Source: Bryoerythrophyllum caledonicum (Eukaryota; Streptophyta; Bryopsida; Pottiales; Pottiaceae). Taken from it: a DNA stretch of 64,000 bases. The DNA lies in NCBI GenBank assembly GCA_963971425.1, contig OZ020517.1:11038501-11102500 (forward strand), given 5' to 3'. A model generated the notes under the pieces. It made no database searches. It saw only the letters and a list, made by a program, of their open reading frames with translations, and had not been told where the DNA came from. The position numbers were made by a program, and so were the translations under genes. The number at the start of each line of letters is the position of its first letter. The stretch's first letter is position 1. Below are positions 1 through 64,000 of the stretch, piece by piece.

Positions 1-135
1 GCGCTGGGGAGAGTAGGCAGGGTGGACGCCGCCTTTGAGCTCTTGGAGGAGATGAGCAGCATGGGCCTCAAGCTCAGCCCCAGGACGTACAGTAATCTGG
101 TGCGGAAGCTGCAGGAGTGGGGTGAACGTGCCTGA
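1..135 (+). CDS. Pentatricopeptide repeat (PPR) protein, C-terminal end (partial)
   Basis: The window opens inside an open frame that ends at TGA 133-135. The 44 visible residues have the helix-turn-helix spacing of a PPR motif: GRVDAAFELLEEM, then a short linker, then LSPRTYSNLVRKL, finishing with a short tail. PPR proteins bind RNA in plastids or mitochondria, where they guide processing, editing or stabilisation. No DYW or E domain follows, so this looks like a P-class protein, though one motif cannot settle that. The codons are GC-rich compared with the AT-rich DNA downstream. The gene starts before the window, so its target and organelle cannot be inferred. Confidence 0.8.
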   Translation, partial: ALGRVGRVDAAFELLEEMSSMGLKLSPRTYSNLVRKLQEWGERA

Positions 136-190
136 AAAGTGAGGCTTGGGACAGAATCTCTAATGATATCTGCCATTCAAGAGCAAGCTT

Positions 191-383
191 CCTCAGGTTC
201 TGGAATCCTTGAGATTTGCTTCAGGTTCTGGAAACCATGAGATTTGCTTCAGGTTCTGGAGACCATGAGATTCGCTTCAGGTTCTGGAATCCTTGAGATT
301 TGGCTTCAGGTTCTGGAAACCTTGAATTTGGCTTCAGGTTCTGGAAACCTTGAAATTTGCTTCGGGTTCTGGAAACCTTGAGA
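191..383. repeat. 28-30 bp minisatellite, about 7 copies
   Basis: A unit close to CTTCAGGTTCTGGAAACCTT plus GAGATTTG repeats head to tail just downstream of the PPR stop codon. Copies vary at a few bases (ATCC/ACC, GAGATT/GAATT). Minus-strand frames through it give an artificial PEPEA-rich peptide. It lies in or near the PPR 3' UTR. Confidence 0.85.
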
Positions 384-1526
384 AGCTTGGGCGTGTGTTG
401 GAGAGGAGGAACCAATTCAAGGACAGACTTGAACCATTTCCAGGTGAGGTTGTTTTTCCCATGGGGAGTAGCTGAAGGAGTGGGGAGTAACTGACGAGTG
501 TGCACTTTCCCTGAGTCATGATTTGATGCGTTGTATGACTAACTTCAACATGATGCTGATTTCACCGCTTGATCCAGGCTCAAGTTCTGTATTCATCGAG
601 AGTTTTTTGGCGCTGTTCATTAACCAAACATGACCAGGAGAGTTTTCTACGTGAATCTTTGGGTGTGTTGTTTGAGCTCGCCACTGGTATGGAATATCTG
701 TTGCAGCCTCGGAAGTTGCGTCATAAGGATGCGCAGTTGCACTCCGATTTCTCTCGAAGGAGAAACCCTTCAACTCACAAGTGCACTCGACTGGAGATTC
801 TGGATCGAATTCTGCTTCTGGGATAATTTACTGCGCTACTCCGTAACTTGTTCTACGTCAAAGGCCAGGAAAGTGAGTTAAGGTGCTGTGATTACATAGT
901 TTTGGCCTAGAAATGAATTGTAACCTTTCCTTAAAGACTGGATCCTACTTTCTGAGATCTAGAAAAGGCTAATTTGTAACTTATGTATATTCATTTTTAC
1001 TATGCCATTTGTCGAAGGACAAAGTAGTGCATTTTGTGATAGTTTTGGCCCAGAAACATTGTTAGTTTTTTCCTGAAATAAACATACATGGGTAATACGT
1101 CATTCCTGGAACCCTATTGTGATCAATCACGCCACATTGGAGTTTTCCTGAAAGTCACCAAAATGTACCCCGAATCTTAGGGTCTTATGTTAGTAACCGG
1201 GACCACATGCACATGGTGTCTTGGCTTGGGAAAGGTTGGGGGAACTATTGGTCAACCCTTTGAGAACTTAGGGTACTATGGGGGAGCTTTAGCTTGCATG
1301 GGGTAGGGCCCAAGAACATTGATTGCAAAGCATTTCATTGGTGTAGAAAAAGTCGGAATGAAATTTCCTCATGCTCTCTTTCTTTCCGTTTATACATCTC
1401 ATACTGTCTGGCACCATACCCTTCAGGAAGCACTTTCAAGAAAACTCTATTCTCACTTCAAGATAGTCGAACCCAGAGGCAACCTTTCCAATGCAAAATC
1501 GAAGTAGACTGCTACATGCAGAGGAT
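384..1526. other. Intergenic, nothing recognised
   Basis: Short frames on both strands show no domain, splice pattern or repeat I can support. The composition is AT-rich and unremarkable. Confidence 0.5.
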
Positions 1527-1890
1527 ACCTAGGTGATATCCGTGTAGTGCCTAGGTGATATCATTTGGTACCCGTTGTGTCCAAAGCACTAGGATCTAAA
1601 ACTATAGTGTCCAAAGGTGACCACTTTGTAGGGTATCCTATATGGAAAGTGCACAAAAAAGTGCACATTGATCACTTTGCTGTGCGAATTGAATGTATAA
1701 TCGAGGATTGATGAGAACGTACCCTAAGCCATGGTCGCTATTGAACATAATTCATTTTAAATGGAGAGTTATCCAAAATTTTGGAAAATATAAACTTTTT
1801 GTCTAGGTGATTACCCATGTAATGTCAAGGTGCTACCCGTATAATGCCTAGGTGATATCCATGTAATACTTAGGTGATACCCATTGTATC
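1527..1890. repeat. Degenerate CCTAGGTGATA short repeats
   Basis: Two clusters (about 1527-1570 and 1803-1890) repeat a ~20-22 bp unit of the form CCTAGGTGATATCCATGTAA. The same motif recurs near 33610, upstream of the intact zinc-finger gene copy. This suggests the two loci share ancestry beyond the coding part. Confidence 0.6.
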
Positions 1891-1975
1891 GGAATCATTG
1901 TGTTAAAGAAAAATAATTCTTTTGACAAAGAGGTGTTGAAAGCGACCGCTAGGTACTTTTCTTTAGATGGTGTAA

Positions 1976-2101
1976 AAAGTTCCCAAGGAAACCAAGAGTT
2001 TTAATTGCGGATTCTGTTTCTGGAATATCACTTGTAAACAAGAGCTGCAACTCGGGCATTATTTCATGTGCAGAGTGGATTATGGTGACACCGGTGTGAA
2101 A
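1976..2101 (+). pseudogene. Broken copy of the 35.3-kb zinc-finger gene, left part
   Basis: This stretch matches 35449-35566 closely. It encodes the same CGFCFxNITCKQ...LGHYFMCR cysteine/histidine cluster as the intact gene at 35278-36132, with altered residues. It stops where the hAT element starts at 2102. The copy resumes at 7250 on the far side, so the insertion broke a once contiguous paralogue. The last eight bases, GTGTGAAA, are the target duplication. Confidence 0.8.
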
Positions 2102-2565
2102 CACTGTTTGGGGAGAATTTGAGCTGAAGGAGCTTTAATCCTCCATTTAAAAACTTCAACTAGTCATTGTTTGGATTCAACGGGCCATGGCTTGTTGCCA
2201 TTAACTTGCACCGGTTTTTTGCCTTTGGTTTGTAATTAGAACCGGTAAATTTCCTCTAAATTGCAATTTGAATCAGCCAAAAACCTGTTCAATCTTAGAT
2301 AAACCGGTTTTCCAATGTACTAAAATGATATCAATTGACAACATACTACGTAACTACAACATGTAATGGTCAACATACTACAACAATCATATCAACCACA
2401 ATAATTTATCCATGGCAGGAATTGAACCTGAAATTATCCATCAACCGGTTGATGCCCATGGATTTACTCTTCTATCATACCTAGGTCTTAATCAGCTCAT
2501 AAAGATAAGGCCACAGCATGATAAAAGAGTAATCTACCATACGATACTACATGCAAAAAAACTAA

Positions 2566-5500
2566 TCACACATTAGAATCAAAATAAAAAATATCTTCTT
2601 CACCTTGAAGAGGTGGACGGCCTGAAAGGTATTTTTCTGGATGAGAAAATAACCATCTAAACTTTGTGGAGTTCCTCCACAAAGCAATGGCCTCCATTAG
2701 TACATTATCTAGATCACCACAAACATCTTCCATAGCAACAAAAAAAAGAAGAACAAAAAGAAGAAGAAGAACGCCGGTCTCCGAAGGAGCCGGCGTGAAT
2801 AAAGTGTCTGTTCGTTCCACAACTAAGACCATGCCCACCGGACAAGGAATTAATAAACTGGAACTACTTCCCCCTCTCGAGGGTAGACACTATGTAACAG
2901 GTGACCAAATACCAACCAAGCACACAAACAACCAACGTAACAACTAACTAAGCAAGTCGCCAAAACCACAAAACCAACAAGTCAGGATAAGTCTGGGCGG
3001 AGAAGCATTTAAGGGGGGTCTTGTATATCGGGGAGGGCTTGGTTGTTTTCAATTTTACGTTTATGCAGCAAAATGGACATGGCATATTGAATAGCGATGG
3101 TGTTGATGTTTTTAAAGGTGGTTTTGGTTGTTTCAATGGGTATTTTGAAGGTATCTTCAAGAGTTTTCATAGATGGGATAAAGGTGGTGGCACGAGTGCC
3201 GGATGTGATAACAATAAGGGGGTCCACCTTCCATCCAATGGCAATGATGTCGTCTATGAGGGGTTGGTATTTGTCAATTTTGTTTTGGATTGTTTCCGGA
3301 GAAAATCTATCGTTGCAATATGTGAATTCAATGAATTGAATGGTGTAGTCTAGGTTAATGTGGTCGGGTGGCGGATCATTGTATGGTAAACCTCTAACAC
3401 ATAGCCTATTAGGATGTCCGCTTTGAGCCTAGAATTGCAGTGACATCTTTGGGTCACACATGAGCATGGAAGTAGGCAAGGGGGGACCGTATTTTCTTGT
3501 GGATTGTTATTAAAAGTGCCGGCGTTCATTAGTATAAAACATCTCGATTTATTGTAGGAGGTTATTAGTTTTCGGACTTCCCATACCGCTTTATTATGCC
3601 TTTTAACAATTAGAGAGTGTATGTGGTGGTTTTGGCATTTGAGTAGAACATGAAGCCATGTGTCGGGGTCTGTTGAGGGGCATATGGGGCATGTTATGGA
3701 TGGGTCCATAGCAACACGCATAATACACTCTAAATGTTTTGTGTCTAATTTATTGCGACTTTTAGTCTTGATACAATTTTGAATTGAAAAAGCACGCTCA
3801 CATTGAGCGGTACTAACTCATTGGACTCTAGCAATATCAACAAGAACACGAAGATTATTATATTTACCACAAAGAGATTGATTCCAATTTATGACAGACC
3901 ATATATCATTAAAACTTTTATCACGCCATTCCGTGGAAGCTTGAACTTTAAAGGCAAAAAACTCTCTTCTAATAGCATCAATATTCACCAAAGCACAAAA
4001 ATCTTTCCCATCTATTCTTTTATCGTTACCAAAATGATCACAAAGTCTTTCAAGCTCTGGAACACCCCAATTAGCCATACCAACTTGTCTTGAGGGCAAT
4101 TCAACATGATTTAGAGCTTTAAAACTACTAACAATGTCATTATCTTTAAAAACGATTTTCTAACCCTTTGCAAATCTCCTCAGCAAAAGATACTTGAAAA
4201 ATGATAGCTTCGATTAGATCAGCTCTAGTTCTATCTCTAATAATAAGTATATCATGAAATTTATTTCCCCTAATTTCATAAGATAACCTCCTCAAATACC
4301 CACCTGGAGGACCAAATTCAGGGATTTTGTGGTAACCGGTCTCTTCATTAAAAGTGAATACATTTAAATCAGTAGATTCAATAATAAATAACATTTTGAT
4401 AGATGTAATTTCAGCTTTAACCAAAGCACTAACACTGCTGATATCTTCAAACTTGTATTGAAAAATTTTGCTCAAAATTGGCAAGCTATGTAAAATGTCA
4501 GCCAAGAAATACAAACAATAAATATGTTTAAAATTCCTAAATCGAGTGAAACTTGAGTCATTATTCCCATCACCATTCTCAACATTTTCAAAATAAGTTA
4601 AGACACTTTCTAAGGTATCACACAAAGTGGTAATTGATTGCCACCTAGACAACCATCGAATTTTTTGATATCTCTTTAATGATTTTTGTGCATCATTTAA
4701 TTCTACTTGTAATTCAGCAAGTTTACATTTAGCCTTCGTGGATCTTTTAAAATGGGCTGCGGTATCATTTATCAAAGTATGAATCAAAGTTGATAAAGTT
4801 TTGCAAGGTCCACTCTTAGCAGCATCCAATGAGCCAAGATTAGTCCTATGTGCAACACAATAGATACTCAATAGAAATGGATTTACCTTGCTTTTCAGAC
4901 GTGCTGCCACTCCAGTGTAATTTCCGGTCATCACAACAGCTCCATCTGAACCAAACCCAATAATCTATCCAAATCCAATCCCCACTGCTTGAAACATATT
5001 AATAATAAATCATAAATGATAGCAGCATCCTTTTTTTCTTCAGGGGTGTGAAGCAAGCCAAGAAAACCACAAACAGGCACACCATCTTCAAGAAAGGTTG
5101 CAAATACAACAAATGACCTAGTAGATTCATCAATCATAATGCCAAAAAAATGAGAATCCCTAATTCTATCAAACATTTTTCTTTGAAGAACACTAGATAT
5201 AGACACTACCATGTCCGCACAAGCTTTATCATCATGATACAACTTATTAGTTATTGTAGCATTTACTGACAACAACAATTGGCACAAAGAAGTGAGCTTA
5301 CTAAATGGAATAGCTCTTTGCCCACATAATAGGCAATTTTAGAAAGAGACATCAGCGCTTCACCACAGGTTCTTATAGATTGTGATACGATCTTCTCCAT
5401 TCTTTTGCTCCTACTTTGTACTGCCCACGCCAATTTCTTGTGCTCCCCCATGTTGGCATGATTATGAAGGGTTGAAGCCTTGAAATTTGTGGATCCCAAT

Positions 5501-5766
5501 GTTGCAAATGTACCCTTACCTCCACATTCTTTACAAATGAAACAATACATTACTCCTAATTCATTATTGAATTGCAACCAATCATAATCTTGCAACCACT
5601 TTTCTTTCCATAACAACAGGCTAGCAGTTGTGAATTTGTTGTTAGCACTTGATGAGTTAGAGTTACTTGAACTTTAGGCATTTACAACATGGACTAGTTC
5701 TAATGCTGGTTCTAATGCTCTTTGATAAAATCCAGCCAAAGTCCTATGTCGTTTGTTGGCTGCCAT
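2566..5766 (-). pseudogene. hAT transposase pseudogene (TTF/zf-BED-like N-terminus, hAT dimerisation C-terminus)
   Basis: Starting at ATG 5766-5764 (MAANKRHRTLAGFY), the frame gives a cysteine/histidine N-terminal region (CFICKECGGKG...HNHANMGEHKKL) of the kind found in plant TTF/zinc-finger hAT proteins. The RNase-H-like core follows (GIMIDESTR, then SDGAVVM and YCVAHRTNL), then the dimerisation region (QCERAFSIQNCIKTKSRNKL, HPEKYLSG). An in-frame TAA interrupts the N-terminus, a one-base shift lies near 4965 before SDGAVVM, stops occur near 4146 and 3816, and a 964-bp LINE sits in the last exon. Reading resumes across the LINE at 2728 and ends at 2566. The family is clear; the gene is dead. 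Confidence 0.85.
2741..3704 (-). mobile_element. 5'-truncated LINE insertion (3' end only)
   Basis: The insert lies between two copies of a perfect 12-bp duplication, TCCATAGCAACA on the plus strand (2729-2740 and 3705-3716). On the minus strand it encodes the LINE C-terminus with its CPIC...H...C cluster (residues such as DPDTWLHVLLKCQNHH), then a 3' UTR, a GC-rich hairpin (ACGCCGG...CCGGCGT) and a TTC-rich tail next to the duplication. It is nearly identical in layout to the LINE 3' end at 31380-32380. The abrupt 5' end within the coding region is typical of incomplete target-primed reverse transcription. Confidence 0.93.
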
Positions 5767-6621
5767 CTAGACCTGAAAATTACAAAGACCACATAACATT
5801 AGTAAAAACAACACAACAAACCTAGAAGCAAAAGATCAATACAAGAGCATGAACATAACAGCAATAGCTCAACCATAAAAATTTAACATAACAATAAGAG
5901 CTCAAGAAATTCAGCAGTGAAAAAAGATCACAACAGTAACAAATCAACACATCCAGAAAAAAAAACCATACATATCATCATTCCAACAACATTCAAATCA
6001 TCACAATAACATATAAATAAAAGCAATAGCAAAAAAACAACATACACACCAAAAATTATCACAGACCACTACAACAACGCTCAACATCAAAGAATATTTA
6101 CAACAACAACAAACACAACCAACAAAAAAACGACATACATATCATCATTATGAATATGAGACACACCTGATGTAGTGATCCATTACGACAATGTTTGAAG
6201 TCGTCGCGATGGCGATAGCAATGACAAAGAGCTTGCACTCCAGAATTTTGATCAGCGTCGGCACCTCCGGTTGTCGTTCAAGAACAGCAGCTGCAGCAAA
6301 CAACAACAACAACAATCGTAGAAGAGTTGTCAGCATCAGATTAGCAACAAAAAAGAGGGTGCCAGAAGTTGAAACCCTAGTCACCTAACCGCCCTGAAAA
6401 CTTCAAGACTGGAACGAATGAGAGGCGAGAGTGGAGAGAGCCCAACTTGGAGAGTCGAAAGCAGGTGAGTGGAGGCGGGCGATGAGTCGTGAGTGAGCAG
6501 CATGTGAGCCTGCGAGGAGGCGGGTGAGGAGGTGTGCGCAATTGAAGCGTGTTCGTTGGGGAGCGTTGGATGGGCCTGCGTTGCTCCGAGGAGGCGCTCG
6601 TTGGGGCTTGGACGAGCCTGC

Positions 6622-6835
6622 GAGGCGAGACTGTGAGAGAGCATGCGAGCAGCGAGACTACGAGACTCGAGAGTGCGAGCAGCGAGACTAAGGCAGGCTG
6701 CGGGCAGAGTCAGGTGCTACTGCGGACGTGAAACCGGTGCCTCAGTGTTACTGCGGGCAAAAAAACCAACATACACACCGCAGCGAGACTGCGAGAGTAG
6801 CGACCACCGAGACCAGCGGGAGTAGCGACTGAGGC
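6622..6835. repeat. GCGAGACT-rich GC repeat region inside the hAT
   Basis: Short units such as GCGAGACTACGAG and GAGCAGCGAGACT recur at irregular spacing in a GC-rich stretch upstream of the transposase. This could be the element's promoter or leader region. The adjoining 5767-6180 is A-rich and noncoding. Confidence 0.5.
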
Positions 6836-7249
6836 GGCACAGGGTAGCCGACAGCTCGGCGAGGCACAAGCCGTTGGAATCAATTTCGGGAATCGGATTC
6901 GGCGTTCAGGGCCCAGGCTAAACCACGCACCGCACTGTGACTCCCACCCAGCTGGCCCAGCCTGTAAACCCTAAGCGAGTCTCCAACGGCCTGTGCCTTT
7001 GCACTATTTAGACTTAAAAAATCCGGGGAGTACATAATTGTACCGGATGATATCCGCCTTAAGATGATACCAACCGGTCAAAATCTGGCATCCTCACATT
7101 CCATCCAGCATAATATCCGGCACCCTCACATGGTCCAATTTTTTTTCTCAAGGCACCGGTTTCACGTCCGATACTTTCCCAGTTCAACCGGTTTTCAAGC
7201 AAATCAACTGGCCGCCATTACAGTGAACCCCGATTCTCCTCGGACATTG

Positions 7250-7304
7250 GTGTGAAACAAGAAGCAAAAGTTTTTGAATGTGCCAACGCGCCTATTGTTG
7301 TATA
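7250..7304 (+). pseudogene. Broken copy of the 35.3-kb zinc-finger gene, right part
   Basis: After the hAT and its target duplication the sequence continues as AACAAGAAGCAAAAGTTTTT and so on, matching 35570-35620 of the intact gene (AACAAGAAGTCTTCAAATGT). About 55 bp remain before a MITE cuts the match. Confidence 0.7.
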
Positions 7305-7515
7305 AGGTAAAGCCCCCCTAAAACCGACAAGTTAAGGAATGTGCATTTATGGAGAAAGGAAATATTTATACTATTATTTTCCAGAGATAGCCAATAGAAT
7401 TACAATTCCAACCCAAGTGATTTCATATTTTTTTGACGAAAATTGAATTACTAATGAATTTTCAAATTGTGCAGCTATTTTTTTGATTGAAAACTGAATT
7501 AGTTATGAATTTTCA
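7305..7515. mobile_element. Partial MITE (same family as 37018-37369)
   Basis: This begins AGGTAAAGCCCCCCTAAAAC after a TA and follows the MITE at 37018 for about 210 bp, including the CCGACAAGTTAAGGAATGTG segment. The right half and right TIR are missing. It stops abruptly at the ~1-kb repeat array. Confidence 0.75.
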
Positions 7516-10500
7516 AATCCCCCCCGATGGAGGCTATCCTAAGCCCTTGGAAGAGGTTGAGTGACATCATTGACTTTGGTCAATTTACCCGAGGGTAAAC
7601 AATCGTCCGCTACCCCGGCGAACCGCCCGGCACACGGCGTCAAGCGTCCACCATTCGAGGCGACCGTGCTGCGGACGGCCATTCCGTTCGCAAGAGCGAC
7701 CGCACAGCCGTCATTTTGGGCGGACCGCTGGGCCGTCTGCTTACGGCTTCCGCCGACCGCCTCGGCCGTTCGCGCGGCAAACGGCCCTCTTCTAACTGAG
7801 CGGCTGACCGTCGGGCTATCGCGGTTTCCTGGTCCGGTCCGCTGATCGCTCCCCCGAACTCGTCCGCTGGTAGATGACATCCTCCAATCTTGGGTGTAGC
7901 CATAGCATGCTCCACCTGCGTCTAGGCTTTATTCGACTACTAAACAACACAACTTCATTCCTTATTCAAACCCATTGTTCGAACGGTTGGATGGAATTGA
8001 GAGTCCTTTAGTGTGCCAAATCAGGTGAGATACAAAGTTCAAAGTATGTATCATCTAAAAAACTGTACAGAATATCAACTTTGGCGCCTTTGTAAAATAC
8101 AAACCAAGCGTGCACTCAGAGACTCAAATGGGTTAAAACTTAATACAACAAGGCACAACATCCACAGAGAGATCAACAACCTTTAGCAAGAGTTGGACTA
8201 TCAAGTCAAGAGATACAATAACAAAGGCAAATATGGCAGCCTTTCTCCAATCTCTAGCTGCAAGAAAACGACCCGACGGTACCCAAGAAGAGTACTCGAG
8301 AGGCTGCGCCAAGAAGAACCTCTCGATGCTGCTGGAGGCACACAAGTGATAACCTAGTGCACAGGAAAATGTTAATTCTTAGTGATTTCAAATTTCAGCC
8401 TCGATGAGCTCTTGTGTTGTTTTCAAAGGCTCTACGATTGTTAACAGAAACTTTTGTGGTGCTCTTGAAATTCAGAGTTGTCAGGACGCTCGACGTCCAT
8501 GACGTCCGGTCTTCTGAACAAATGATGTCTTCGGCCCGAGGAAGACGTCCGGTGACATCATTGACTTTGGTCAGTTTATCCGCGTGTAAACAATCGTTCG
8601 CTATCCTGTCCGATCGTCTCGCAGACCGCGTCGGGCGTCCACCATTGGAGGCGACCGCGCTACGGATGGCCATTCGTCCGCTAGGGCGATTGCACGGCCG
8701 TCATTTTGGGCGGACCACTGAGCCGTTTGCTAACGACGTTCGCCGTCCGCCGAGGCCGACCGCTCGGCCGTTCGCGCGGCAAATGGCCCTCTTCTAACTG
8801 CGCGGTTGACCGTCGGGCTATCGCGGTTTCGTGGTCCGGTCCGCTAATCGCTCCCCCGAACTCGTCCGCTGGTAGATGAAATCCTCCCGTCTTGGGTGTA
8901 GCCATAGCGTGCTGCACCTGCGTCTAGGCTTTGTTCGACTTCTAAGGACCACAACTTCATTCCATATTTGAACCCATTGTTTGAACCGTTGGATGTCACT
9001 GGGAGTCCTCTTAATGTGCCAAATCAGGTGAGATACAAAGTCCAAAGTATATATTATCTGAAAAATTGTACAGAATATCAACTTTGGCGCCTTTGTAAAA
9101 TACAAACCAAGCATGCACTCAGGGACTCAAATGGGATAATACAACAAGGCACAACATCCACAGAGAGATCAACAACCTTCAACAAGAGTTGCACCATCAA
9201 GTCAAGAGCTACAATTAGAACGGCGAATATGGCAACCTTACTCCAATCTCCAGTTGCAAGGGTGCGGCCCGACGGTACCCGAGAGGCTGTGCCAAGAAGA
9301 ACTTCTCAATGTTGCTGGAGGTACAAAAGTGATCATATAGTGCAAAGAAAAATTGTAATTCTTAGTGATTTCAAATTTCAGCCTGGATGAGCTCTTCTGT
9401 TACTTACAAAGGCTCTTCGATTGTTAACAGAGGCTTTTGTGCTGCTCTAGAAATTCAGAGTTGTCAGGACGCTTGACATCCATGATGTCCGGTCTTCCGA
9501 ACAAAGGACGTCTTCGGCCCCAGGAAGACGTCCGTTAACATCATTGACTTTGGTCAGTTTACCCAGGGGTAAACAGCCGTCCACTATCTGGACCGACCGC
9601 GTGGCAGACGGCGTCGGACGTCCACAATTGGAGGCGACCGCGCTGCGGACGGCCATTCTGTCTGCAAGGGCGACCGCACGACCGTCATTTTGGGCCGACT
9701 GCCCGGCCGTTCGCACGGCAAACGACCCTCTTCTTACTGCACGGATGACCGTCCGGCTATTGCCGTTTTGTAATCCGGTCCGCCGATCGCTCCTTCGAAC
9801 TCGTCTGCTCGTAGATGACATCCTCCCGTCTTGGGTGTAGCCATAGCATGCTGCACCTGCGTCTAGGCTTTGTTCGACTTCTAAGGACCACAACTTCATT
9901 CCATATTTGAACCCATTGTTTGAACCGTTGGATGTAATTGGGAGTCCTCTTAATGTGCCAAATTAGGTAAGATACAAAGTCCAAGGTATGTATCATCTAA
10001 AAAACTGTACAGAATATCAACTTTGGCGCGTTTTTAAAATACAAACCAAGCGTGCACTTAGAGACTCGAATGGGTTAATACAACAAGGCACAACATCCAC
10101 AGAGAGATCAACAATCTTCAGCAAGAGTTGCACCATCAAGTCAAGAGCTACAATTAGAATGGCGAATATGGCAGCCTTACTCCAATCTCCAGCTACAAGG
10201 GCGGGGCCCGACGGTACGCGAGAAGACTACCCGAGAGGCTGTGCCAAGAAGAACTTCTCAATGTTGTTGGAGGCACACAAGTGATAACCTAGTGCACAGA
10301 AAAATGTTACTTCTTAGTGATTTCAAATTTCAGCCTAGATGAGCTCTTGTGTTGTTTTCAAAGGCTCTACGATTGTTAACAGAAACTTTTGTGCTATTCT
10401 TGAAATTCAGAGTTGTCAGGACGCTCGACGTCCATGACGTCTGGTCTTCCGGACGAAGTACGTCTTCGGCCCCAGGAAGACGTCCGGTGACATCATTGAC

Positions 10501-11614
10501 TTTGGTCAGTTTACCCGCGTGTAAACAATCGTTCGCTATCCCGACCGACCGTTTGGCAAAGTGCGTTGGGCGTCCACCATTGGAGGCGACGGTGCTGCGG
10601 ACGGCCATTCCGTCCGCAAGGGCGACCGCACGGCCGTCATTTTGGGCAGACCGTTGGGCCGTCTGCTTACGGCGTCTGCCATCCACCACGGCCGACTGCC
10701 CAGCCGTTCGCGCGACAAACGGCCCTCTTCTAATTGCACGGCTAACCGTCGGGCTATTGCCGTTTTGTGGTCCGGTCCGTTGATCGCTCCTCCAAACTCG
10801 TCTATTGGTAGATGACATCCTCCCGTCTTGGGTGTAGCCATAGCCTCTACACCTGCGTCTAGGCTTTGTTCGACTTCTAAGGACCACAACTTCATTCCAT
10901 ATTTGAACCCATTGTTTGAACCGTTGGATGTAATTGGGAGTCCTCTTAATGTGCCAAATTAGGTGAGATACAAAGTCCAAGGTATGTATCATCTAAAAAA
11001 CTGTACAGAATATCAACTTTGGCGCCTTTTTGAAATACAAACCAAGCGTGCACTCAGAGACTCAAATGGGTTAGTACAACAAGGCACAACATCCACAGAG
11101 AGATCAACAATCTTCAGCAAGAGTTGCACCATCAAGTCAAGAGCTACAATTAGAACGGCGAATATGGCAGCCTTACTCCAATCTCCAGCTACAAGGGTGG
11201 GGCCCGACGGTACGCGAGAAGACTACCCGAGTGGTTGTGCCAAGAAGAACTTCTCAATGTTGTTGGAGGCACACAAATGATAACCTAGTGCACCGAAAAA
11301 TGTTACTTCTTAGTGATTTCAAATTTCAGCCTAGATGAGCTCTTGTGTTGTTTTCGAAGGCTCTTCGATTGTTAACAGAGGCTTTTGTGCTGCTCTTGAA
11401 ATTCAGAGTTGTCACGACGCTCGATGTCCATGACGTCTGGTCTTTCGGACGAAGGACGCCTTCGGCCCCAAGAAGACGTCCGGTGACATCATTGACTTTG
11501 GTCAGATACCCGGGTGTAAACAACTGTCCGCTACCTCGACGAAGTGCCTGGCAAACGGCATCCGACATCCACTATTAGAAGCGACCGCGCTGCGGACGGC
11601 CATTCCGTCCGCAA
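7516..11614. repeat. Tandem array of ~1-kb GC-rich units (four complete plus partial)
   Basis: The phrase ACATCATTGACTTTGGTCA occurs at 7564, 8555, 9538, 10490 and 11486, giving periods of 991, 983, 952 and 996 bp. Each unit holds a GC-rich half full of CGGACG/CCGTCC motifs, then an AT-richer half with a conserved TTCGACTTCTAAGGACCACA and CATCCACAGAGAGATCAACA. Long frames on both strands shift between copies and carry no domain, so I treat the array as noncoding. Its source (satellite, or repeated retroelement UTR) is not clear. Confidence 0.85.
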
Positions 11615-12142
11615 GGGGAGCGCTGTCGTGTTGTAAATTAATATATTGTGTGAAAACATTAAAGATGTTGCCTTGGACATCGGATAGAATATGAGGAGAA
11701 AGATACAAAAGGTTGGGGTCGTGGAGAAATCCACGGTTTGGTTCAATGGGGGATAACCGGAGCTTATTAGTATAACTTGGAAGCTTGCATCTTGTCACTG
11801 TAGCTCAGGGAAGCGTAGGTGGCCAGTTGGCTGCTTATTTCCTACTTTCACTAGCAAGTACCAAGTTGCAACTATCCAAGCCGTTCAACGAGTTTGATAA
11901 AGCTCGAACCCGGAACCGGCAGGCAACAATCAACGGACCTTGACAGCCAACCAAGTCCGCAACTTGGCGACCATTAGTGGACTTAAGGCGGCTTTATACA
12001 ACTGTTGAGGGACTGTACAATGTCGCGACCTTGTCCTTTAGCCACATCTTTTGATGCGGGCAACTTTTAGTTTAAATAGAATTATTTATGGCTATTTGAG
12101 TAATTCAATGAAGGCAAGCTTCTTAAAGAAGTTACTGAGAGA

Positions 12143-12149
12143 TATAAAA
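12143..12149 (+). promoter_or_regulatory. TATA box candidate for the 12220 gene
   Basis: TATAAAA in GAGATATAAAAAGGAAGATA lies 71 bp upstream of the ATG at 12220, a suitable distance for a short 5' UTR. It is the only clear TATA-like motif just before this frame. Confidence 0.5.
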
Positions 12150-12219
12150 AGGAAGATAGTTTCTTTGCCTCACATGTTTTGCTTCAAGCCAATAGCTTGG
12201 GTTGCTTAGAGTTGATAGT

Positions 12220-12642
12220 ATGGATTCTCAAGACCCAGATGAGTGGGAGTTGTCGTTATCGCAATTACCGGAGGATCCGTTTCAATCTTCTCAGCCATCA
12301 ACTTCCAGACGGCGAGTGCGAGATGAAGCGGGGCCTTCCGAGCGTCGTATTCAACCACGTCCAGATCCAAGTCTGCGGCAATTTGCATTTGTGAATCTAC
12401 AACCGGACGCGAGAGCTCTAGTGATTGTATTGGAGGCTGAAGCTTCATTGACGGGTGGCCGTCAGATGGTGTTTGAAGGGTGTTTTGAAAATACCAATGA
12501 AGGCCAAATGGTGAGTCGCTTTTCTAATGAGATGGGCCATCGTCTTTGGCTTCGAGGGCCGTTGACCTACTTAAGCGATGAACGGAGAGCGAGTTATGTT
12601 TCTGCAGTGCTCCGTCAAATTCTAGAGTTTTTATTCGGTTAA
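12220..12642 (+). CDS. Hypothetical 140-residue protein in TIR element
   Basis: I do not recognise this protein. The frame starts at ATG 12220 (MDSQDPDEWELSLSQLPEDP) and ends at TAA 12640-12642. The first ~50 residues are acidic then Ser/Pro/Arg-rich (QPSTSRRRVRDEAGPSERR) and probably disordered. The rest looks compact, with alternating hydrophobic strands and a C-terminal helix ending ILEFLFG. There is no zinc cluster, signal peptide or membrane segment. A TATA box 71 bp upstream and no in-frame stop argue for a real gene. It is alone inside a 2.7-kb TIR element, so it may be an element-borne accessory gene or a captured host fragment. Confidence 0.5.
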   Translation: MDSQDPDEWELSLSQLPEDPFQSSQPSTSRRRVRDEAGPSERRIQPRPDPSLRQFAFVNLQPDARALVIVLEAEASLTGGRQMVFEGCFENTNEGQMVSRFSNEMGHRLWLRGPLTYLSDERRASYVSAVLRQILEFLFG

Positions 12643-13189
12643 ATAAAGGTAGAATCCATTCAGTTGTTAATGTAGGAGTTTGTTATGTGTTTATGTTTAT
12701 ATTAGATCAAGATCCAAGAAAGAAAAAGAAAAGAAACTAAGAAAAGGTTTGACAGTCTTAGAATTCTTTTGGAACTTCACCTTTTGAAGCCCAATGGTTG
12801 GGGTTTCTTTCCTATCTTATCTTGATAGACTTTAGAGTGCTTTTGGAGGTTAACCAATAGGCTTTAGATGCCCATGTGGCTTAGACGTGGGCTGATGTGG
12901 AAGGATAAGGGGGGGCGACTCTCTTTTCTTCTTGGTGTGTGTTTTTGGTGTGTAGGGAGTGCTGTGAGAAAATTCCCGAGAAGGAGATCGGGCGGTGTGT
13001 ACTCGTTTTTCATGAGAATGTTATGAAAGTTTGTGAAGTTGTTCCTTGTGAAGTTGCGCTTCTTTGAGCGGTGTTTTTGTTCAATTTGGAATTCATACGC
13101 AAAAGTTATGAGAGATTGAGTGAGGAGTAGTTGGCCGCTACCCAATTAGAGGAGCAGCAACTTCGGGCCTTCACCACGGCTTCGATACT

Positions 13190-13640
13190 TTGTATTCGGA
13201 CTTGAAATTTGAGAGAAGCATTCCTCATTGTATTAGCTTTCTAAGAAGCTATCACTCGACTCATTTAGATGCGCTATGAAAAAGTTATAGTCATCTAAGT
13301 AGAGGAGAGTTCTGCCGTCTTGGAAGTGGGGAGGCGTGAGTTTTAAGCTTACACAACTTTTAGTGAGTAGATTAGTTTGAAGTGAAATTTAGAGGAGTTG
13401 TAGCTTATTAAATTAGCTTTCTATAAAGCTATTATACGGCTCATTTAGAATAGTAATATAGAAGTTATAGCCGCCGAAGTTGGAGAGGGTTTGCTGCCAT
13501 CGACATAAGAAGGCACAAACTTTGAACCTCCATAACTTTTAGAAGGTAGTTTAGAATAACCTGAGATTTTAGAGGATATTAGCTTATTGCAGCAGCTTTC
13601 CAAAAAGCTATAGCACTTGGCATTTGGCGGCTCAAATCAT
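13190..13640. repeat. 180-bp tandem repeat, about 2.4 copies
   Basis: The phrase (T/C)AGCTTTC followed by AAAGCTA recurs at 13234, 13414 and 13593, with TGAAATTT/GAGATTTTAGAGGA before it and CTCATTTAGA...GTTATAG after it. Each copy has a small self-complementary TAGCTTT...AAAGCTA element. Confidence 0.75.
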
Positions 13641-13715
13641 CTGTGGCATCGATCGGAAACTCGCAGCTAGTGTGGACAAGAACTTTGGAAGGTCTTTTGT
13701 GTTTTTGAACACTTC

Positions 13716-13770
13716 AAGACTTGAAGATAAGAAGACATGAAGACTTGAAGATAAGAAGACTAGAAGACTC
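13716..13770. repeat. Short GACTTGAAGATAAGAA tandem repeat
   Basis: About three copies of a 17-bp purine-rich unit (GACTTGAAGATAAGAAG) occur here. A looser version (AAGATTGAAGATTGAAG) follows at 14120-14165. Confidence 0.7.
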
Positions 13771-14288
13771 GCGTGTTGTGGCTTGTGGCTTGTTATTCCT
13801 AGCCGGTTTTGGAGGCTCGTTGTCTTTATTTGTTATTCCCAGCCGGTTTTGGAGGCTAGTTGTCTTTCAATTCTGCTTCGTAAACTTTGTTGCGGCGAAG
13901 TGGGGTTAATGGCCCACACGGTCGTGTTTATGTTGTTCCCACCGGTGAGGCGCGATCGCTGGTCACCGTGGGTTTGAAGTTTAGGAGCCAATCTTTCGGA
14001 CGGTCAGCTCGTGGTTTGGCCGTCCCGTTTTACCCGTCCGAGGCCGTGGTTTCTTATCACCTACGCTTACCCTTAACCCTTTAGAGCCATCACAGGATAG
14101 GCCAACGGGGAGGAGTTTGAAGATTGAAGATTGAAGAATGAAGATTAAAGATTTGAAGACAAGAGGATTTGGTGGTCAAGACTAGAGATTTATTTGGAGA
14201 CAATCTTTGTTCTCAAACAATTTCTAGCAGCAGCTAGGATCTCCGCGATTTCCCAAAGAAAAACTCTCGCTACTCGACAGCGCTCCCC

Positions 14289-14867
14289 CGTTATTTTGCA
14301 CTAACCGCTGGGGCGTCTCCTTACGGCGTTTGTTGTCCGCCGCGGCCGACTGCTTGGCTGTTCGCGCGGCAAACGACCCTCTCCTAACTGCACGGCTGAC
14401 AGTCCTGCTTTTGCCCTTTCGTGGTCCACCGCGCTGATCGCTCCCCCAAACTCGTCCGCTGGTAGATAACATCCTCCCGTCTTGGGTGTAGCCATAGCAT
14501 GCTCCACCTACGTTTAAGCTTTGTTCGACTTCTAAGGACCACAACTTCATTCCATATTCGAATCCATTGTTTGAACCCTTGGATGTCACTTGGAGTCCTC
14601 TTAATGTGCCAAATCAGGTGAGACACAAAGTCCAAAGTATGTATCATTTGAAAAACTGTACAGAACATCAACTTTGGCGCCTTTTTTAAATACAAACCAA
14701 GCATGTACTCAGAGGCTCGAATAATTTGTTACAACAAGGCACAACATCCACAGAGAGGTCAACAACCTTCAACAAGAGTTGCACCATGAAGTCAAGAGCT
14801 ACAATTAGAACGGCGAATATAGGTGCCTTTCTCCAATCGTCAGCTGCAAGGGTGCGGCCCGACGGTA
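14289..14867. repeat. Right part of the interrupted array unit
   Basis: The ~1-kb unit resumes after the TIR element, with the same landmarks (TTCGACTTCTAAGGACCACA near 14524; CATCCACAGAGAG near 14742). It is cut at GCCCGACGGTA near 14867, where LINE sequence begins. Confidence 0.8.
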
Positions 14868-15261
14868 TAGACAATTATACAAAATTAGCCCCAAGAATAT
14901 TAATATGAAAGTTTTTAAATAATCTGAATCTTAACCACTAGACTGTATCACAGACCAATACAACGACATTCTAACATGCCCCGAAGACATTGCAAACAAA
15001 ATATTTAACCAACAGACAAAAAAATATTGACCTAGAGTACCAACATGTAACTACCAACCACAACGCCCAACTGAATGCACATGTGCAGTATGCCAATATC
15101 CATGGCATGATCTAGATGGATTTATCTTAGACAAACGAGGCAAACCCGAAATTCCATTACACACATATTTCAACAAAGCCATATACGACACATGCCTCCG
15201 AAACCTCGGTAATAACAAAGCCCCAGGGCCAGATCAAATATCGAACTCAATACTCAAAATC

Positions 15262-16299
15262 ATGCGACCAAGATTCCATAAATTACTATTTTTATTCTTC
15301 TCCCACCGTTATAAACAAAAAAAAATACCAGCCTCATGGAAAACAAGTGCAATAATCTTAATATATAAAAAAGGAGATCCTTCAATACTACCAAGTCATA
15401 GAGCAATTGCATTAACCAACACGATATATAAACTTTGCACCAGTACACGTACCTCAATATTATCCTCGTATGGTGAAAAGTTTAAAATCCTACACGATAG
15501 TCAAGAAGGATTTAGAGCAGAGAAAAGTACATCTAGACAAATACAAACCATAATAGCTGCACTAGAAGACACACGATTCACAAATCAAGACATATATATT
15601 CTATATGTGGACTTCAAAAATGCCTTCGGTTCTGTAGACCACGCCCGACTACTAGCGATAATGGCTGATATTGGATACCCAAAAGATGTAACTACACTAG
15701 TTGGAAATATCTACTCCCAATCATCTACGTACTACACCGGTGAGCACTTTCAAATTGGTAAAACTAAGCCTATCTCCATTCTTAGAGGAACTATACAAGG
15801 AGACACCCTCAGTCTATACCTATTCATCATATTCTTAGAACCACTACTTAGATGGCTAGAGCAAGGCGACAATGGATACATCTTAGGCACATCACAAATC
15901 ACCATAAACTCCGCCGCCCACGCCGATGACCTTGCTACCATGACTAACAAAGTAAAATCACTTCAAACACAAATTGACAAAATTGATAGATATTGTAAAT
16001 GGATTGGTATGGTCGTAGGCGTCCCAAAATGCGCTGCTACCGGATGCCCAAATAAATCCAAAATGAATCCAACTACATTTAAAGCCCTAATGCAAGCTTC
16101 TAACATCAACTACCGTGGCCAACCAATCCCCATACTACACCAAAACGAATCATATGTATACCTAGGCACAAACCTTGTTCCCTCTCTAAAATGGAAAATC
16201 CAAATTCACAATACGACCACAAAACTCATTAAACAATGCAAAGAATTAACAACATGTCCGGCCACTATGAAACAAAAAATTAAATGGTTGACACCGTAA
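15262..16299 (+). pseudogene. LINE reverse transcriptase domain
   Basis: This frame carries the reverse transcriptase that would copy LINE RNA at a nicked target. The region just upstream reads NNKAPGPDQISNSILK, the usual start of a LINE RT. Within the frame are the GFRAEKSTSRQI stretch, motif A (YVDFKNAFGSVDH, catalytic Asp), motif B (GTIQGDTLSLYLF) and motif C as AHADDLATM. ADD is preserved, but the residue before it is His where Phe or Tyr is usual. A stop at 16297-16299 ends the frame, with connection-domain sequence (KKLDQKIIAIQKTICGMPK) continuing just after it in the next frame. The element therefore has a shift or stop here and is inactive. Confidence 0.9.
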
Positions 16300-17702
16300 T
16301 ACGCCCAAGCATAGCATACAACTTCTACGCTGTATGATACTCTATGCCAGCCATCAAAAAACTTGATCAAAAAATTATAGCCATTCAAAAAACCATTTGT
16401 GGAATGCCAAAATGCATGTCAAACGCAATAACCCAATTCCCACAGAACCTATTTGGGCTTGAAGCTTCCTCCCTCAAAAATGCCTATCTCCGATGTATAG
16501 GGTAGCAACTACAAAATGACCTAAATGACAAAGGTAGGCTCGGAAAAATGTACAATGGATTAACTCACTACGTTCTTGCCCAATATGGCGGTGCCAAAAA
16601 TATACCTAGAATTAAAACTCACACATTTTTTCTATTAAAACACGTGGCTAAAGCTCACCTCAAGAGCATACTTCCAAATTTCCTCTTTGATCGAACATCA
16701 TTAGAAACATTATGGCACCAAGAAACACAAAGCCATAACGCACTAAATGCCCAACTCTCTCAAAAACTCTTCCAAAAATTCCTCTCAAAAAAATATTTTT
16801 GAATTAAAACAATCTACTTTACCAAATGGCACACACATCATGAATAATAAGGACTTCAAAACCTTCCACTTCACCCCATCCAAACTAATCAAGAGTGCCC
16901 TACATGTTGCCAAACAACTTTTTTGCCATCCAACATCCCCCACCACATGTGATACCCCTTGTAACATACACCCATGCTCCTACATACTCCAAGACCCATT
17001 CATCACCATCAACAACAACATCCTCCCACGAACTATCCAACCACCAATCCACCCCCCCAACCCATCCCACCCATATCATCCCTGTCCCCCCAACATACAT
17101 CCCCAAAAATCCCACCATATACCCTATTAATAACATCATTTGCCATAAACACATACAACACCTAGATACCAATAATATACAAAATACCTATACAAGATAT
17201 CTATGCCAATGGCAACACAATAACAACACATTCAACAAATGGCCCCCTTTAAGAAACCTCTTCCCAAGACACGACCATAATACCTCCACATACAACACCA
17301 AAAAACTAAAACAATACTACCAAAAAATTAGAAATAAACTCTACTCGGAAATCATTCAAGCTCACCACCCCCAAGAACAATTACACGACTCAAGATCCGT
17401 AACTCCACCCATAATCATTCCACTTCTAAACATCTACACAATGGAATTGAACCCCAAAATTGACATCCTCACATCCTCGAACACAATTAAAATAGAAAAC
17501 AACCAAGCTCAACTATTTGAAGAAAATGGCCGACATTTACACACCATCCCCACTACTAGACACTAATGGCTATGGAATCAATATAATTTGAAACTACAAA
17601 CTCCTACAAACATCGAACCGACAACCCAACCCTTCGAAACCGAACTAATCTAGCTATATCAAATATATAAATATCGCATCCCAAAAAATAATCCCCTCAA
17701 AA
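16300..17702 (+). pseudogene. LINE connection region, degenerate
   Basis: From about 16340 to 16800 one frame, with three or four stops, reads as an RT connection domain (IQKTICGMPKC, FGLEASSLKNAYLRCIG, GLTHYVLAQYGGAKN). 16890-17566 is a CCC/CAC-rich stretch of open but low-complexity sequence, followed by KLKQYYQKIRNKLYSEII in one frame. It shows no further domain, and frame changes show decay. Confidence 0.7.
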
Positions 17703-18326
17703 ATGCTCAATACTGTATACACAATACCCACACCCATTCTAGAGTCATTAATATCATCCTTCAATATAGAAGAATCATATTTCTCCTCCCCCATCACATG
17801 CTCCACTAAACTAAAAAAATTCTATTTCTCCTTTGAAAGAGATAAAATATTTGGGTCCTTTGGAAAAGCCTTCGACTATAAATGGGTCGGTAAGAGCATA
17901 GCTCACCCTCACAATGAGGAGGAAACTCAACAAGCTTTACACTGGGCCCGCCTTGCTGCACAAAATGACCCACTCCATACATCCACACTCATTATCACAC
18001 CGGACAAAAATTGGTACCAAAACTCTAACCAACAATCAAGCCCATTCATAGACTCCCATATCATTGCACTATTTGAAGCAAACTCAATCCTATACAAAGA
18101 ACCCACTATTCCACCCGAGCTAAAAAAACCCCGAATTGAACCATTTACATTACAAATAATATGTGTCCACCTCCAGATTCAAACCCTTGGCACCCTAGAA
18201 CAACTTGCCGAACTTACCTCCATAGCAAATACTCTAGACATACACCGCCTACACACAAAAATGGCCCCACCAACAACCAGACAAACCCCCATGAATCGAA
18301 GCAAAAAATGGTCAAAGCTAAAATAC
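17703..18326 (+). pseudogene. LINE unassigned domain between RT and RNase H
   Basis: An open frame of about 208 residues links the connection region to the RNase H domain across the MULE insertion. Its core reads FGSFGKAFDYKW, then HPHNEEETQQALHWARLAAQ, then LIITPDKNWYQN. The spacing W - (N/H)P - helix - PDxxWY is reminiscent of Dam-like phage adenine methyltransferases, with HPHN where such enzymes have NPPY. That is only a resemblance in layout, and I cannot confirm homology. The frame ends SKKWSKLKY at the MULE and continues INNTIDYLEM at 30510 without a shift. Confidence 0.55.
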
Positions 18327-18390
18327 GGGGATTGCTATTTTGCGTGCCCAATTTTGTGCGCCGCGAGCTGCGAGCCTAGGTTTGCGAGCC
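18327..18390 (+). repeat. MULE left terminal inverted repeat
   Basis: This starts GGGGATTGCTATTTTGCGTG and ends TTTGCGAGCC. It pairs with 30436-30499 at roughly three bases in four. The first 2 and bases 8-14 agree, and the inner 50 bp match well. Internal GCGAG/CTGCGAGC units could also fold on themselves. Confidence 0.9.
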
Positions 18391-19607
18391 TAAAAATAAA
18401 AAAGTTGTAAACTTATGAAGATAAAGTAAAAATAAAGTCAAAATATAAGAGAGCATAAATAAAGTTAGTCCAAAAACAAGGTAAAAAAAAGATGAAAGTA
18501 AAAGATAAAAAGGTAGGGCCCTATAGCCGTGGAGATCTTTGACTTGTTGGCATTAAATACACAAAGTCCTGAATTATATAGGCAAACGATTTAGATGGAT
18601 ATGTTCACTTTTACTACAGCAAGCTGCAATACTTTAAGTACCCTATGGCCGTGGGGTGATGAACGTTGATTTAGATACACTGGTAAACCTCTGGAAATAC
18701 CATAGGTATATAATGGTTGTCTTCAATACTGTGGTAGGCTATATTCCTTAAAGTAGCCCTGCAGGCAGCTCTGTGGATCAATTCTGATGAGGAGTCCAAG
18801 TTTCAGTTCACATGACGTTTACGCAGTGGTTTACTTTTGGGGTGCTAGACCATGTAGTACCTTAGTAGTTGTAGTAGGAACTAGTAAGATTTCAAGACAG
18901 AAGAGAGGACAAGGAAGGTTGAAAGAGTTGCGGGAGTGGGACATTGTCGACGAAGTTATTGCCAATTGATAGAGACACTAGTTGGTGCGCAGAACGGGAG
19001 ACAGATATGGCGCCGGAAAGTATACATGTAGACATTGCGGAGCTAATTTTGTCAGGAAATGGTTTGAAAACATGGAGTGCGAGTACTGGAGGCCACCGTC
19101 ATTGCAAGACTAGAAGACCACCTGACCTCAGAAAAGTGCTTAAATGTATTAGCGCCAAAGCACGTCTATGAAAGTGAATGCCAATGGAATGCACATATGT
19201 ACTAGCGACGTCGAGCAACACGGTCAGCCGCTGCACACATAATCGACATAAGGCATGAACAGTGGTCATGGATTCGTTCTTGAACCAAGTCCTAGAGAAC
19301 ATGGGCTTAGGGCCATTGAACATTAGATTTCGTGAGTAGAAGGCTTGAGGATTGTAGTGGCAAAGGAGCATATCATGTAGTGGAAGCTCGTGAAATGAAT
19401 ATGAAGCAGTGAGGTATATTGAAACCCAATATTAGACTTCAGTGTATTTTGCATGGAAGGCATTTTGACTAAACTAACAAGAGAAGAGTCCTCAAAGAAT
19501 TGGTGTGCACTGTCAAATTACGAAGTGTTAAAATGACTTCAGAAGTAGAAGACAGAGTTTCGAATCCATGCCCAGTGACATGAATCGTATTGAGATAACA
19601 AGAAATC
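18391..19607. other. MULE left subterminal region, noncoding
   Basis: An A-rich stretch (AAAGTAAAAATAAAGTC-like, to ~18515) is followed by mixed sequence with two near-repeats of CCCTAT(A/G)GCCGTGG (18528 and 18640). No coding frame is supported. It lies downstream of the minus-strand gene. Confidence 0.6.
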
Positions 19608-22600
19608 CTAGGAAGTGGAGAGGATACTAATCTCGACCTCCGCTTCATCATCAATGAAACAACGAACACGACTGTCGTAACAAAGAGCAGATGAAGTCGA
19701 AGACGGAGATTGTGCCGGAGCTAGGACCATTGCAGACGCTGCATCCCAAGGCGCCATTTCAAAGTCTCGTTCAGGAGATAACTGCTGCTCAATCAACCTG
19801 TCGATGTGAACCAAAAAATAGTTATGAAGTGAAAAATTACTGAAAAACTGGAAAGCCAAAAAGAATGGAACTCACTTACTCAATTTGGTTCCCTTTGTAA
19901 CTCTTCGAATTGGGATGTCCACGTCAATAAGCGGTCGCGCAAGAGAGGGAGGGGGAGCAGGGGCGACTCGTGGACGTCCTTGAAGAAAAGGCCTCAATTT
20001 TGCATCAAAGACTGAAATGTCCTTGCCGAGTGCTACAATGTGCCGGCTTGAAGATTGGCATGCTCAAATGGAATTCCATGCAATTAAATCATAAAGCCAA
20101 CTAATGAGAAGTAGACTAAAGCCGGAATTGGCGAGCATTGATGCACAAAGAATGATATGGTTGAACTAACCAATAGAGGCAAAGGCATCCAAGATGAGGG
20201 AGCTAGGCTCCGTCAGCGCCTCAATGAACATCTGAATGAAGACAACGTCTTTCTCACGGGGGGCCCTCCAAGGAGTAGACCCATTCATCGACTGAGACTC
20301 CTTAGAGGTAAAATTAAACATCACATCCGAATCTCCAACTCCCATGCCAAATTCAGTGTGCTCATCATTAACAACGATTGAAAATCCATTAGCTCCGAGC
20401 TTATCATGAATAAAGAGTTGAATTTTGAAGCGCTTGCTCTGAAATTCAAAAACAACGTCAGACACAAAAAACGAATTGCAGGCAAAACAACAAAAGTTCA
20501 GGATAAATATGAGGCACAACATACCTGAACGCCTGGAGAGAAGAACGACGTCAAGGGAAGGTCGTTAATTCCCACCACTCACGAATAGGCTGGAAGCCAT
20601 AAGCGGCGGCAAACAAGAGAACTTCAACTTTAATGTTGGGGACGTCAAAGACAAACAGCAAAACAACCCCCTTTGACTGTAGAAAATACTCAGCAAACTC
20701 AAACAGCATCTCCGTCTCTGGGACGGCATACTCATTCCAGAGCGGGATGTCGCTTGAGCTTTTGAAGACGCCTGGAATGAACATGCCGTTCTTTATATCT
20801 CCGATAATCAAATCGAAGCCGCTATGGGGACAATGCATCGAAAGAGACATTGATCCACTTTCTTTCTTCACCTACATTTTAGAATGTTAATTGAAGATTT
20901 GAGCAAACTTTAGTGTAGAGATTAGTAGAAACGAAATGAAAAGGATATGCAAGAAGGCGTCAGAGAGGGCATGAAAAGGACTGCCAATATCGGTAGTGAA
21001 AAAACAAATTAATTGAAGTAACGAAAATTTCCACCAGAGGTGCTGCCGACATCGGCACCTTGTAGTCTTAGTAGGAAATGCAAAAGTCAGCCGCCTAATT
21101 TAAGGATCTTGCGAGTCTCTGTCGCCTGTATGAACAACAAAACAGAAAGTAGAAACAAACGAATTTGCACAGCCGACATAGGCGGCTATGAAATCCAAAA
21201 CTGAAAAAAAAAGGGGGCAGCAGACAATCATTTGATTTGTCGACATTGGTTCCAAAAACAACGAAAATAAAAAGAAATCATGCTAGAAAATGAATGAAAA
21301 TGATTAAAAAAAATTTAAAACGCTCCATAAAACAAATGATGCAAACAACTAGTGAAAATCAAACTTAAGGAGGAAACTACACCTTGAGAGCAAAATCGTT
21401 AAGCCCCTGAAGATTGGGATGAATGGCGGGAAGAGCCTCCATAATCTTCCTGATATTGGAATCCGCAACAAATATATGAGATTCAACTGAGCTAGAATGC
21501 CTACATTGAGACTTCTTGGAAGTCGCTCGTCTCTTGAGGTTGTCATTGACGATGGAGATGGGGCGAGAATGTTGAACTTCAAGATCTGTAGGAAGCCCCT
21601 CTGAGCAGGTAGCTGTAAGCCCTGGAAACTGCGTTGAAAACTGTGGGACGTCCTCATTGAAATCCATATCGACTGATGCACCAATTTCACTCTCCGTAGC
21701 TCGTTTGCGGTTGTTTCAGCAGCCACCGCATCCGCTACCGTTTTCATGGTTGCTTGCGCCTATGCTGCCGCCACTTTTGCCGTCACCGCAACTTCAACTG
21801 CTAATGCTTTCTTTTTGGCCTCCTCTTCTGCTTTCTTCTTTTAGACCCGTGGCTTCTTGGTGGTGGCTCCGGCCGCGGCGGGGGGAACAATCACTTCAGT
21901 GCCAGTCAAAGAGGGCTGATCCCGTTCCGTAGTGATATTTTGAACGATGGAGGGCTATTCATCGGACAATCTAAGTACCATCCACAAGTCGCAAAATGTT
22001 CTTCATCCCACCTCTTCGCAATCTCGTTGGTTATCATGCAATTGTCACTTCTCCGGTCAAGGTATTCCGGAAAGAATGTTGGGGTCTACGATATTGCATT
22101 CTGAGGGAGAAGTACAAATTGATAGTAAGTATAAAGTACTCTTGAAACTGCCTCAGCCGAACCAATCTGGTCCTCAGGTTGTTTGTTCTTATGCGTTTTG
22201 TTGGCCTCGAAGTCCTGGACAAATGCTAAGTCCCATAGCTAGATTCTCATCTCCTCCACATAATCAGTAAGAGTCTTGACAACAGATTGATCTGGCGGGT
22301 GATAGTCAATTGTGACATTGAGATCCAAAAGGGAGGCATTGAAGAGGTCCTACTCTTCAGCAGCCAACTTGCAAAAAAGAAAAGTTCATTGTCAGAGAAT
22401 TCTAACGAAATTCAGGAAAACATGACTACAGAGAAGAAACTTACCTGCGCCCACCAAGTCGCATTCTGCAGCCACTCCGGAAATGAGTGATCAACAAACT
22501 TTGACCGAGGAAAGCGAACGGCCGCCCGAAGAGATGCTGGCATATTCCAGCGCTGCAACCACTTGACCTTTGTTGCGGAGTCCATGGTGGAAGTGGCTAA

Positions 22601-25423
22601 GTACTACAGCTTCTCCTGGGACATCTCATGATCATCTTCATGGTTCTTGTAGTGCTTTCAAACCTCCTCAAGAAAACGTGGAGTGTGCTTCGGATCTGCT
22701 ATGGAAAGTTGCTTCATAACTTCAGAGGGTCTGTCCTTCCTAATCTTTGCAACTGCTTTACTGATGTCCTCATGAAGCTTTGTTGTGTTCCACTGGCTTG
22801 ATTTTTCAGGAAATTGTCCCTTAAACTTCCTCGTGGCGTGAGCAACTGCATCGCCTAACTCTTGCTGCAGAAAAAGCGAAAAAACAAATCATTGAATTAA
22901 ATCAAATGGGAAATAGATCTTAATCATAATATTACAGTGCACCCAAAACAGTGAGTAAAAGCTTTGCATATGGAGGTGCCGACATCGGCACCTTTTGTGA
23001 AGGAGCGGCAACAGATTTCCATAATATTCAATGTGGATGAAGGACAATGGGAAAGGCAGACACCTGATAGAGCACACCAATGAGTGCGTCGACTGTCAAT
23101 GTGTACCAAATATGGTGGTTTGCGGACATTTGCTTCTTATCCGCGCTAGCAAGATCTTCTTTGGATACCAAATCTTCGAAAAATTTCAACGGCTGGCCCG
23201 CAATGCTTTGCATGCGGTACAACTTGTGCACAAGGTTAAGCTTCACGTGTCCTGTTTGATTCCGCCTGCAGTTCAAATGAATTTTGATAAGAATCAGTGC
23301 AAGCAATGCTTGTAATAAGAATTGAATTGGGATGCTTACCAATTAACTTGGTGGAGAGCAGTTTGAAGGCACCCAACATGACCTTCGACTTCCAGAATAA
23401 TTGACTCAACAGCATAGTGCCAAGCGGGATCGTTTCCGTGATCTCTATTAATAATGGGTAACCATGCCGCAAGCCAGTGATTACCGTCCCAAACGAGATC
23501 TTGCCACAAAATTGCTTCCATACCTCCTCCTTCATTAATTCTGACTCAACGTCATCGTTAGCCTTGACCCACAACAGGCTCCAACTTCCTTTGATATCAT
23601 TGAAAACATCCTGCGCTCTACCCTCATTATCATGGACCGCAACATAAAACACTCCATGGCCGTCCATATAGCCGGTGCTCACAAATTGAGCACCAAGAGC
23701 CATAACATCATTCTTAAGATATGGTCTAACCGCAGCAAGTGGCAACATTCGGCACAACGGAATATTGAGTTTAGACTTGTTTCTTGGTTTGAATTGTCGT
23801 TCATCAAGAATGAGACTAGTATTGGCGAACTCCATGACAACCAACTTGTCCATCTCCCTACCAAGCTCGTCCGCAGACAACTCTGCAGCCTGCAGGCAAT
23901 TCATGAGGAACAAACTCCTGCCCTCTAGGCGCGACATCGGTGTCTGCTAAGTCGAATGGAGTGTTGGTTTCACCGACCTCAGTTCCTAAAACAAAGAAAT
24001 GGCTCCCACCCGTAAACATCAAATAGGATAGATATTCCAACATGAAAGCAAAATTGTGCATACAACTTATTTACCAGCCATAAATATATGCGGCTGCGAC
24101 CGGTGCGATGAAGCTCCCGAGGCAGTTCCACTTGCCACCGGTTCTCCGTCCTGCGAACCTGAGCATCACAACAAATGAAATGGAAATTAAAAACCGGATT
24201 TTCCAACTAGCAATTGGATGCTAACCTCTCCAAGAAGAAGAAGATAGTCAAATAAAGGGAGGAGCTGCCGATGTCGACAACCTCTCCATCGAGGTGCGGC
24301 TCTCGCGAGCGGCGCCTCGATGGAGGGGCTGCCGACATCGGCAGCTTCTCCATTGAGGTGTCTCCCTTCAACCGAATGAAGTGGTCACTAAACCTTACAA
24401 GAATAACGACATTTGCGCAAACTCTAGGTTCCATCCTTGAAACTTCAGACGCAACATTGGTGTGAGTTCTAGGGTTTCAGAGAAATATGCATACCATCAT
24501 TGCCGGCTTGTCTGGTCTCCTCTACCTCTCCCGCACGCCTCGACTCGTCCTCCATTGTGCACGTCTCCACTCGTCCTGCATGTCGCGACTCCAAAGTCAA
24601 TTTCCTAGCCAATGCCCATTTTGTGAGCAAGTTATGCAGATGCGAGAATCATATGTGGATACCCTTGATATCCTCGGCTTCGCGAATGCTTGGGAGCCGG
24701 CTCTACTTCAACAATGCTCGGACTCGTGCAGGACTTGGACTATTTGTTCCAAACGGCGACACTCGAGAGAGAATCCTCAGCCATCCCCATTGCCTTCTCA
24801 CGTCGCTCTCAATGTGGAACCCTAAACGAGGACCTCCGAAAAGCGAGGTGTCTATAACCCTTTCGCGGACCCAACAACTGGTAAACAACCAAGGAGGTTC
24901 TAAAGACGCGGATCAAAGGAGAGGGGATTGATGTTATATTCTACCGCTGAGATTTGATGCTCTGGTTTAGTTAATGGAAGCAGACCTTTTGCAAGAGTGG
25001 TCACAATCATTTTACGTCCTCTCTGTCGAGGAAATAAGGACCGGGCATAAAACTAAGTGCGAATAGTCCATGAGAAGTTCAAATCAGTCATTGATACTTA
25101 CCGTGGTCCATCATTTCATCCATTTCATCACCACTTCCACAATCGCTTGCACCATTCTCACTTGTGCTACCACTGTGGCTGCCTTTTGGACTATTTGATT
25201 GTTTGCTTCCCATCACACTCTCGACAATATGATGGAGATCAACCTTACTTGCTTCTTCTGTTTCCACTTCAGCAGACCTTGTGCTCTCAAACTCCAAAAC
25301 TCTCGGTGTGTCTCAAACATCTGCTAATCTAGCGGTGGATCTTATGTCCCTCATCAGCCTCGATCGTTTCAGCTGCTTTGGGTTCGAGAAGAAAAAGGAC
25401 TGTTTTTTCCGCTTCTTTGGCAT
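19608..25423 (-). pseudogene. MULE accessory gene: NLS plus DNA-methyltransferase-like domain
   Basis: Exon 1 (25423-25102) starts MPKKRKKQSFFF, a basic nuclear-localisation signal, continues with an acidic Ser-rich segment and ends at a GTAAGT donor. Later exons include 24162-24070, 23937-23341 (LMNCLQAAELSADELGREMD), 23262-23060, a long region 22865-21370, then 20871-20551, 20438-20171, 20050-19880 and a last exon ending at 19608. 20871-20551 reads FDLIIGDIKNG...WNEYAVPETEMLFE...GVVLLFVFD. 20438-20171 ends STPWRAPREKD...LILDAFASIG, followed by SSRHIVALGKD. This is the order of beta-class amino-methyltransferases: motif IV, then the SAM-binding motif I. The catalytic (D/N/S)PP(Y/W) is DIKN here, so activity is doubtful even before decay. 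At least eight in-frame stops and two shifts are present. Exon limits are inferred from splice signals. Confidence 0.65.
24284..24325. repeat. 42-bp imperfect palindrome inside the MULE
   Basis: CTCCATCGAGG...CCTCGATGGAG with centre CTCTCGCGAG forms a near-perfect inverted repeat. It is bracketed by GCTGCCGATGTCGAC (24264) and GCTGCCGACATCGGCAGC (24328-24345). Confidence 0.85.
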
Positions 25424-26041
25424 AGTCCTTAAATTGGAGAGTTTTGTTCTAGGATATGGCAACCTCTTCGCTCAAGTCCTATTTATGGAACATTTTTCAT
25501 CGCACCTTAGATCCGTGCATAGGTTGCCTAGTCAGCTATACCAAATGCCAGGTACGACCCGCAATCCAAGTCCACTAAATATGGCACGCTTTCATCATCA
25601 TGCTTCTAAGTTAGTGTTTTTAAACTAAATTTAAAGTTCACCGCCGTTCTATGAAATTGTGCATTGTGGCACTAACCTTTGTAGATTTAAATTGACGGCC
25701 TCATTGCACTTTATTTTAAACCGCCATGTCAGACATAAATTGTGTTTTGTCTGGCATGTAGTTAATGATTCTTATTATGATGGATTTTATGATTCACCTA
25801 CAAATTCGTCACAACCTTCAGTGATCTTCTTTCTTCTACACCGCCGGCAAATCCCAACTACTCCAGACTTAAATTGAAACAACCACATGGCCCTCATAAT
25901 TTACGCTTTCCTCGACAATTTGAATTTGAATTCCATGAACCTTCAAGAGCGTCTATTAGAACGAGACCGCTTTGAAATGCATCTTTAGCCACCCTTGTCG
26001 CTCTCATCTTATGAATCACTTTACCAATTCTCTTGCTTCTC
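25424..26041. promoter_or_regulatory. Shared divergent promoter region of the MULE genes
   Basis: The 618-bp gap between the two start codons must hold both promoters if the starts are right. It is AT-rich, and I see no clear TATA box at a fixed distance on either side. Confidence 0.5.
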
Positions 26042-29000
26042 ATGGCTTCATCTGCGGATACGAACTCTGAATCGGTTCTTATTCGCGCCAATGGTCAAGC
26101 AATACCTATTTCGTTTCTTATTCTTGAGGATGGTTTTGCTAGTGTCTCTGGACGTCGCTTGGCATCTCGGTTCCACTTCTTCGAACACACTCTTCATGTC
26201 GACATGGATGTTCTTGACCCCCTCACTAACAAGGTCACTCATTCTATCGCTCAGATGCCATGTTCCAATGATAGTGTTAAGACTTGGTCTTTAGTTGCAG
26301 GGAACTATAGAGTCTATGGGACTAGAGACTATACCTCGGATATTTCATCGTCCAATTCAAATCCTGGTCGTTGTTCCACTCCAAACAATATCACCCCTCT
26401 TTTTTGGAAGGTAAAACTAGAGCCTTCAGATGAACCTGTAGTCCTTCTCAGTGACGACCCTGACAGCGAATGCATCCCTACTAGTTCCCTTCCAAACGTT
26501 CTCCAACAGAAGGTTTCCGTCAATCTTCCTAAGTCTTCTGCCCCTGAGAGTGTCGGCCCCAGCAATTGCAGACCCCCCCTTCCTCCAACAGTAAGTATCG
26601 TCCACTGTCTCCGACTTCTTAGCACCCGACAAGGATCAAAGTCGGTACTGTCAAAGCTTGATTACAACTCGATTCCTATTCGCAAAGTTGATTTTCTCCC
26701 TCCCAATTTTGATGGAGATGTTATCTTCGAACTTCCCTCACTGGGAAAGTACCCTCCATCTACAAAGGCTGGGCACCTCCATGGAATGGACAAACGAGAT
26801 GATGGCCACGTTTGGACTCGAACTGCCACTTCTCACATCAAATCCAAGTTTCATCTCACCTTTCGAATGTCTTCCTATCTTGGTGATCTCAAGTGCGCCA
26901 ATGAACTATGTGGTTAGTTCAAGCGTCCTAACAGGTCGTCTGCAGTCAATGATACTGAGTGGGAGGGCAATTCCGCATCTCCATTTGTGCCTGGTTGTGA
27001 CCCTCCCTTCAATTCTACTGTAGTTTGTGCTGTGTGTCAAGTTCCACCCACATGTTCTGGATGTTGCCAAACAAAGATATATTACATTCTTGGCAAAAGC
27101 CATATGACTTGTGCCTGCATCCATTTGGGTTCGCATGGTCACGCTGTGAAGATAGGGAACTACAGGGACTCCTCAGCGAAGCTCCATTCCCTCATCAGTG
27201 ACCAGGTGGAGCAAACTCCGGCTGCAACAAATTCGTCTATCGTATTAGAGGCTACCAAGGAGTACCTTGGGGAATTACTGCTCTGCCTAGATGGTGTTCC
27301 ACAAAAAACTCTGGCATTCGAAGAACTTGTCCCCGTCTTGGACAAGTTCAAGAAGATGTCGTCACCTAGCATTCGGAATGAGGTGACAACGTTCCGTTAC
27401 CTTCGCCATTTCGGTGTGATGGATAGCATCACCAAACTTAGGAGGTCCAGCAACTCGGCCTTTATCCAGGAGGAATTTTTTTTCAGGCCAAGGATTTGAT
27501 TCCGATAAAGTCTTCATCTTCAAGATGGCCGAGTTGGGTCCGGGGAGTGGAGTTGATTTGGTTAAGCCGATGCAACCAGGTGGTGATTTGCAGGACTCCT
27601 AGATGATGTTCGACCATGTCAAAGGCGTGAAATCATGGACTACAATGGCTTGCCATGTTTACGACTCTACTTACTATCGAGTCATGACCATAGCAGTTTG
27701 CGATATGCAGTCCGAAGATGTGGCAGCCCAGCAAGTGTTCTGGCGGAATCTCAACGTTGTTTGCAGCAGACACGACATGCCCAATCCTAATTTCAAAGGA
27801 TTCATGGCGGATAGCGCTCGGCTAATTGGAATGCTATTCGAGTAATTTATAGTAGTGGCGACGCAACGGTTCCCATGGAGTACCGGTTCCCATGGTACCT
27901 GGCGATTAGGGTGTGGTGGTTGTCTTCCGGGGCTACAACTGATGAAGGTCTTCCAAGACTAAAGCTCTGGCTTGCTTTCTGGCACTTCCGATATCAGCGG
28001 TGGGGAGGATTTATGGATCTTGTAAGTATACTCAATGACTTCTTCTCTCTAGTGCATCTATGACTTCTTCAATCAAAATTGAATTTCTTAAACACTACCG
28101 ATGTCGGCTATGCCTCCAACCTAGGCGGACGCCCGTACTTTGGTCATGCCTTCTAAGTCACCAGATCAGTTTGGGCTTTGCCGATATCGGCAATACTCCA
28201 TCCGTGCCCCCTTGTTACGTCACAGGTTGTCTATCTAGGAAACGCGCATCACAAGTCTACCAACTTCGCAATGCTTAACGTATTTTTTTGTTAATGTTAT
28301 GACCTCTATATAGGCGTATTGGTCTTCTATCTCCTGCCCTACTATTCTTGTGATTCAATCTAACTGTGGAACTGTACTTGATCTCAAATCTCTGTAGAAC
28401 CTCACTAAAGCTGAACTAGCGGAGATGCCATCTTGTAATTTGGCCGAGTCAGTTCATAACAAATGGTTGCAACAGTCAGGAAAAAGAGGGAACAATTTGT
28501 ATGGTGATGCAGTTGACGACATGGTTTGGGCTTTCATGCAGGTTGTTGCGTACTACCAATTCCTAAAGGGTTAGAAGCCAGGTACGGGTCTAGGAAAGGA
28601 AGAATTGCGGCTCCGTATTGCCCATCGGACTGCCCAACGTTCGGGAAATGCGAAGGTCCTCCATGCCGCCCTTGCCAACATGCCTTGTGCGGACGAATTC
28701 TGTATCCGCACTCCTCACCTTGAAGGAAAAGAGGAGTTTGTATCCTTGAAGAGAAAAGCGGGTCTTCCTCTAGGATTTGAATTTAATTTGCATCGCCGTG
28801 ATAAGATTAGCGTCTCCCGTCCGAGGGGTAAAGTACGTCGCATTGATCAAGTGATTGTCGACCTCACAGCTCAAGATCCTCCTCTGTCTTCGAATCGATC
28901 TGCGGATGCTCCTGAAGTACTTCCTTCATCTCCGCAAACAACTTCGTCCAGGGCTCGACACGTCAAAGATGTACAAGAGACAATCTGTGATGAGAATCAA

Positions 29001-29855
29001 TGGCACATTGCAAGGCTTCCCAAGACATCTGCCAGAAAATGTTTCGCTCTACAAGCCGGTACACGGAAGAAGTGTGCGGCCACAATTGTGCAGAACAATC
29101 GAGCAACACCTACGCCTATATACACTGGTCTCATGGACAATTTCAGGAAGACTCGATTAGAGAGACATCGGTTTTTCTTCTGTAGCGACGACATTCAACA
29201 TTGTATTATGGGCACACGGCGCAAGTGGGTTCAAAGTATGCCACCTCCCCCATAGTTTTGGCCAATTCAGATGGGCACTAACTTGAGCAGAACGGAGATA
29301 CTTGCTTTGGAAAATGCAGGGTTCCGTCTCGCAGAGCGTGAGGTTTTATCCCCCTAAAGGTTGTTTGATAAAGGCGTCTCTGTGAAACTCAACAATTATC
29401 CTACTCCTCCAAACCTAGCAGAGCATCCAACCAAGCGATATGGGAAAAACATTTGAAGAAACGAAGCTGCTCCTACTACTCGACATCAGAACAGCTACGC
29501 CTCAACTCTCTCCCTAATGGGAAAAATCTGCACGATTCTGATGGTTCCGCAACTTCCGCCTCTAGCGTTGGGTTGCATTGTGACTTTGGAGTCTCGAATC
29601 ATTTCCACAGTTTCCCGATATTTTGTAACAATTGGGCAGTTTCCAAGCTGTGACTGCCTATCTTTTACAGAGGTGTCAAAAAAATCTCTCGGCCAACGCG
29701 GTTCATGGACTTACTGCAAGCACCTTTATTACATCTTCAACATTGTGTGTGGTTTAGACCCGGAGGTAGATGTCTTCATTCACGCACCTAGTTTCAACTG
29801 GAATGAGATTAAGCGAATTGTTCAGATTGTGCTCCTTAAATACTACGGTGCATAG
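26042..29855 (+). pseudogene. MULE transposase pseudogene (GCM1/WRKY-like Cys/His, DDE-like core, SWIM)
   Basis: The frame starts at ATG 26042 (MASSADTNSESV). The first exon contains a Cys/His region (KCANELCG, then CAVC...CSGCC, then CIHLGSHGHAV) of GCM1/WRKY type. The core follows (MMFDHVKGVKSWTTMACHVYD, then FKGFMADSA and in the next frame ANWNAIRVIY), then WWLSSGATTDEG to a GTAAGT donor at 28022. The next exon (28398-29855) reads NLTKAELAEMPSCN onward, including a CFALQA...KKC cluster, and ends with a SWIM finger, CDC...C-K-H (CKHLYYIF near 29735). Stops lie at 26915, 27600, 28572, 29253, 29355 and 29454. Frameshifts lie at a T8 run (27475) and near 27818, and part of the core is deleted near 27880. 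Together these domains identify a Mutator-like transposase. Confidence 0.82.
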
Positions 29856-30435
29856 CTACCATTTGTACTTCTTTGACCTTGTACTAGGTCACTCACTCCA
29901 GTTTAAAGACGGTGAGACTAAAAGGGCCACCTCCAAAGTTTGTACTACATCTTGTCCATCTTTAATTCTACACTTGCAAGAAAAAGGGAATAGAGGTGCG
30001 CTGCCACATCTGATTCTCCTTGGCCCTAAACCCTAAGCGTAGTTAAATTTCCCACCCTTCCACTAACCCACTTGAGCTTTGTTTACCCGATCCCTTTCTA
30101 CACCCTTGTAAAATTTAAACACCCTAAATCTCTCAAATTTAGTGTTTTTGTTGTCCATCACCCTACACCAAATCAAAACATGTACCTCCTAAATGAACCA
30201 CTTCCTACCAATTACGGCATGGGTTGAACAATATTTCCATGGCTATAGGTCTATTTAAAAAAAATATCCGCCAAATTATCAACCCTAAACCTCATGCGTA
30301 TAATTTCTACACCATCCTCTACGGTATTAGGTCCATCATTTTATTGCTTTTAACCATTGTCACCAAAAAATTACCCATTAAAATTTTACTTTTTCACGCC
30401 TTGTAACAATTAAGAAACAATATATTTGCCCTCAA
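29856..30435. other. MULE right subterminal region, noncoding
   Basis: This pyrimidine-rich, AT-rich sequence (CCCTAAA- and CACCCT-like words) lies between the transposase stop and the right TIR. I see no coding signal. Confidence 0.6.
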
Positions 30436-30499
30436 GGCTCGCAACCGTAGGCTTGCAACTCGCAGCTCGCAAAACTGGGCACGCTAAATAGCTTGGTCC
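30436..30499 (-). repeat. MULE right terminal inverted repeat
   Basis: Read inward from 30499 it begins GGACCAAGCTATTTAGCGTG and ends GGTTGCGAGCC, mirroring 18327-18390. The target duplication GCTAAAATAC follows at 30500-30509. Confidence 0.9.
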
Positions 30500-32117
30500 G
30501 CTAAAATACATCAATAATACAATAGACTACCTTGAAATGCCCCCACCCCTCCCAAACTACCGAACTCCAACTTCACCAAAATTTGACCCCGCATACACCT
30601 ACTACACCGATGGCTCCTTCAAACCACCTGAACAAATTAGCCCGACAAACTGGCGCAAAGAAAATGCCAGATATGGCATATACAATCCTATCAAAGAAAT
30701 TAAATTAGCCAAAAGACTTCATGGGCTACAAAACATCCTTAGAGCAGAACTTATGGCCATACACAAAACACTACAAATCATTACAATAAAATACAGCAAT
30801 GAACCCACACACATATTCAGTGACTGTATCAATGCACTTTATCTACTAAACAACCAGATAACACACCCTACCCTCCACAATAGCCACCCTGACCAAACTA
30901 TATTAATGTCAATGGCCCAAATGCTACAAAACTGAACACAAATGACAACCCTCCACAAAGTTAGAGCCCATGCCAACATCGATGGAAACGAACAAGCCGA
31001 TAAACTAGCAAAAGAAGGCTGAGAAAAATCACATAAAAATGCCAAAGATCCATACCAACATGCCCATGCTACACCATACTACTTCCAAAAAGAAGATTGG
31101 CCCTCCAAAGAAGATACATGCGACAAAGGCCTGATCAGATTCTTGAACAAATATCTCAAGAAACAAGACCTCTACAACAACCTCGACACAATTGCAGAAA
31201 ACTTCCCCAACATAGAAAAATGGACCGGCAACAACAACATAGACAATGAATTCTTTACAAATTTCTGGAAGAATCCCACCATCACTGACTCACAAATAAC
31301 ATGCCTCATCAAATTCCGCACCGGTCAATACATGGGAAACGCCTGAAAACAACTCTTCTTTGGAATAGAAAGATTCCCATATATAACATGCCCCATATGC
31401 ACCTCCACAGACCCCGACACATGGCTACATGTTTTACTTAAATGTCATAACCACCACACACACTCCCTAATTGTCAAAAGACACAACAAAGCCGTATGGG
31501 AAATCCGTAAATTAATCACCTCCCATAACAAATCGAGATGTTTTATCGTCATGAATGTCGGCACCTTTAATAACAACCCACAAGAAAATATGGTTCCACC
31601 ATGGCTACTCCCATGTACATGTGATACTCAACGATGCCAATGCAATGCTCGACTCAAACCGGACATACTTTGCCTTAGAGGCCTACCATAGAATGACCCC
31701 CCACCCGACCACATAAACCAAGACTACACCATCCAATTCATCGAATTTAGATACTGTAACGATAGATTCTCCTGAGAAACAATCGAAAACAAAATCAATA
31801 AATACCAACCCCTTATTGATGACATCATTGCCCTCGGATGGAAAGTGGACCCCCTTATTGTAATCACAACCGGCGCCCGTGCCACTACCTTTATCCCATC
31901 CATAAAAATCCTAGAAGGTATCCTCAAAATTCCTATTGATACCATTACAAACACTTTCAAGAATATTAACATCATTGCCATAGAACATGCTATGTCAATC
32001 TTCCTACATAAACGTAAAATTGAAAACAACCAAGCCCTTCTTGATACACAAGACCCCCCATAAAATTACCCCTTACCTCATTTCTAATAAACCCTGACAC
32101 AGCGAAACACACCCTCC

Positions 32118-32200
32118 TCCCCTCTCTCTCTCTCTCTCACCTCTCTCTCTCCCCCCCCTCTCTCCTCTCTTCCCTCCTCCCCTCCCTCCTCCCTTGCTAC
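32118..32200. repeat. CT-rich microsatellite in the LINE 3' UTR
   Basis: CTCTCTCTCTCTCTC blocks alternate with C runs and TCCTCC units, a pure pyrimidine tract on the plus strand. Confidence 0.9.
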
Positions 32201-32340
32201 TCTCTTGATTGGTTGGTTTTATGGTTTGTGGTTACTTGTTACATAGTGTCTACCCTTGAGAGGGGGAAGTAGTTCCAGCTTACTAATTCCTTGTCTGGTG
32301 GGCATGGTCTTAGTAGTGGAACGAACAAACACTTTATTCA

Positions 32341-32380
32341 CGCCGGCCTCCTCCGGAGACCGGCGTTCTTCTTCTTCTTC
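32341..32380 (+). other. LINE 3'-terminal hairpin and (TTC)n tail
   Basis: CGCCGG (32341) pairs with CCGGCG (32360) around a CTCC/GGAG inner stem, followed immediately by GTT(CTT)n. The same hairpin and tail end the LINE at 2741 and the SINE at 33091. This suggests it is the RNA structure recognised by the LINE reverse transcriptase. Confidence 0.75.
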
Positions 32381-33077
32381 TAGACCTTGCCAAGGCCAAT
32401 CCTCTCTCTCAAGAATTGAGGGAGCCAATAATGGCAATTTCCTATTATTTTGAGGTCCAATAAGATCTTGACATTCCTCGTTAATGACAACAATTATGTC
32501 TTCGTCAATATGTGGGAAGGAACTCTATTATTTGAGGTATGACTTTAGAGGTTGTACTCTCTTCTCCTTCCCATTAGATTTAAATATTTGGTTGTCTTCC
32601 ACTACCACTTCCCCCTTCCTTTTACCTCCATACTATGCTTATTTAAATAAATGTCTTTCATTCCCATTCCTTTTATTTCATTTCAATGGTTGGACTCAAA
32701 ATCAAGAAATATCATTTGCTCCGGCATTTAAGGGTTAAGGTGCGAGAGAAAACTCGATTAGCAAAGATGTAGGAAGGTGACAAATCAATTTGAAATTACA
32801 TATCGTACAAATGTAACACTAATACAAGTGAATAATGTTGCGAAAACATTTCTTAATGATATTAATTGCACCTAATATGTAGTTTCCTAGCTTGCCTATT
32901 ACCATGCACACGTTGTAGATACTCGACATAGACTTAACTTAGAGTAAGTAGGGATTAATCATTAGATCTATGTTTTTTTTTAAAATTATTTTTTTACTTT
33001 GAAACTTTTATTTAATACGTTAATTTTAATATATATGGAAGTAAAAGTAATCTCTCTTCCATCTACTCTTTTACTCT
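32381..33077. other. Intergenic between LINE and SINE
   Basis: This AT-rich sequence has no supported coding region. It includes short homopolymer runs near 32976 (T8) and 32991 (T7). Confidence 0.5.
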
Positions 33078-33090
33078 CTATACCTCTCTA

Positions 33091-33304
33091 GAAGAAGAAG
33101 AAGAAGAAGAAGAAGAAGAATGTCGGTCTCCAAAGGGGGCCGGCGTGAATAAAGTGTCCATTCATACCACCACTAAGTTTAAATGGATGCAGCACCGGGA
33201 CTTCCCGGGAGGTCACCCATCCCAGTACTATTCCGGCCCAAAGGCGCTTAACTTCAGAGTTCTGATGGGATCTGGTGTAGTAGCCTTGGTATAACCGCAT
33301 CACA
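33091..33304 (-). mobile_element. 5S-rRNA-derived SINE with LINE tail
   Basis: Read on the minus strand, a full-length 5S rRNA-like head (33302-33185) runs straight into a ~70-bp tail. The tail matches the 3' end of the LINE in this window: CTTAGT, ACACTTTATTCACGCCGGC, a hairpin and (TTC)n. The whole is flanked by a 13-bp near-perfect duplication, CTATACCTCTCTA (33078-33090) and CTATACTTCTCTA (33305-33317). A Pol III head, a LINE-shared tail and a target duplication together define a SINE. It is the 5S (SINE3-like) type, apparently mobilised by the neighbouring LINE family. Confidence 0.88.
33185..33302 (-). ncRNA. 5S rRNA-like head of the SINE
   Basis: The ~118-nt sequence keeps the conserved 5S landmarks: GATGCGGTTATACC at the start, GATCCCATCAGAACTC, the box A region GAAGTTAAGCGCC, and the box C region GGGATGGGTGACCTCCC, then GGTGCTGCATCC at the end. 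The internal promoter looks intact, so it could be transcribed by RNA polymerase III. I do not call it a genuine rRNA gene because it is fused to a LINE tail and flanked by target duplications. Confidence 0.85.
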
Positions 33305-34129
33305 CTATACTTCTCTATATAATAAAAGGCTTACGGGTATCATGTGAAACCCGCATAAAAGGCAGCGGTATGTGGAATTTACTTTTATTATATTTTCTTT
33401 ACTTTTACAATTTAAGTTAACTTACACAAACTTACATTACCCATTGGGAACAACAGGTTGGTATAGTAGTATACTTGTATACTAGTACAATGACCCGTCG
33501 TCCTCAATAGGTAGTAAAAGTTTAGATAAGGTAATTCAAATTGTAAAATCTAAAGAAAAAATAGATATAATAAGTAAATGCCACATGTTGCGGCGTCTTA
33601 TGGCTTGATACCTAGGTGATACCCATAGGCCTATTGAATGACTAGTGGACCCCGTTGTCCTCATTAGTCCAACGATAACCTCAATAAAATAAACATATGC
33701 CCATTATTTAGATATCCAGATTTCTTGCGTATATATAGTAAAAGTGACCCGGATGTTGCCATGTGGTGCATTTTGAGATGTATAGGTATTGGTCAGGGTA
33801 TTAACCCTTGGCCGTTTATTATATGTAGAGAAGAGACCAATAGACCCCCTTTGTAACTTGTCCGTAATGGACCAAGGACAATTGCCAATAGACGTATATC
33901 CGTTATTTACTTTAGTTACCTGGGTTGCCTAGGTATATAAAGTAAAAGTATTAAAGTAAATACCACATGTTGCCTTCCTAGAGAAGAAGGTATTACCTAG
34001 ATATTGGAGGTTTCAACCACTGGGTATTGGCCCTGCTCTTTTATAATATAGAGTTGATATAGAGAGTAAAAGAATAGAAGAGTAGATGGAAGAGAGATTA
34101 CTTTTATTTTTAAATTTAAAAAATTTAAA

Positions 34130-34815
34130 CGGAGTTTTCTTTTGTGCAAAATTCATTTCAGGTTTTGTCACAAGCTATCGCACATTGTCAAGCACATTAC
34201 AAGAGGAGCTTTCTTTTTTCTACATGATACTTCAAAGAGATTATGTAATTTTCTTACTACCTACTTTTTTTAGAAATTCACTCCGTACTTAATGATGTAG
34301 TGAAAAATAATGCAAGTGAATTGTTGGTCAGGCATTGCATGAGAATTTCAGTTGACCCAAGCATAATATGTGGGTTTGAACACATTGACGGTAAAGAGGA
34401 ATGTGTGGTGTTCAAAGAGAAAGATGGGCGAAGAAACAAAGCATAAGTTAAGGTGGATAGAGTGAATATCCTGGCCAGTATCATTGTTTGGAATATAATG
34501 AATATCTCAACTTCTTACATGGCAAGGGTGGTGCTTATCTTGGACCGTATATCGCCATATTTTATTATAATGGCCAATTCTTGTGATACTTGATATGTCT
34601 AACTCGTGACTAGTTTCCATGGCTTCTAGTTAGAGCATTTAATTAGTGTAGCTATTTCACTAACTAGGATAGGCCAATAAATCCAATATGACTATGTGTT
34701 TTACTAGTCAATGACAATTATGGGGCCTTGACATTCTACCCAAGTTCCTATGATATCATTTTGCCCAAGTTTCTATTTTGAGTTTTTTAATAATAAAGGT
34801 ATGACACAATAATAT
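34130..34815. repeat. Segmental duplicate, copy 1 (no MITE)
   Basis: This stretch matches 36445-37690 in order and orientation: GTCACAAGC...AGCACATTAC, GCAAGTGAATTGTTGGT, CTGGCCAGTATCAT, AATATCTCAACTTCTTACAT and AAAGGTATGACAC. It flanks the zinc-finger gene on its upstream side. Frames give short coding-like pieces (HIDGKEECVVFKEKDGR) that I do not recognise. Confidence 0.75.
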
Positions 34816-35277
34816 CTTTTATCCAACATTCATTACGATCAGAAAGGTGATGATTATCCGGCCAATGAATGTTATGCATCCGAATCCATAAGTCAACCCC
34901 TAATTCGTTAAAGCTGAAAAGAGAAACATGAAAAGAAAGTGAGAAAGAGGAAACAGAAGGAAACAGAAAAAAGAAATGGAGTCTTTTAAAGATAAAGATA
35001 GAAGAAAAGGAGAGGAGACGTACAACGGAAAAGTAAAGGTAAATATAAAGTAAAGGTAAAAGTAAGCGCATGAAGTTCCACTGGGTGCGGTCAATGGTTT
35101 TGAAGACTTCATACTTTGACTTTGATACATTTATTTTATACCTTTACTTTAGTACTTATATTCTATTCTTTTACTTTTGTTTTTCATTATATATACTCTG
35201 TAATAAACTTATGTATGTCAAATATATTTGTAATATACAATATCATATATTTTCTCGCAGAAATCTTTTGTTTCGTC

Positions 35278-36132
35278 ATGGCTTCTGAAAAGTTTGAGCT
35301 GTTGGATGATTCCACCATTCCATGGTACAACTGGCACGAAGACAGCGACAAGCCTCCTCCGGAGGAAAACATGATCTGGGATATGGAGACAATTGGAAGA
35401 CCATGGGTAGGGAAGCCCAAAGTAACTACAAGTGAGGATTCAGTTCCCCAGGAAACCAAGAGTTTGAAGTGCGGATTCTGTTTCCGGAATATCACTTGCA
35501 AGCAAGGGCAGCAACTCGGCCATTATTTCATGTGCAGAATGGCTAATGGTGACACTGGTACAGAAGACCTTGAACAAGAAGTCTTCAAATGTGCAAAGGG
35601 GCCTGTAGTTGTGGAAATTGATGCATCTGGAAAAGAATCCAGACGCACTCCAACAAATGAAGAGATTTCTACTCCCCCAAAGAAATCCATTCCTGTGCAC
35701 AGTAAGAGGCCTAGGACCGTTAGAGCCATTACTCGTCCTCAACAACTCAAACCCAGGCAGTTCGATAAGAGGCCTATGGTCGTGGATGAGGAACCCAAAC
35801 CCATGCACTTGGATGCTGATAAGAGACCTATGGCCGTGGACGAGGAACCCAAACCCAGTCACTTGGATAGTGATACGAGGCCTATGGCCGTGGACGAGGA
35901 ACCCAAACCCACTCACTTGGATACTGATAAGAGACCTATGGCCGTGGACGAGGAACCCAAACCCACTCACTTGGATACTGATAAGCGACCTATGGCCGTG
36001 GACGAGGAACCCAAACCCAGTCACTTGGATAGTGATACGAGGCCTATGGCCGTGGATGAGAAACTAAAATTGGTAAGGGATTTAATTAAGTTTCTTCCAT
36101 ATGACATTGGATATCCTGAAGATTCAGGATAA
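35278..36132 (+). CDS. Zinc-finger protein with acidic/proline 18-residue repeats
   Basis: I do not recognise the family. From ATG 35278 (MASEKFELLDDSTIPWYNWH) the frame runs 284 residues. Residues ~60-85 hold a compact cysteine/histidine cluster, CGFCFRNITCKQGQQLGHYF then MC, suggesting a C2HC-type zinc finger. A basic stretch (SKRPRTVRAITRP) follows at ~140. Residues ~163-260 are an 18-residue repeat (DKRPMAVDEEPKPTHLDT) in about five and a half copies, acidic and Pro-rich, probably disordered. The longer upstream frame (from 35116) is hydrophobic and AT-rich, so I prefer the later ATG. At least one other copy exists, broken by the hAT at 2102. The gene belongs to a small family moved or duplicated locally. 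Confidence 0.65.
   Translation: MASEKFELLDDSTIPWYNWHEDSDKPPPEENMIWDMETIGRPWVGKPKVTTSEDSVPQETKSLKCGFCFRNITCKQGQQLGHYFMCRMANGDTGTEDLEQEVFKCAKGPVVVEIDASGKESRRTPTNEEISTPPKKSIPVHSKRPRTVRAITRPQQLKPRQFDKRPMVVDEEPKPMHLDADKRPMAVDEEPKPSHLDSDTRPMAVDEEPKPTHLDTDKRPMAVDEEPKPTHLDTDKRPMAVDEEPKPSHLDSDTRPMAVDEKLKLVRDLIKFLPYDIGYPEDSG
35764..36062 (+). repeat. 54-bp in-frame tandem repeat (coding)
   Basis: About 5.5 copies of a 54-bp unit each encode DKRPMAVDEEPKP plus five residues. Copies alternate in blocks (SHLDSDTRPM versus THLDTDKRPM), so the array grew by duplicating pairs of units. Confidence 0.92.
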
Positions 36133-36444
36133 CAAATTTGAGATAGATAGGGACAACAAATTGGCGGATCACTTCTACATTGAAACTACATGGGATAATT
36201 TGGACCGCCGCGGAACAAAATTTGCAACTTGAAATCAAGAAATAGACTTGGATTAGCCACTATACAATTAGAATCCTTACAAGAGAGAGTTAGTTTATTC
36301 CAAATAGGGTATTCAAGACGAGGACCTTGATCTTTGCTCTAGAAGCGAGAATGATAGTGATAGTGATTGTAGTAGTTCAGATTTAGATTAGAGTGCGCCA
36401 AAATCAATAACGATTTACATATGTATGAATTTAATCAATTAAAA

Positions 36445-37690
36445 AAAAATTGTGTAGAGAGATCCGTTTCGAGTTTGTCACAAGCTTTGGCACATTGTCA
36501 AGCACGTTACGAGAGGAGCTTTCTTTATTCACATATCATGTATCAGCTTATTTTGATTGTTTTTGTACTTTAACTCTTAAACGTCATTTGGGAACGGTAT
36601 ATATATATATATGCATGTATATTACTTTGTAGAATACAAAAGATGTATTAAAGTTGAGCAAGACTTACACCTTTGGATTGAAAATTCTTCAACTAACATT
36701 TTTCATTTGGAGGTTGTTTCAACATCTGAACCTTATCATGTTCAAATACGACACTATACATATAGAATATTGTGGCCATTAGCGACACCTTCTCGGCGTT
36801 TAAGGGTTAAGATGTTGTGTACAATAATGCAAGTGAATTGTTGGTTAGACATTGCATGAGAATTACATGAGAATTATATCGAAGCATATGTGGGTTTGAA
36901 CACAACTGTAATTTAGGGGAATGAGTTGATGTTGAAAGAGAGAGAGTGTCGAAGAACAAAGCATAAGTAAAGGTGGATAGAGCGATTTTCCTGGCCAGTA
37001 TCATCGTTCGGAATATAAGGTAAGGCCCCCTCAAACCGACAAGTTAAGGAATGTGCATATATGGAGAGAGGAGATAATTATACTATTATTTTTCAGTGAT
37101 AGCCAATAGAATTACAATTCCAACCCAAGTGATTTCATATTTTTCGATGAAAACTAAATTAGTTGTGAATTTTCAAACTGTGCAGCCATGTTTAGTGGGT
37201 GGCCAGCAGTAGGTACCCCCCATAATCAACGACCAAAAGTAAGGACCTTGTCTAATAGCAAACCTCCATTTGGAGGTGAGTTGGTGGTAATGGGATGAAA
37301 GAGGGTTGGATATACCCCAATTTTACAAGCGATGGCTAGGGGTTTTTGTTGGTTATGGGGGGCTTACCTTAATGAATATCTCAACTTCTTACATGGCAAG
37401 GGCGGTGCTTATCTTAAACAGTGTATCGCCACATTTAATTATAATGGCCAATCCCTGAATATTTTTTGCCACTTAAATTAGTCTAACTTGTGTATAGTTT
37501 TCACGGCTTCTTGTTACTGCAATTAATTGATATAGTTCCTTCACCATCCAGAATAGGTCAATATATCCAATATGTGTTTTACTAGTAAAGAACAAATGCT
37601 GGGGGGGTGCCATTTTGCCCAAGTTCCTGTGATACCAATAATAATCACAAAATTTTGAGTTTTTTTATAACATAAAGGTATGACACAGTA
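36445..37690. repeat. Segmental duplicate, copy 2 (with MITE insertion)
   Basis: This is the downstream partner of 34130-34815 in direct orientation. It is enlarged by the 352-bp MITE at 37018-37369 and scattered indels. A tandem duplication of an ancestral locus, with one coding part lost, is the simplest explanation. Confidence 0.75.
37018..37369. mobile_element. MITE with TA target duplication (Tc1/mariner-type)
   Basis: The ends AGGTAAGGCCCCCTC and, read inward from the right, AGGTAAGCCCCCCAT are inverted repeats flanked by TA (37016-37017, 37370-37371). The duplicate at 34489-34505 has the empty site GGAATATAATGAATATC, which fixes both ends to the base. The element is noncoding. A partial relative lies at 7305. 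Confidence 0.9.
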
Positions 37691-37846
37691 ATATCAATTT
37701 AGGAATATGATTTTTTACCATGGGACCTCCAATTTAAAGCTAGAGACTGGAGAGAAAGCTAAGTTGTAGACTGGAAATAAAGGACCTCTGCTCAGTGCTA
37801 TTCAGGCTGTATGATATTTATATCTTCAACGTGTTAGTAAGCAATC

Positions 37847-40845
37847 TCATGAGACGTTGTGGACTTGGTGAACTGGGGGAATATCCACATGGACAAAAAA
37901 GCTGGCACCCACAATGAAGTAGCATAATATCAGCATCACACCTTTGAAGTAGTTCGCGGTCCCTTCCTGTCAAAATACAAGGAAAATCAGGTCACTGAAA
38001 CAGTAGATGTTGAACATGAATGTGTTGTTTGGTTTGGAAGCGTACGAGAAGTATGAATGACACCACAAGTGTGGAGATGAAGAGTGCGGTTGTCTCAAAC
38101 AGCTCGAAGTTGAGGTCCATGCTCACACCCATTGGCCAGCCCAGGATGACACAGACAGGTATCTGCATCATTGACAATGTTTCAGGCTCTTATTTGTGAA
38201 GTCAGCTCAAGTTTGTATGAGATTATATGCTCCTTGTTTTCTATTTGAAAATATACAAAGTATTATGTTGTTCTTACCACCAGCATGGATATTTGGGTTG
38301 AGGAGCCAACGGCAACAGCCAAGGAGAGGTCCTGGTTCCATCAACAAAACAGATGGATTTTGTCATGATTCAGGAACATGAGACCGTTGGTTGAGTGACT
38401 AACTTGAGGGAAATGCTCACCAGATTGTCTTTCACTGCAAATATGATGGCACTTGTATGCTCAGCCGCATTCCCAACAATTGGTAAAACAATGACGCTGA
38501 TGAATGCCACGGGAATTTGCCACGCCTCAGAAGCACCCTGCACATGCCAATAGTGGGTAATTTTGACCTGTGTTCCTATTTTCAATTACTGAAATTAACC
38601 TGAACAATCCGAATTTTTATAGTGAGCTAAAACAGGAGAAAGGTGGCAGGTGCAACATGGCCTCTCCTTCGTTGTTCTTGAAGGCGGCTAAAAATATTTC
38701 TCACTTGAGTTTAGAGACCACCAAGCTCTTCCTTTGACTGAATTGAAGGATTCTACAATGCAGTGACAAATATGCTCTTCCATTGATACAATAGCTGTGA
38801 AGAGAGGAAAGAGTAGGATTGTAGAATCAAAAGAGTTAGCCGGGGTATCTTATTCAACTTCGCATGACTCAACAAACTAAGCGATTAGGAAGTCCTCAGT
38901 CCTGAAGCTATCGATTCCAATTCAAAGAGATAATTTTTTTAAACCAAATTCGGATTTTAAATTTTAAAAATGTAGAAATAAAACATCCCCCTCCGTTTTC
39001 GATAGGGGATCCAAATAACTCACTTGTATGGCATCAACGATGAACTTGGAGAGAATGGAAATGAACGCGGTCAGGACAGCCAGCCAGAAAATAGCACTCC
39101 ATGCGTCTACTTGAGACTCATCGTCCGACTGATCTCCAATGTTCTCTGAACCAGCTTCAACATCCTGCAAAATTGTGTAAGAGTCATCTGTGAAGTCACC
39201 TAAGATACCCCTCGTAGAATTTAATTGATTGAGTGCCATGATTTGTTACCTCTAATTCTCTGAGAGGAGGAGAATTGTTGAGCTGGAAGTAGATGTATCC
39301 AGCATACGCCACAAGCATGATGCAGCTTGTGACTCGGGACAGCGTCAGCTCAGACTCCCCCAAGCGACTCTCCGTTCGTGTGGCGTGCAGAGCCGCGGGG
39401 AACAGCACACACAGCACCGCCATCAGCAGCAAGCTGCAGTTCAGGTGCGCCGCAGCCTACGATCACAATCACGCCACCGACATAAAATTAATATCACATA
39501 CATCAGGGCAGCAATAATAATTATTATATAAATACTGTAAACAATAATAACTCTATTTTTAATGAGAATAACAATTACAACAACAACAAGATAATGATGC
39601 GGGTGGTGATAGCTCACCTTGTCGAACTTCTGCTCCTTTTTGGAGTTGGCGATGCCGCCGGAGAGGAAGGCACAGCCGAGCACCAGGAGCATGTTGGATA
39701 GGATGGATCCTAGAAGGGATAGCTGCACCACCCTGACCATATTGTTTTGCAGGGCGAACACGCAGATGATCATCTCTGTGGCGTTGCCGAAGGTTGCATT
39801 CAGAAGCCCTCCCGCTGCAGCAGGTGGGCAGTCAACACAGAGTCAGTCACAAGGAATTGTTGAATCAGTTTACTACACAATGCACTTCTCGACTGATATT
39901 TATGTGATGTCCGGCTGATACCATACGATACTCGATCGATACCCCATGATACCCGGGTCATCGTGCGAATGGCGTAAAAAATAGCAGAAGAAAAACAACA
40001 TTTTGAAGGCCACTACCAGTACCTGTGGGACCTGTGAAGTATGCCAATTGTCTGCAAAGAACAACATTTTATCGGTTCAGGTCAAAAACTGTGCAAATTA
40101 TTCCATGGGAGTTTACCGAGTCCACTGATATCTAATGTTCCAATACTCAGGTGATACTGTTCTAATATCCGGTTGATACTGAGGCGGACATGCCGTGAAA
40201 TAGGCAAGAAAACACCTGTGCACTACATTAAAGATAAACATATATCGGAATAGTACATAGAGAGCCCTATATTTGATGTTTGCTACCAAATATATGTAAG
40301 CTCCAAAATCAAGAACTCATTAGCTCACTAAGAGCTCCAAAACTTATTTGACCTCGTTATAGATGCTAATTCATTTTAAATGCAGAGAAGTATGTTCTAG
40401 ATGCTCACTCTGTAATGAAACCCAGACGTTCAGCCAAAGGCACAATTCCTATCAAGCTCAAAATGAACACCCAGGACTGCAACCATCACAACCATTTGTC
40501 AGTGAAGTCAGGGAAATTGCTCAATTTTACTAACATAATTTCATCGCATACTTAAATTTTGCTTGCCAAAATGAGATACCGAGATGCAAACCAGATTCAA
40601 AATACACACATGCTCCTAACCTGCAAACTGTAGATACAAAGCAAGTAGCTACTAGCTGCTGTGATTCTTGCTGTATAATGCACTGTATCGAAGTGGATTT
40701 GACGTACATTTCCAAGATGAAAGTAGCTGCTCAGCAGCGCCATGGGCACCGCCACAAGCAGGACGCTCAGAACAGTTCCACACACCACCTGCTTAGCACT
40801 CCCCACAAACCTCCCCCAAACGTGGTCATAATTGCAAAGCTTCAT
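37847..40845 (-). CDS. CAX: Vacuolar cation/proton exchanger, CAX family
   Basis: CAX proteins exchange cytosolic Ca2+ (or other divalent cations) for vacuolar H+. Exons with GT-AG borders and matching phases lie at 40845-40708, 40476-40409, 40051-40023, 39814-39618, 39456-39250, 39164-39024, 38537-38421, 38331-38278, 38162-38046 and 37966-37847, giving about 395 residues. The two conserved exchanger repeats are clear: [15 protein letters not shown] (c-1) with [15 protein letters not shown], and [17 protein letters not shown] (c-2) with GSSTQISM. An acidic loop ([14 protein letters not shown]) lies between halves, as in plant CAXs, and the C-terminus ends [18 protein letters not shown] start at [13 protein letters not shown]; an upstream exon at 41099-40972 may extend the N-terminus, but its frame does not join cleanly. 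All key motifs are intact, so the gene is probably functional. Confidence 0.92.
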
Positions 40846-43800
40846 GATACTTGCCGCCGCACCACGGGACTATCCACAAAATTACTGCAGCACACCAACA
40901 ATCAGCACGACTGTTGTGCAAACAAAGTCATGATCAGGAGATATGGGAAACGTACAGTGTTCCTAGCTCACATGCAGACTCGCACTAGCTCCGGTTGCAG
41001 GCTTGTGCGCCGGAGATCACCACCAGGTGTGATCGATGAGGAGGTTGTGTTTGAGGCACTGGGAATGGTGGTGAGGAGAGGAGGTGTTATAGTGCTCATG
41101 GGCGACAGACACGACGTCCACAGCGGCGATGGAGCACCTGCTCAGTGATCAGTTCTGTCCTGGCGAGTTATTAGGACGCGGGGGAAGCGTCCAGGGAGTT
41201 TCTGGACTTGGTTTTGCTTGGGAACTGTAGAAAAGATAAAACCAAAGATGCCACCGGTTGCCACAGTATTCCAAAGGTGTAAGTTTTGCTAAACTTGAAT
41301 ACTCTTCTACAGTGAGAGAAATATCGTCCATTACCGGTGTCTGCCTGGTCGAACGCATGGCCGGCCCCTGGCGCACTTTTGTTTCTTGTGCCTTTTTTTG
41401 CATTCAGTTTTTATCAGTTTCTGCAAAAAAATTTGAAAATGAGTGGAATATCGAGGCAATGAGTCCATTTAAGGTGGGTGTCAATGTCCATGGCCCCAGA
41501 AGCAAAGTCCCAGAGCAGATTCGTGCTGTACTTGGACATGTCACATGCAAACGGAACCTCGTCAGAATTAATGGATGCAAACATTCCCATGCCAATGTGC
41601 CAGTACTGCAGTTGTATGATTCCGTTGTATTTTCAGGACACGCTCTGGCTTCCTCGCAACTTCTAACACCTTGTCCATTCACCCCATGGAATTTGGAGAT
41701 GTGGTGAGTCATGCTCGAAGCAGACTTGGTTGAAATCCAGTTGGTGAGAGTTCATGTCACGCCATGAAAGTTAGTCGGGTTGTTGTGGTGTCTTTCCTTA
41801 CCTTTAAAGACCAGCTCTTTGTAGTAAACTGTCACTTGGCTGCATTTTACTTGTTACTTTGGTTATATTTATGGTTTCGTTGATTGAACCCCCAATACTG
41901 GATGGTTATGTTAAACAAATACTTGTTAGATCATCTTCATGGGCGACTAAATCCCTGTATTGTCAATGGATATACCCACGTCAAGTCTCAACGAGCTAAT
42001 CATCAGAATTTATTTTTTTAGTGAATTCCTTCAAGCATAACATACAAGGTAAATACTCTTTTGAAGATGGAAAATAATGTGACCCTATCAAAAGAAACTA
42101 AGCGAGGCATCAAAGAAGCCGTGCCAAGTTCTCTGTGGGTGATTCACAGAACTCTGGTAAAAGTGGAAATAAAGCGATGGTTAGTAGTTACCATGAGGTT
42201 GTGATCCTCCTGACGAGTACTTGCATTGATAGCAACACCGCCACAACGGGACCAATTTGCCTCTGGCACGGCAGGACAAGCCGACGTACTGAAGAGGTGT
42301 ACTTCAATGCAAGAGGTGTCCTCCAAGGTACACTCCGCCCTTCATTTGCTGCCATGGCACATCCATCACGGAATTCCCGTGCCTCTGTCCTTTGCAAAGC
42401 TCGTATAATGGCCCATCGTCTCATTCCGGAGGTGGTTGGTGCTGACAAAAAATACCAGAAAACCAAAATCTGGGTTCTAAGGACAGGTCCCCAAAGGATC
42501 TGTGTCCATGTCTGTAGTAAGACATTTTAGGAGGTTTGCTCTGGGAGAACAAATATCCTGGTGAGGCGTGTCATGGTGTCACGTTGAACGGAAATTGAAC
42601 GGAATCTGCAACAACAAAAAAGCAACTTCTCAAAGTTTAAGGAAATTATTTGAATGTCCTCATCGCATGACTCAGCAGTGATTTCTCCGCCATCCATCTC
42701 AATATTTGCAGGCGAGTTTGTATGAAACAGCTTTGGAAATCACGGAAAGAAGATAGCCAAATACTGAGGGTCAGAGCTGAGGTGTTATCAGCATGTTATC
42801 ACCTGGACGGTATCACCAAAATACCATCATATGAGAAACATTCTGCCAGGTATTTTGAAAACATTATTGGTCCAGTTGAATATGCCATCAGTACTTTTAT
42901 CTCAATCCAATGCAGCAAGAGCAACTGTCCACCATATGATGGCTAAGGGAGCTCAATTAGTGACAACCCTTTCGCATTTCTGTCATGCCGTGTCACCGAA
43001 GTTGAGATATGAACCGTTATATTCCGTACTTAACCTTAACTTGTGGTTTGTTTCTTCGCCCATCCTTCTCTTTGAACTGCACCAACACATTCCCCTTTAC
43101 AGTTGCGTTCGAACCCCGCATATGCGTCAGTCCACTGTAATTTTCATGTCCAAATTTTGGTGAAGTTTCACGTCGACATTATTTCATCTACTGATAGTGA
43201 CTCACGCGTTAGACAAGCAGCCTGACCAACAATTATGCGATTACCAAATTTAACTGCATGTCGATGGAATGGGAAATTCATACAAATTATATACAGCATG
43301 TAAATCTCAAGCAGTAACTTCTTGAGGGATCATGAGCTGTGAAGCATCGATCCCAAAACCTCAGTAAGTTCGCGTACATGAAGCCTGAGAGCATCGTGAG
43401 GACGTTGTTGGTGTGATAATACTTCGACATGATACGTAATTTGTCAACCTTGAGGCTTAATATTAAGCAACAAGGTTGACAGGATATTAATATCAACGTC
43501 GTGCTTCACCTCAGGAACATGAGAGGCTGGAATCACCTCAAATTACAGACTCATAGGCAACGTGTTATGAATCTTCGTTCTACTTAAACACTTTGCTGAT
43601 AGAACTGGAACTGTATATTTCATAATATCAGGTAATTTGTTTCGGTTGATTTGTTTTCTACAAATGATTGTCCGAGTTGACAAATGTTGCCATGTGGAGG
43701 AGCTAACTGGTAGATGTTTCATAATATCACTACTTTGAACCTTCTGTTAATGAAAAGAACATTTGTCCAATATCAAGTCAAAGAAGATATTATGCCAGAT

Positions 43801-45388
43801 AAGAAACATATTAAGTTTTCAGTTTTGTTAAACGTTGAGCACAATTTCGATGAATATTAAAGCCAAGTTTTGAGTTTCAAGCTGTGATGAATATATACCA
43901 AGTTTTGGGGAATATTGAGCCCAGTTTCGAGTTTCAGGGTTGAATTAGATAAAGTTGAAGTGGGAAACATTGTTTTGAATATTTTTAAGGAATACGTAGT
44001 TGAGAAATAAATCTTGTACCGGTGTCTCAAGACACATTTTATTTTTTTGTGAACTCAATTTATTCTAGAGTGCAATTCCAAATGGCCATTAAGAAGATTT
44101 ATTTCACATCTTGAATGTTTTATGTTCTATCACATAGAATATGCATCATTAATGCTCAAAGACTCTAGTATGGTAGTTTTTCCATCAATCATGACATTGT
44201 AATGGTCATACTTAATTATTTTTATTTTAGCTCTAATGTATTAGTAAAATCTACAATTTTTATGTAAAGATACATTACATATTAGACATGGCTAAATATA
44301 AAAGATTTTAGCTCTATACAGAGTGGTTATGACATAATAGAAGTTATTTGCAAAAAAAAGGAATTACTTCCAAGTGAGAACCAAAAGTTTGATTTTCAAT
44401 CGGAAATATTACACAAAGAATATAACTGTTCTATCACCATTATTGTGATAAATTTACTTAGTCCATAAAAAATTACACAAATTTCCTAAATGAATAAGAT
44501 AGATTGATGCACAACCACACTTCCAATCAATTATTAGATAATTCTTTAGTAATTCTTTCTACATCACTCCATGTACTACAACTCTAACATATTTGACAAC
44601 AGCTTACAAAAGATTGCATAATGGGAAAAAATAAAGAAGTGATCTTTCCACCATGCATAATGAATGTTATGGGTAGGATTGTTCAAAAGTAATCCTAGTA
44701 GTCTAAATTAAGATTCGATAGCTATGGCACTTACTATTCTTATTTTCTACTCTATATTATTACTAAAATGGACAATTTTAAAGTTTCTATGATGGAAAAT
44801 TATCAAGGATTTAACTACACAAAATCATATCAATACGGTCACACACCACAAAACACCAATAATGCTACCCTATTACCATCAATACCTACCTATTGTAAGT
44901 AGTTGTAAAATCAGGCAATGATATCAAGATCTTCCCTTATCTGAAATTATAAAAAGCAACCCTAAATAGCTCTAAGTTCCTATAATCAACTCAAAGAGAT
45001 AAGATTCTTAATAAATCATAATTTCTTAGCCTTCTTTTTTACAACTTATAAATTTATAATTAACTTTCCCCAGTTGAATCATTTGGTCTATTTGTATCAA
45101 TGAGACCCAGATGCACGAGTTCTCTATATTTCGATACTGCCGAGTAAGATAAACTGATGCACAAACGAACAGCTATGTTTCAAAATATTTCCTATCATGT
45201 TAGAACATCCTGGAGGAAGAACGCCGACCTTAACAACGAGCATTGTAACCATCGTTTGGCCGGGTTATGTCACAAGAGTGGTGGCTGTGCTCTTCAATCA
45301 ACGACTCTTCCTCAAGGATGTGTAACATGTGCATTGACTAACACACTCGGTTTCGAGTAAAAATCCCCAGGCTGGTATTATACTTGCT
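40846..45388. other. Intergenic between CAX and the B3/CW gene
   Basis: 41097-41099 may be the start of a CAX upstream exon. The rest has only short frames without domains. 43800-43960 contains loose ~55-bp repeats (GTTGAGCACAATTTCGATGA and GAATATTGAGCCCAGTTTCG). A strong hairpin lies at 43442-43481. 44000-45080 is AT-rich and featureless. Confidence 0.5.
43442..43481. repeat. 40-bp stem-loop with nested palindrome
   Basis: TGTCAACCTTG pairs perfectly with CAAGGTTGACA, and between them lies the perfect palindrome CTTAATATTAAG. No gene is adjacent. Confidence 0.85.
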
Positions 45389-48300
45389 TCATGTCCTGGG
45401 ACCACTAGATTGCCCTCTTTTTCGAGCTCCGTATTCCGTCAACGTTCCGCATCGCTTGCAGGCCTGGAGAAAAAGGAACATCGGTCAGAATTTGCGCAGC
45501 GACAATTTAACTATTGCTGCCTAATGTCCACTATGAAGAATCGGTTGAACCAGCTGCAACTTCAAACGGATTGCTAAATCGAAGCATGACATAAGGGAGT
45601 ATTGCAGAAGGCTTCAGAAGCATGTAGGTACTCGTAAAGCAACTTACGTAACAATGGGATGACTATTAGCAGTGCAGGACGTCTTAACATGCAGCACTTG
45701 ACATAGGATGATTAGACAAGTGCTACAAGGAGGGAAGGAGAGGATTTTATGAACGGGAAGGAACGCACCTGAGCAGCAGAACCAATGAACTTACTACAAC
45801 CTGTACACATCTGGTGACCTTTTCCTACTTTGACGTGACTCCTTCGAGATGGTCTGCCGGAAAGATTGTTCAACTCAGATGACCCCGGCACTTCGTTTCC
45901 AACAGGCTTCAACACCTTTGATGTATTGGAGGACTTGGACTTCTCACTCAATACCAGCTGATGAGCGTACTTTTGCATCTGCCCGTAAGCTTCGCCCCAT
46001 GTTCGTGGCTGTTTGCAATAGCTCGCCTCTTTCTCTGTAGGAGTAGAACCGGGGGTTTCAGTATCATCATCGTAAGACTCCGATTCACTACCAGTCTCAG
46101 CCTCTGCAAATACCAACGACAGAAGAGAATCAGCAGCAGCCACTAAATTGTGCTGATCGAAAAGGGCACACAGTGTTTTCTTACTGTTCATATGGAAAAG
46201 GATAACCAGACCTCCTAGCACATATAAAATGCTGAAGTATTAGTTTCCGAGTCTTGATTACGCAGGATTCCCACATCATTCTAGACAGTTATTATAGCGA
46301 TTAAGGTGATCCTTTCAGAAATTTGCAATCAATTAGGTGATCGACGACACTAAGGGCTATTCCTGTCAAAATCTTCCAGCCATTGCACACTGTTTAAAGA
46401 TGGCAAACACACGGTTTTATATTGGCTACTAAAATTAAATAATGACGAGAAAATCACATGCCTGTCTCTAGCAAATTCTCCAGGACTTCCTCCATCTCAA
46501 GGTCACTCAGTTCCTGTGGTGCACTGCAGTAGGCTCTACAACATCAAGAAAAGAATGTTACATGAAATTCTAAGAAACTACATATTCAAACTCTACTAGA
46601 CAAAAAGAGGACACTTGCAGAAAACACTTGCCAAATAACTAATCCTTAAATGAGACGAAATATAGATATTACAATGCATTTCATCCAGCATTAACCTTTT
46701 CGAATCCCAACCATTATCGGAACAAATCCAAATGGCAGGCACGAAGACATCAGCCGGTAATCTACGCCAGAATCCACAGTCGTCGCATTTCACCCATTGA
46801 TCATCCCTCCATGTGCACACAATCAAAGTATCGGTCAATGTACAACTAGCAGCACATACATCGCTTGCCACAAAACAGAGTGTGAAAGAGCACGATGCCG
46901 AAAACCCAAACTGTATATAGCCTGGTGCAAAGCCTAGGTACGTCAGAGGGCATTTTCCTGATATTATCACTTCTAACAAAAACTTGAAAAACGATGCAAC
47001 CTTTATGTGGTTCAGCTTATAATGATATAAAGATAGCACACTTTGTAATGTAATCGGCCAGAAGTACTAAGCTTTGTACCACGTCAATTTTTTCATTAAC
47101 ATTACATATACAAAATAGATGCAGAGCACAGAATCTTACTCTGGGATCTCAGGGCTGTAGAACGTTTTTTTTATAAGAACTGGAGGATCCTGCGATTGCA
47201 AAAATCCGAAGCAGGATTTCAATAGTTATTTGAACTTCAAGAATCAAACAATTGGAGAAATCAATTAAGGCAAATTATGTTCATCTGTTTATAAGGCAAA
47301 TTTACATCAACTACCCCGAGCTAAAGGTTACCTGACCTTCTATGTATAACTGACAAGAAACCCTTCCACCACAGGGCACAAACATGGAACGAAAATACGT
47401 TGTTCACATGATTTAAAATAGAGTAAATTACCTTGTATTCTTCGATCTCGTGGCCATCTACACGAGTAGTTGTTTCAACAGCACCCGGACGAGGCCGAAA
47501 CATATTCTGAATGTCCTCCCAATCATAATAGTCCTCCATAGTTAATTTCAGCCTCTTTCCTCCTGAGCCTAGTGAATCCCGTTTCATCTTTACATGCTCA
47601 AAAGACTCCGGAGTCACAGATAATCTTCCTCTCATGACGGCCTCGCCACTCGTTACATGATCAATCGACTTGATATCAAGAGTAAGCGGAAGCTCGGAAG
47701 ACACCCTCCTCCTTTTTTTAAGAGCAGTGTCTTTATGTGAGCCGTAATCGACACTTGTAGTTTCAGTCGAAGGTGATGAAAGACTGTCTTCGCGTAGTGC
47801 ACCTTTGTCCAGCACGGAGTTTCCCTCGTCACTAGAAGATTTGAGATCTCTATTAGCGAGCGCCCTTTCTTCAAGCTCATCCTTCGAGGCATCAGATTTG
47901 GCAGGTATGCTATGCTGATGAGGAAAAATACCCTCCAGTTAGGAATACACTTCTGATGGTAAACATGTTATTCCACTACACAATCACCAAGTATTTCCCC
48001 TTTATCTGATTACCAGGTAAGCACTTTTGCAAACCACATTTTGGACATCGTGAAGACATCCTCGTTTCAAGAGTTGAAATAGGTTTTAAGAAAAGACGAA
48101 ACAAATCAACTTTTCAATGCAGCATTAAAAGGGTTCGCTGAAGTTATCATGACAGACGAAAGTTTGGATCGCCGGTGGAGACCTAATATTGTAAGCGGTA
48201 GATACATTTGGTCTCTGGACCCAACATGTTGTCGTACCTGGACCTACGGGACACCGGTATGTCTTTTAAAAGTGACGTGTGGATAGCATCACCACTAACG

Positions 48301-49073
48301 AGCGTGGTATATGTTGTAAATAGCAACTAAGACCCTAATGCACCGGACGACAAACAGAAAGAAGAGCTGAAATTCAGACCTTTGAAGAGGCCGGTTCTTG
48401 TTTCCGGGCACCGATAAGTAAAGTTCCTTCCGGCTCCAACCTGCTGAAGTAGACTAGATCCACAGAGAAGCAGGTGCCAGTGAGTGGTGATTGATGAAGC
48501 TGGCAGAATAAAGCACTCTATCTGAAGCAGATCAATGGAGCGAAATGCGGTCACTGCATACAGATACTAGGTTCAGGTAATCATGTGTTGAGTTAGTCCC
48601 CGATATTAGTTTCTGCTCCAATCGGCTAGGGACAACTAGGTCAAGAAAAGAGGAATCTCTGCACCTGTATCACCACTTCGTAGATTCCTTGCTTGAACAA
48701 ATGGGTGGAACTTCTTGAAATAATAGATCCGGCTCTCCTTACTATACCAGAAGCAAAACTCGAACGTCCACTTCTTCCCCGCGTCATCTAACAGTGACAG
48801 CCAGATACCTCCTGGCTTAGAAAGCGGGGGAAAGTGCTCCTGATACAACATTTGGAAACGTCAGCGATACTGAATATAACAGACATGTAAAATGACTACG
48901 AATTTTCGCATCTACCATGATGTCAGAAGAATGGCAACTTCAAGCATGAAACCGGATGCTAATTCAAGTGACACACCTCCACTTTTCGCTTCGGAAGAAC
49001 AAAATGACCACTGCTCCTGCAATCGGTGGCACTCACCACTTTATCAAATAAGAGAATCACATTCATCCCAGAG
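45389..49073 (-). CDS. B3 + CW-type zinc finger transcriptional regulator, VAL/HSI2-like (N-terminus unresolved)
   Basis: Exons with matching phases lie at 49073-48977, 48839-48665, 48454-48380 (together one B3 DNA-binding domain), 47914-47432, 47189-47140, 46845-46696 (CW), 46535-46462, 46103-45769 and 45463-45389. The B3 domain reads LLFDKVVSATDCRSSGHFVL, FPPLSKPGGIWL, FEFCFWYSKESRIYYF and SRLEPEGTLLIGARK. The exon before CW ends in the VAL-like DWEDIQNMFRPRPGAVE and HEIEEYK. CW reads WVKCDDCGFWRRLPAD and WICSDNGWD, a histone H3K4-methyl reader fold. The C-terminus adds CTGC-x12-CKRC. VAL proteins repress seed-maturation genes by recruiting Polycomb. The N-terminal part, including the PHD-like finger, must lie upstream of 49073 and is not resolved. 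Confidence 0.85.
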
Positions 49074-51600
49074 CTGTTAACGATGTCAAGGATAAGAAAG
49101 TGAAAGTCTAGAATCATGCCAGTGTACATACCGTACGTACAAAAGTAGGACGTTAAGCATGCTAAACTAGTGGAAACTAACCAGTACCAAACATGAATGG
49201 AAAACCAGTGCAAAAAATCACAGAAACTTCGGCATTTAATGCGGTGGATACAATTTCTCTGAGGCATGGAATTGGCTCGGGTTGGAGACCGGAGAAGAAC
49301 TGATGGACATCGGACGTGGCACAGCCGAAGTATTTGCTCTTGCCTTTCCAACTGGAGCATCGAAAGATAAGCAGACATCCAACGACAAATATCAAGCTCA
49401 ACAGCGTCTTGTGTAACAAAATTCACAAAAGCACAGGATGAGCGTGGCAGCGCTGCAGCAAATGGTACGAAATCGGGATGTAATTTGGGACTAAGTGGGG
49501 ACACTGCAACGAGATAAACACTGTAAAAATACAATCTAAAATCAGGGGAAGGAAGATCATCAAGCCTATCCAAATGCTATGAAGAATCCTTGAAGTCGAA
49601 TTACCTGAGACATTTTCATTGTCAGAGGGCGGTGAGACCTCTCTTTCCTCGATGGGCCTCCGCTCCACAGGACTACGCTCTTGTTGACGAGCTACCGTAT
49701 TCTTACCCAAGACACATCCTACAAGTAGACTTGTCCCGCCTGCACTTCCGCAAACCACAGCGAACGTTAAATACGTTTTGTACTTGGCAATACTTGTACT
49801 TCACATCCTTGACATGACCTCGATATATTGATAGTTTTCCTTCAGTTGTCGGTCTGAACATGTAGATCAGGTGACCGGGAAATGCCTACCAGGACTTTGA
49901 CAGGCGGATGCTGTTGTCGCCAGGGCACTCGAGCTTCTCCTCGCAGCACTCAATATATGTATACTAAGTTTCTTCTCCGCTGGCATCTCTTCCCAAAAGA
50001 GGGTTCGTAGTAGTTTGATGGTGATTCATGCGTCACTTGAAGTTGTCTCCGAACCAGAATGTGACCTGTACGCATCACACAGCTATGGTACTTGACTCCT
50101 CTAACTTGTTCAACACAATTTTCACGATGTTGGTAACTAATCTGAGATGCTCCCCAAAATGATATGCTTCAGCGATCTGCAAAACGATGAGAACTATTTA
50201 GTCTGACTACCACCTATTACCTTCAGAGTTGTACCTCAATGATATATCCGAGTCCAAACTCTAGTCCACTACTGTAGCATGATCAGAACACCGGAGGTTA
50301 AAGACAATGTCTTACACTCTAATTTGAATAATTCAGCAACCAAGTCAATCTTCAGAAAAGAACCTGAAACGCACATCTGTCGATCGATATGGTGGTATGA
50401 GTAGCATATCTACATCTCCCTCGAAAGGAAGAGGTAGTGCTAAACGAAGCCAAGCATCCCGTCCATGCGATCACAGTCACGTCAAACTCAGGTCAATCCC
50501 GGCCGACCTCGAATTGTCTTGATCAATGACGAAACGAACAAAAAAAGAATGACCGAGAGGTTGCAAACCAGGAGCACTCTTTGCCCTGACGATGCCATAG
50601 ACTACTTTATCATTCCAGTCCCGCCAAGTACCATTATTCACATACTGCACGCAAGAAGACTACACACAGAACCAACTCGGTACGTTCCCTTCCAGAAACT
50701 CCGAGAATTCACCAGAAGCGAAACAGAAGACCGCCACCAGTCGCGGACAGAACCAGAAGTCCTCAACATGGATCCAAAACCACGCCAGCAGCTAGCAATC
50801 TAGAGCTAAAAGCAGAAAATTGAAAGCGACGCGCACTGTACCACGCACGACTCCATAAAGCACGACCTCCGGAACGGATCGCCTTGCATCACGGCGCTTC
50901 CAGATTCTCGCCGCGCCAAGAAGATCGCCGACACGTCGACTACGCGCCAATTCGCAAGAACCGCTGCCACACGGAGATTGTCAGAACTCATACCGTCGAG
51001 CTCCACCGCATCACAACAACGTCGACGTCAAGCTCTATCACATCACAGCAACGATACCGAGCTCCATCACATATCACAGCTACCACATACGCATGACAAC
51101 AGCGACTCCGACAACGCGACCTCGCACAATCTCATCCGCGACCGAAACTCGCGCTGATTCCTCAATTCCACTCCATCCACGCCGTCTCATCGAGCGCCAA
51201 CGACATCGCCATGCGCGCTAACACATTCACCAGCAACACTATCTAGAAACACACCACGGGTAGAAAAAGCATGAAACCTAAAACGGAATCACGGTTGCGA
51301 CAACAAACTCACAGGGCTGTGTATTCGCGCTGGCGACGGCGATCATCCGCTAGCGTCGATTAAAGGCCGCCTCGTCCCGATGGAATTCGCGCATCCTCGT
51401 CGTCGCAAGCGCTAATGAGCTCGCAATAATTTTCTTTCCCATTTCCATATCCATCTCCGAGACCCGCATCCAAGTCCACCCGAGGGAGTCTGAGATCTAT
51501 GAAACGGTCATGATTTCTGTGATCCTGGTACATTCTGGACTTGGACTTGTAGCAGATTCCGCGGGGAAAGGGGATCGCGGCCGTCGGTGGGCGTGACGAT
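49074..51600 (-). other. Probable 5' exons and leader of the B3/CW gene, unresolved
   Basis: Minus-strand stretches look exonic: about 49700-49610 (PVERRPIEEREVSPPSDNEN), 49820-49700 (CGLRKCRRDKSTCRMC, a cysteine cluster), 49970-49890 (CCEEKLECPGDNSIRL) and 50190-50090 (IAEAYHFGEHLRLVTNIVK). Several end at plausible donors, but I cannot join them in one frame or place the start codon. Confidence 0.4.
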
Positions 51601-51767
51601 CCACGGCGATAGGGGTTGAATGGCGGTGGTGGGGCCCGAGAGAGGACCGTTATTTGAGAGAGAGCGGCGGAAATGGCGAAAGCTTGTTTTTTGGTTTATT
51701 TGGTGGCCTGTTCTCTATGTGGTGATGGGGCCCGCGGGGTGGCTGCGGTGGTGTGGCCCGGGAATGA

Positions 51768-54700
51768 AGTCTACCCTTGAGATTATCACTCTTGTTAATT
51801 GAACACCTTGATATTATCACCCAAAACCAATCCTTAATTTTTTGTTTTAGTAGGATAGCCAAAGTGGCTACAGGGGCTAGGGAGCTCTAGCACTTTTGGC
51901 TTTCTCCCGAAACCAAATTTGCTCCATAAATATCCGTTTTTTAGAATTCATCTCCATTAACGTAGAATTGTACATCATTTTTGGCGTTAGGATGGAGTCC
52001 TGGCTGTTCATTAGTGGCAATATGGCGATATTGCGATAGCCATCAATGAAGTTTTGGCGACATGAAATCATAGCTATTCCACTTCTGGAGGAATATTCCT
52101 TTCTTGGGGAATTTTTTCGCAATTTGGCTCTAGATCGACAAAAAAATAAGGGTTGCCCCAAACCTTGAAATCGATTTTCCTAGTTCAAATCTTCCTTGTT
52201 GATCCTTAAATGAAAAATTTCGGAAGGGGGCTTTCACAAATCTCGGGCAAGTTCCCATGGTTGCAATTTATGTTTGGAATTCTTGGAATTTGGTACTAAG
52301 ATGCAAGAAGACTAGAGGTAGGTGGGAGTACGGATTCTATTCTCATTGGAATTATAGAAAAAACTTTATGCCATGTTAACCTCTAAATTTCCAAGAGTCC
52401 CCTTCGGAGACTTTAGAAGGTTTGGGCAGGTTTTTGTGGTGTCAATTTATAACATTTTTCTTATAAATTTTTATTGAAGATGGGCATTATCAAAAGCTTT
52501 ATGTGAGTCCAATTTTTTCCTCAATCCAACATTTAATGAAAAAGTTATAGGGTTTTGAAGTTCAAATGGGGACAGCATGCACGTCGGGCCACTCCAAAAA
52601 CTTTTGCTAGGACACTCTATTGAATGTGAAATTTTCAATGCTAGCAAATAATAATATTTCCTTTCATATTGTCAAAAAAATCTCTAATTTGTAGTGAAAA
52701 AAAAAACATATGAATCCAAGTAAAAAATTTTCACACATTTGGGGTATCCGCAAAGTACCCCAAATCCTCAGTTTATGATATGTAAAATGGAAAAGTCAAG
52801 GTCGTCGAGTCCATTGGCAGGGTTTTATTGTAGACCTTGAATAGAACACTGGACACATTAGTTTTTGTGCCCCAGAATTCCCAAACTCTAGTTTGAGCCT
52901 GGCTTTTATTGAGAGCCGAGTGTTGTCACATGGTACACACTGTTCAAGTCAGCCATGTCAGCAACATTCTGCATTTGTATGCGCGAGACTTGTTCAATCA
53001 GCCATGTCAGCGACTTTGTTGAATATGCATACCACACTGGTCCAATCAGCCAACACTGGTTAACACTATTCTTGTTCGTTTTGGGAGATTTGTGCCATTT
53101 GTGGTAACTAACACCTCCATAAAACCCTCAAATCCTGAATTTATTTCACATGATTACTTTGCGGCTACACTCAAATATAGATTAGATTTTCAGTTCCATG
53201 AAAAATGGAGGACAAAAGACCGGTTCCCTTTACAAATAACTCTATTGTCACACATTGTCGGACAAGGTACCAAAAAACTTCTTCTTCTTTTTCACATTGA
53301 ACTTAGAGATCTTCTTATTTTTCACTTTTTATTTTCTCCATTGCAGTATGTGGTGTGGACTTTTGCATTGACCATTCGGATTCTCATTCTAAAACATACT
53401 AAGTTCACAAAAAAATATAACGCAAATTGACATTATTTTGAACCTCCACTACTTGCACAATTTTTTTGAATATGCTACACCCTACTTCTACCTCTAAAAG
53501 TTGGTGTACAAGGAACTAGTATCATCTCTAACATGATGGAAATGAATTTAGACCTTGTGTAGTGCAAATATTTGACACCAAGTGAAGTCAAAGTCTATTG
53601 ATCCACTTAACCTAGGGAAGAAAATGAACCTTTTTTCTTCTTCAAACACTATAATCTTACAATCCGTGCAAACATAGTTCATGAAATTTTGTGAGAATTT
53701 TATTTAGTAAGTCTTTATTTAGATCATATGGTTTAAATTAGAATAATATTTTTACGTTTCTTCCTTACTCATTGCACTAAAACTAGCAGTTTTGAAGTGT
53801 TTTTGGTGCAAAATTGTCAAAGAAATTTAGGGGTTAAAGAAAATAGTGTATAGTGCGGGCACGTCGGGCAACTCTCATAACTTTTGCTAGGACACTCTAG
53901 TAAAATTGAGATTACCAATAATAGCAAATAATATTATTTCCTTTCACATTGTCAAAAAATATTTCTTGCCTTTAGTGAAAAAATGTATTTTATTCCCAAG
54001 TCAAAGATTTTCACATATTGCCACACATTATCAAACAAGGTACCAAAAGCACTTCTTCTTTTCCACATAAAACTTTGAGACCTAGTGTAAACCTTCTTGA
54101 TGACCGTTTAGATTATCATTGTAAAACAAATTTTGTTTTCAAAAAACACGTGAATTGGCATGTTTTGACGTTCCACTCCTTACACAATCTTTTTGAATAT
54201 GCTACACCCTTTCTCTACCTCTAAAATTGGTGTTCAAGGAGTTAATATCATGATCAACAAGATGATATAAAATTTAGACCTTGTGTAGTGCAAAAATTTG
54301 ACACCAGGTGGAGTCAAAGTGTGCTAATCCACTCAACGCAGGGATCAAGATGAAGCATTTTTTTTACTTCTACTTCAAACACTATAGTCTTTCTACCCGT
54401 GTGGTCAAAGTTGATGAAATTTTGTACGTATGTTATGTACCTATCAAATGTTAAATGGGGTCTTAGGGCTAAAACTAGAAATAAGATATTTTGTTTTCTT
54501 TGTTACTCATTGCACTAGAATTAATACTTTTGAAGTGTTTTTGGTGTGGAACTGTCAAGGAAATTTAATGGTTAACATTTCTATCATCCTCGATAATTTC
54601 ACATTTTTTTCAAAAAAGTGTAGAGTAAGTGTGACAATAACAAGATGGATAGATGAATAAGTGATCGAATGGATGAGAGAGGTGAAACAAATGTGATAAA

Positions 54701-55402
54701 GATGACAAACGTCATGTTGCTCTTGCCCACATAGCATCCACATAACATTTGGATTTTTTATTTTTTTCATAGGGTGAGTCTAATTCATTTGCTTCGTTTG
54801 AGAGTGTGTCATAAGTATTGGGGTTTGACTTTGATTCTTTCAATGAAATATTGCTCTGGACTATCTTCTAAAGGGATTGGATTTCTTGAGGTATTAGTGC
54901 CTTGTTTTCTCATCGAAATTGGGTAGAGTGAGTTCTTTGATAATTATCTCATTCACAGACCAATTTTGGTTTCATGTGGTGTTTGTTGACTTTTCTTAAA
55001 CACTTTACATTGCCATGGACTTTCATGAAGTGTGTGCATTAATGGATAATCTGGATTTGCCTTGTGTGAAATCCATTTCAAGGTGTTCCTTGTTGCCTGA
55101 AATTTCTTGTGGTGTTTGAAATTTCCTTACTATTGGTGTTAAATAGACTAGTCAAAATTGGAGAATGATAACATTGTTAAGAGGATTAGATCAATTCAAG
55201 GTGTAATATATATTTTTTGTTTCTACCTTTATTTTAATTTTTTTATTATGATATTTCGTTATTTTTATTTTTGATTCTACCTTTATTTATTATGATATCA
55301 CATGCATAAATCCTCCAAATGTGATGTTATCAAATATGTCACACCTTGTTTTTATCACAGTTCTTAGTAAAACATACGGTGTGATATTATTAAGGGTAGA
55401 CT
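51768..55402. mobile_element. 3.6-kb TIR element without coding capacity
   Basis: The left end AGTCTACCCTTGAGATTATC and the right end read inward, AGTCTACCCTTAATAATATC, are inverted repeats of about 22 bp. No target duplication is obvious. The interior is noncoding and contains two diverged direct copies of one segment (52577-52735 with 53247-53860, versus 53862-54590). Both carry GCACGTCGGG, CTTTTGCTAGGACACTCTA, GAATATGCTACACCCT and ACCTTGTGTAGTGCAAA. The first copy is split by a smaller insert at about 52736-53190. I cannot name the superfamily. Confidence 0.6.
52736..53190. mobile_element. Putative small MITE nested in the 3.6-kb element
   Basis: This stretch is absent from the second direct copy (near 54015). 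Its ends carry TTTGGGGTATCCGCAAAGTA and, inward from the right, TTTGAGTGTAGCCGCAAAGTA-like inverted repeats. Exact borders are uncertain. Confidence 0.5.
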
Positions 55403-56291
55403 ATATTTTCTTTCCTTGATACCCGATTGAGCAATCCACAAGAGAAACAAATATTGTACATCTTTTTACCTTGAATAGATGATGGTATAAATTTTGAATA
55501 GAATTTCTAGGTACGGCTAAGGCTTAAAATATTTCAGGTGAAACCTTGATAAATGTAGAATAAATGTACACTCATATTTTTGGTGAAACTAGTGGCTGAA
55601 ATGGGGCTTTTAAGAACTTCAGTATAACAACATGTCGTTGCAGCATTGTACTTCTCCTGAATACGGACCTACAACTTTTCATTGCTCTATATAACTGTGT
55701 TCTTAATTGCTATACTAAATATAATCTAATAGACTAATCATAACTAAGGTTAACCACCCCATAATTGAGATAATTATATAAAGTGAAGGATTGGAACTCT
55801 CTAATTGTATATTGATTTGATCTTCAAGGTTAGTGATATAGCATATGATGTGGTCTTACAAGCCTTTGGCATTTAGTGTAGGTGTAGAAGATGTAGTTAA
55901 TTTTGTAGAAACTTTCTTTAGAGAAAAGTAGTGGTCTCCAATTCCAAATCCTATCGCAACAATATGTATTTTCATTGGTCTAAAATCTAGATAAACAAAT
56001 TTTAATGGATAAATAAGTTGTATGGTGTGTTTCTTGTGCGAACATATTTTATGTTTATCATTTAATGTTATTGGATTGTACAATGCACAGTGGAGTCCAA
56101 GAGATCTATTTGTTGGGTTGTATTTTGGTAGTGTTATCAATGGATGCCTTAAATCTACCAGCAACAAAAGAACACAAAACCGTTACCATTTTTTTCTAAA
56201 CCCTTTGAGACGAAGGCGTAATTGATTGTAGCATAGAGGCCAATGAATCAATGAATCCATGATCATAGCGTGATTGATTATAAGGCAAGGC

Positions 56292-56325
56292 CCATGAATC
56301 GATGAATCGATGAATCGATGAATCA
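56292..56325. repeat. GAATCGAT tandem octamer, about four copies
   Basis: Perfect GAATCGAT units occur head to tail, with looser GAATCAAT relatives on both sides (56240-56330). Confidence 0.85.
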
Positions 56326-56454
56326 ATCATACTTTTGCTTTTATTTCATTCGCTTTCGCTTTTTTCTTCCTTTTTCCACTGGTTGGTGTCCTCAAACGAG
56401 CCTTAGGGTTTCGTGTCGCTGTTTCTTCTTCTTCGCTCGAGCTTCTGCTCCGCG

Positions 56455-56480
56455 CTCGCTCGCTCGCTCGCTCGCTCGCT
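56455..56480. repeat. (CGCT)n microsatellite in the DIM1 leader
   Basis: Six to seven copies of CGCT end about 45 bp before the DIM1 start codon, so the repeat is likely transcribed. Confidence 0.85.
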
Positions 56481-56524
56481 CACGATCGTCGCCGCGATCG
56501 TCTCCGTTCCTTCGCGTTGCCGCC

Positions 56525-57396
56525 ATGTCGTACCTGCTGCCGCATCTGCACTCCGGCTGGGCCGTGGACCAGGCCATTCTCGCCGAGGAGGAGCGGGCCG
56601 TCGTCATCCGCTTCGGCCACGACTGGGACGAGACGTGCATGCAGGTCCTCATTCTGCTCCTCCTCCGCTCTACGTTTCTTTCTTTTTTTGCGTGAATTCG
56701 TATGGAATGGCGTTTGACAGCAGTTTTTCCTTGGATTAGCGGCTCTGTTGGAAGTTCTCGAGTGAGTGGCTAGGGTTTTCTCGAGGTTAATTCGTATTGT
56801 GTCTGCTAATTCTGCTCCTCTGTTTTTTATTTCTTCTCATTTTTGCGTGAATTCGTATGTAATTGCGTTTTGTGTTTATTCTTATCTTTAAAAGCAGTTA
56901 AGCTGCTGCATTGGAAGTTTGAGTGAGTGGCTAAGGTTTTCTCCGGGTTATTTTGTACTGCATCTGCTAGGTTCAGTGGTTTGAGGAGTTTTCTGATTGT
57001 TAGCGCCCTAAGTTGTGGACTGTTATGATGTGGTAGGAAGGTTGTAGTTCGTTTTCTTGATTTTTATTCGATTTTTTGGTTTTGCAGATGGATGAGGTGC
57101 TCGCGTCTGTGGCGGAGACCATAAAGAATTTTGCGGTTATATACCTGGTTGATATTTCGGAGGTTCCGGATTTCAACACGATGTACGAGCTGTACGATCC
57201 GTGTACGATAATGTTCTTCTTCCGGAACAAGCATATCATGATCGATCTTGGGACGGGAAATAACAACAAGATTAACTGGGCTTTGAAGGATAAGCAGGAG
57301 TTTATTGATATCGTGGAGACTGTATACAGGGGAGCACGGAAGGGGAGGGGTTTGGTGGTGTCTCCGAAAGACTATTCGACCAAGTATCGGTATTAA
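56525..57396 (+). CDS. DIM1: DIM1 / YLS8, thioredoxin-like U5 snRNP protein
   Basis: Two exons (56525-56644 and 57088-57396), joined by a GT-AG intron in phase 0, encode 142 residues, exactly the usual DIM1 length. Exon 1 begins MSYLLPHLHSGWAVDQAIL and reaches RFGHDWDETCMQ. Exon 2 begins MDEVLASVAETIKNF and includes YLVDISEVPDFNTMYELYD, FFFRNKHIMIDLGTGNNNKI and the C-terminus PKDYSTKYRY. DIM1 has a thioredoxin fold without the redox CxxC and is a core component of the U5 and U4/U6.U5 particles, needed for pre-mRNA splicing in the nucleus. The near-perfect conservation leaves little doubt. The ATG in the CGCC-ATG-TCG context is the only sensible start. Codons are GC-rich in exon 1. Confidence 0.97.
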
Positions 57397-58637
57397 GATG
57401 TTGGTCTTGTCTCGGAGGAGTTGCAGGTTATACTCCTGTGGAGGTACATTTGCAATACTTGGCTACCATGGCTTGATTTGAAAAGTGGCAAACTGCTTCC
57501 TGTCTAGACAGAGTAGGAGCATGAATGTTTGTAATTACAACATTTCGTTTTTCTTTCCATAGAAAAAGGAATGCTGCAGCTACTTAGCTTTAGAAGCACA
57601 TATAGAACATTGTGAATCACGCTTTGAGGATTCATAGAGTCCGCCTGTTATTATTATCTTCGTCTGATTTTTTAAATCTTTTTTGTAGTTTTTGTACACG
57701 CAAGCAGCAGCAAAACTGTGGCATGGCTATGCTTTTCAAGTAGTCCAGATACTTTGTTTCAAACAACAATCTCTTCATGGTGCAGTATATTTTCTCCACA
57801 GCATGTAATATTCTCATCTCCTTGACGTTACGCTCCGTCCGATGATATATCCTGTACGACTCTGTAAGGTTGATCTCTTATACCATAGGCTTGGTTGTCT
57901 GTTGGGGGCAGACAGGGTTTACCTGCTGTCTCGGTGTAGACAGCAAGCAACGTTCTGTTTTCAGTCTTAACGGTTCGAGAAATCATACAGCATTGTGGAC
58001 AAATATCACCGATCAAATAAGGCAAACGTATGTTTCACATTAATATTTGGTCTATGTCGTTGTTCAGTATTTCGTCCTTTTGATACAAGTACCTAGTTTT
58101 TCCCAAGTAAATTTTTTTTGAACCGGACACACTAATGCCCTGTCAACAGCTTCCACCAGGCATGTGGAAGTCTTACTTTTTTCTGGGAGAGGTATTAGTC
58201 GTTGTTTGGGTTTGTCCCTGTTGCTGTGCAAGGAGCTCTTTGAACGGAACCTTCCTTGTTGTGCACTGTGTGCAATTTCTTCTCGTATTATTTGCTGGAG
58301 TATGCAGTTCGAGTATGATGCTCTGACAGATTGTACGTGTGCAGATGTTGACTTCGACTGAAACAATTCTAAGTCCTATTGATTCAAGAGGAATGTTCGT
58401 GCCGTTGAGGCTTGTATGTTGTAGGTCTTGGATGAGCTAGCTTGACTCAGGACTCAAGGTACTATACATTTTTCCCCTCATTTTCTTCCCTCATTTAGAT
58501 TCCGCAAGTAGTCGACTTTCTAGATTCCCACGATTTGAATGCCACATCTCAGATATGGATTAAGTAGCAAAATGTTCAGGTTGAAGCTTTTCCATGTCGA
58601 TGATATGGTGGTTAGAGCTAATTGGTGTTCGAAGATA
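57397..58637. other. DIM1 3' flank, no gene recognised
   Basis: This holds the DIM1 3' UTR and intergenic sequence. Short frames on both strands lack domains. Confidence 0.5.
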
Positions 58638-59003
58638 CCGTAGGTGAACCTCTAGTTCGGCACCTTAATGCCGAATAATTAATTAAAGTGAAAAAATGAC
58701 ATTCGGCATTCAAAACTACAATAATGTTATTTTCGGCAGGAAATCAAACTCTTATATTTGGCCTGTTTTGGCACCCATGGGAATTGAACTCAAGACCTTG
58801 GGATTTCCAACTCAAGTGCCTAAGCACGGTTGTCATGGATGAAGACTTTTCCAAGCCTTAATCCCCTTTGATGTCTCTATATGTGCCAAAAATCTGCAAA
58901 TATTCATTTTTTGCAATTTTGGCATTTTCAAAAAATCATTTTCCACTTAATTCGGCATGGGCTTTTCTAATTAGTTTATGCCAGACTAGAGGTTCACCTA
59001 TGG
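58638..59003. mobile_element. 366-bp MITE with TA target duplication
   Basis: The ends CCGTAGGTGAACCTCTAGTT and, inward from the right, CCATAGGTGAACCTCTAGTC are inverted repeats flanked by TA (58636-58637, 59004-59005). The interior includes TTCGGCA motifs near both ends and a short tRNA-like word (AGTTCAATTCCCATGGG on the minus strand, near 58780). The TA and long TIR suggest a Tc1/mariner-type nonautonomous element. Confidence 0.85.
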
Positions 59004-59248
59004 TATCTACATTCTCGATGTGGCTTCATCTTATTGTGGACATTATAATTTAGCTCGTGCCCCTGAAAGAAACCGTAGAAGACTTTGACGATATGAATGA
59101 TGTTAACCACCACCGACAGATTACTGCCAATTACAGACTAGCCCGAGTATAACCACCATACACAAAGCAGATCAATCGACTATATGAGCTGTGACATATA
59201 ATCCACTCACGATAAATCTTCGCTAGTTTCTATCAGTACCTCATATTA

Positions 59249-60472
59249 CAGTCGACTCTTTATAAATGTTACCTCTATAAGTGTTAGAATCCCATAAGTG
59301 TTATTAAAAATCTCGCTCCCGAAAAAAACCTCAAAATCAACACTAGTAAGTGTTATAACATGTTCCGCTCCCCCCTTTGATAAAATGATTCTATAAGTGT
59401 TACATTTGGCAAAAACATCATAAGAGAACTTGTTTTTAAATTTTTAAATCACTTCACATGAATATATACCATATCTTTTGTGGAACTTGAGAAGATTTGT
59501 TCTTTTAAAAAAAGAACTTGTTAGGATTCTTCCAATAGTATCTGGAGGGGCATTGTAGGCCATATTTGAGAAGGGTATCGCAGGCCATACAGTGAGTTTT
59601 ATTTTTATTTTTTTAATTTACTTATTTATTTGTTTTTTAATTTTTTGGTGTGAATTTTTGCATGCAAGAGGCATGCCGTCGACCCCATCATGGATGCATG
59701 GCCTGCCAGGTTGAGGTTTGATTGCTGACTCTGACTATTTATTTTTATTTTTTAAAAACTTCCAAATGGGTGCATGCCTCATCAGCTTTCACTTTTATCT
59801 TCAGACCTAAAAGATAGCAATGTTATGGACGCTCATGAATTCATAAACTATGAGGTAGACTTTGATTTAAGTAATCCCTATGAACCTACTGAGGAGGATA
59901 TCCTAGACATGCTTCCTTCTAAAGACTTGGAAATTGTTGCAAATGAGGTTATAAATGATGCGGTAAACGAGGTGGTTGGGATGTGACACTGTTGAAGGTG
60001 CACTTCATATTGTGAAGAAATTCCTTCAGCAAAGATGAAACGCATCTTGGTTCAAACTCTTATGCAAGATGTGGCAATTGCCTATGTGGAAGATATCCAT
60101 CAATCCACTATGGATTCTTTCTTTGATAAAGCTTAGTTTAGTTGAATTTAGTTGAGTTTAGATGAGTTGAATTTAGTTGCATTATGGTTTATATTTTTTG
60201 TATTTTCAGCTTTCATGTTCTCTATATGTTATGGATTTTTCTTTGAAGTCAAGCAAGTGTTATTTCATTAAATGTTATTAATCATCACTATCAAGTTTCA
60301 TAAGTTTATTTCTTTAAATGTTACTAACCATCGGCATTATATTTCATAAGTGTTATTTTTGTAAGTGTTACTAATTGTCGGTATCTAGTTCTATAAATGT
60401 TATATGTTATAACTTCATAAGTGTTACCAAAAATCCCGCTCCCGACAAGTAACATTTATAGAGAGCCGACTG
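59249..60472. mobile_element. 1.2-kb pogo/Tc1-like deletion derivative
   Basis: The ends CAGTCGACTCTTTATAAATG and, inward from the right, CAGTCGGCTCTCTATAAATG form long inverted repeats flanked by TA (59247-59248, 60473-60474). A CAGT start and TA duplication fit the pogo group. Subterminal regions on both sides repeat ATAAGTGTTA units and CCCGCTCCCGA. The middle retains a transposase C-terminal remnant, so this is a deletion derivative, not a pure MITE. Confidence 0.82.
59774..60136 (+). pseudogene. Pogo-like transposase C-terminal remnant
   Basis: The frame opens MPHQLSLLSSDLKDSNVM, then an acidic stretch (FINYEVDFDLSNPYEPTEED), to a stop at 59984. A neighbouring frame continues DTVEGALHIVKKFLQQR, resembling the C-terminal tail of Tigger/pogo transposases. 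No DDE core or CENPB-type DNA-binding domain is present. Confidence 0.55.
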
Positions 60473-60599
60473 TAGTATGAATGTAGTAAGGATGAATGAA
60501 CGTAGTTCATATATCGTCGATGCAGTAGATACACTCAAACGACCTTCATCCATATATTTTTAGATTAAAACCCGAGTCAGAAGGTGGATGGAAGCAGTA

Positions 60600-60722
60600 C
60601 GCGAGCGGACGAAGAAGGACAATCGGACGAACGGAGTTGGAACGCGGTTGAGAGCTATCGGACGAAGAAGGACGATCGAATAAATGAAGTGGTAAGATTG
60701 GACGAAGGAGGACGGACGAAGG
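60600..60722. repeat. GGACGAAG-rich short repeats upstream of MBF1
   Basis: CGGACGAAGAAGGACAATCG (60605) and CGGACGAAGAAGGACGATCG (60659) are near-identical, and further GGACGAAGG copies follow to 60722. They lie about 700 bp before the MBF1 start codon, in its probable promoter. Confidence 0.7.
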
Positions 60723-60945
60723 GGATGTCGGGAAAGGAACGGAACCAACCTTCGCAGGCACATGACAGGCCCAACCTCGCAACCGAAACTTCGAGAACTC
60801 TCTCTCGCCTTCCGTTGCCGGCACGCCTCCTGCAATCTCCCCGTTCTATGAAAGCTCAGGCCTCTCCGCAGATCTCCGATCATTTTACTCTCTCCATTGC
60901 GCTCTCTCTGTCTCTCGCGCACCGTTCATCTCTTTCTCTGTCCAG

Positions 60946-61349
60946 GTGAATTACTCGCGCCATCTCGTCCTTCTCTTGAGAGCTTGCTGTTTGTGTGTTC
61001 TGGTCGAGAGCTTGCAGTTTGTGTTATTTCAGGTTGAGAGGTTGCAGTCTGGATTCTGGTTGAGTGCTCGCAGTTTTTAAAATATGTGGTTACGCTTTTT
61101 CACTTTGTATTCTGGTCTTGAGCCTTTTGGTTGAGAGCTTACAGTTTGATTCTGGTAGAGAGGTTGCACTGTGTACTTGAGAGTTTCGAATTTCATGTTG
61201 AGAATATTTGTGTTCTTGGAGAGGATTTTCTTGATCTGACGCGGGAGTGGAGGTGTGTTGTGGCTCTGCTGAGAAGTGTGCTGATCAGCGGTTTATTGTG
61301 TTGTGACAGGTGTTTTCGTTCTATTGTGACGTTTGTTTCCTCGTTTTAG
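60946..61349 (+). other. MBF1 5' UTR intron with ~30-bp degenerate repeats
   Basis: A donor (CAG|GTGAAT at 60946) and acceptor (TTTTAG at 61344-61349) fit an intron ending 13 bp before the start codon. Its first half repeats a unit like TTCTGGTTGAGAGCTTGCAG about six times (60973-61190). Leader introns of highly expressed plant genes often enhance expression; whether this one does is untested. Confidence 0.65.
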
Positions 61350-61362
61350 CGCCTAGATAGGC

Positions 61363-61797
61363 ATGCCTGCGAGAACAGCCGGTCCTCTCTCCCAGGACTG
61401 GACCCCTGTCGTAGTGCACAAGCGACCAGCGAAGGCGGCTGACGCGCGTGATCCGAAAGTCATCGCCGCTGCGATTCGAGCGGGTGCGGAGGTTCAGACC
61501 CTGAGGAAGCACGACGCGGGATCCAATAGGAAGCAGGCGAACCCGCCTTCTCTGAACACTCGGAAGCTCGATGAGGAGCATGAGCCCGCGGCGCTTGAGC
61601 GGGTGTCGTCGGAGGTGAAGCATGGAATCCAGATGGCGCGGTTGGACAAGAAGTTGACTCAGGCACAGCTTGCGAAGTTGATCAACGAGCGGCCGCAGGT
61701 TGTGCAGGAGTATGAGTCAGGGAAGGCCATCCCATCGCAGCAGGTTCTCGCGAAGTTGGAGCGTGCGTTAGGTGTGAAGTTGAGAGGGAAGAAGTGA
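61363..61797 (+). CDS. MBF1: Multiprotein bridging factor 1 (MBF1)
   Basis: A single coding exon gives 144 residues, the usual MBF1 length. The N-terminal MBF1 domain reads GPLSQDWTPVVVHKRPAKAA and continues to SLNTRKLDEEHEP. The C-terminal helix-turn-helix (Cro/XRE type) reads GIQMARLDKKLTQAQLAKLI, then PQVVQEYESGKAIPSQQVL and ends GVKLRGKK. MBF1 bridges TBP and gene-specific activators and, in plants, takes part in heat and stress responses. This protein resembles the MBF1a/b type more than the longer-tailed MBF1c. The start follows a 5' UTR intron, and no upstream in-frame ATG competes. Confidence 0.96.
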   Translation: MPARTAGPLSQDWTPVVVHKRPAKAADARDPKVIAAAIRAGAEVQTLRKHDAGSNRKQANPPSLNTRKLDEEHEPAALERVSSEVKHGIQMARLDKKLTQAQLAKLINERPQVVQEYESGKAIPSQQVLAKLERALGVKLRGKK

Positions 61798-63702
61798 TAA
61801 ATCGGGGTAGACATGTGCATCCGTGAAGGCTACAACGTCGGGTCAGTATTCTGGTTCCTATACAACTTTGCAAATCAGGTCACCAAACACGAAGCGGGCA
61901 TCCCTTCCAAGTACACTGAAAGACATGTATTATGAAATATAATAGGGACGTTTGTGAAGAGAACATACCCCACATTTCGTGTACACCGAAAGATTCCTGT
62001 ATGTTTGTTAGTCTGGGCTTCTACATGTCTCTGGCTGTTGCTGTAGCTGCTAATTTGTGTTTCTAAGTTTGAGGAGTTACTTTTGTAGGTTTCGTTCACG
62101 CGTTGTTAGATGTATCACTGGATTGCATTGTTGCAAACGCGGGTAATTAATAATTCAGGAATAGGTATAATTGTATAGCTCGTTTGTTGCTGATCCCTGA
62201 TGTGATGATTTAATCCAGAGGCATCCTCCTGACTTCAGATTCATCTATGCAAGTGTTAGACTACTGTGGATGCTGATTAGTGCAGATAATGCGTTAATCA
62301 GCATAGTTGCTCCTGGCAAATGTTTGCTTGCTGTGCACGATTTGAGAAGTTTTTGAAGTGATAATGGTATTTGGTGACTCATGGAACCATTTGATTGGAT
62401 GGGTATTTTTGGTATCTGAAGTGCATCATTATCCTATCGTGTAGATCTATTGCCCCGTATTTCCATGCAACCGTAGGAACTTCTAAATTTATATGAGATG
62501 GTGTGAAAAATGTTTTGTGAATGTTGTCTATATGGATTGAAATATAATTGCAGTAAAAGTGAACTTTTTCTTTTGGGTGGACACATGTCCTTTAGGGCTT
62601 GATCAAGTAAAAAATCAATGATATTCAGTAAGGAAACATTGTTTAGTATTAGTGCAATACTTTAACAAATAATAATCTATTAATCCCTGAAATATCAAGA
62701 CATTTCCCTCAAAAAAATATTGGTTATTAGAGTTGCTTGTAGTTCTTATGATATTGTAAATAGTTGAAGTAAATTTAGAAGGGAGAGTGAAGGGGAGAAA
62801 ATGGAGAGAGGTGAAAGGAACTTAAAGTAGTCCCATATGTATTGGCAAAGGTTGTTACCTATTAGTACTGTGAGTGAAGACCTTCGAAAGAAGGCCATAT
62901 CTCACTCCAAACATTGTTTGTAATACTCTGTGTGTTTCATTTGCTTGTGCAATCATTTCTCTGCTTCTATTGTATCCCAATAGCTCTTTGGCAATTACAG
63001 CCTTGAACACAAATGCATGTCCTATAATTTTTGTCACATTGTTGAACCCAGTTAGAAAAGGGGAAACGTCTGAGCTTGTAAATGTAAGGAGCGTCTACTT
63101 TAAGCCGGACCAAACAACTTGACGGGGTTGGCAATTGGTGGCCTTTAAGAAACTCTTGTGTTGGACCCCACCTCTTCTCTGTTTTCCACTTCCACCAAAC
63201 AAACATATGACTCTTGCATGCAAGCATCTAAGATCTCTCATACATTCAGTGAAAATAGGAAATTATAAGGACTTTTTTGAATAGCTTTGTCACGATGTGA
63301 ACAACACCCCTTGGAGAGTAGACAATTATAGCATGACATGTCTATAACTCTATTTATTACCATGTGATGACAATTGTAAGTTGTGACATGCAATTTGAAC
63401 TTGACATTGCTGCACAACTTAATTTTGGAAGAATCTCAATTCTGCTACAACTAGACATAATATACCGAAGGCATCGTTCACAAATTTCATCGCCAACTTT
63501 GCCCAAACAAACTTGAATGCAATTTGTATTGTATAGAGATGTAGCAATGCATCACTCTCCATGGACACAATTTGTAGAAAAACACACCATGGTGGACATC
63601 CAAACTAACCTTTAGGATCAGCATAGGCAGCTCAACAAACAATACAAGAAGGCAAATTTAATGGAGGAGGCAAATACTGAATATTTTATTTTCCTGTTAC
63701 AG
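61798..63702. other. MBF1 3' flank and intergenic, few features
   Basis: This is mostly AT-rich and without supported genes. Near 63301, AACAACACCCCTTGGAGAGT reads NNTPWRV in one frame and recurs at 63982. It may be a relic of the MULE accessory gene, where STPWRA occurs. Confidence 0.45.
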
Positions 63703-63807
63703 TGGTTGTTGTCAGAGACAACAACAGATGAACGGCTCATTTGACTCAATTTATGGTTGGCGCTTTGGCATTTCTCCTACAGACAGTGGGATGATTTCAC
63801 AAATCTT
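63703..63807 (+). pseudogene. Second MULE transposase fragment, 3' end of an exon
   Basis: The 105 bases read WLLSETTTDERLI, a stop, then LNLWLALWHFSYRQWDDF and TNL, and end at a GTAAGT donor. The 12.2-kb MULE has WWLSSGATTDEGLPRLKLWL onward at 27914-28021, with the donor at the same place. This is a second, diverged copy of the same exon. It probably belongs to another element reaching past the window's edge. Confidence 0.8.
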
Positions 63808-64000
63808 GTAAGTTTTTCAACTTTTTTGTTCACTTGTTCATTACTTCAAAAAAGTAATACATTGCGATTGCATTCTTATCAGTATTAAAATGCCTGGAAG
63901 GAGTGTTGTTAAAGGCACCTTCTACTGAACGATACTTGTAGTTGTTCTTCAAATACTACCCTGCGAGGGGTGCCGTCACCAACACCCCTTGGAGAGTGGT

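Follow-up and report, generated by a model that had tools for sequence, protein, structure and literature searches.

A MULE-like element of Bryoerythrophyllum caledonicum pairs its transposase with a ParB-fold, methyltransferase-like accessory gene and carries intronic palindromes that may be the target of the accessory protein

There are, to our knowledge, few cases in which it is directly known how transposons evade silencing by the host; the best is VANC, the accessory protein of VANDAL21 (an element that we take to be a MULE). In the available text of the source, VANC21 is described as inducing loss of methylation and as binding YAGTATTAY motifs, which form arrays in VANDAL21 both in introns and in upstream regions, and the motifs and the proteins are proposed to co-evolve via tandem repeats (PMC5735166). 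An accessory gene of another make-up, encoding a protein with ParB-like and N4/N6 DNA methyltransferase domains, appears in the accessible part of a report on the Ectocarpus transposon Sola1-1_Ec32, where it lies on the strand opposite to the transposase; such ParB-MTase accessory genes are noted there in transposons of green and red algae as well (PMC12477816). A ParB domain is also fused to an adenine methylase in Bce_0392 of Bacillus cereus, for which the available text reports nicking activity (PMC5512222). Here, we report the analysis of a 64,000-nucleotide stretch of the genome of Bryoerythrophyllum caledonicum (hereafter, the window), which contains a decayed MULE-like element with an accessory gene of the ParB-methyltransferase type, and of the related elements in the same genome.

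The body of the element spans 18327..30499 (12,173 bp; Table 1). On the forward strand of the window, GCTAAAATAC occurs only twice, as the perfect 10-bp duplication that flanks the element. The terminal inverted repeats (TIRs) pair without gaps over 58 bp at 84% (18334-18391 with 30435-30492), and with the outermost 7 bases, which are less alike (GGGGATT and GGACCAA), total about 65 bp. The element is inserted within a host LINE (15031-18316 and 30510-31700) of strongly strand-asymmetric composition, the frames of which presumably correspond to reverse transcriptase and RNase H. The left LINE frame runs up to 18326, with KKWSKLKY as its last residues, and the frame on the right, taken from 30501, is LKYINNTIDYLE; because these two separately read frames fit, the LINE frame rejoins exactly when the element and one duplication are removed. 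Elsewhere in the window, we observed an ORF at 4149-4964 on the minus strand, which we take to be related to hAT/TTF-type transposases, a plus-strand ORF at 35104-36129 with a tandem peptide repeat of PMAVDEEPKPTHLD-like units, and minus-strand ORFs at 46599-47938 from a plant-like host gene that includes the stretch WVKCDDCGFWRRLP, presumably a CW-type zinc finger.

Table 1. Features of the element in the window, with the basis of each assignment
Feature	Coordinates	Strand	Basis
Left target-site duplication GCTAAAATAC	18317..18326		window sequence
Left terminal inverted repeat	18327..18391	+	self-comparison and genome matches
Accessory 3' exons, methyltransferase-like motif X to I part and C-terminal tail, one stop	19611..20444	-	tblastx to e1
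Methyltransferase-like N-terminal half exon, FDLIIGDIKNG at motif IV place, no DPPY	20520..20871	-	tblastx
Palindrome site TGCCAATATCGGTA, 2 mismatches, intron	20982..20995		pattern search
Palindrome site TGCCGACATCGGCA, intron	21044..21057		pattern search
Palindrome site AGCCGACATAGGCG, 3 mismatches, intron	21171..21184		pattern search
Accessory middle exon, charged stretch, stops here	21380..22390	-	alignment to relatives, tblastx to e1
Accessory middle exon QQELGDAVAHATRKF..., broken here	22440..22870	-	frames and tblastx to e1
Palindrome site TGCCGACATCGGCA, intron	22977..22990		pattern search
Accessory exon CRRNQTGHVKLNLV...	23061..23270	-	tblastx to e1
ParB/Srx-fold exon, (V)WDGNHR motif, frameshifted, HR to HW here	23337..23946	-	fold from relatives
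Small accessory exon	24073..24156	-	tblastx to e1
Palindrome site TGCCGATGTCGACA, 1 mismatch, intron, 64 bp from next	24266..24279		pattern search
Palindrome site TGCCGACATCGGCA, intron	24330..24343		pattern search
Accessory first exon, basic N-terminus MPKKRKKQ, one stop	25120..25423	-	frames and tblastx to e1
Divergent promoter interval, 620 bp	25424..26043		start codon positions
Transposase exon 1, Cys/His-rich, DDE-like by eye	26044..28022	+	frames and alignment to e1
Weak site TTCCGATATCAGCG, 3 mismatches, inside coding exon	27986..27999		pattern search
Palindrome site TACCGATGTCGGCT, 2 mismatches, transposase intron	28096..28109		pattern search
Palindrome site TGCCGATATCGGCA, transposase intron	28179..28192		pattern search
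Transposase exon 2, SWIM-like CxC..CxH by eye, stops here	28398..29855	+	frames and alignment to e1
Right terminal inverted repeat	30435..30499	-	self-comparison
Right target-site duplication GCTAAAATAC	30500..30509		window sequence

The start codons of the accessory gene (25423) and of the transposase gene (26044) lie head-to-head, 620 bp apart. An earlier note on this DNA had described a 12.2-kb element bounded to the base and a second, divergent multi-exon gene sharing a promoter of about 620 bp with the transposase; the duplications, the TIRs, the restored LINE frame and the interval between the start codons all bear this out, and we regard the anatomy as practically certain. That account missed the ParB/sulfiredoxin (Srx)-fold domain, the intronic palindromes and the fact that this copy is dead. 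The N-terminus of the accessory protein resembles a nuclear signal. At its 3' side, the exons run at about 20444-20170 and 20084-19870 and the tail at about 19820-19611 (limits approximate, with PF01555 matched on the spliced rows). The exon at 20520..20871 changes frame near its end, and in the ParB-like exon the HR of nearly all relatives is replaced by HW. Compared with the open-frame relative e1, the transposase contains 8 + 4 stop codons, some in a shifted frame; its first exon has stops, a frameshift and a deletion of about 132 bp, located at about 27882-27893 as a blastn gap. Because of the stops, the gap and the frameshifted ParB-like exon, neither protein can be produced at full length from the window copy as its frames now stand.

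The transposase matched neither a MULE nor a SWIM profile of Pfam up to E 1, nor up to E 5, and had no relevant PDB match up to E 10. Its DDE-like, CxxH, NLAESVHN and CxC..CxH motifs were judged by eye only, such that the Cys/His spacing and the SWIM-like part proposed in the earlier note are seen by eye, and the labels GCM1 and SWIM are left without profile support. We call the family MULE-like on the strength of duplication length, TIRs and by-eye motifs. The duplications, for which 9-11 bp is the MULE criterion, are perfect and 10 bp long in all five full-length elements read; the TIRs, another such criterion, pair ungapped over 56-70 bp at 84-93% in these five.

The four further full-length elements, each with TIRs and both genes in divergent orientation, are e1 (15,519 bp), e2 (16,198 bp), e3 (12,353 bp) and e4 (12,536 bp); their duplications, again perfect and 10 bp, are CACTGGGATA, GATATTGACA, GTCAGGTTCC and TAGTGGGAGA, respectively. 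These elements were picked via gene or TIR matches and form a non-random sample. The genome searched comprises 437 Mb in 894 contigs. A scored transposase match lies within 20 kb of 94 of the 150 best accessory matches (of 1723 candidates for the ParB-like exon) and is divergent in 93 of these pairs, which are separated by 2.9-17.3 kb (median 6.8 kb), and not in 1; the other 56 have none. Viewed from the 150 best transposase matches (of 2330 candidates; the DDE exon search gave 301 matches), 92 are divergent to an accessory match, 2 are otherwise placed and 56 stand alone. Of the 337 TIR candidates, the best 40, which include the TIR of the window element, were scored: both genes lie inward of 8, the accessory gene alone of 5, the transposase alone of 1 and neither gene of 26, with an accessory match near 13 (within 20 kb) and a transposase match near 9 (within 25 kb), in each case against the best 150 matches per gene. 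Thus the accessory gene travels with the transposase between TIRs, and the copies other than that of the window are not all gene-less. The 26 gene-less matches are ambiguous because only the best 150 matches per gene were scored; they may be derivatives or unlisted subfamilies. In seven such loci (L002-L008), read for 1.5 kb inward of the TIR, the sequence resembles, at 67-83%, stretches of the window copy within its first 400-950 bp. Many DDE exon matches lie in open frames of 700-830 codons. Among the scored matches, 14 transposase copies on contigs C1-C4 and C6-C11 are alike in score, in identity and in their open frame of 757 codons, which suggests recent amplification; the subfamily to which e3 belongs probably multiplied in a recent burst, and the family probably has been recently active.

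The accessory protein combines two domains. An AlphaFold model that covers the nucleotide-binding-type domain only yielded 32 listed structural matches, 29 of them to named members of the ParB/sulfiredoxin group; according to this model, the domain is of the ParB/sulfiredoxin alpha/beta fold, nucleotide-binding type. The motif DGNHR is kept at 90% or more across 80 sequences and is, we assume, equivalent to the GERR/GCHR phosphate-binding motif of the superfamily. A tblastn search with P0004 against 50,697 phage records gave no match up to E 1. Once the exons are spliced, three of four rows match PF01555 with motif X-I homology (best E 2.2e-6); the first member scores 21.9 bits, below the cut-off of 26.7. 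The best PDB matches of this part are DpnA and M.RsrI, and by sequence it is a beta-class N6/N4 DNA methyltransferase-like domain. The methyltransferase-like label of the earlier note is thereby upheld, if incomplete without the ParB/Srx-fold domain. The catalytic (D/N/S)PP(Y/F/W), here DPPY, is absent from all five elements and P0027; its place is taken by GDLKDG in e1 and e2, GDIKNG in the window, ADIPDG in e3, ADLKDG in e4 and ADLKSG in P0027. Motif I is altered too (DAFASVG, or DTTATVG in e4). Stop-free copies of the accessory gene are under purifying selection.

The protein might still methylate the DNA of its element, writing N6mA or N4mC, with the palindromes described below as recognition sites. 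Such writing would agree with the PF01555 homology and with the recognizable region after motif IV, and epigenetic self-modification is what the Ectocarpus authors suggest, in the available text, for their similar protein (PMC12477816). Because the catalytic motif is lost, and with motif I changed as well, DNA writing becomes less likely, and we consider it very improbable. The idea in the earlier note that the family alters its own methylation is weakened as far as this catalytic route is concerned. Judged by sequence, the domain is a methyltransferase homolog that we do not class as an active enzyme.

A repeat scan of the element brought out copies similar to GCCGACATCGGC, which trace a 16-bp palindrome, CTGCCGAYRTCGGCAG, present in the introns of both genes and often in arrays with a step of 63/64 bp. 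Allowing up to 3 mismatches, the window element contains 9 copies of TGCCGAYRTCGGCA, and the other 52 kb contain 4, all with three mismatches; 20 shuffles of the element gave a mean of 0.7 and a maximum of 3. The promoter interval holds no palindrome at up to 3 mismatches. At the weak site within the coding exon, e1 and e2 read TTCCGATATCGGCA. With their flanks, e1 and e2 contain 27 and 18 sites, respectively, mostly in arrays with 63/64-bp steps. Across the 437 Mb of the genome, CTGCCGAYRTCGGCAG has 335 exact occurrences, and its reversed control has 0. Fifty of the 335 places, all on one chromosome (C1), were listed, and for 49 of these a scored match of one of the two genes is no more than 8 kb away, with a random expectation of 0.4 on average and 3 at most. 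The association between palindrome and element is strong. A lone exact copy at C1:37470196, far from scored accessory and transposase matches, could be a remnant or belong to an unlisted element.

A site with at most 1 mismatch is present in 29 of 30 accessory loci, and the transposase intron holds one with at most 2 mismatches in 30 of 30 loci, some of which are identical copies. This placement in the introns of both genes would also suit cis elements of the transposase, which has a zinc-finger-like (Cys/His) part of its own, or enhancer or insulator sites of a host factor, in either case apart from the accessory protein. Sites of the transposase would be expected at the TIR ends, and the palindrome is absent from the 8 TIR-end loci inspected, each 3 kb long. 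The arms of the palindrome further vary by subfamily, as predicted for a self-encoded binder, although a co-evolving transposase predicts the same; we regard this explanation as unlikely. In remote subfamilies, the core CCGMYRKCGG is kept and the arms differ (e3 GGGTGCCGCTGTCGGCACCC, e4 GCAGCCGATAGCGGCTGC; the e3-type variant of the palindrome is GGTGCCGCTGTCGGCACC). The core counts 5, 20, 9, 3 and 4 in the window element, e1, e2, e3 and e4, and none in 63 kb outside, figures that are descriptive, the pattern having been derived from these elements. The accessory intron of e4 (L075) has another palindromic tandem, CCATGGCCATGG..., at about 7914-8030, perhaps another site type.

Intronic RNA hairpins, or minisatellite units spread by slippage, would account for the intronic position, for the 127-bp arrays in e1 and e2, and for a mild bias in the orientation of the center (53 CA versus 31 TG in the transposase sense). 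Against this stand the dispersed single sites at homologous intron positions, such as the two in the transposase intron, which are better conserved than their surroundings, and the subfamily variants, which largely keep the symmetry. Moreover, when the two central bases are left free in the pattern, 116 of the 122 distinct contexts show YR there, with both orientations common, neither of which an RNA loop needs, and because of this YR center the site is dyad-symmetric. We find an origin of this kind quite unlikely.

The reading that we favor is self-recognition of the VANC or parS/ParB type combined with anti-silencing; the layout matches that of VANDAL21 and VANC21, with a ParB-fold protein and palindromic sites. 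We put the whole chain at roughly 40%. The accessory protein would recognize, as a dimer, the palindromes in its own element and load onto them, in the manner of ParB at parS or of VANC at its arrayed motifs; host silencing would then be kept off both genes and the transposase expressed. We infer palindrome binding, a role for nucleotide binding or clamping, and anti-silencing rather than DNA modification. Binding of the palindromes we rate as an even chance, and the anti-silencing outcome is offered tentatively, at less than even odds. In a bolder form, which we consider doubtful, a eukaryotic transposon would run its own parS/ParB-like system, with a ParB-fold nucleotide-switch protein loading onto palindromes that are specific to its own element and set about six helical turns apart, a dead methyltransferase module reading DNA or dimerizing, spreading over both genes against silencing, and the protein and the palindrome arms co-diverging between subfamilies.

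In bacterial ParB, Noc and KorB, CTP-switch proteins with the same domain fold, parS-like palindromes cluster on the replicon that carries the gene of the protein, much as the palindromes here cluster in the elements; bacterial ParB differs in being a partition protein with an HTH and a ParA partner and no transposase. MuDR/mudrB of maize presumably is likewise a two-gene Mutator-type element, with an accessory gene unrelated in the domains seen. VANDAL21 resembles the present family in encoding an accessory protein and in the enrichment of short, often tandem, subfamily-variable motifs in its own introns and upstream regions; its motif is non-palindromic and in one orientation, the available text mentions no ParB-MTase make-up for VANC, and anti-silencing is demonstrated there and inferred here (PMC5735166). 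Sola1-1_Ec32 shares the opposite-strand arrangement and the domain pair, and differs in that the carrier is a Sola element rather than MULE-like with 10-bp duplications, its methyltransferase is predicted to modify DNA whereas DPPY is gone here, and the available text mentions no palindromic arrays (PMC12477816). Bce_0392 shares the ParB-methylase fusion and is set apart, by its description in the available text, as a bacterial gene with nicking activity (PMC5512222). The main text of a Mutator survey contains neither 'methyltransferase' nor 'accessory' (PMC6446971). Already known, as far as the available texts go, are ParB-MTase accessory genes in algal transposons (PMC12477816) and ParB-methylase fusions in bacteria (PMC5512222); new here are the carriage by a MULE-like element, the loss of DPPY and the palindromes associated with the elements.

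The loss of the catalytic motif from a domain that is nevertheless constrained calls for caution in inferring 6mA writing from domain names. The palindrome may be the target of an accessory protein of the ParB-MTase type; in the literature searched, we know of no earlier proposal of a genome-wide cis target for such a protein. This family is a second candidate beside VANC, one with a protein of another architecture and with a cis target that is concrete and spread over the whole genome. The role of the ParB-MTase proteins in the transposons of brown, green and red algae, as described in the available text (PMC12477816), thereby becomes directly testable with one protein and one 16-bp palindrome.
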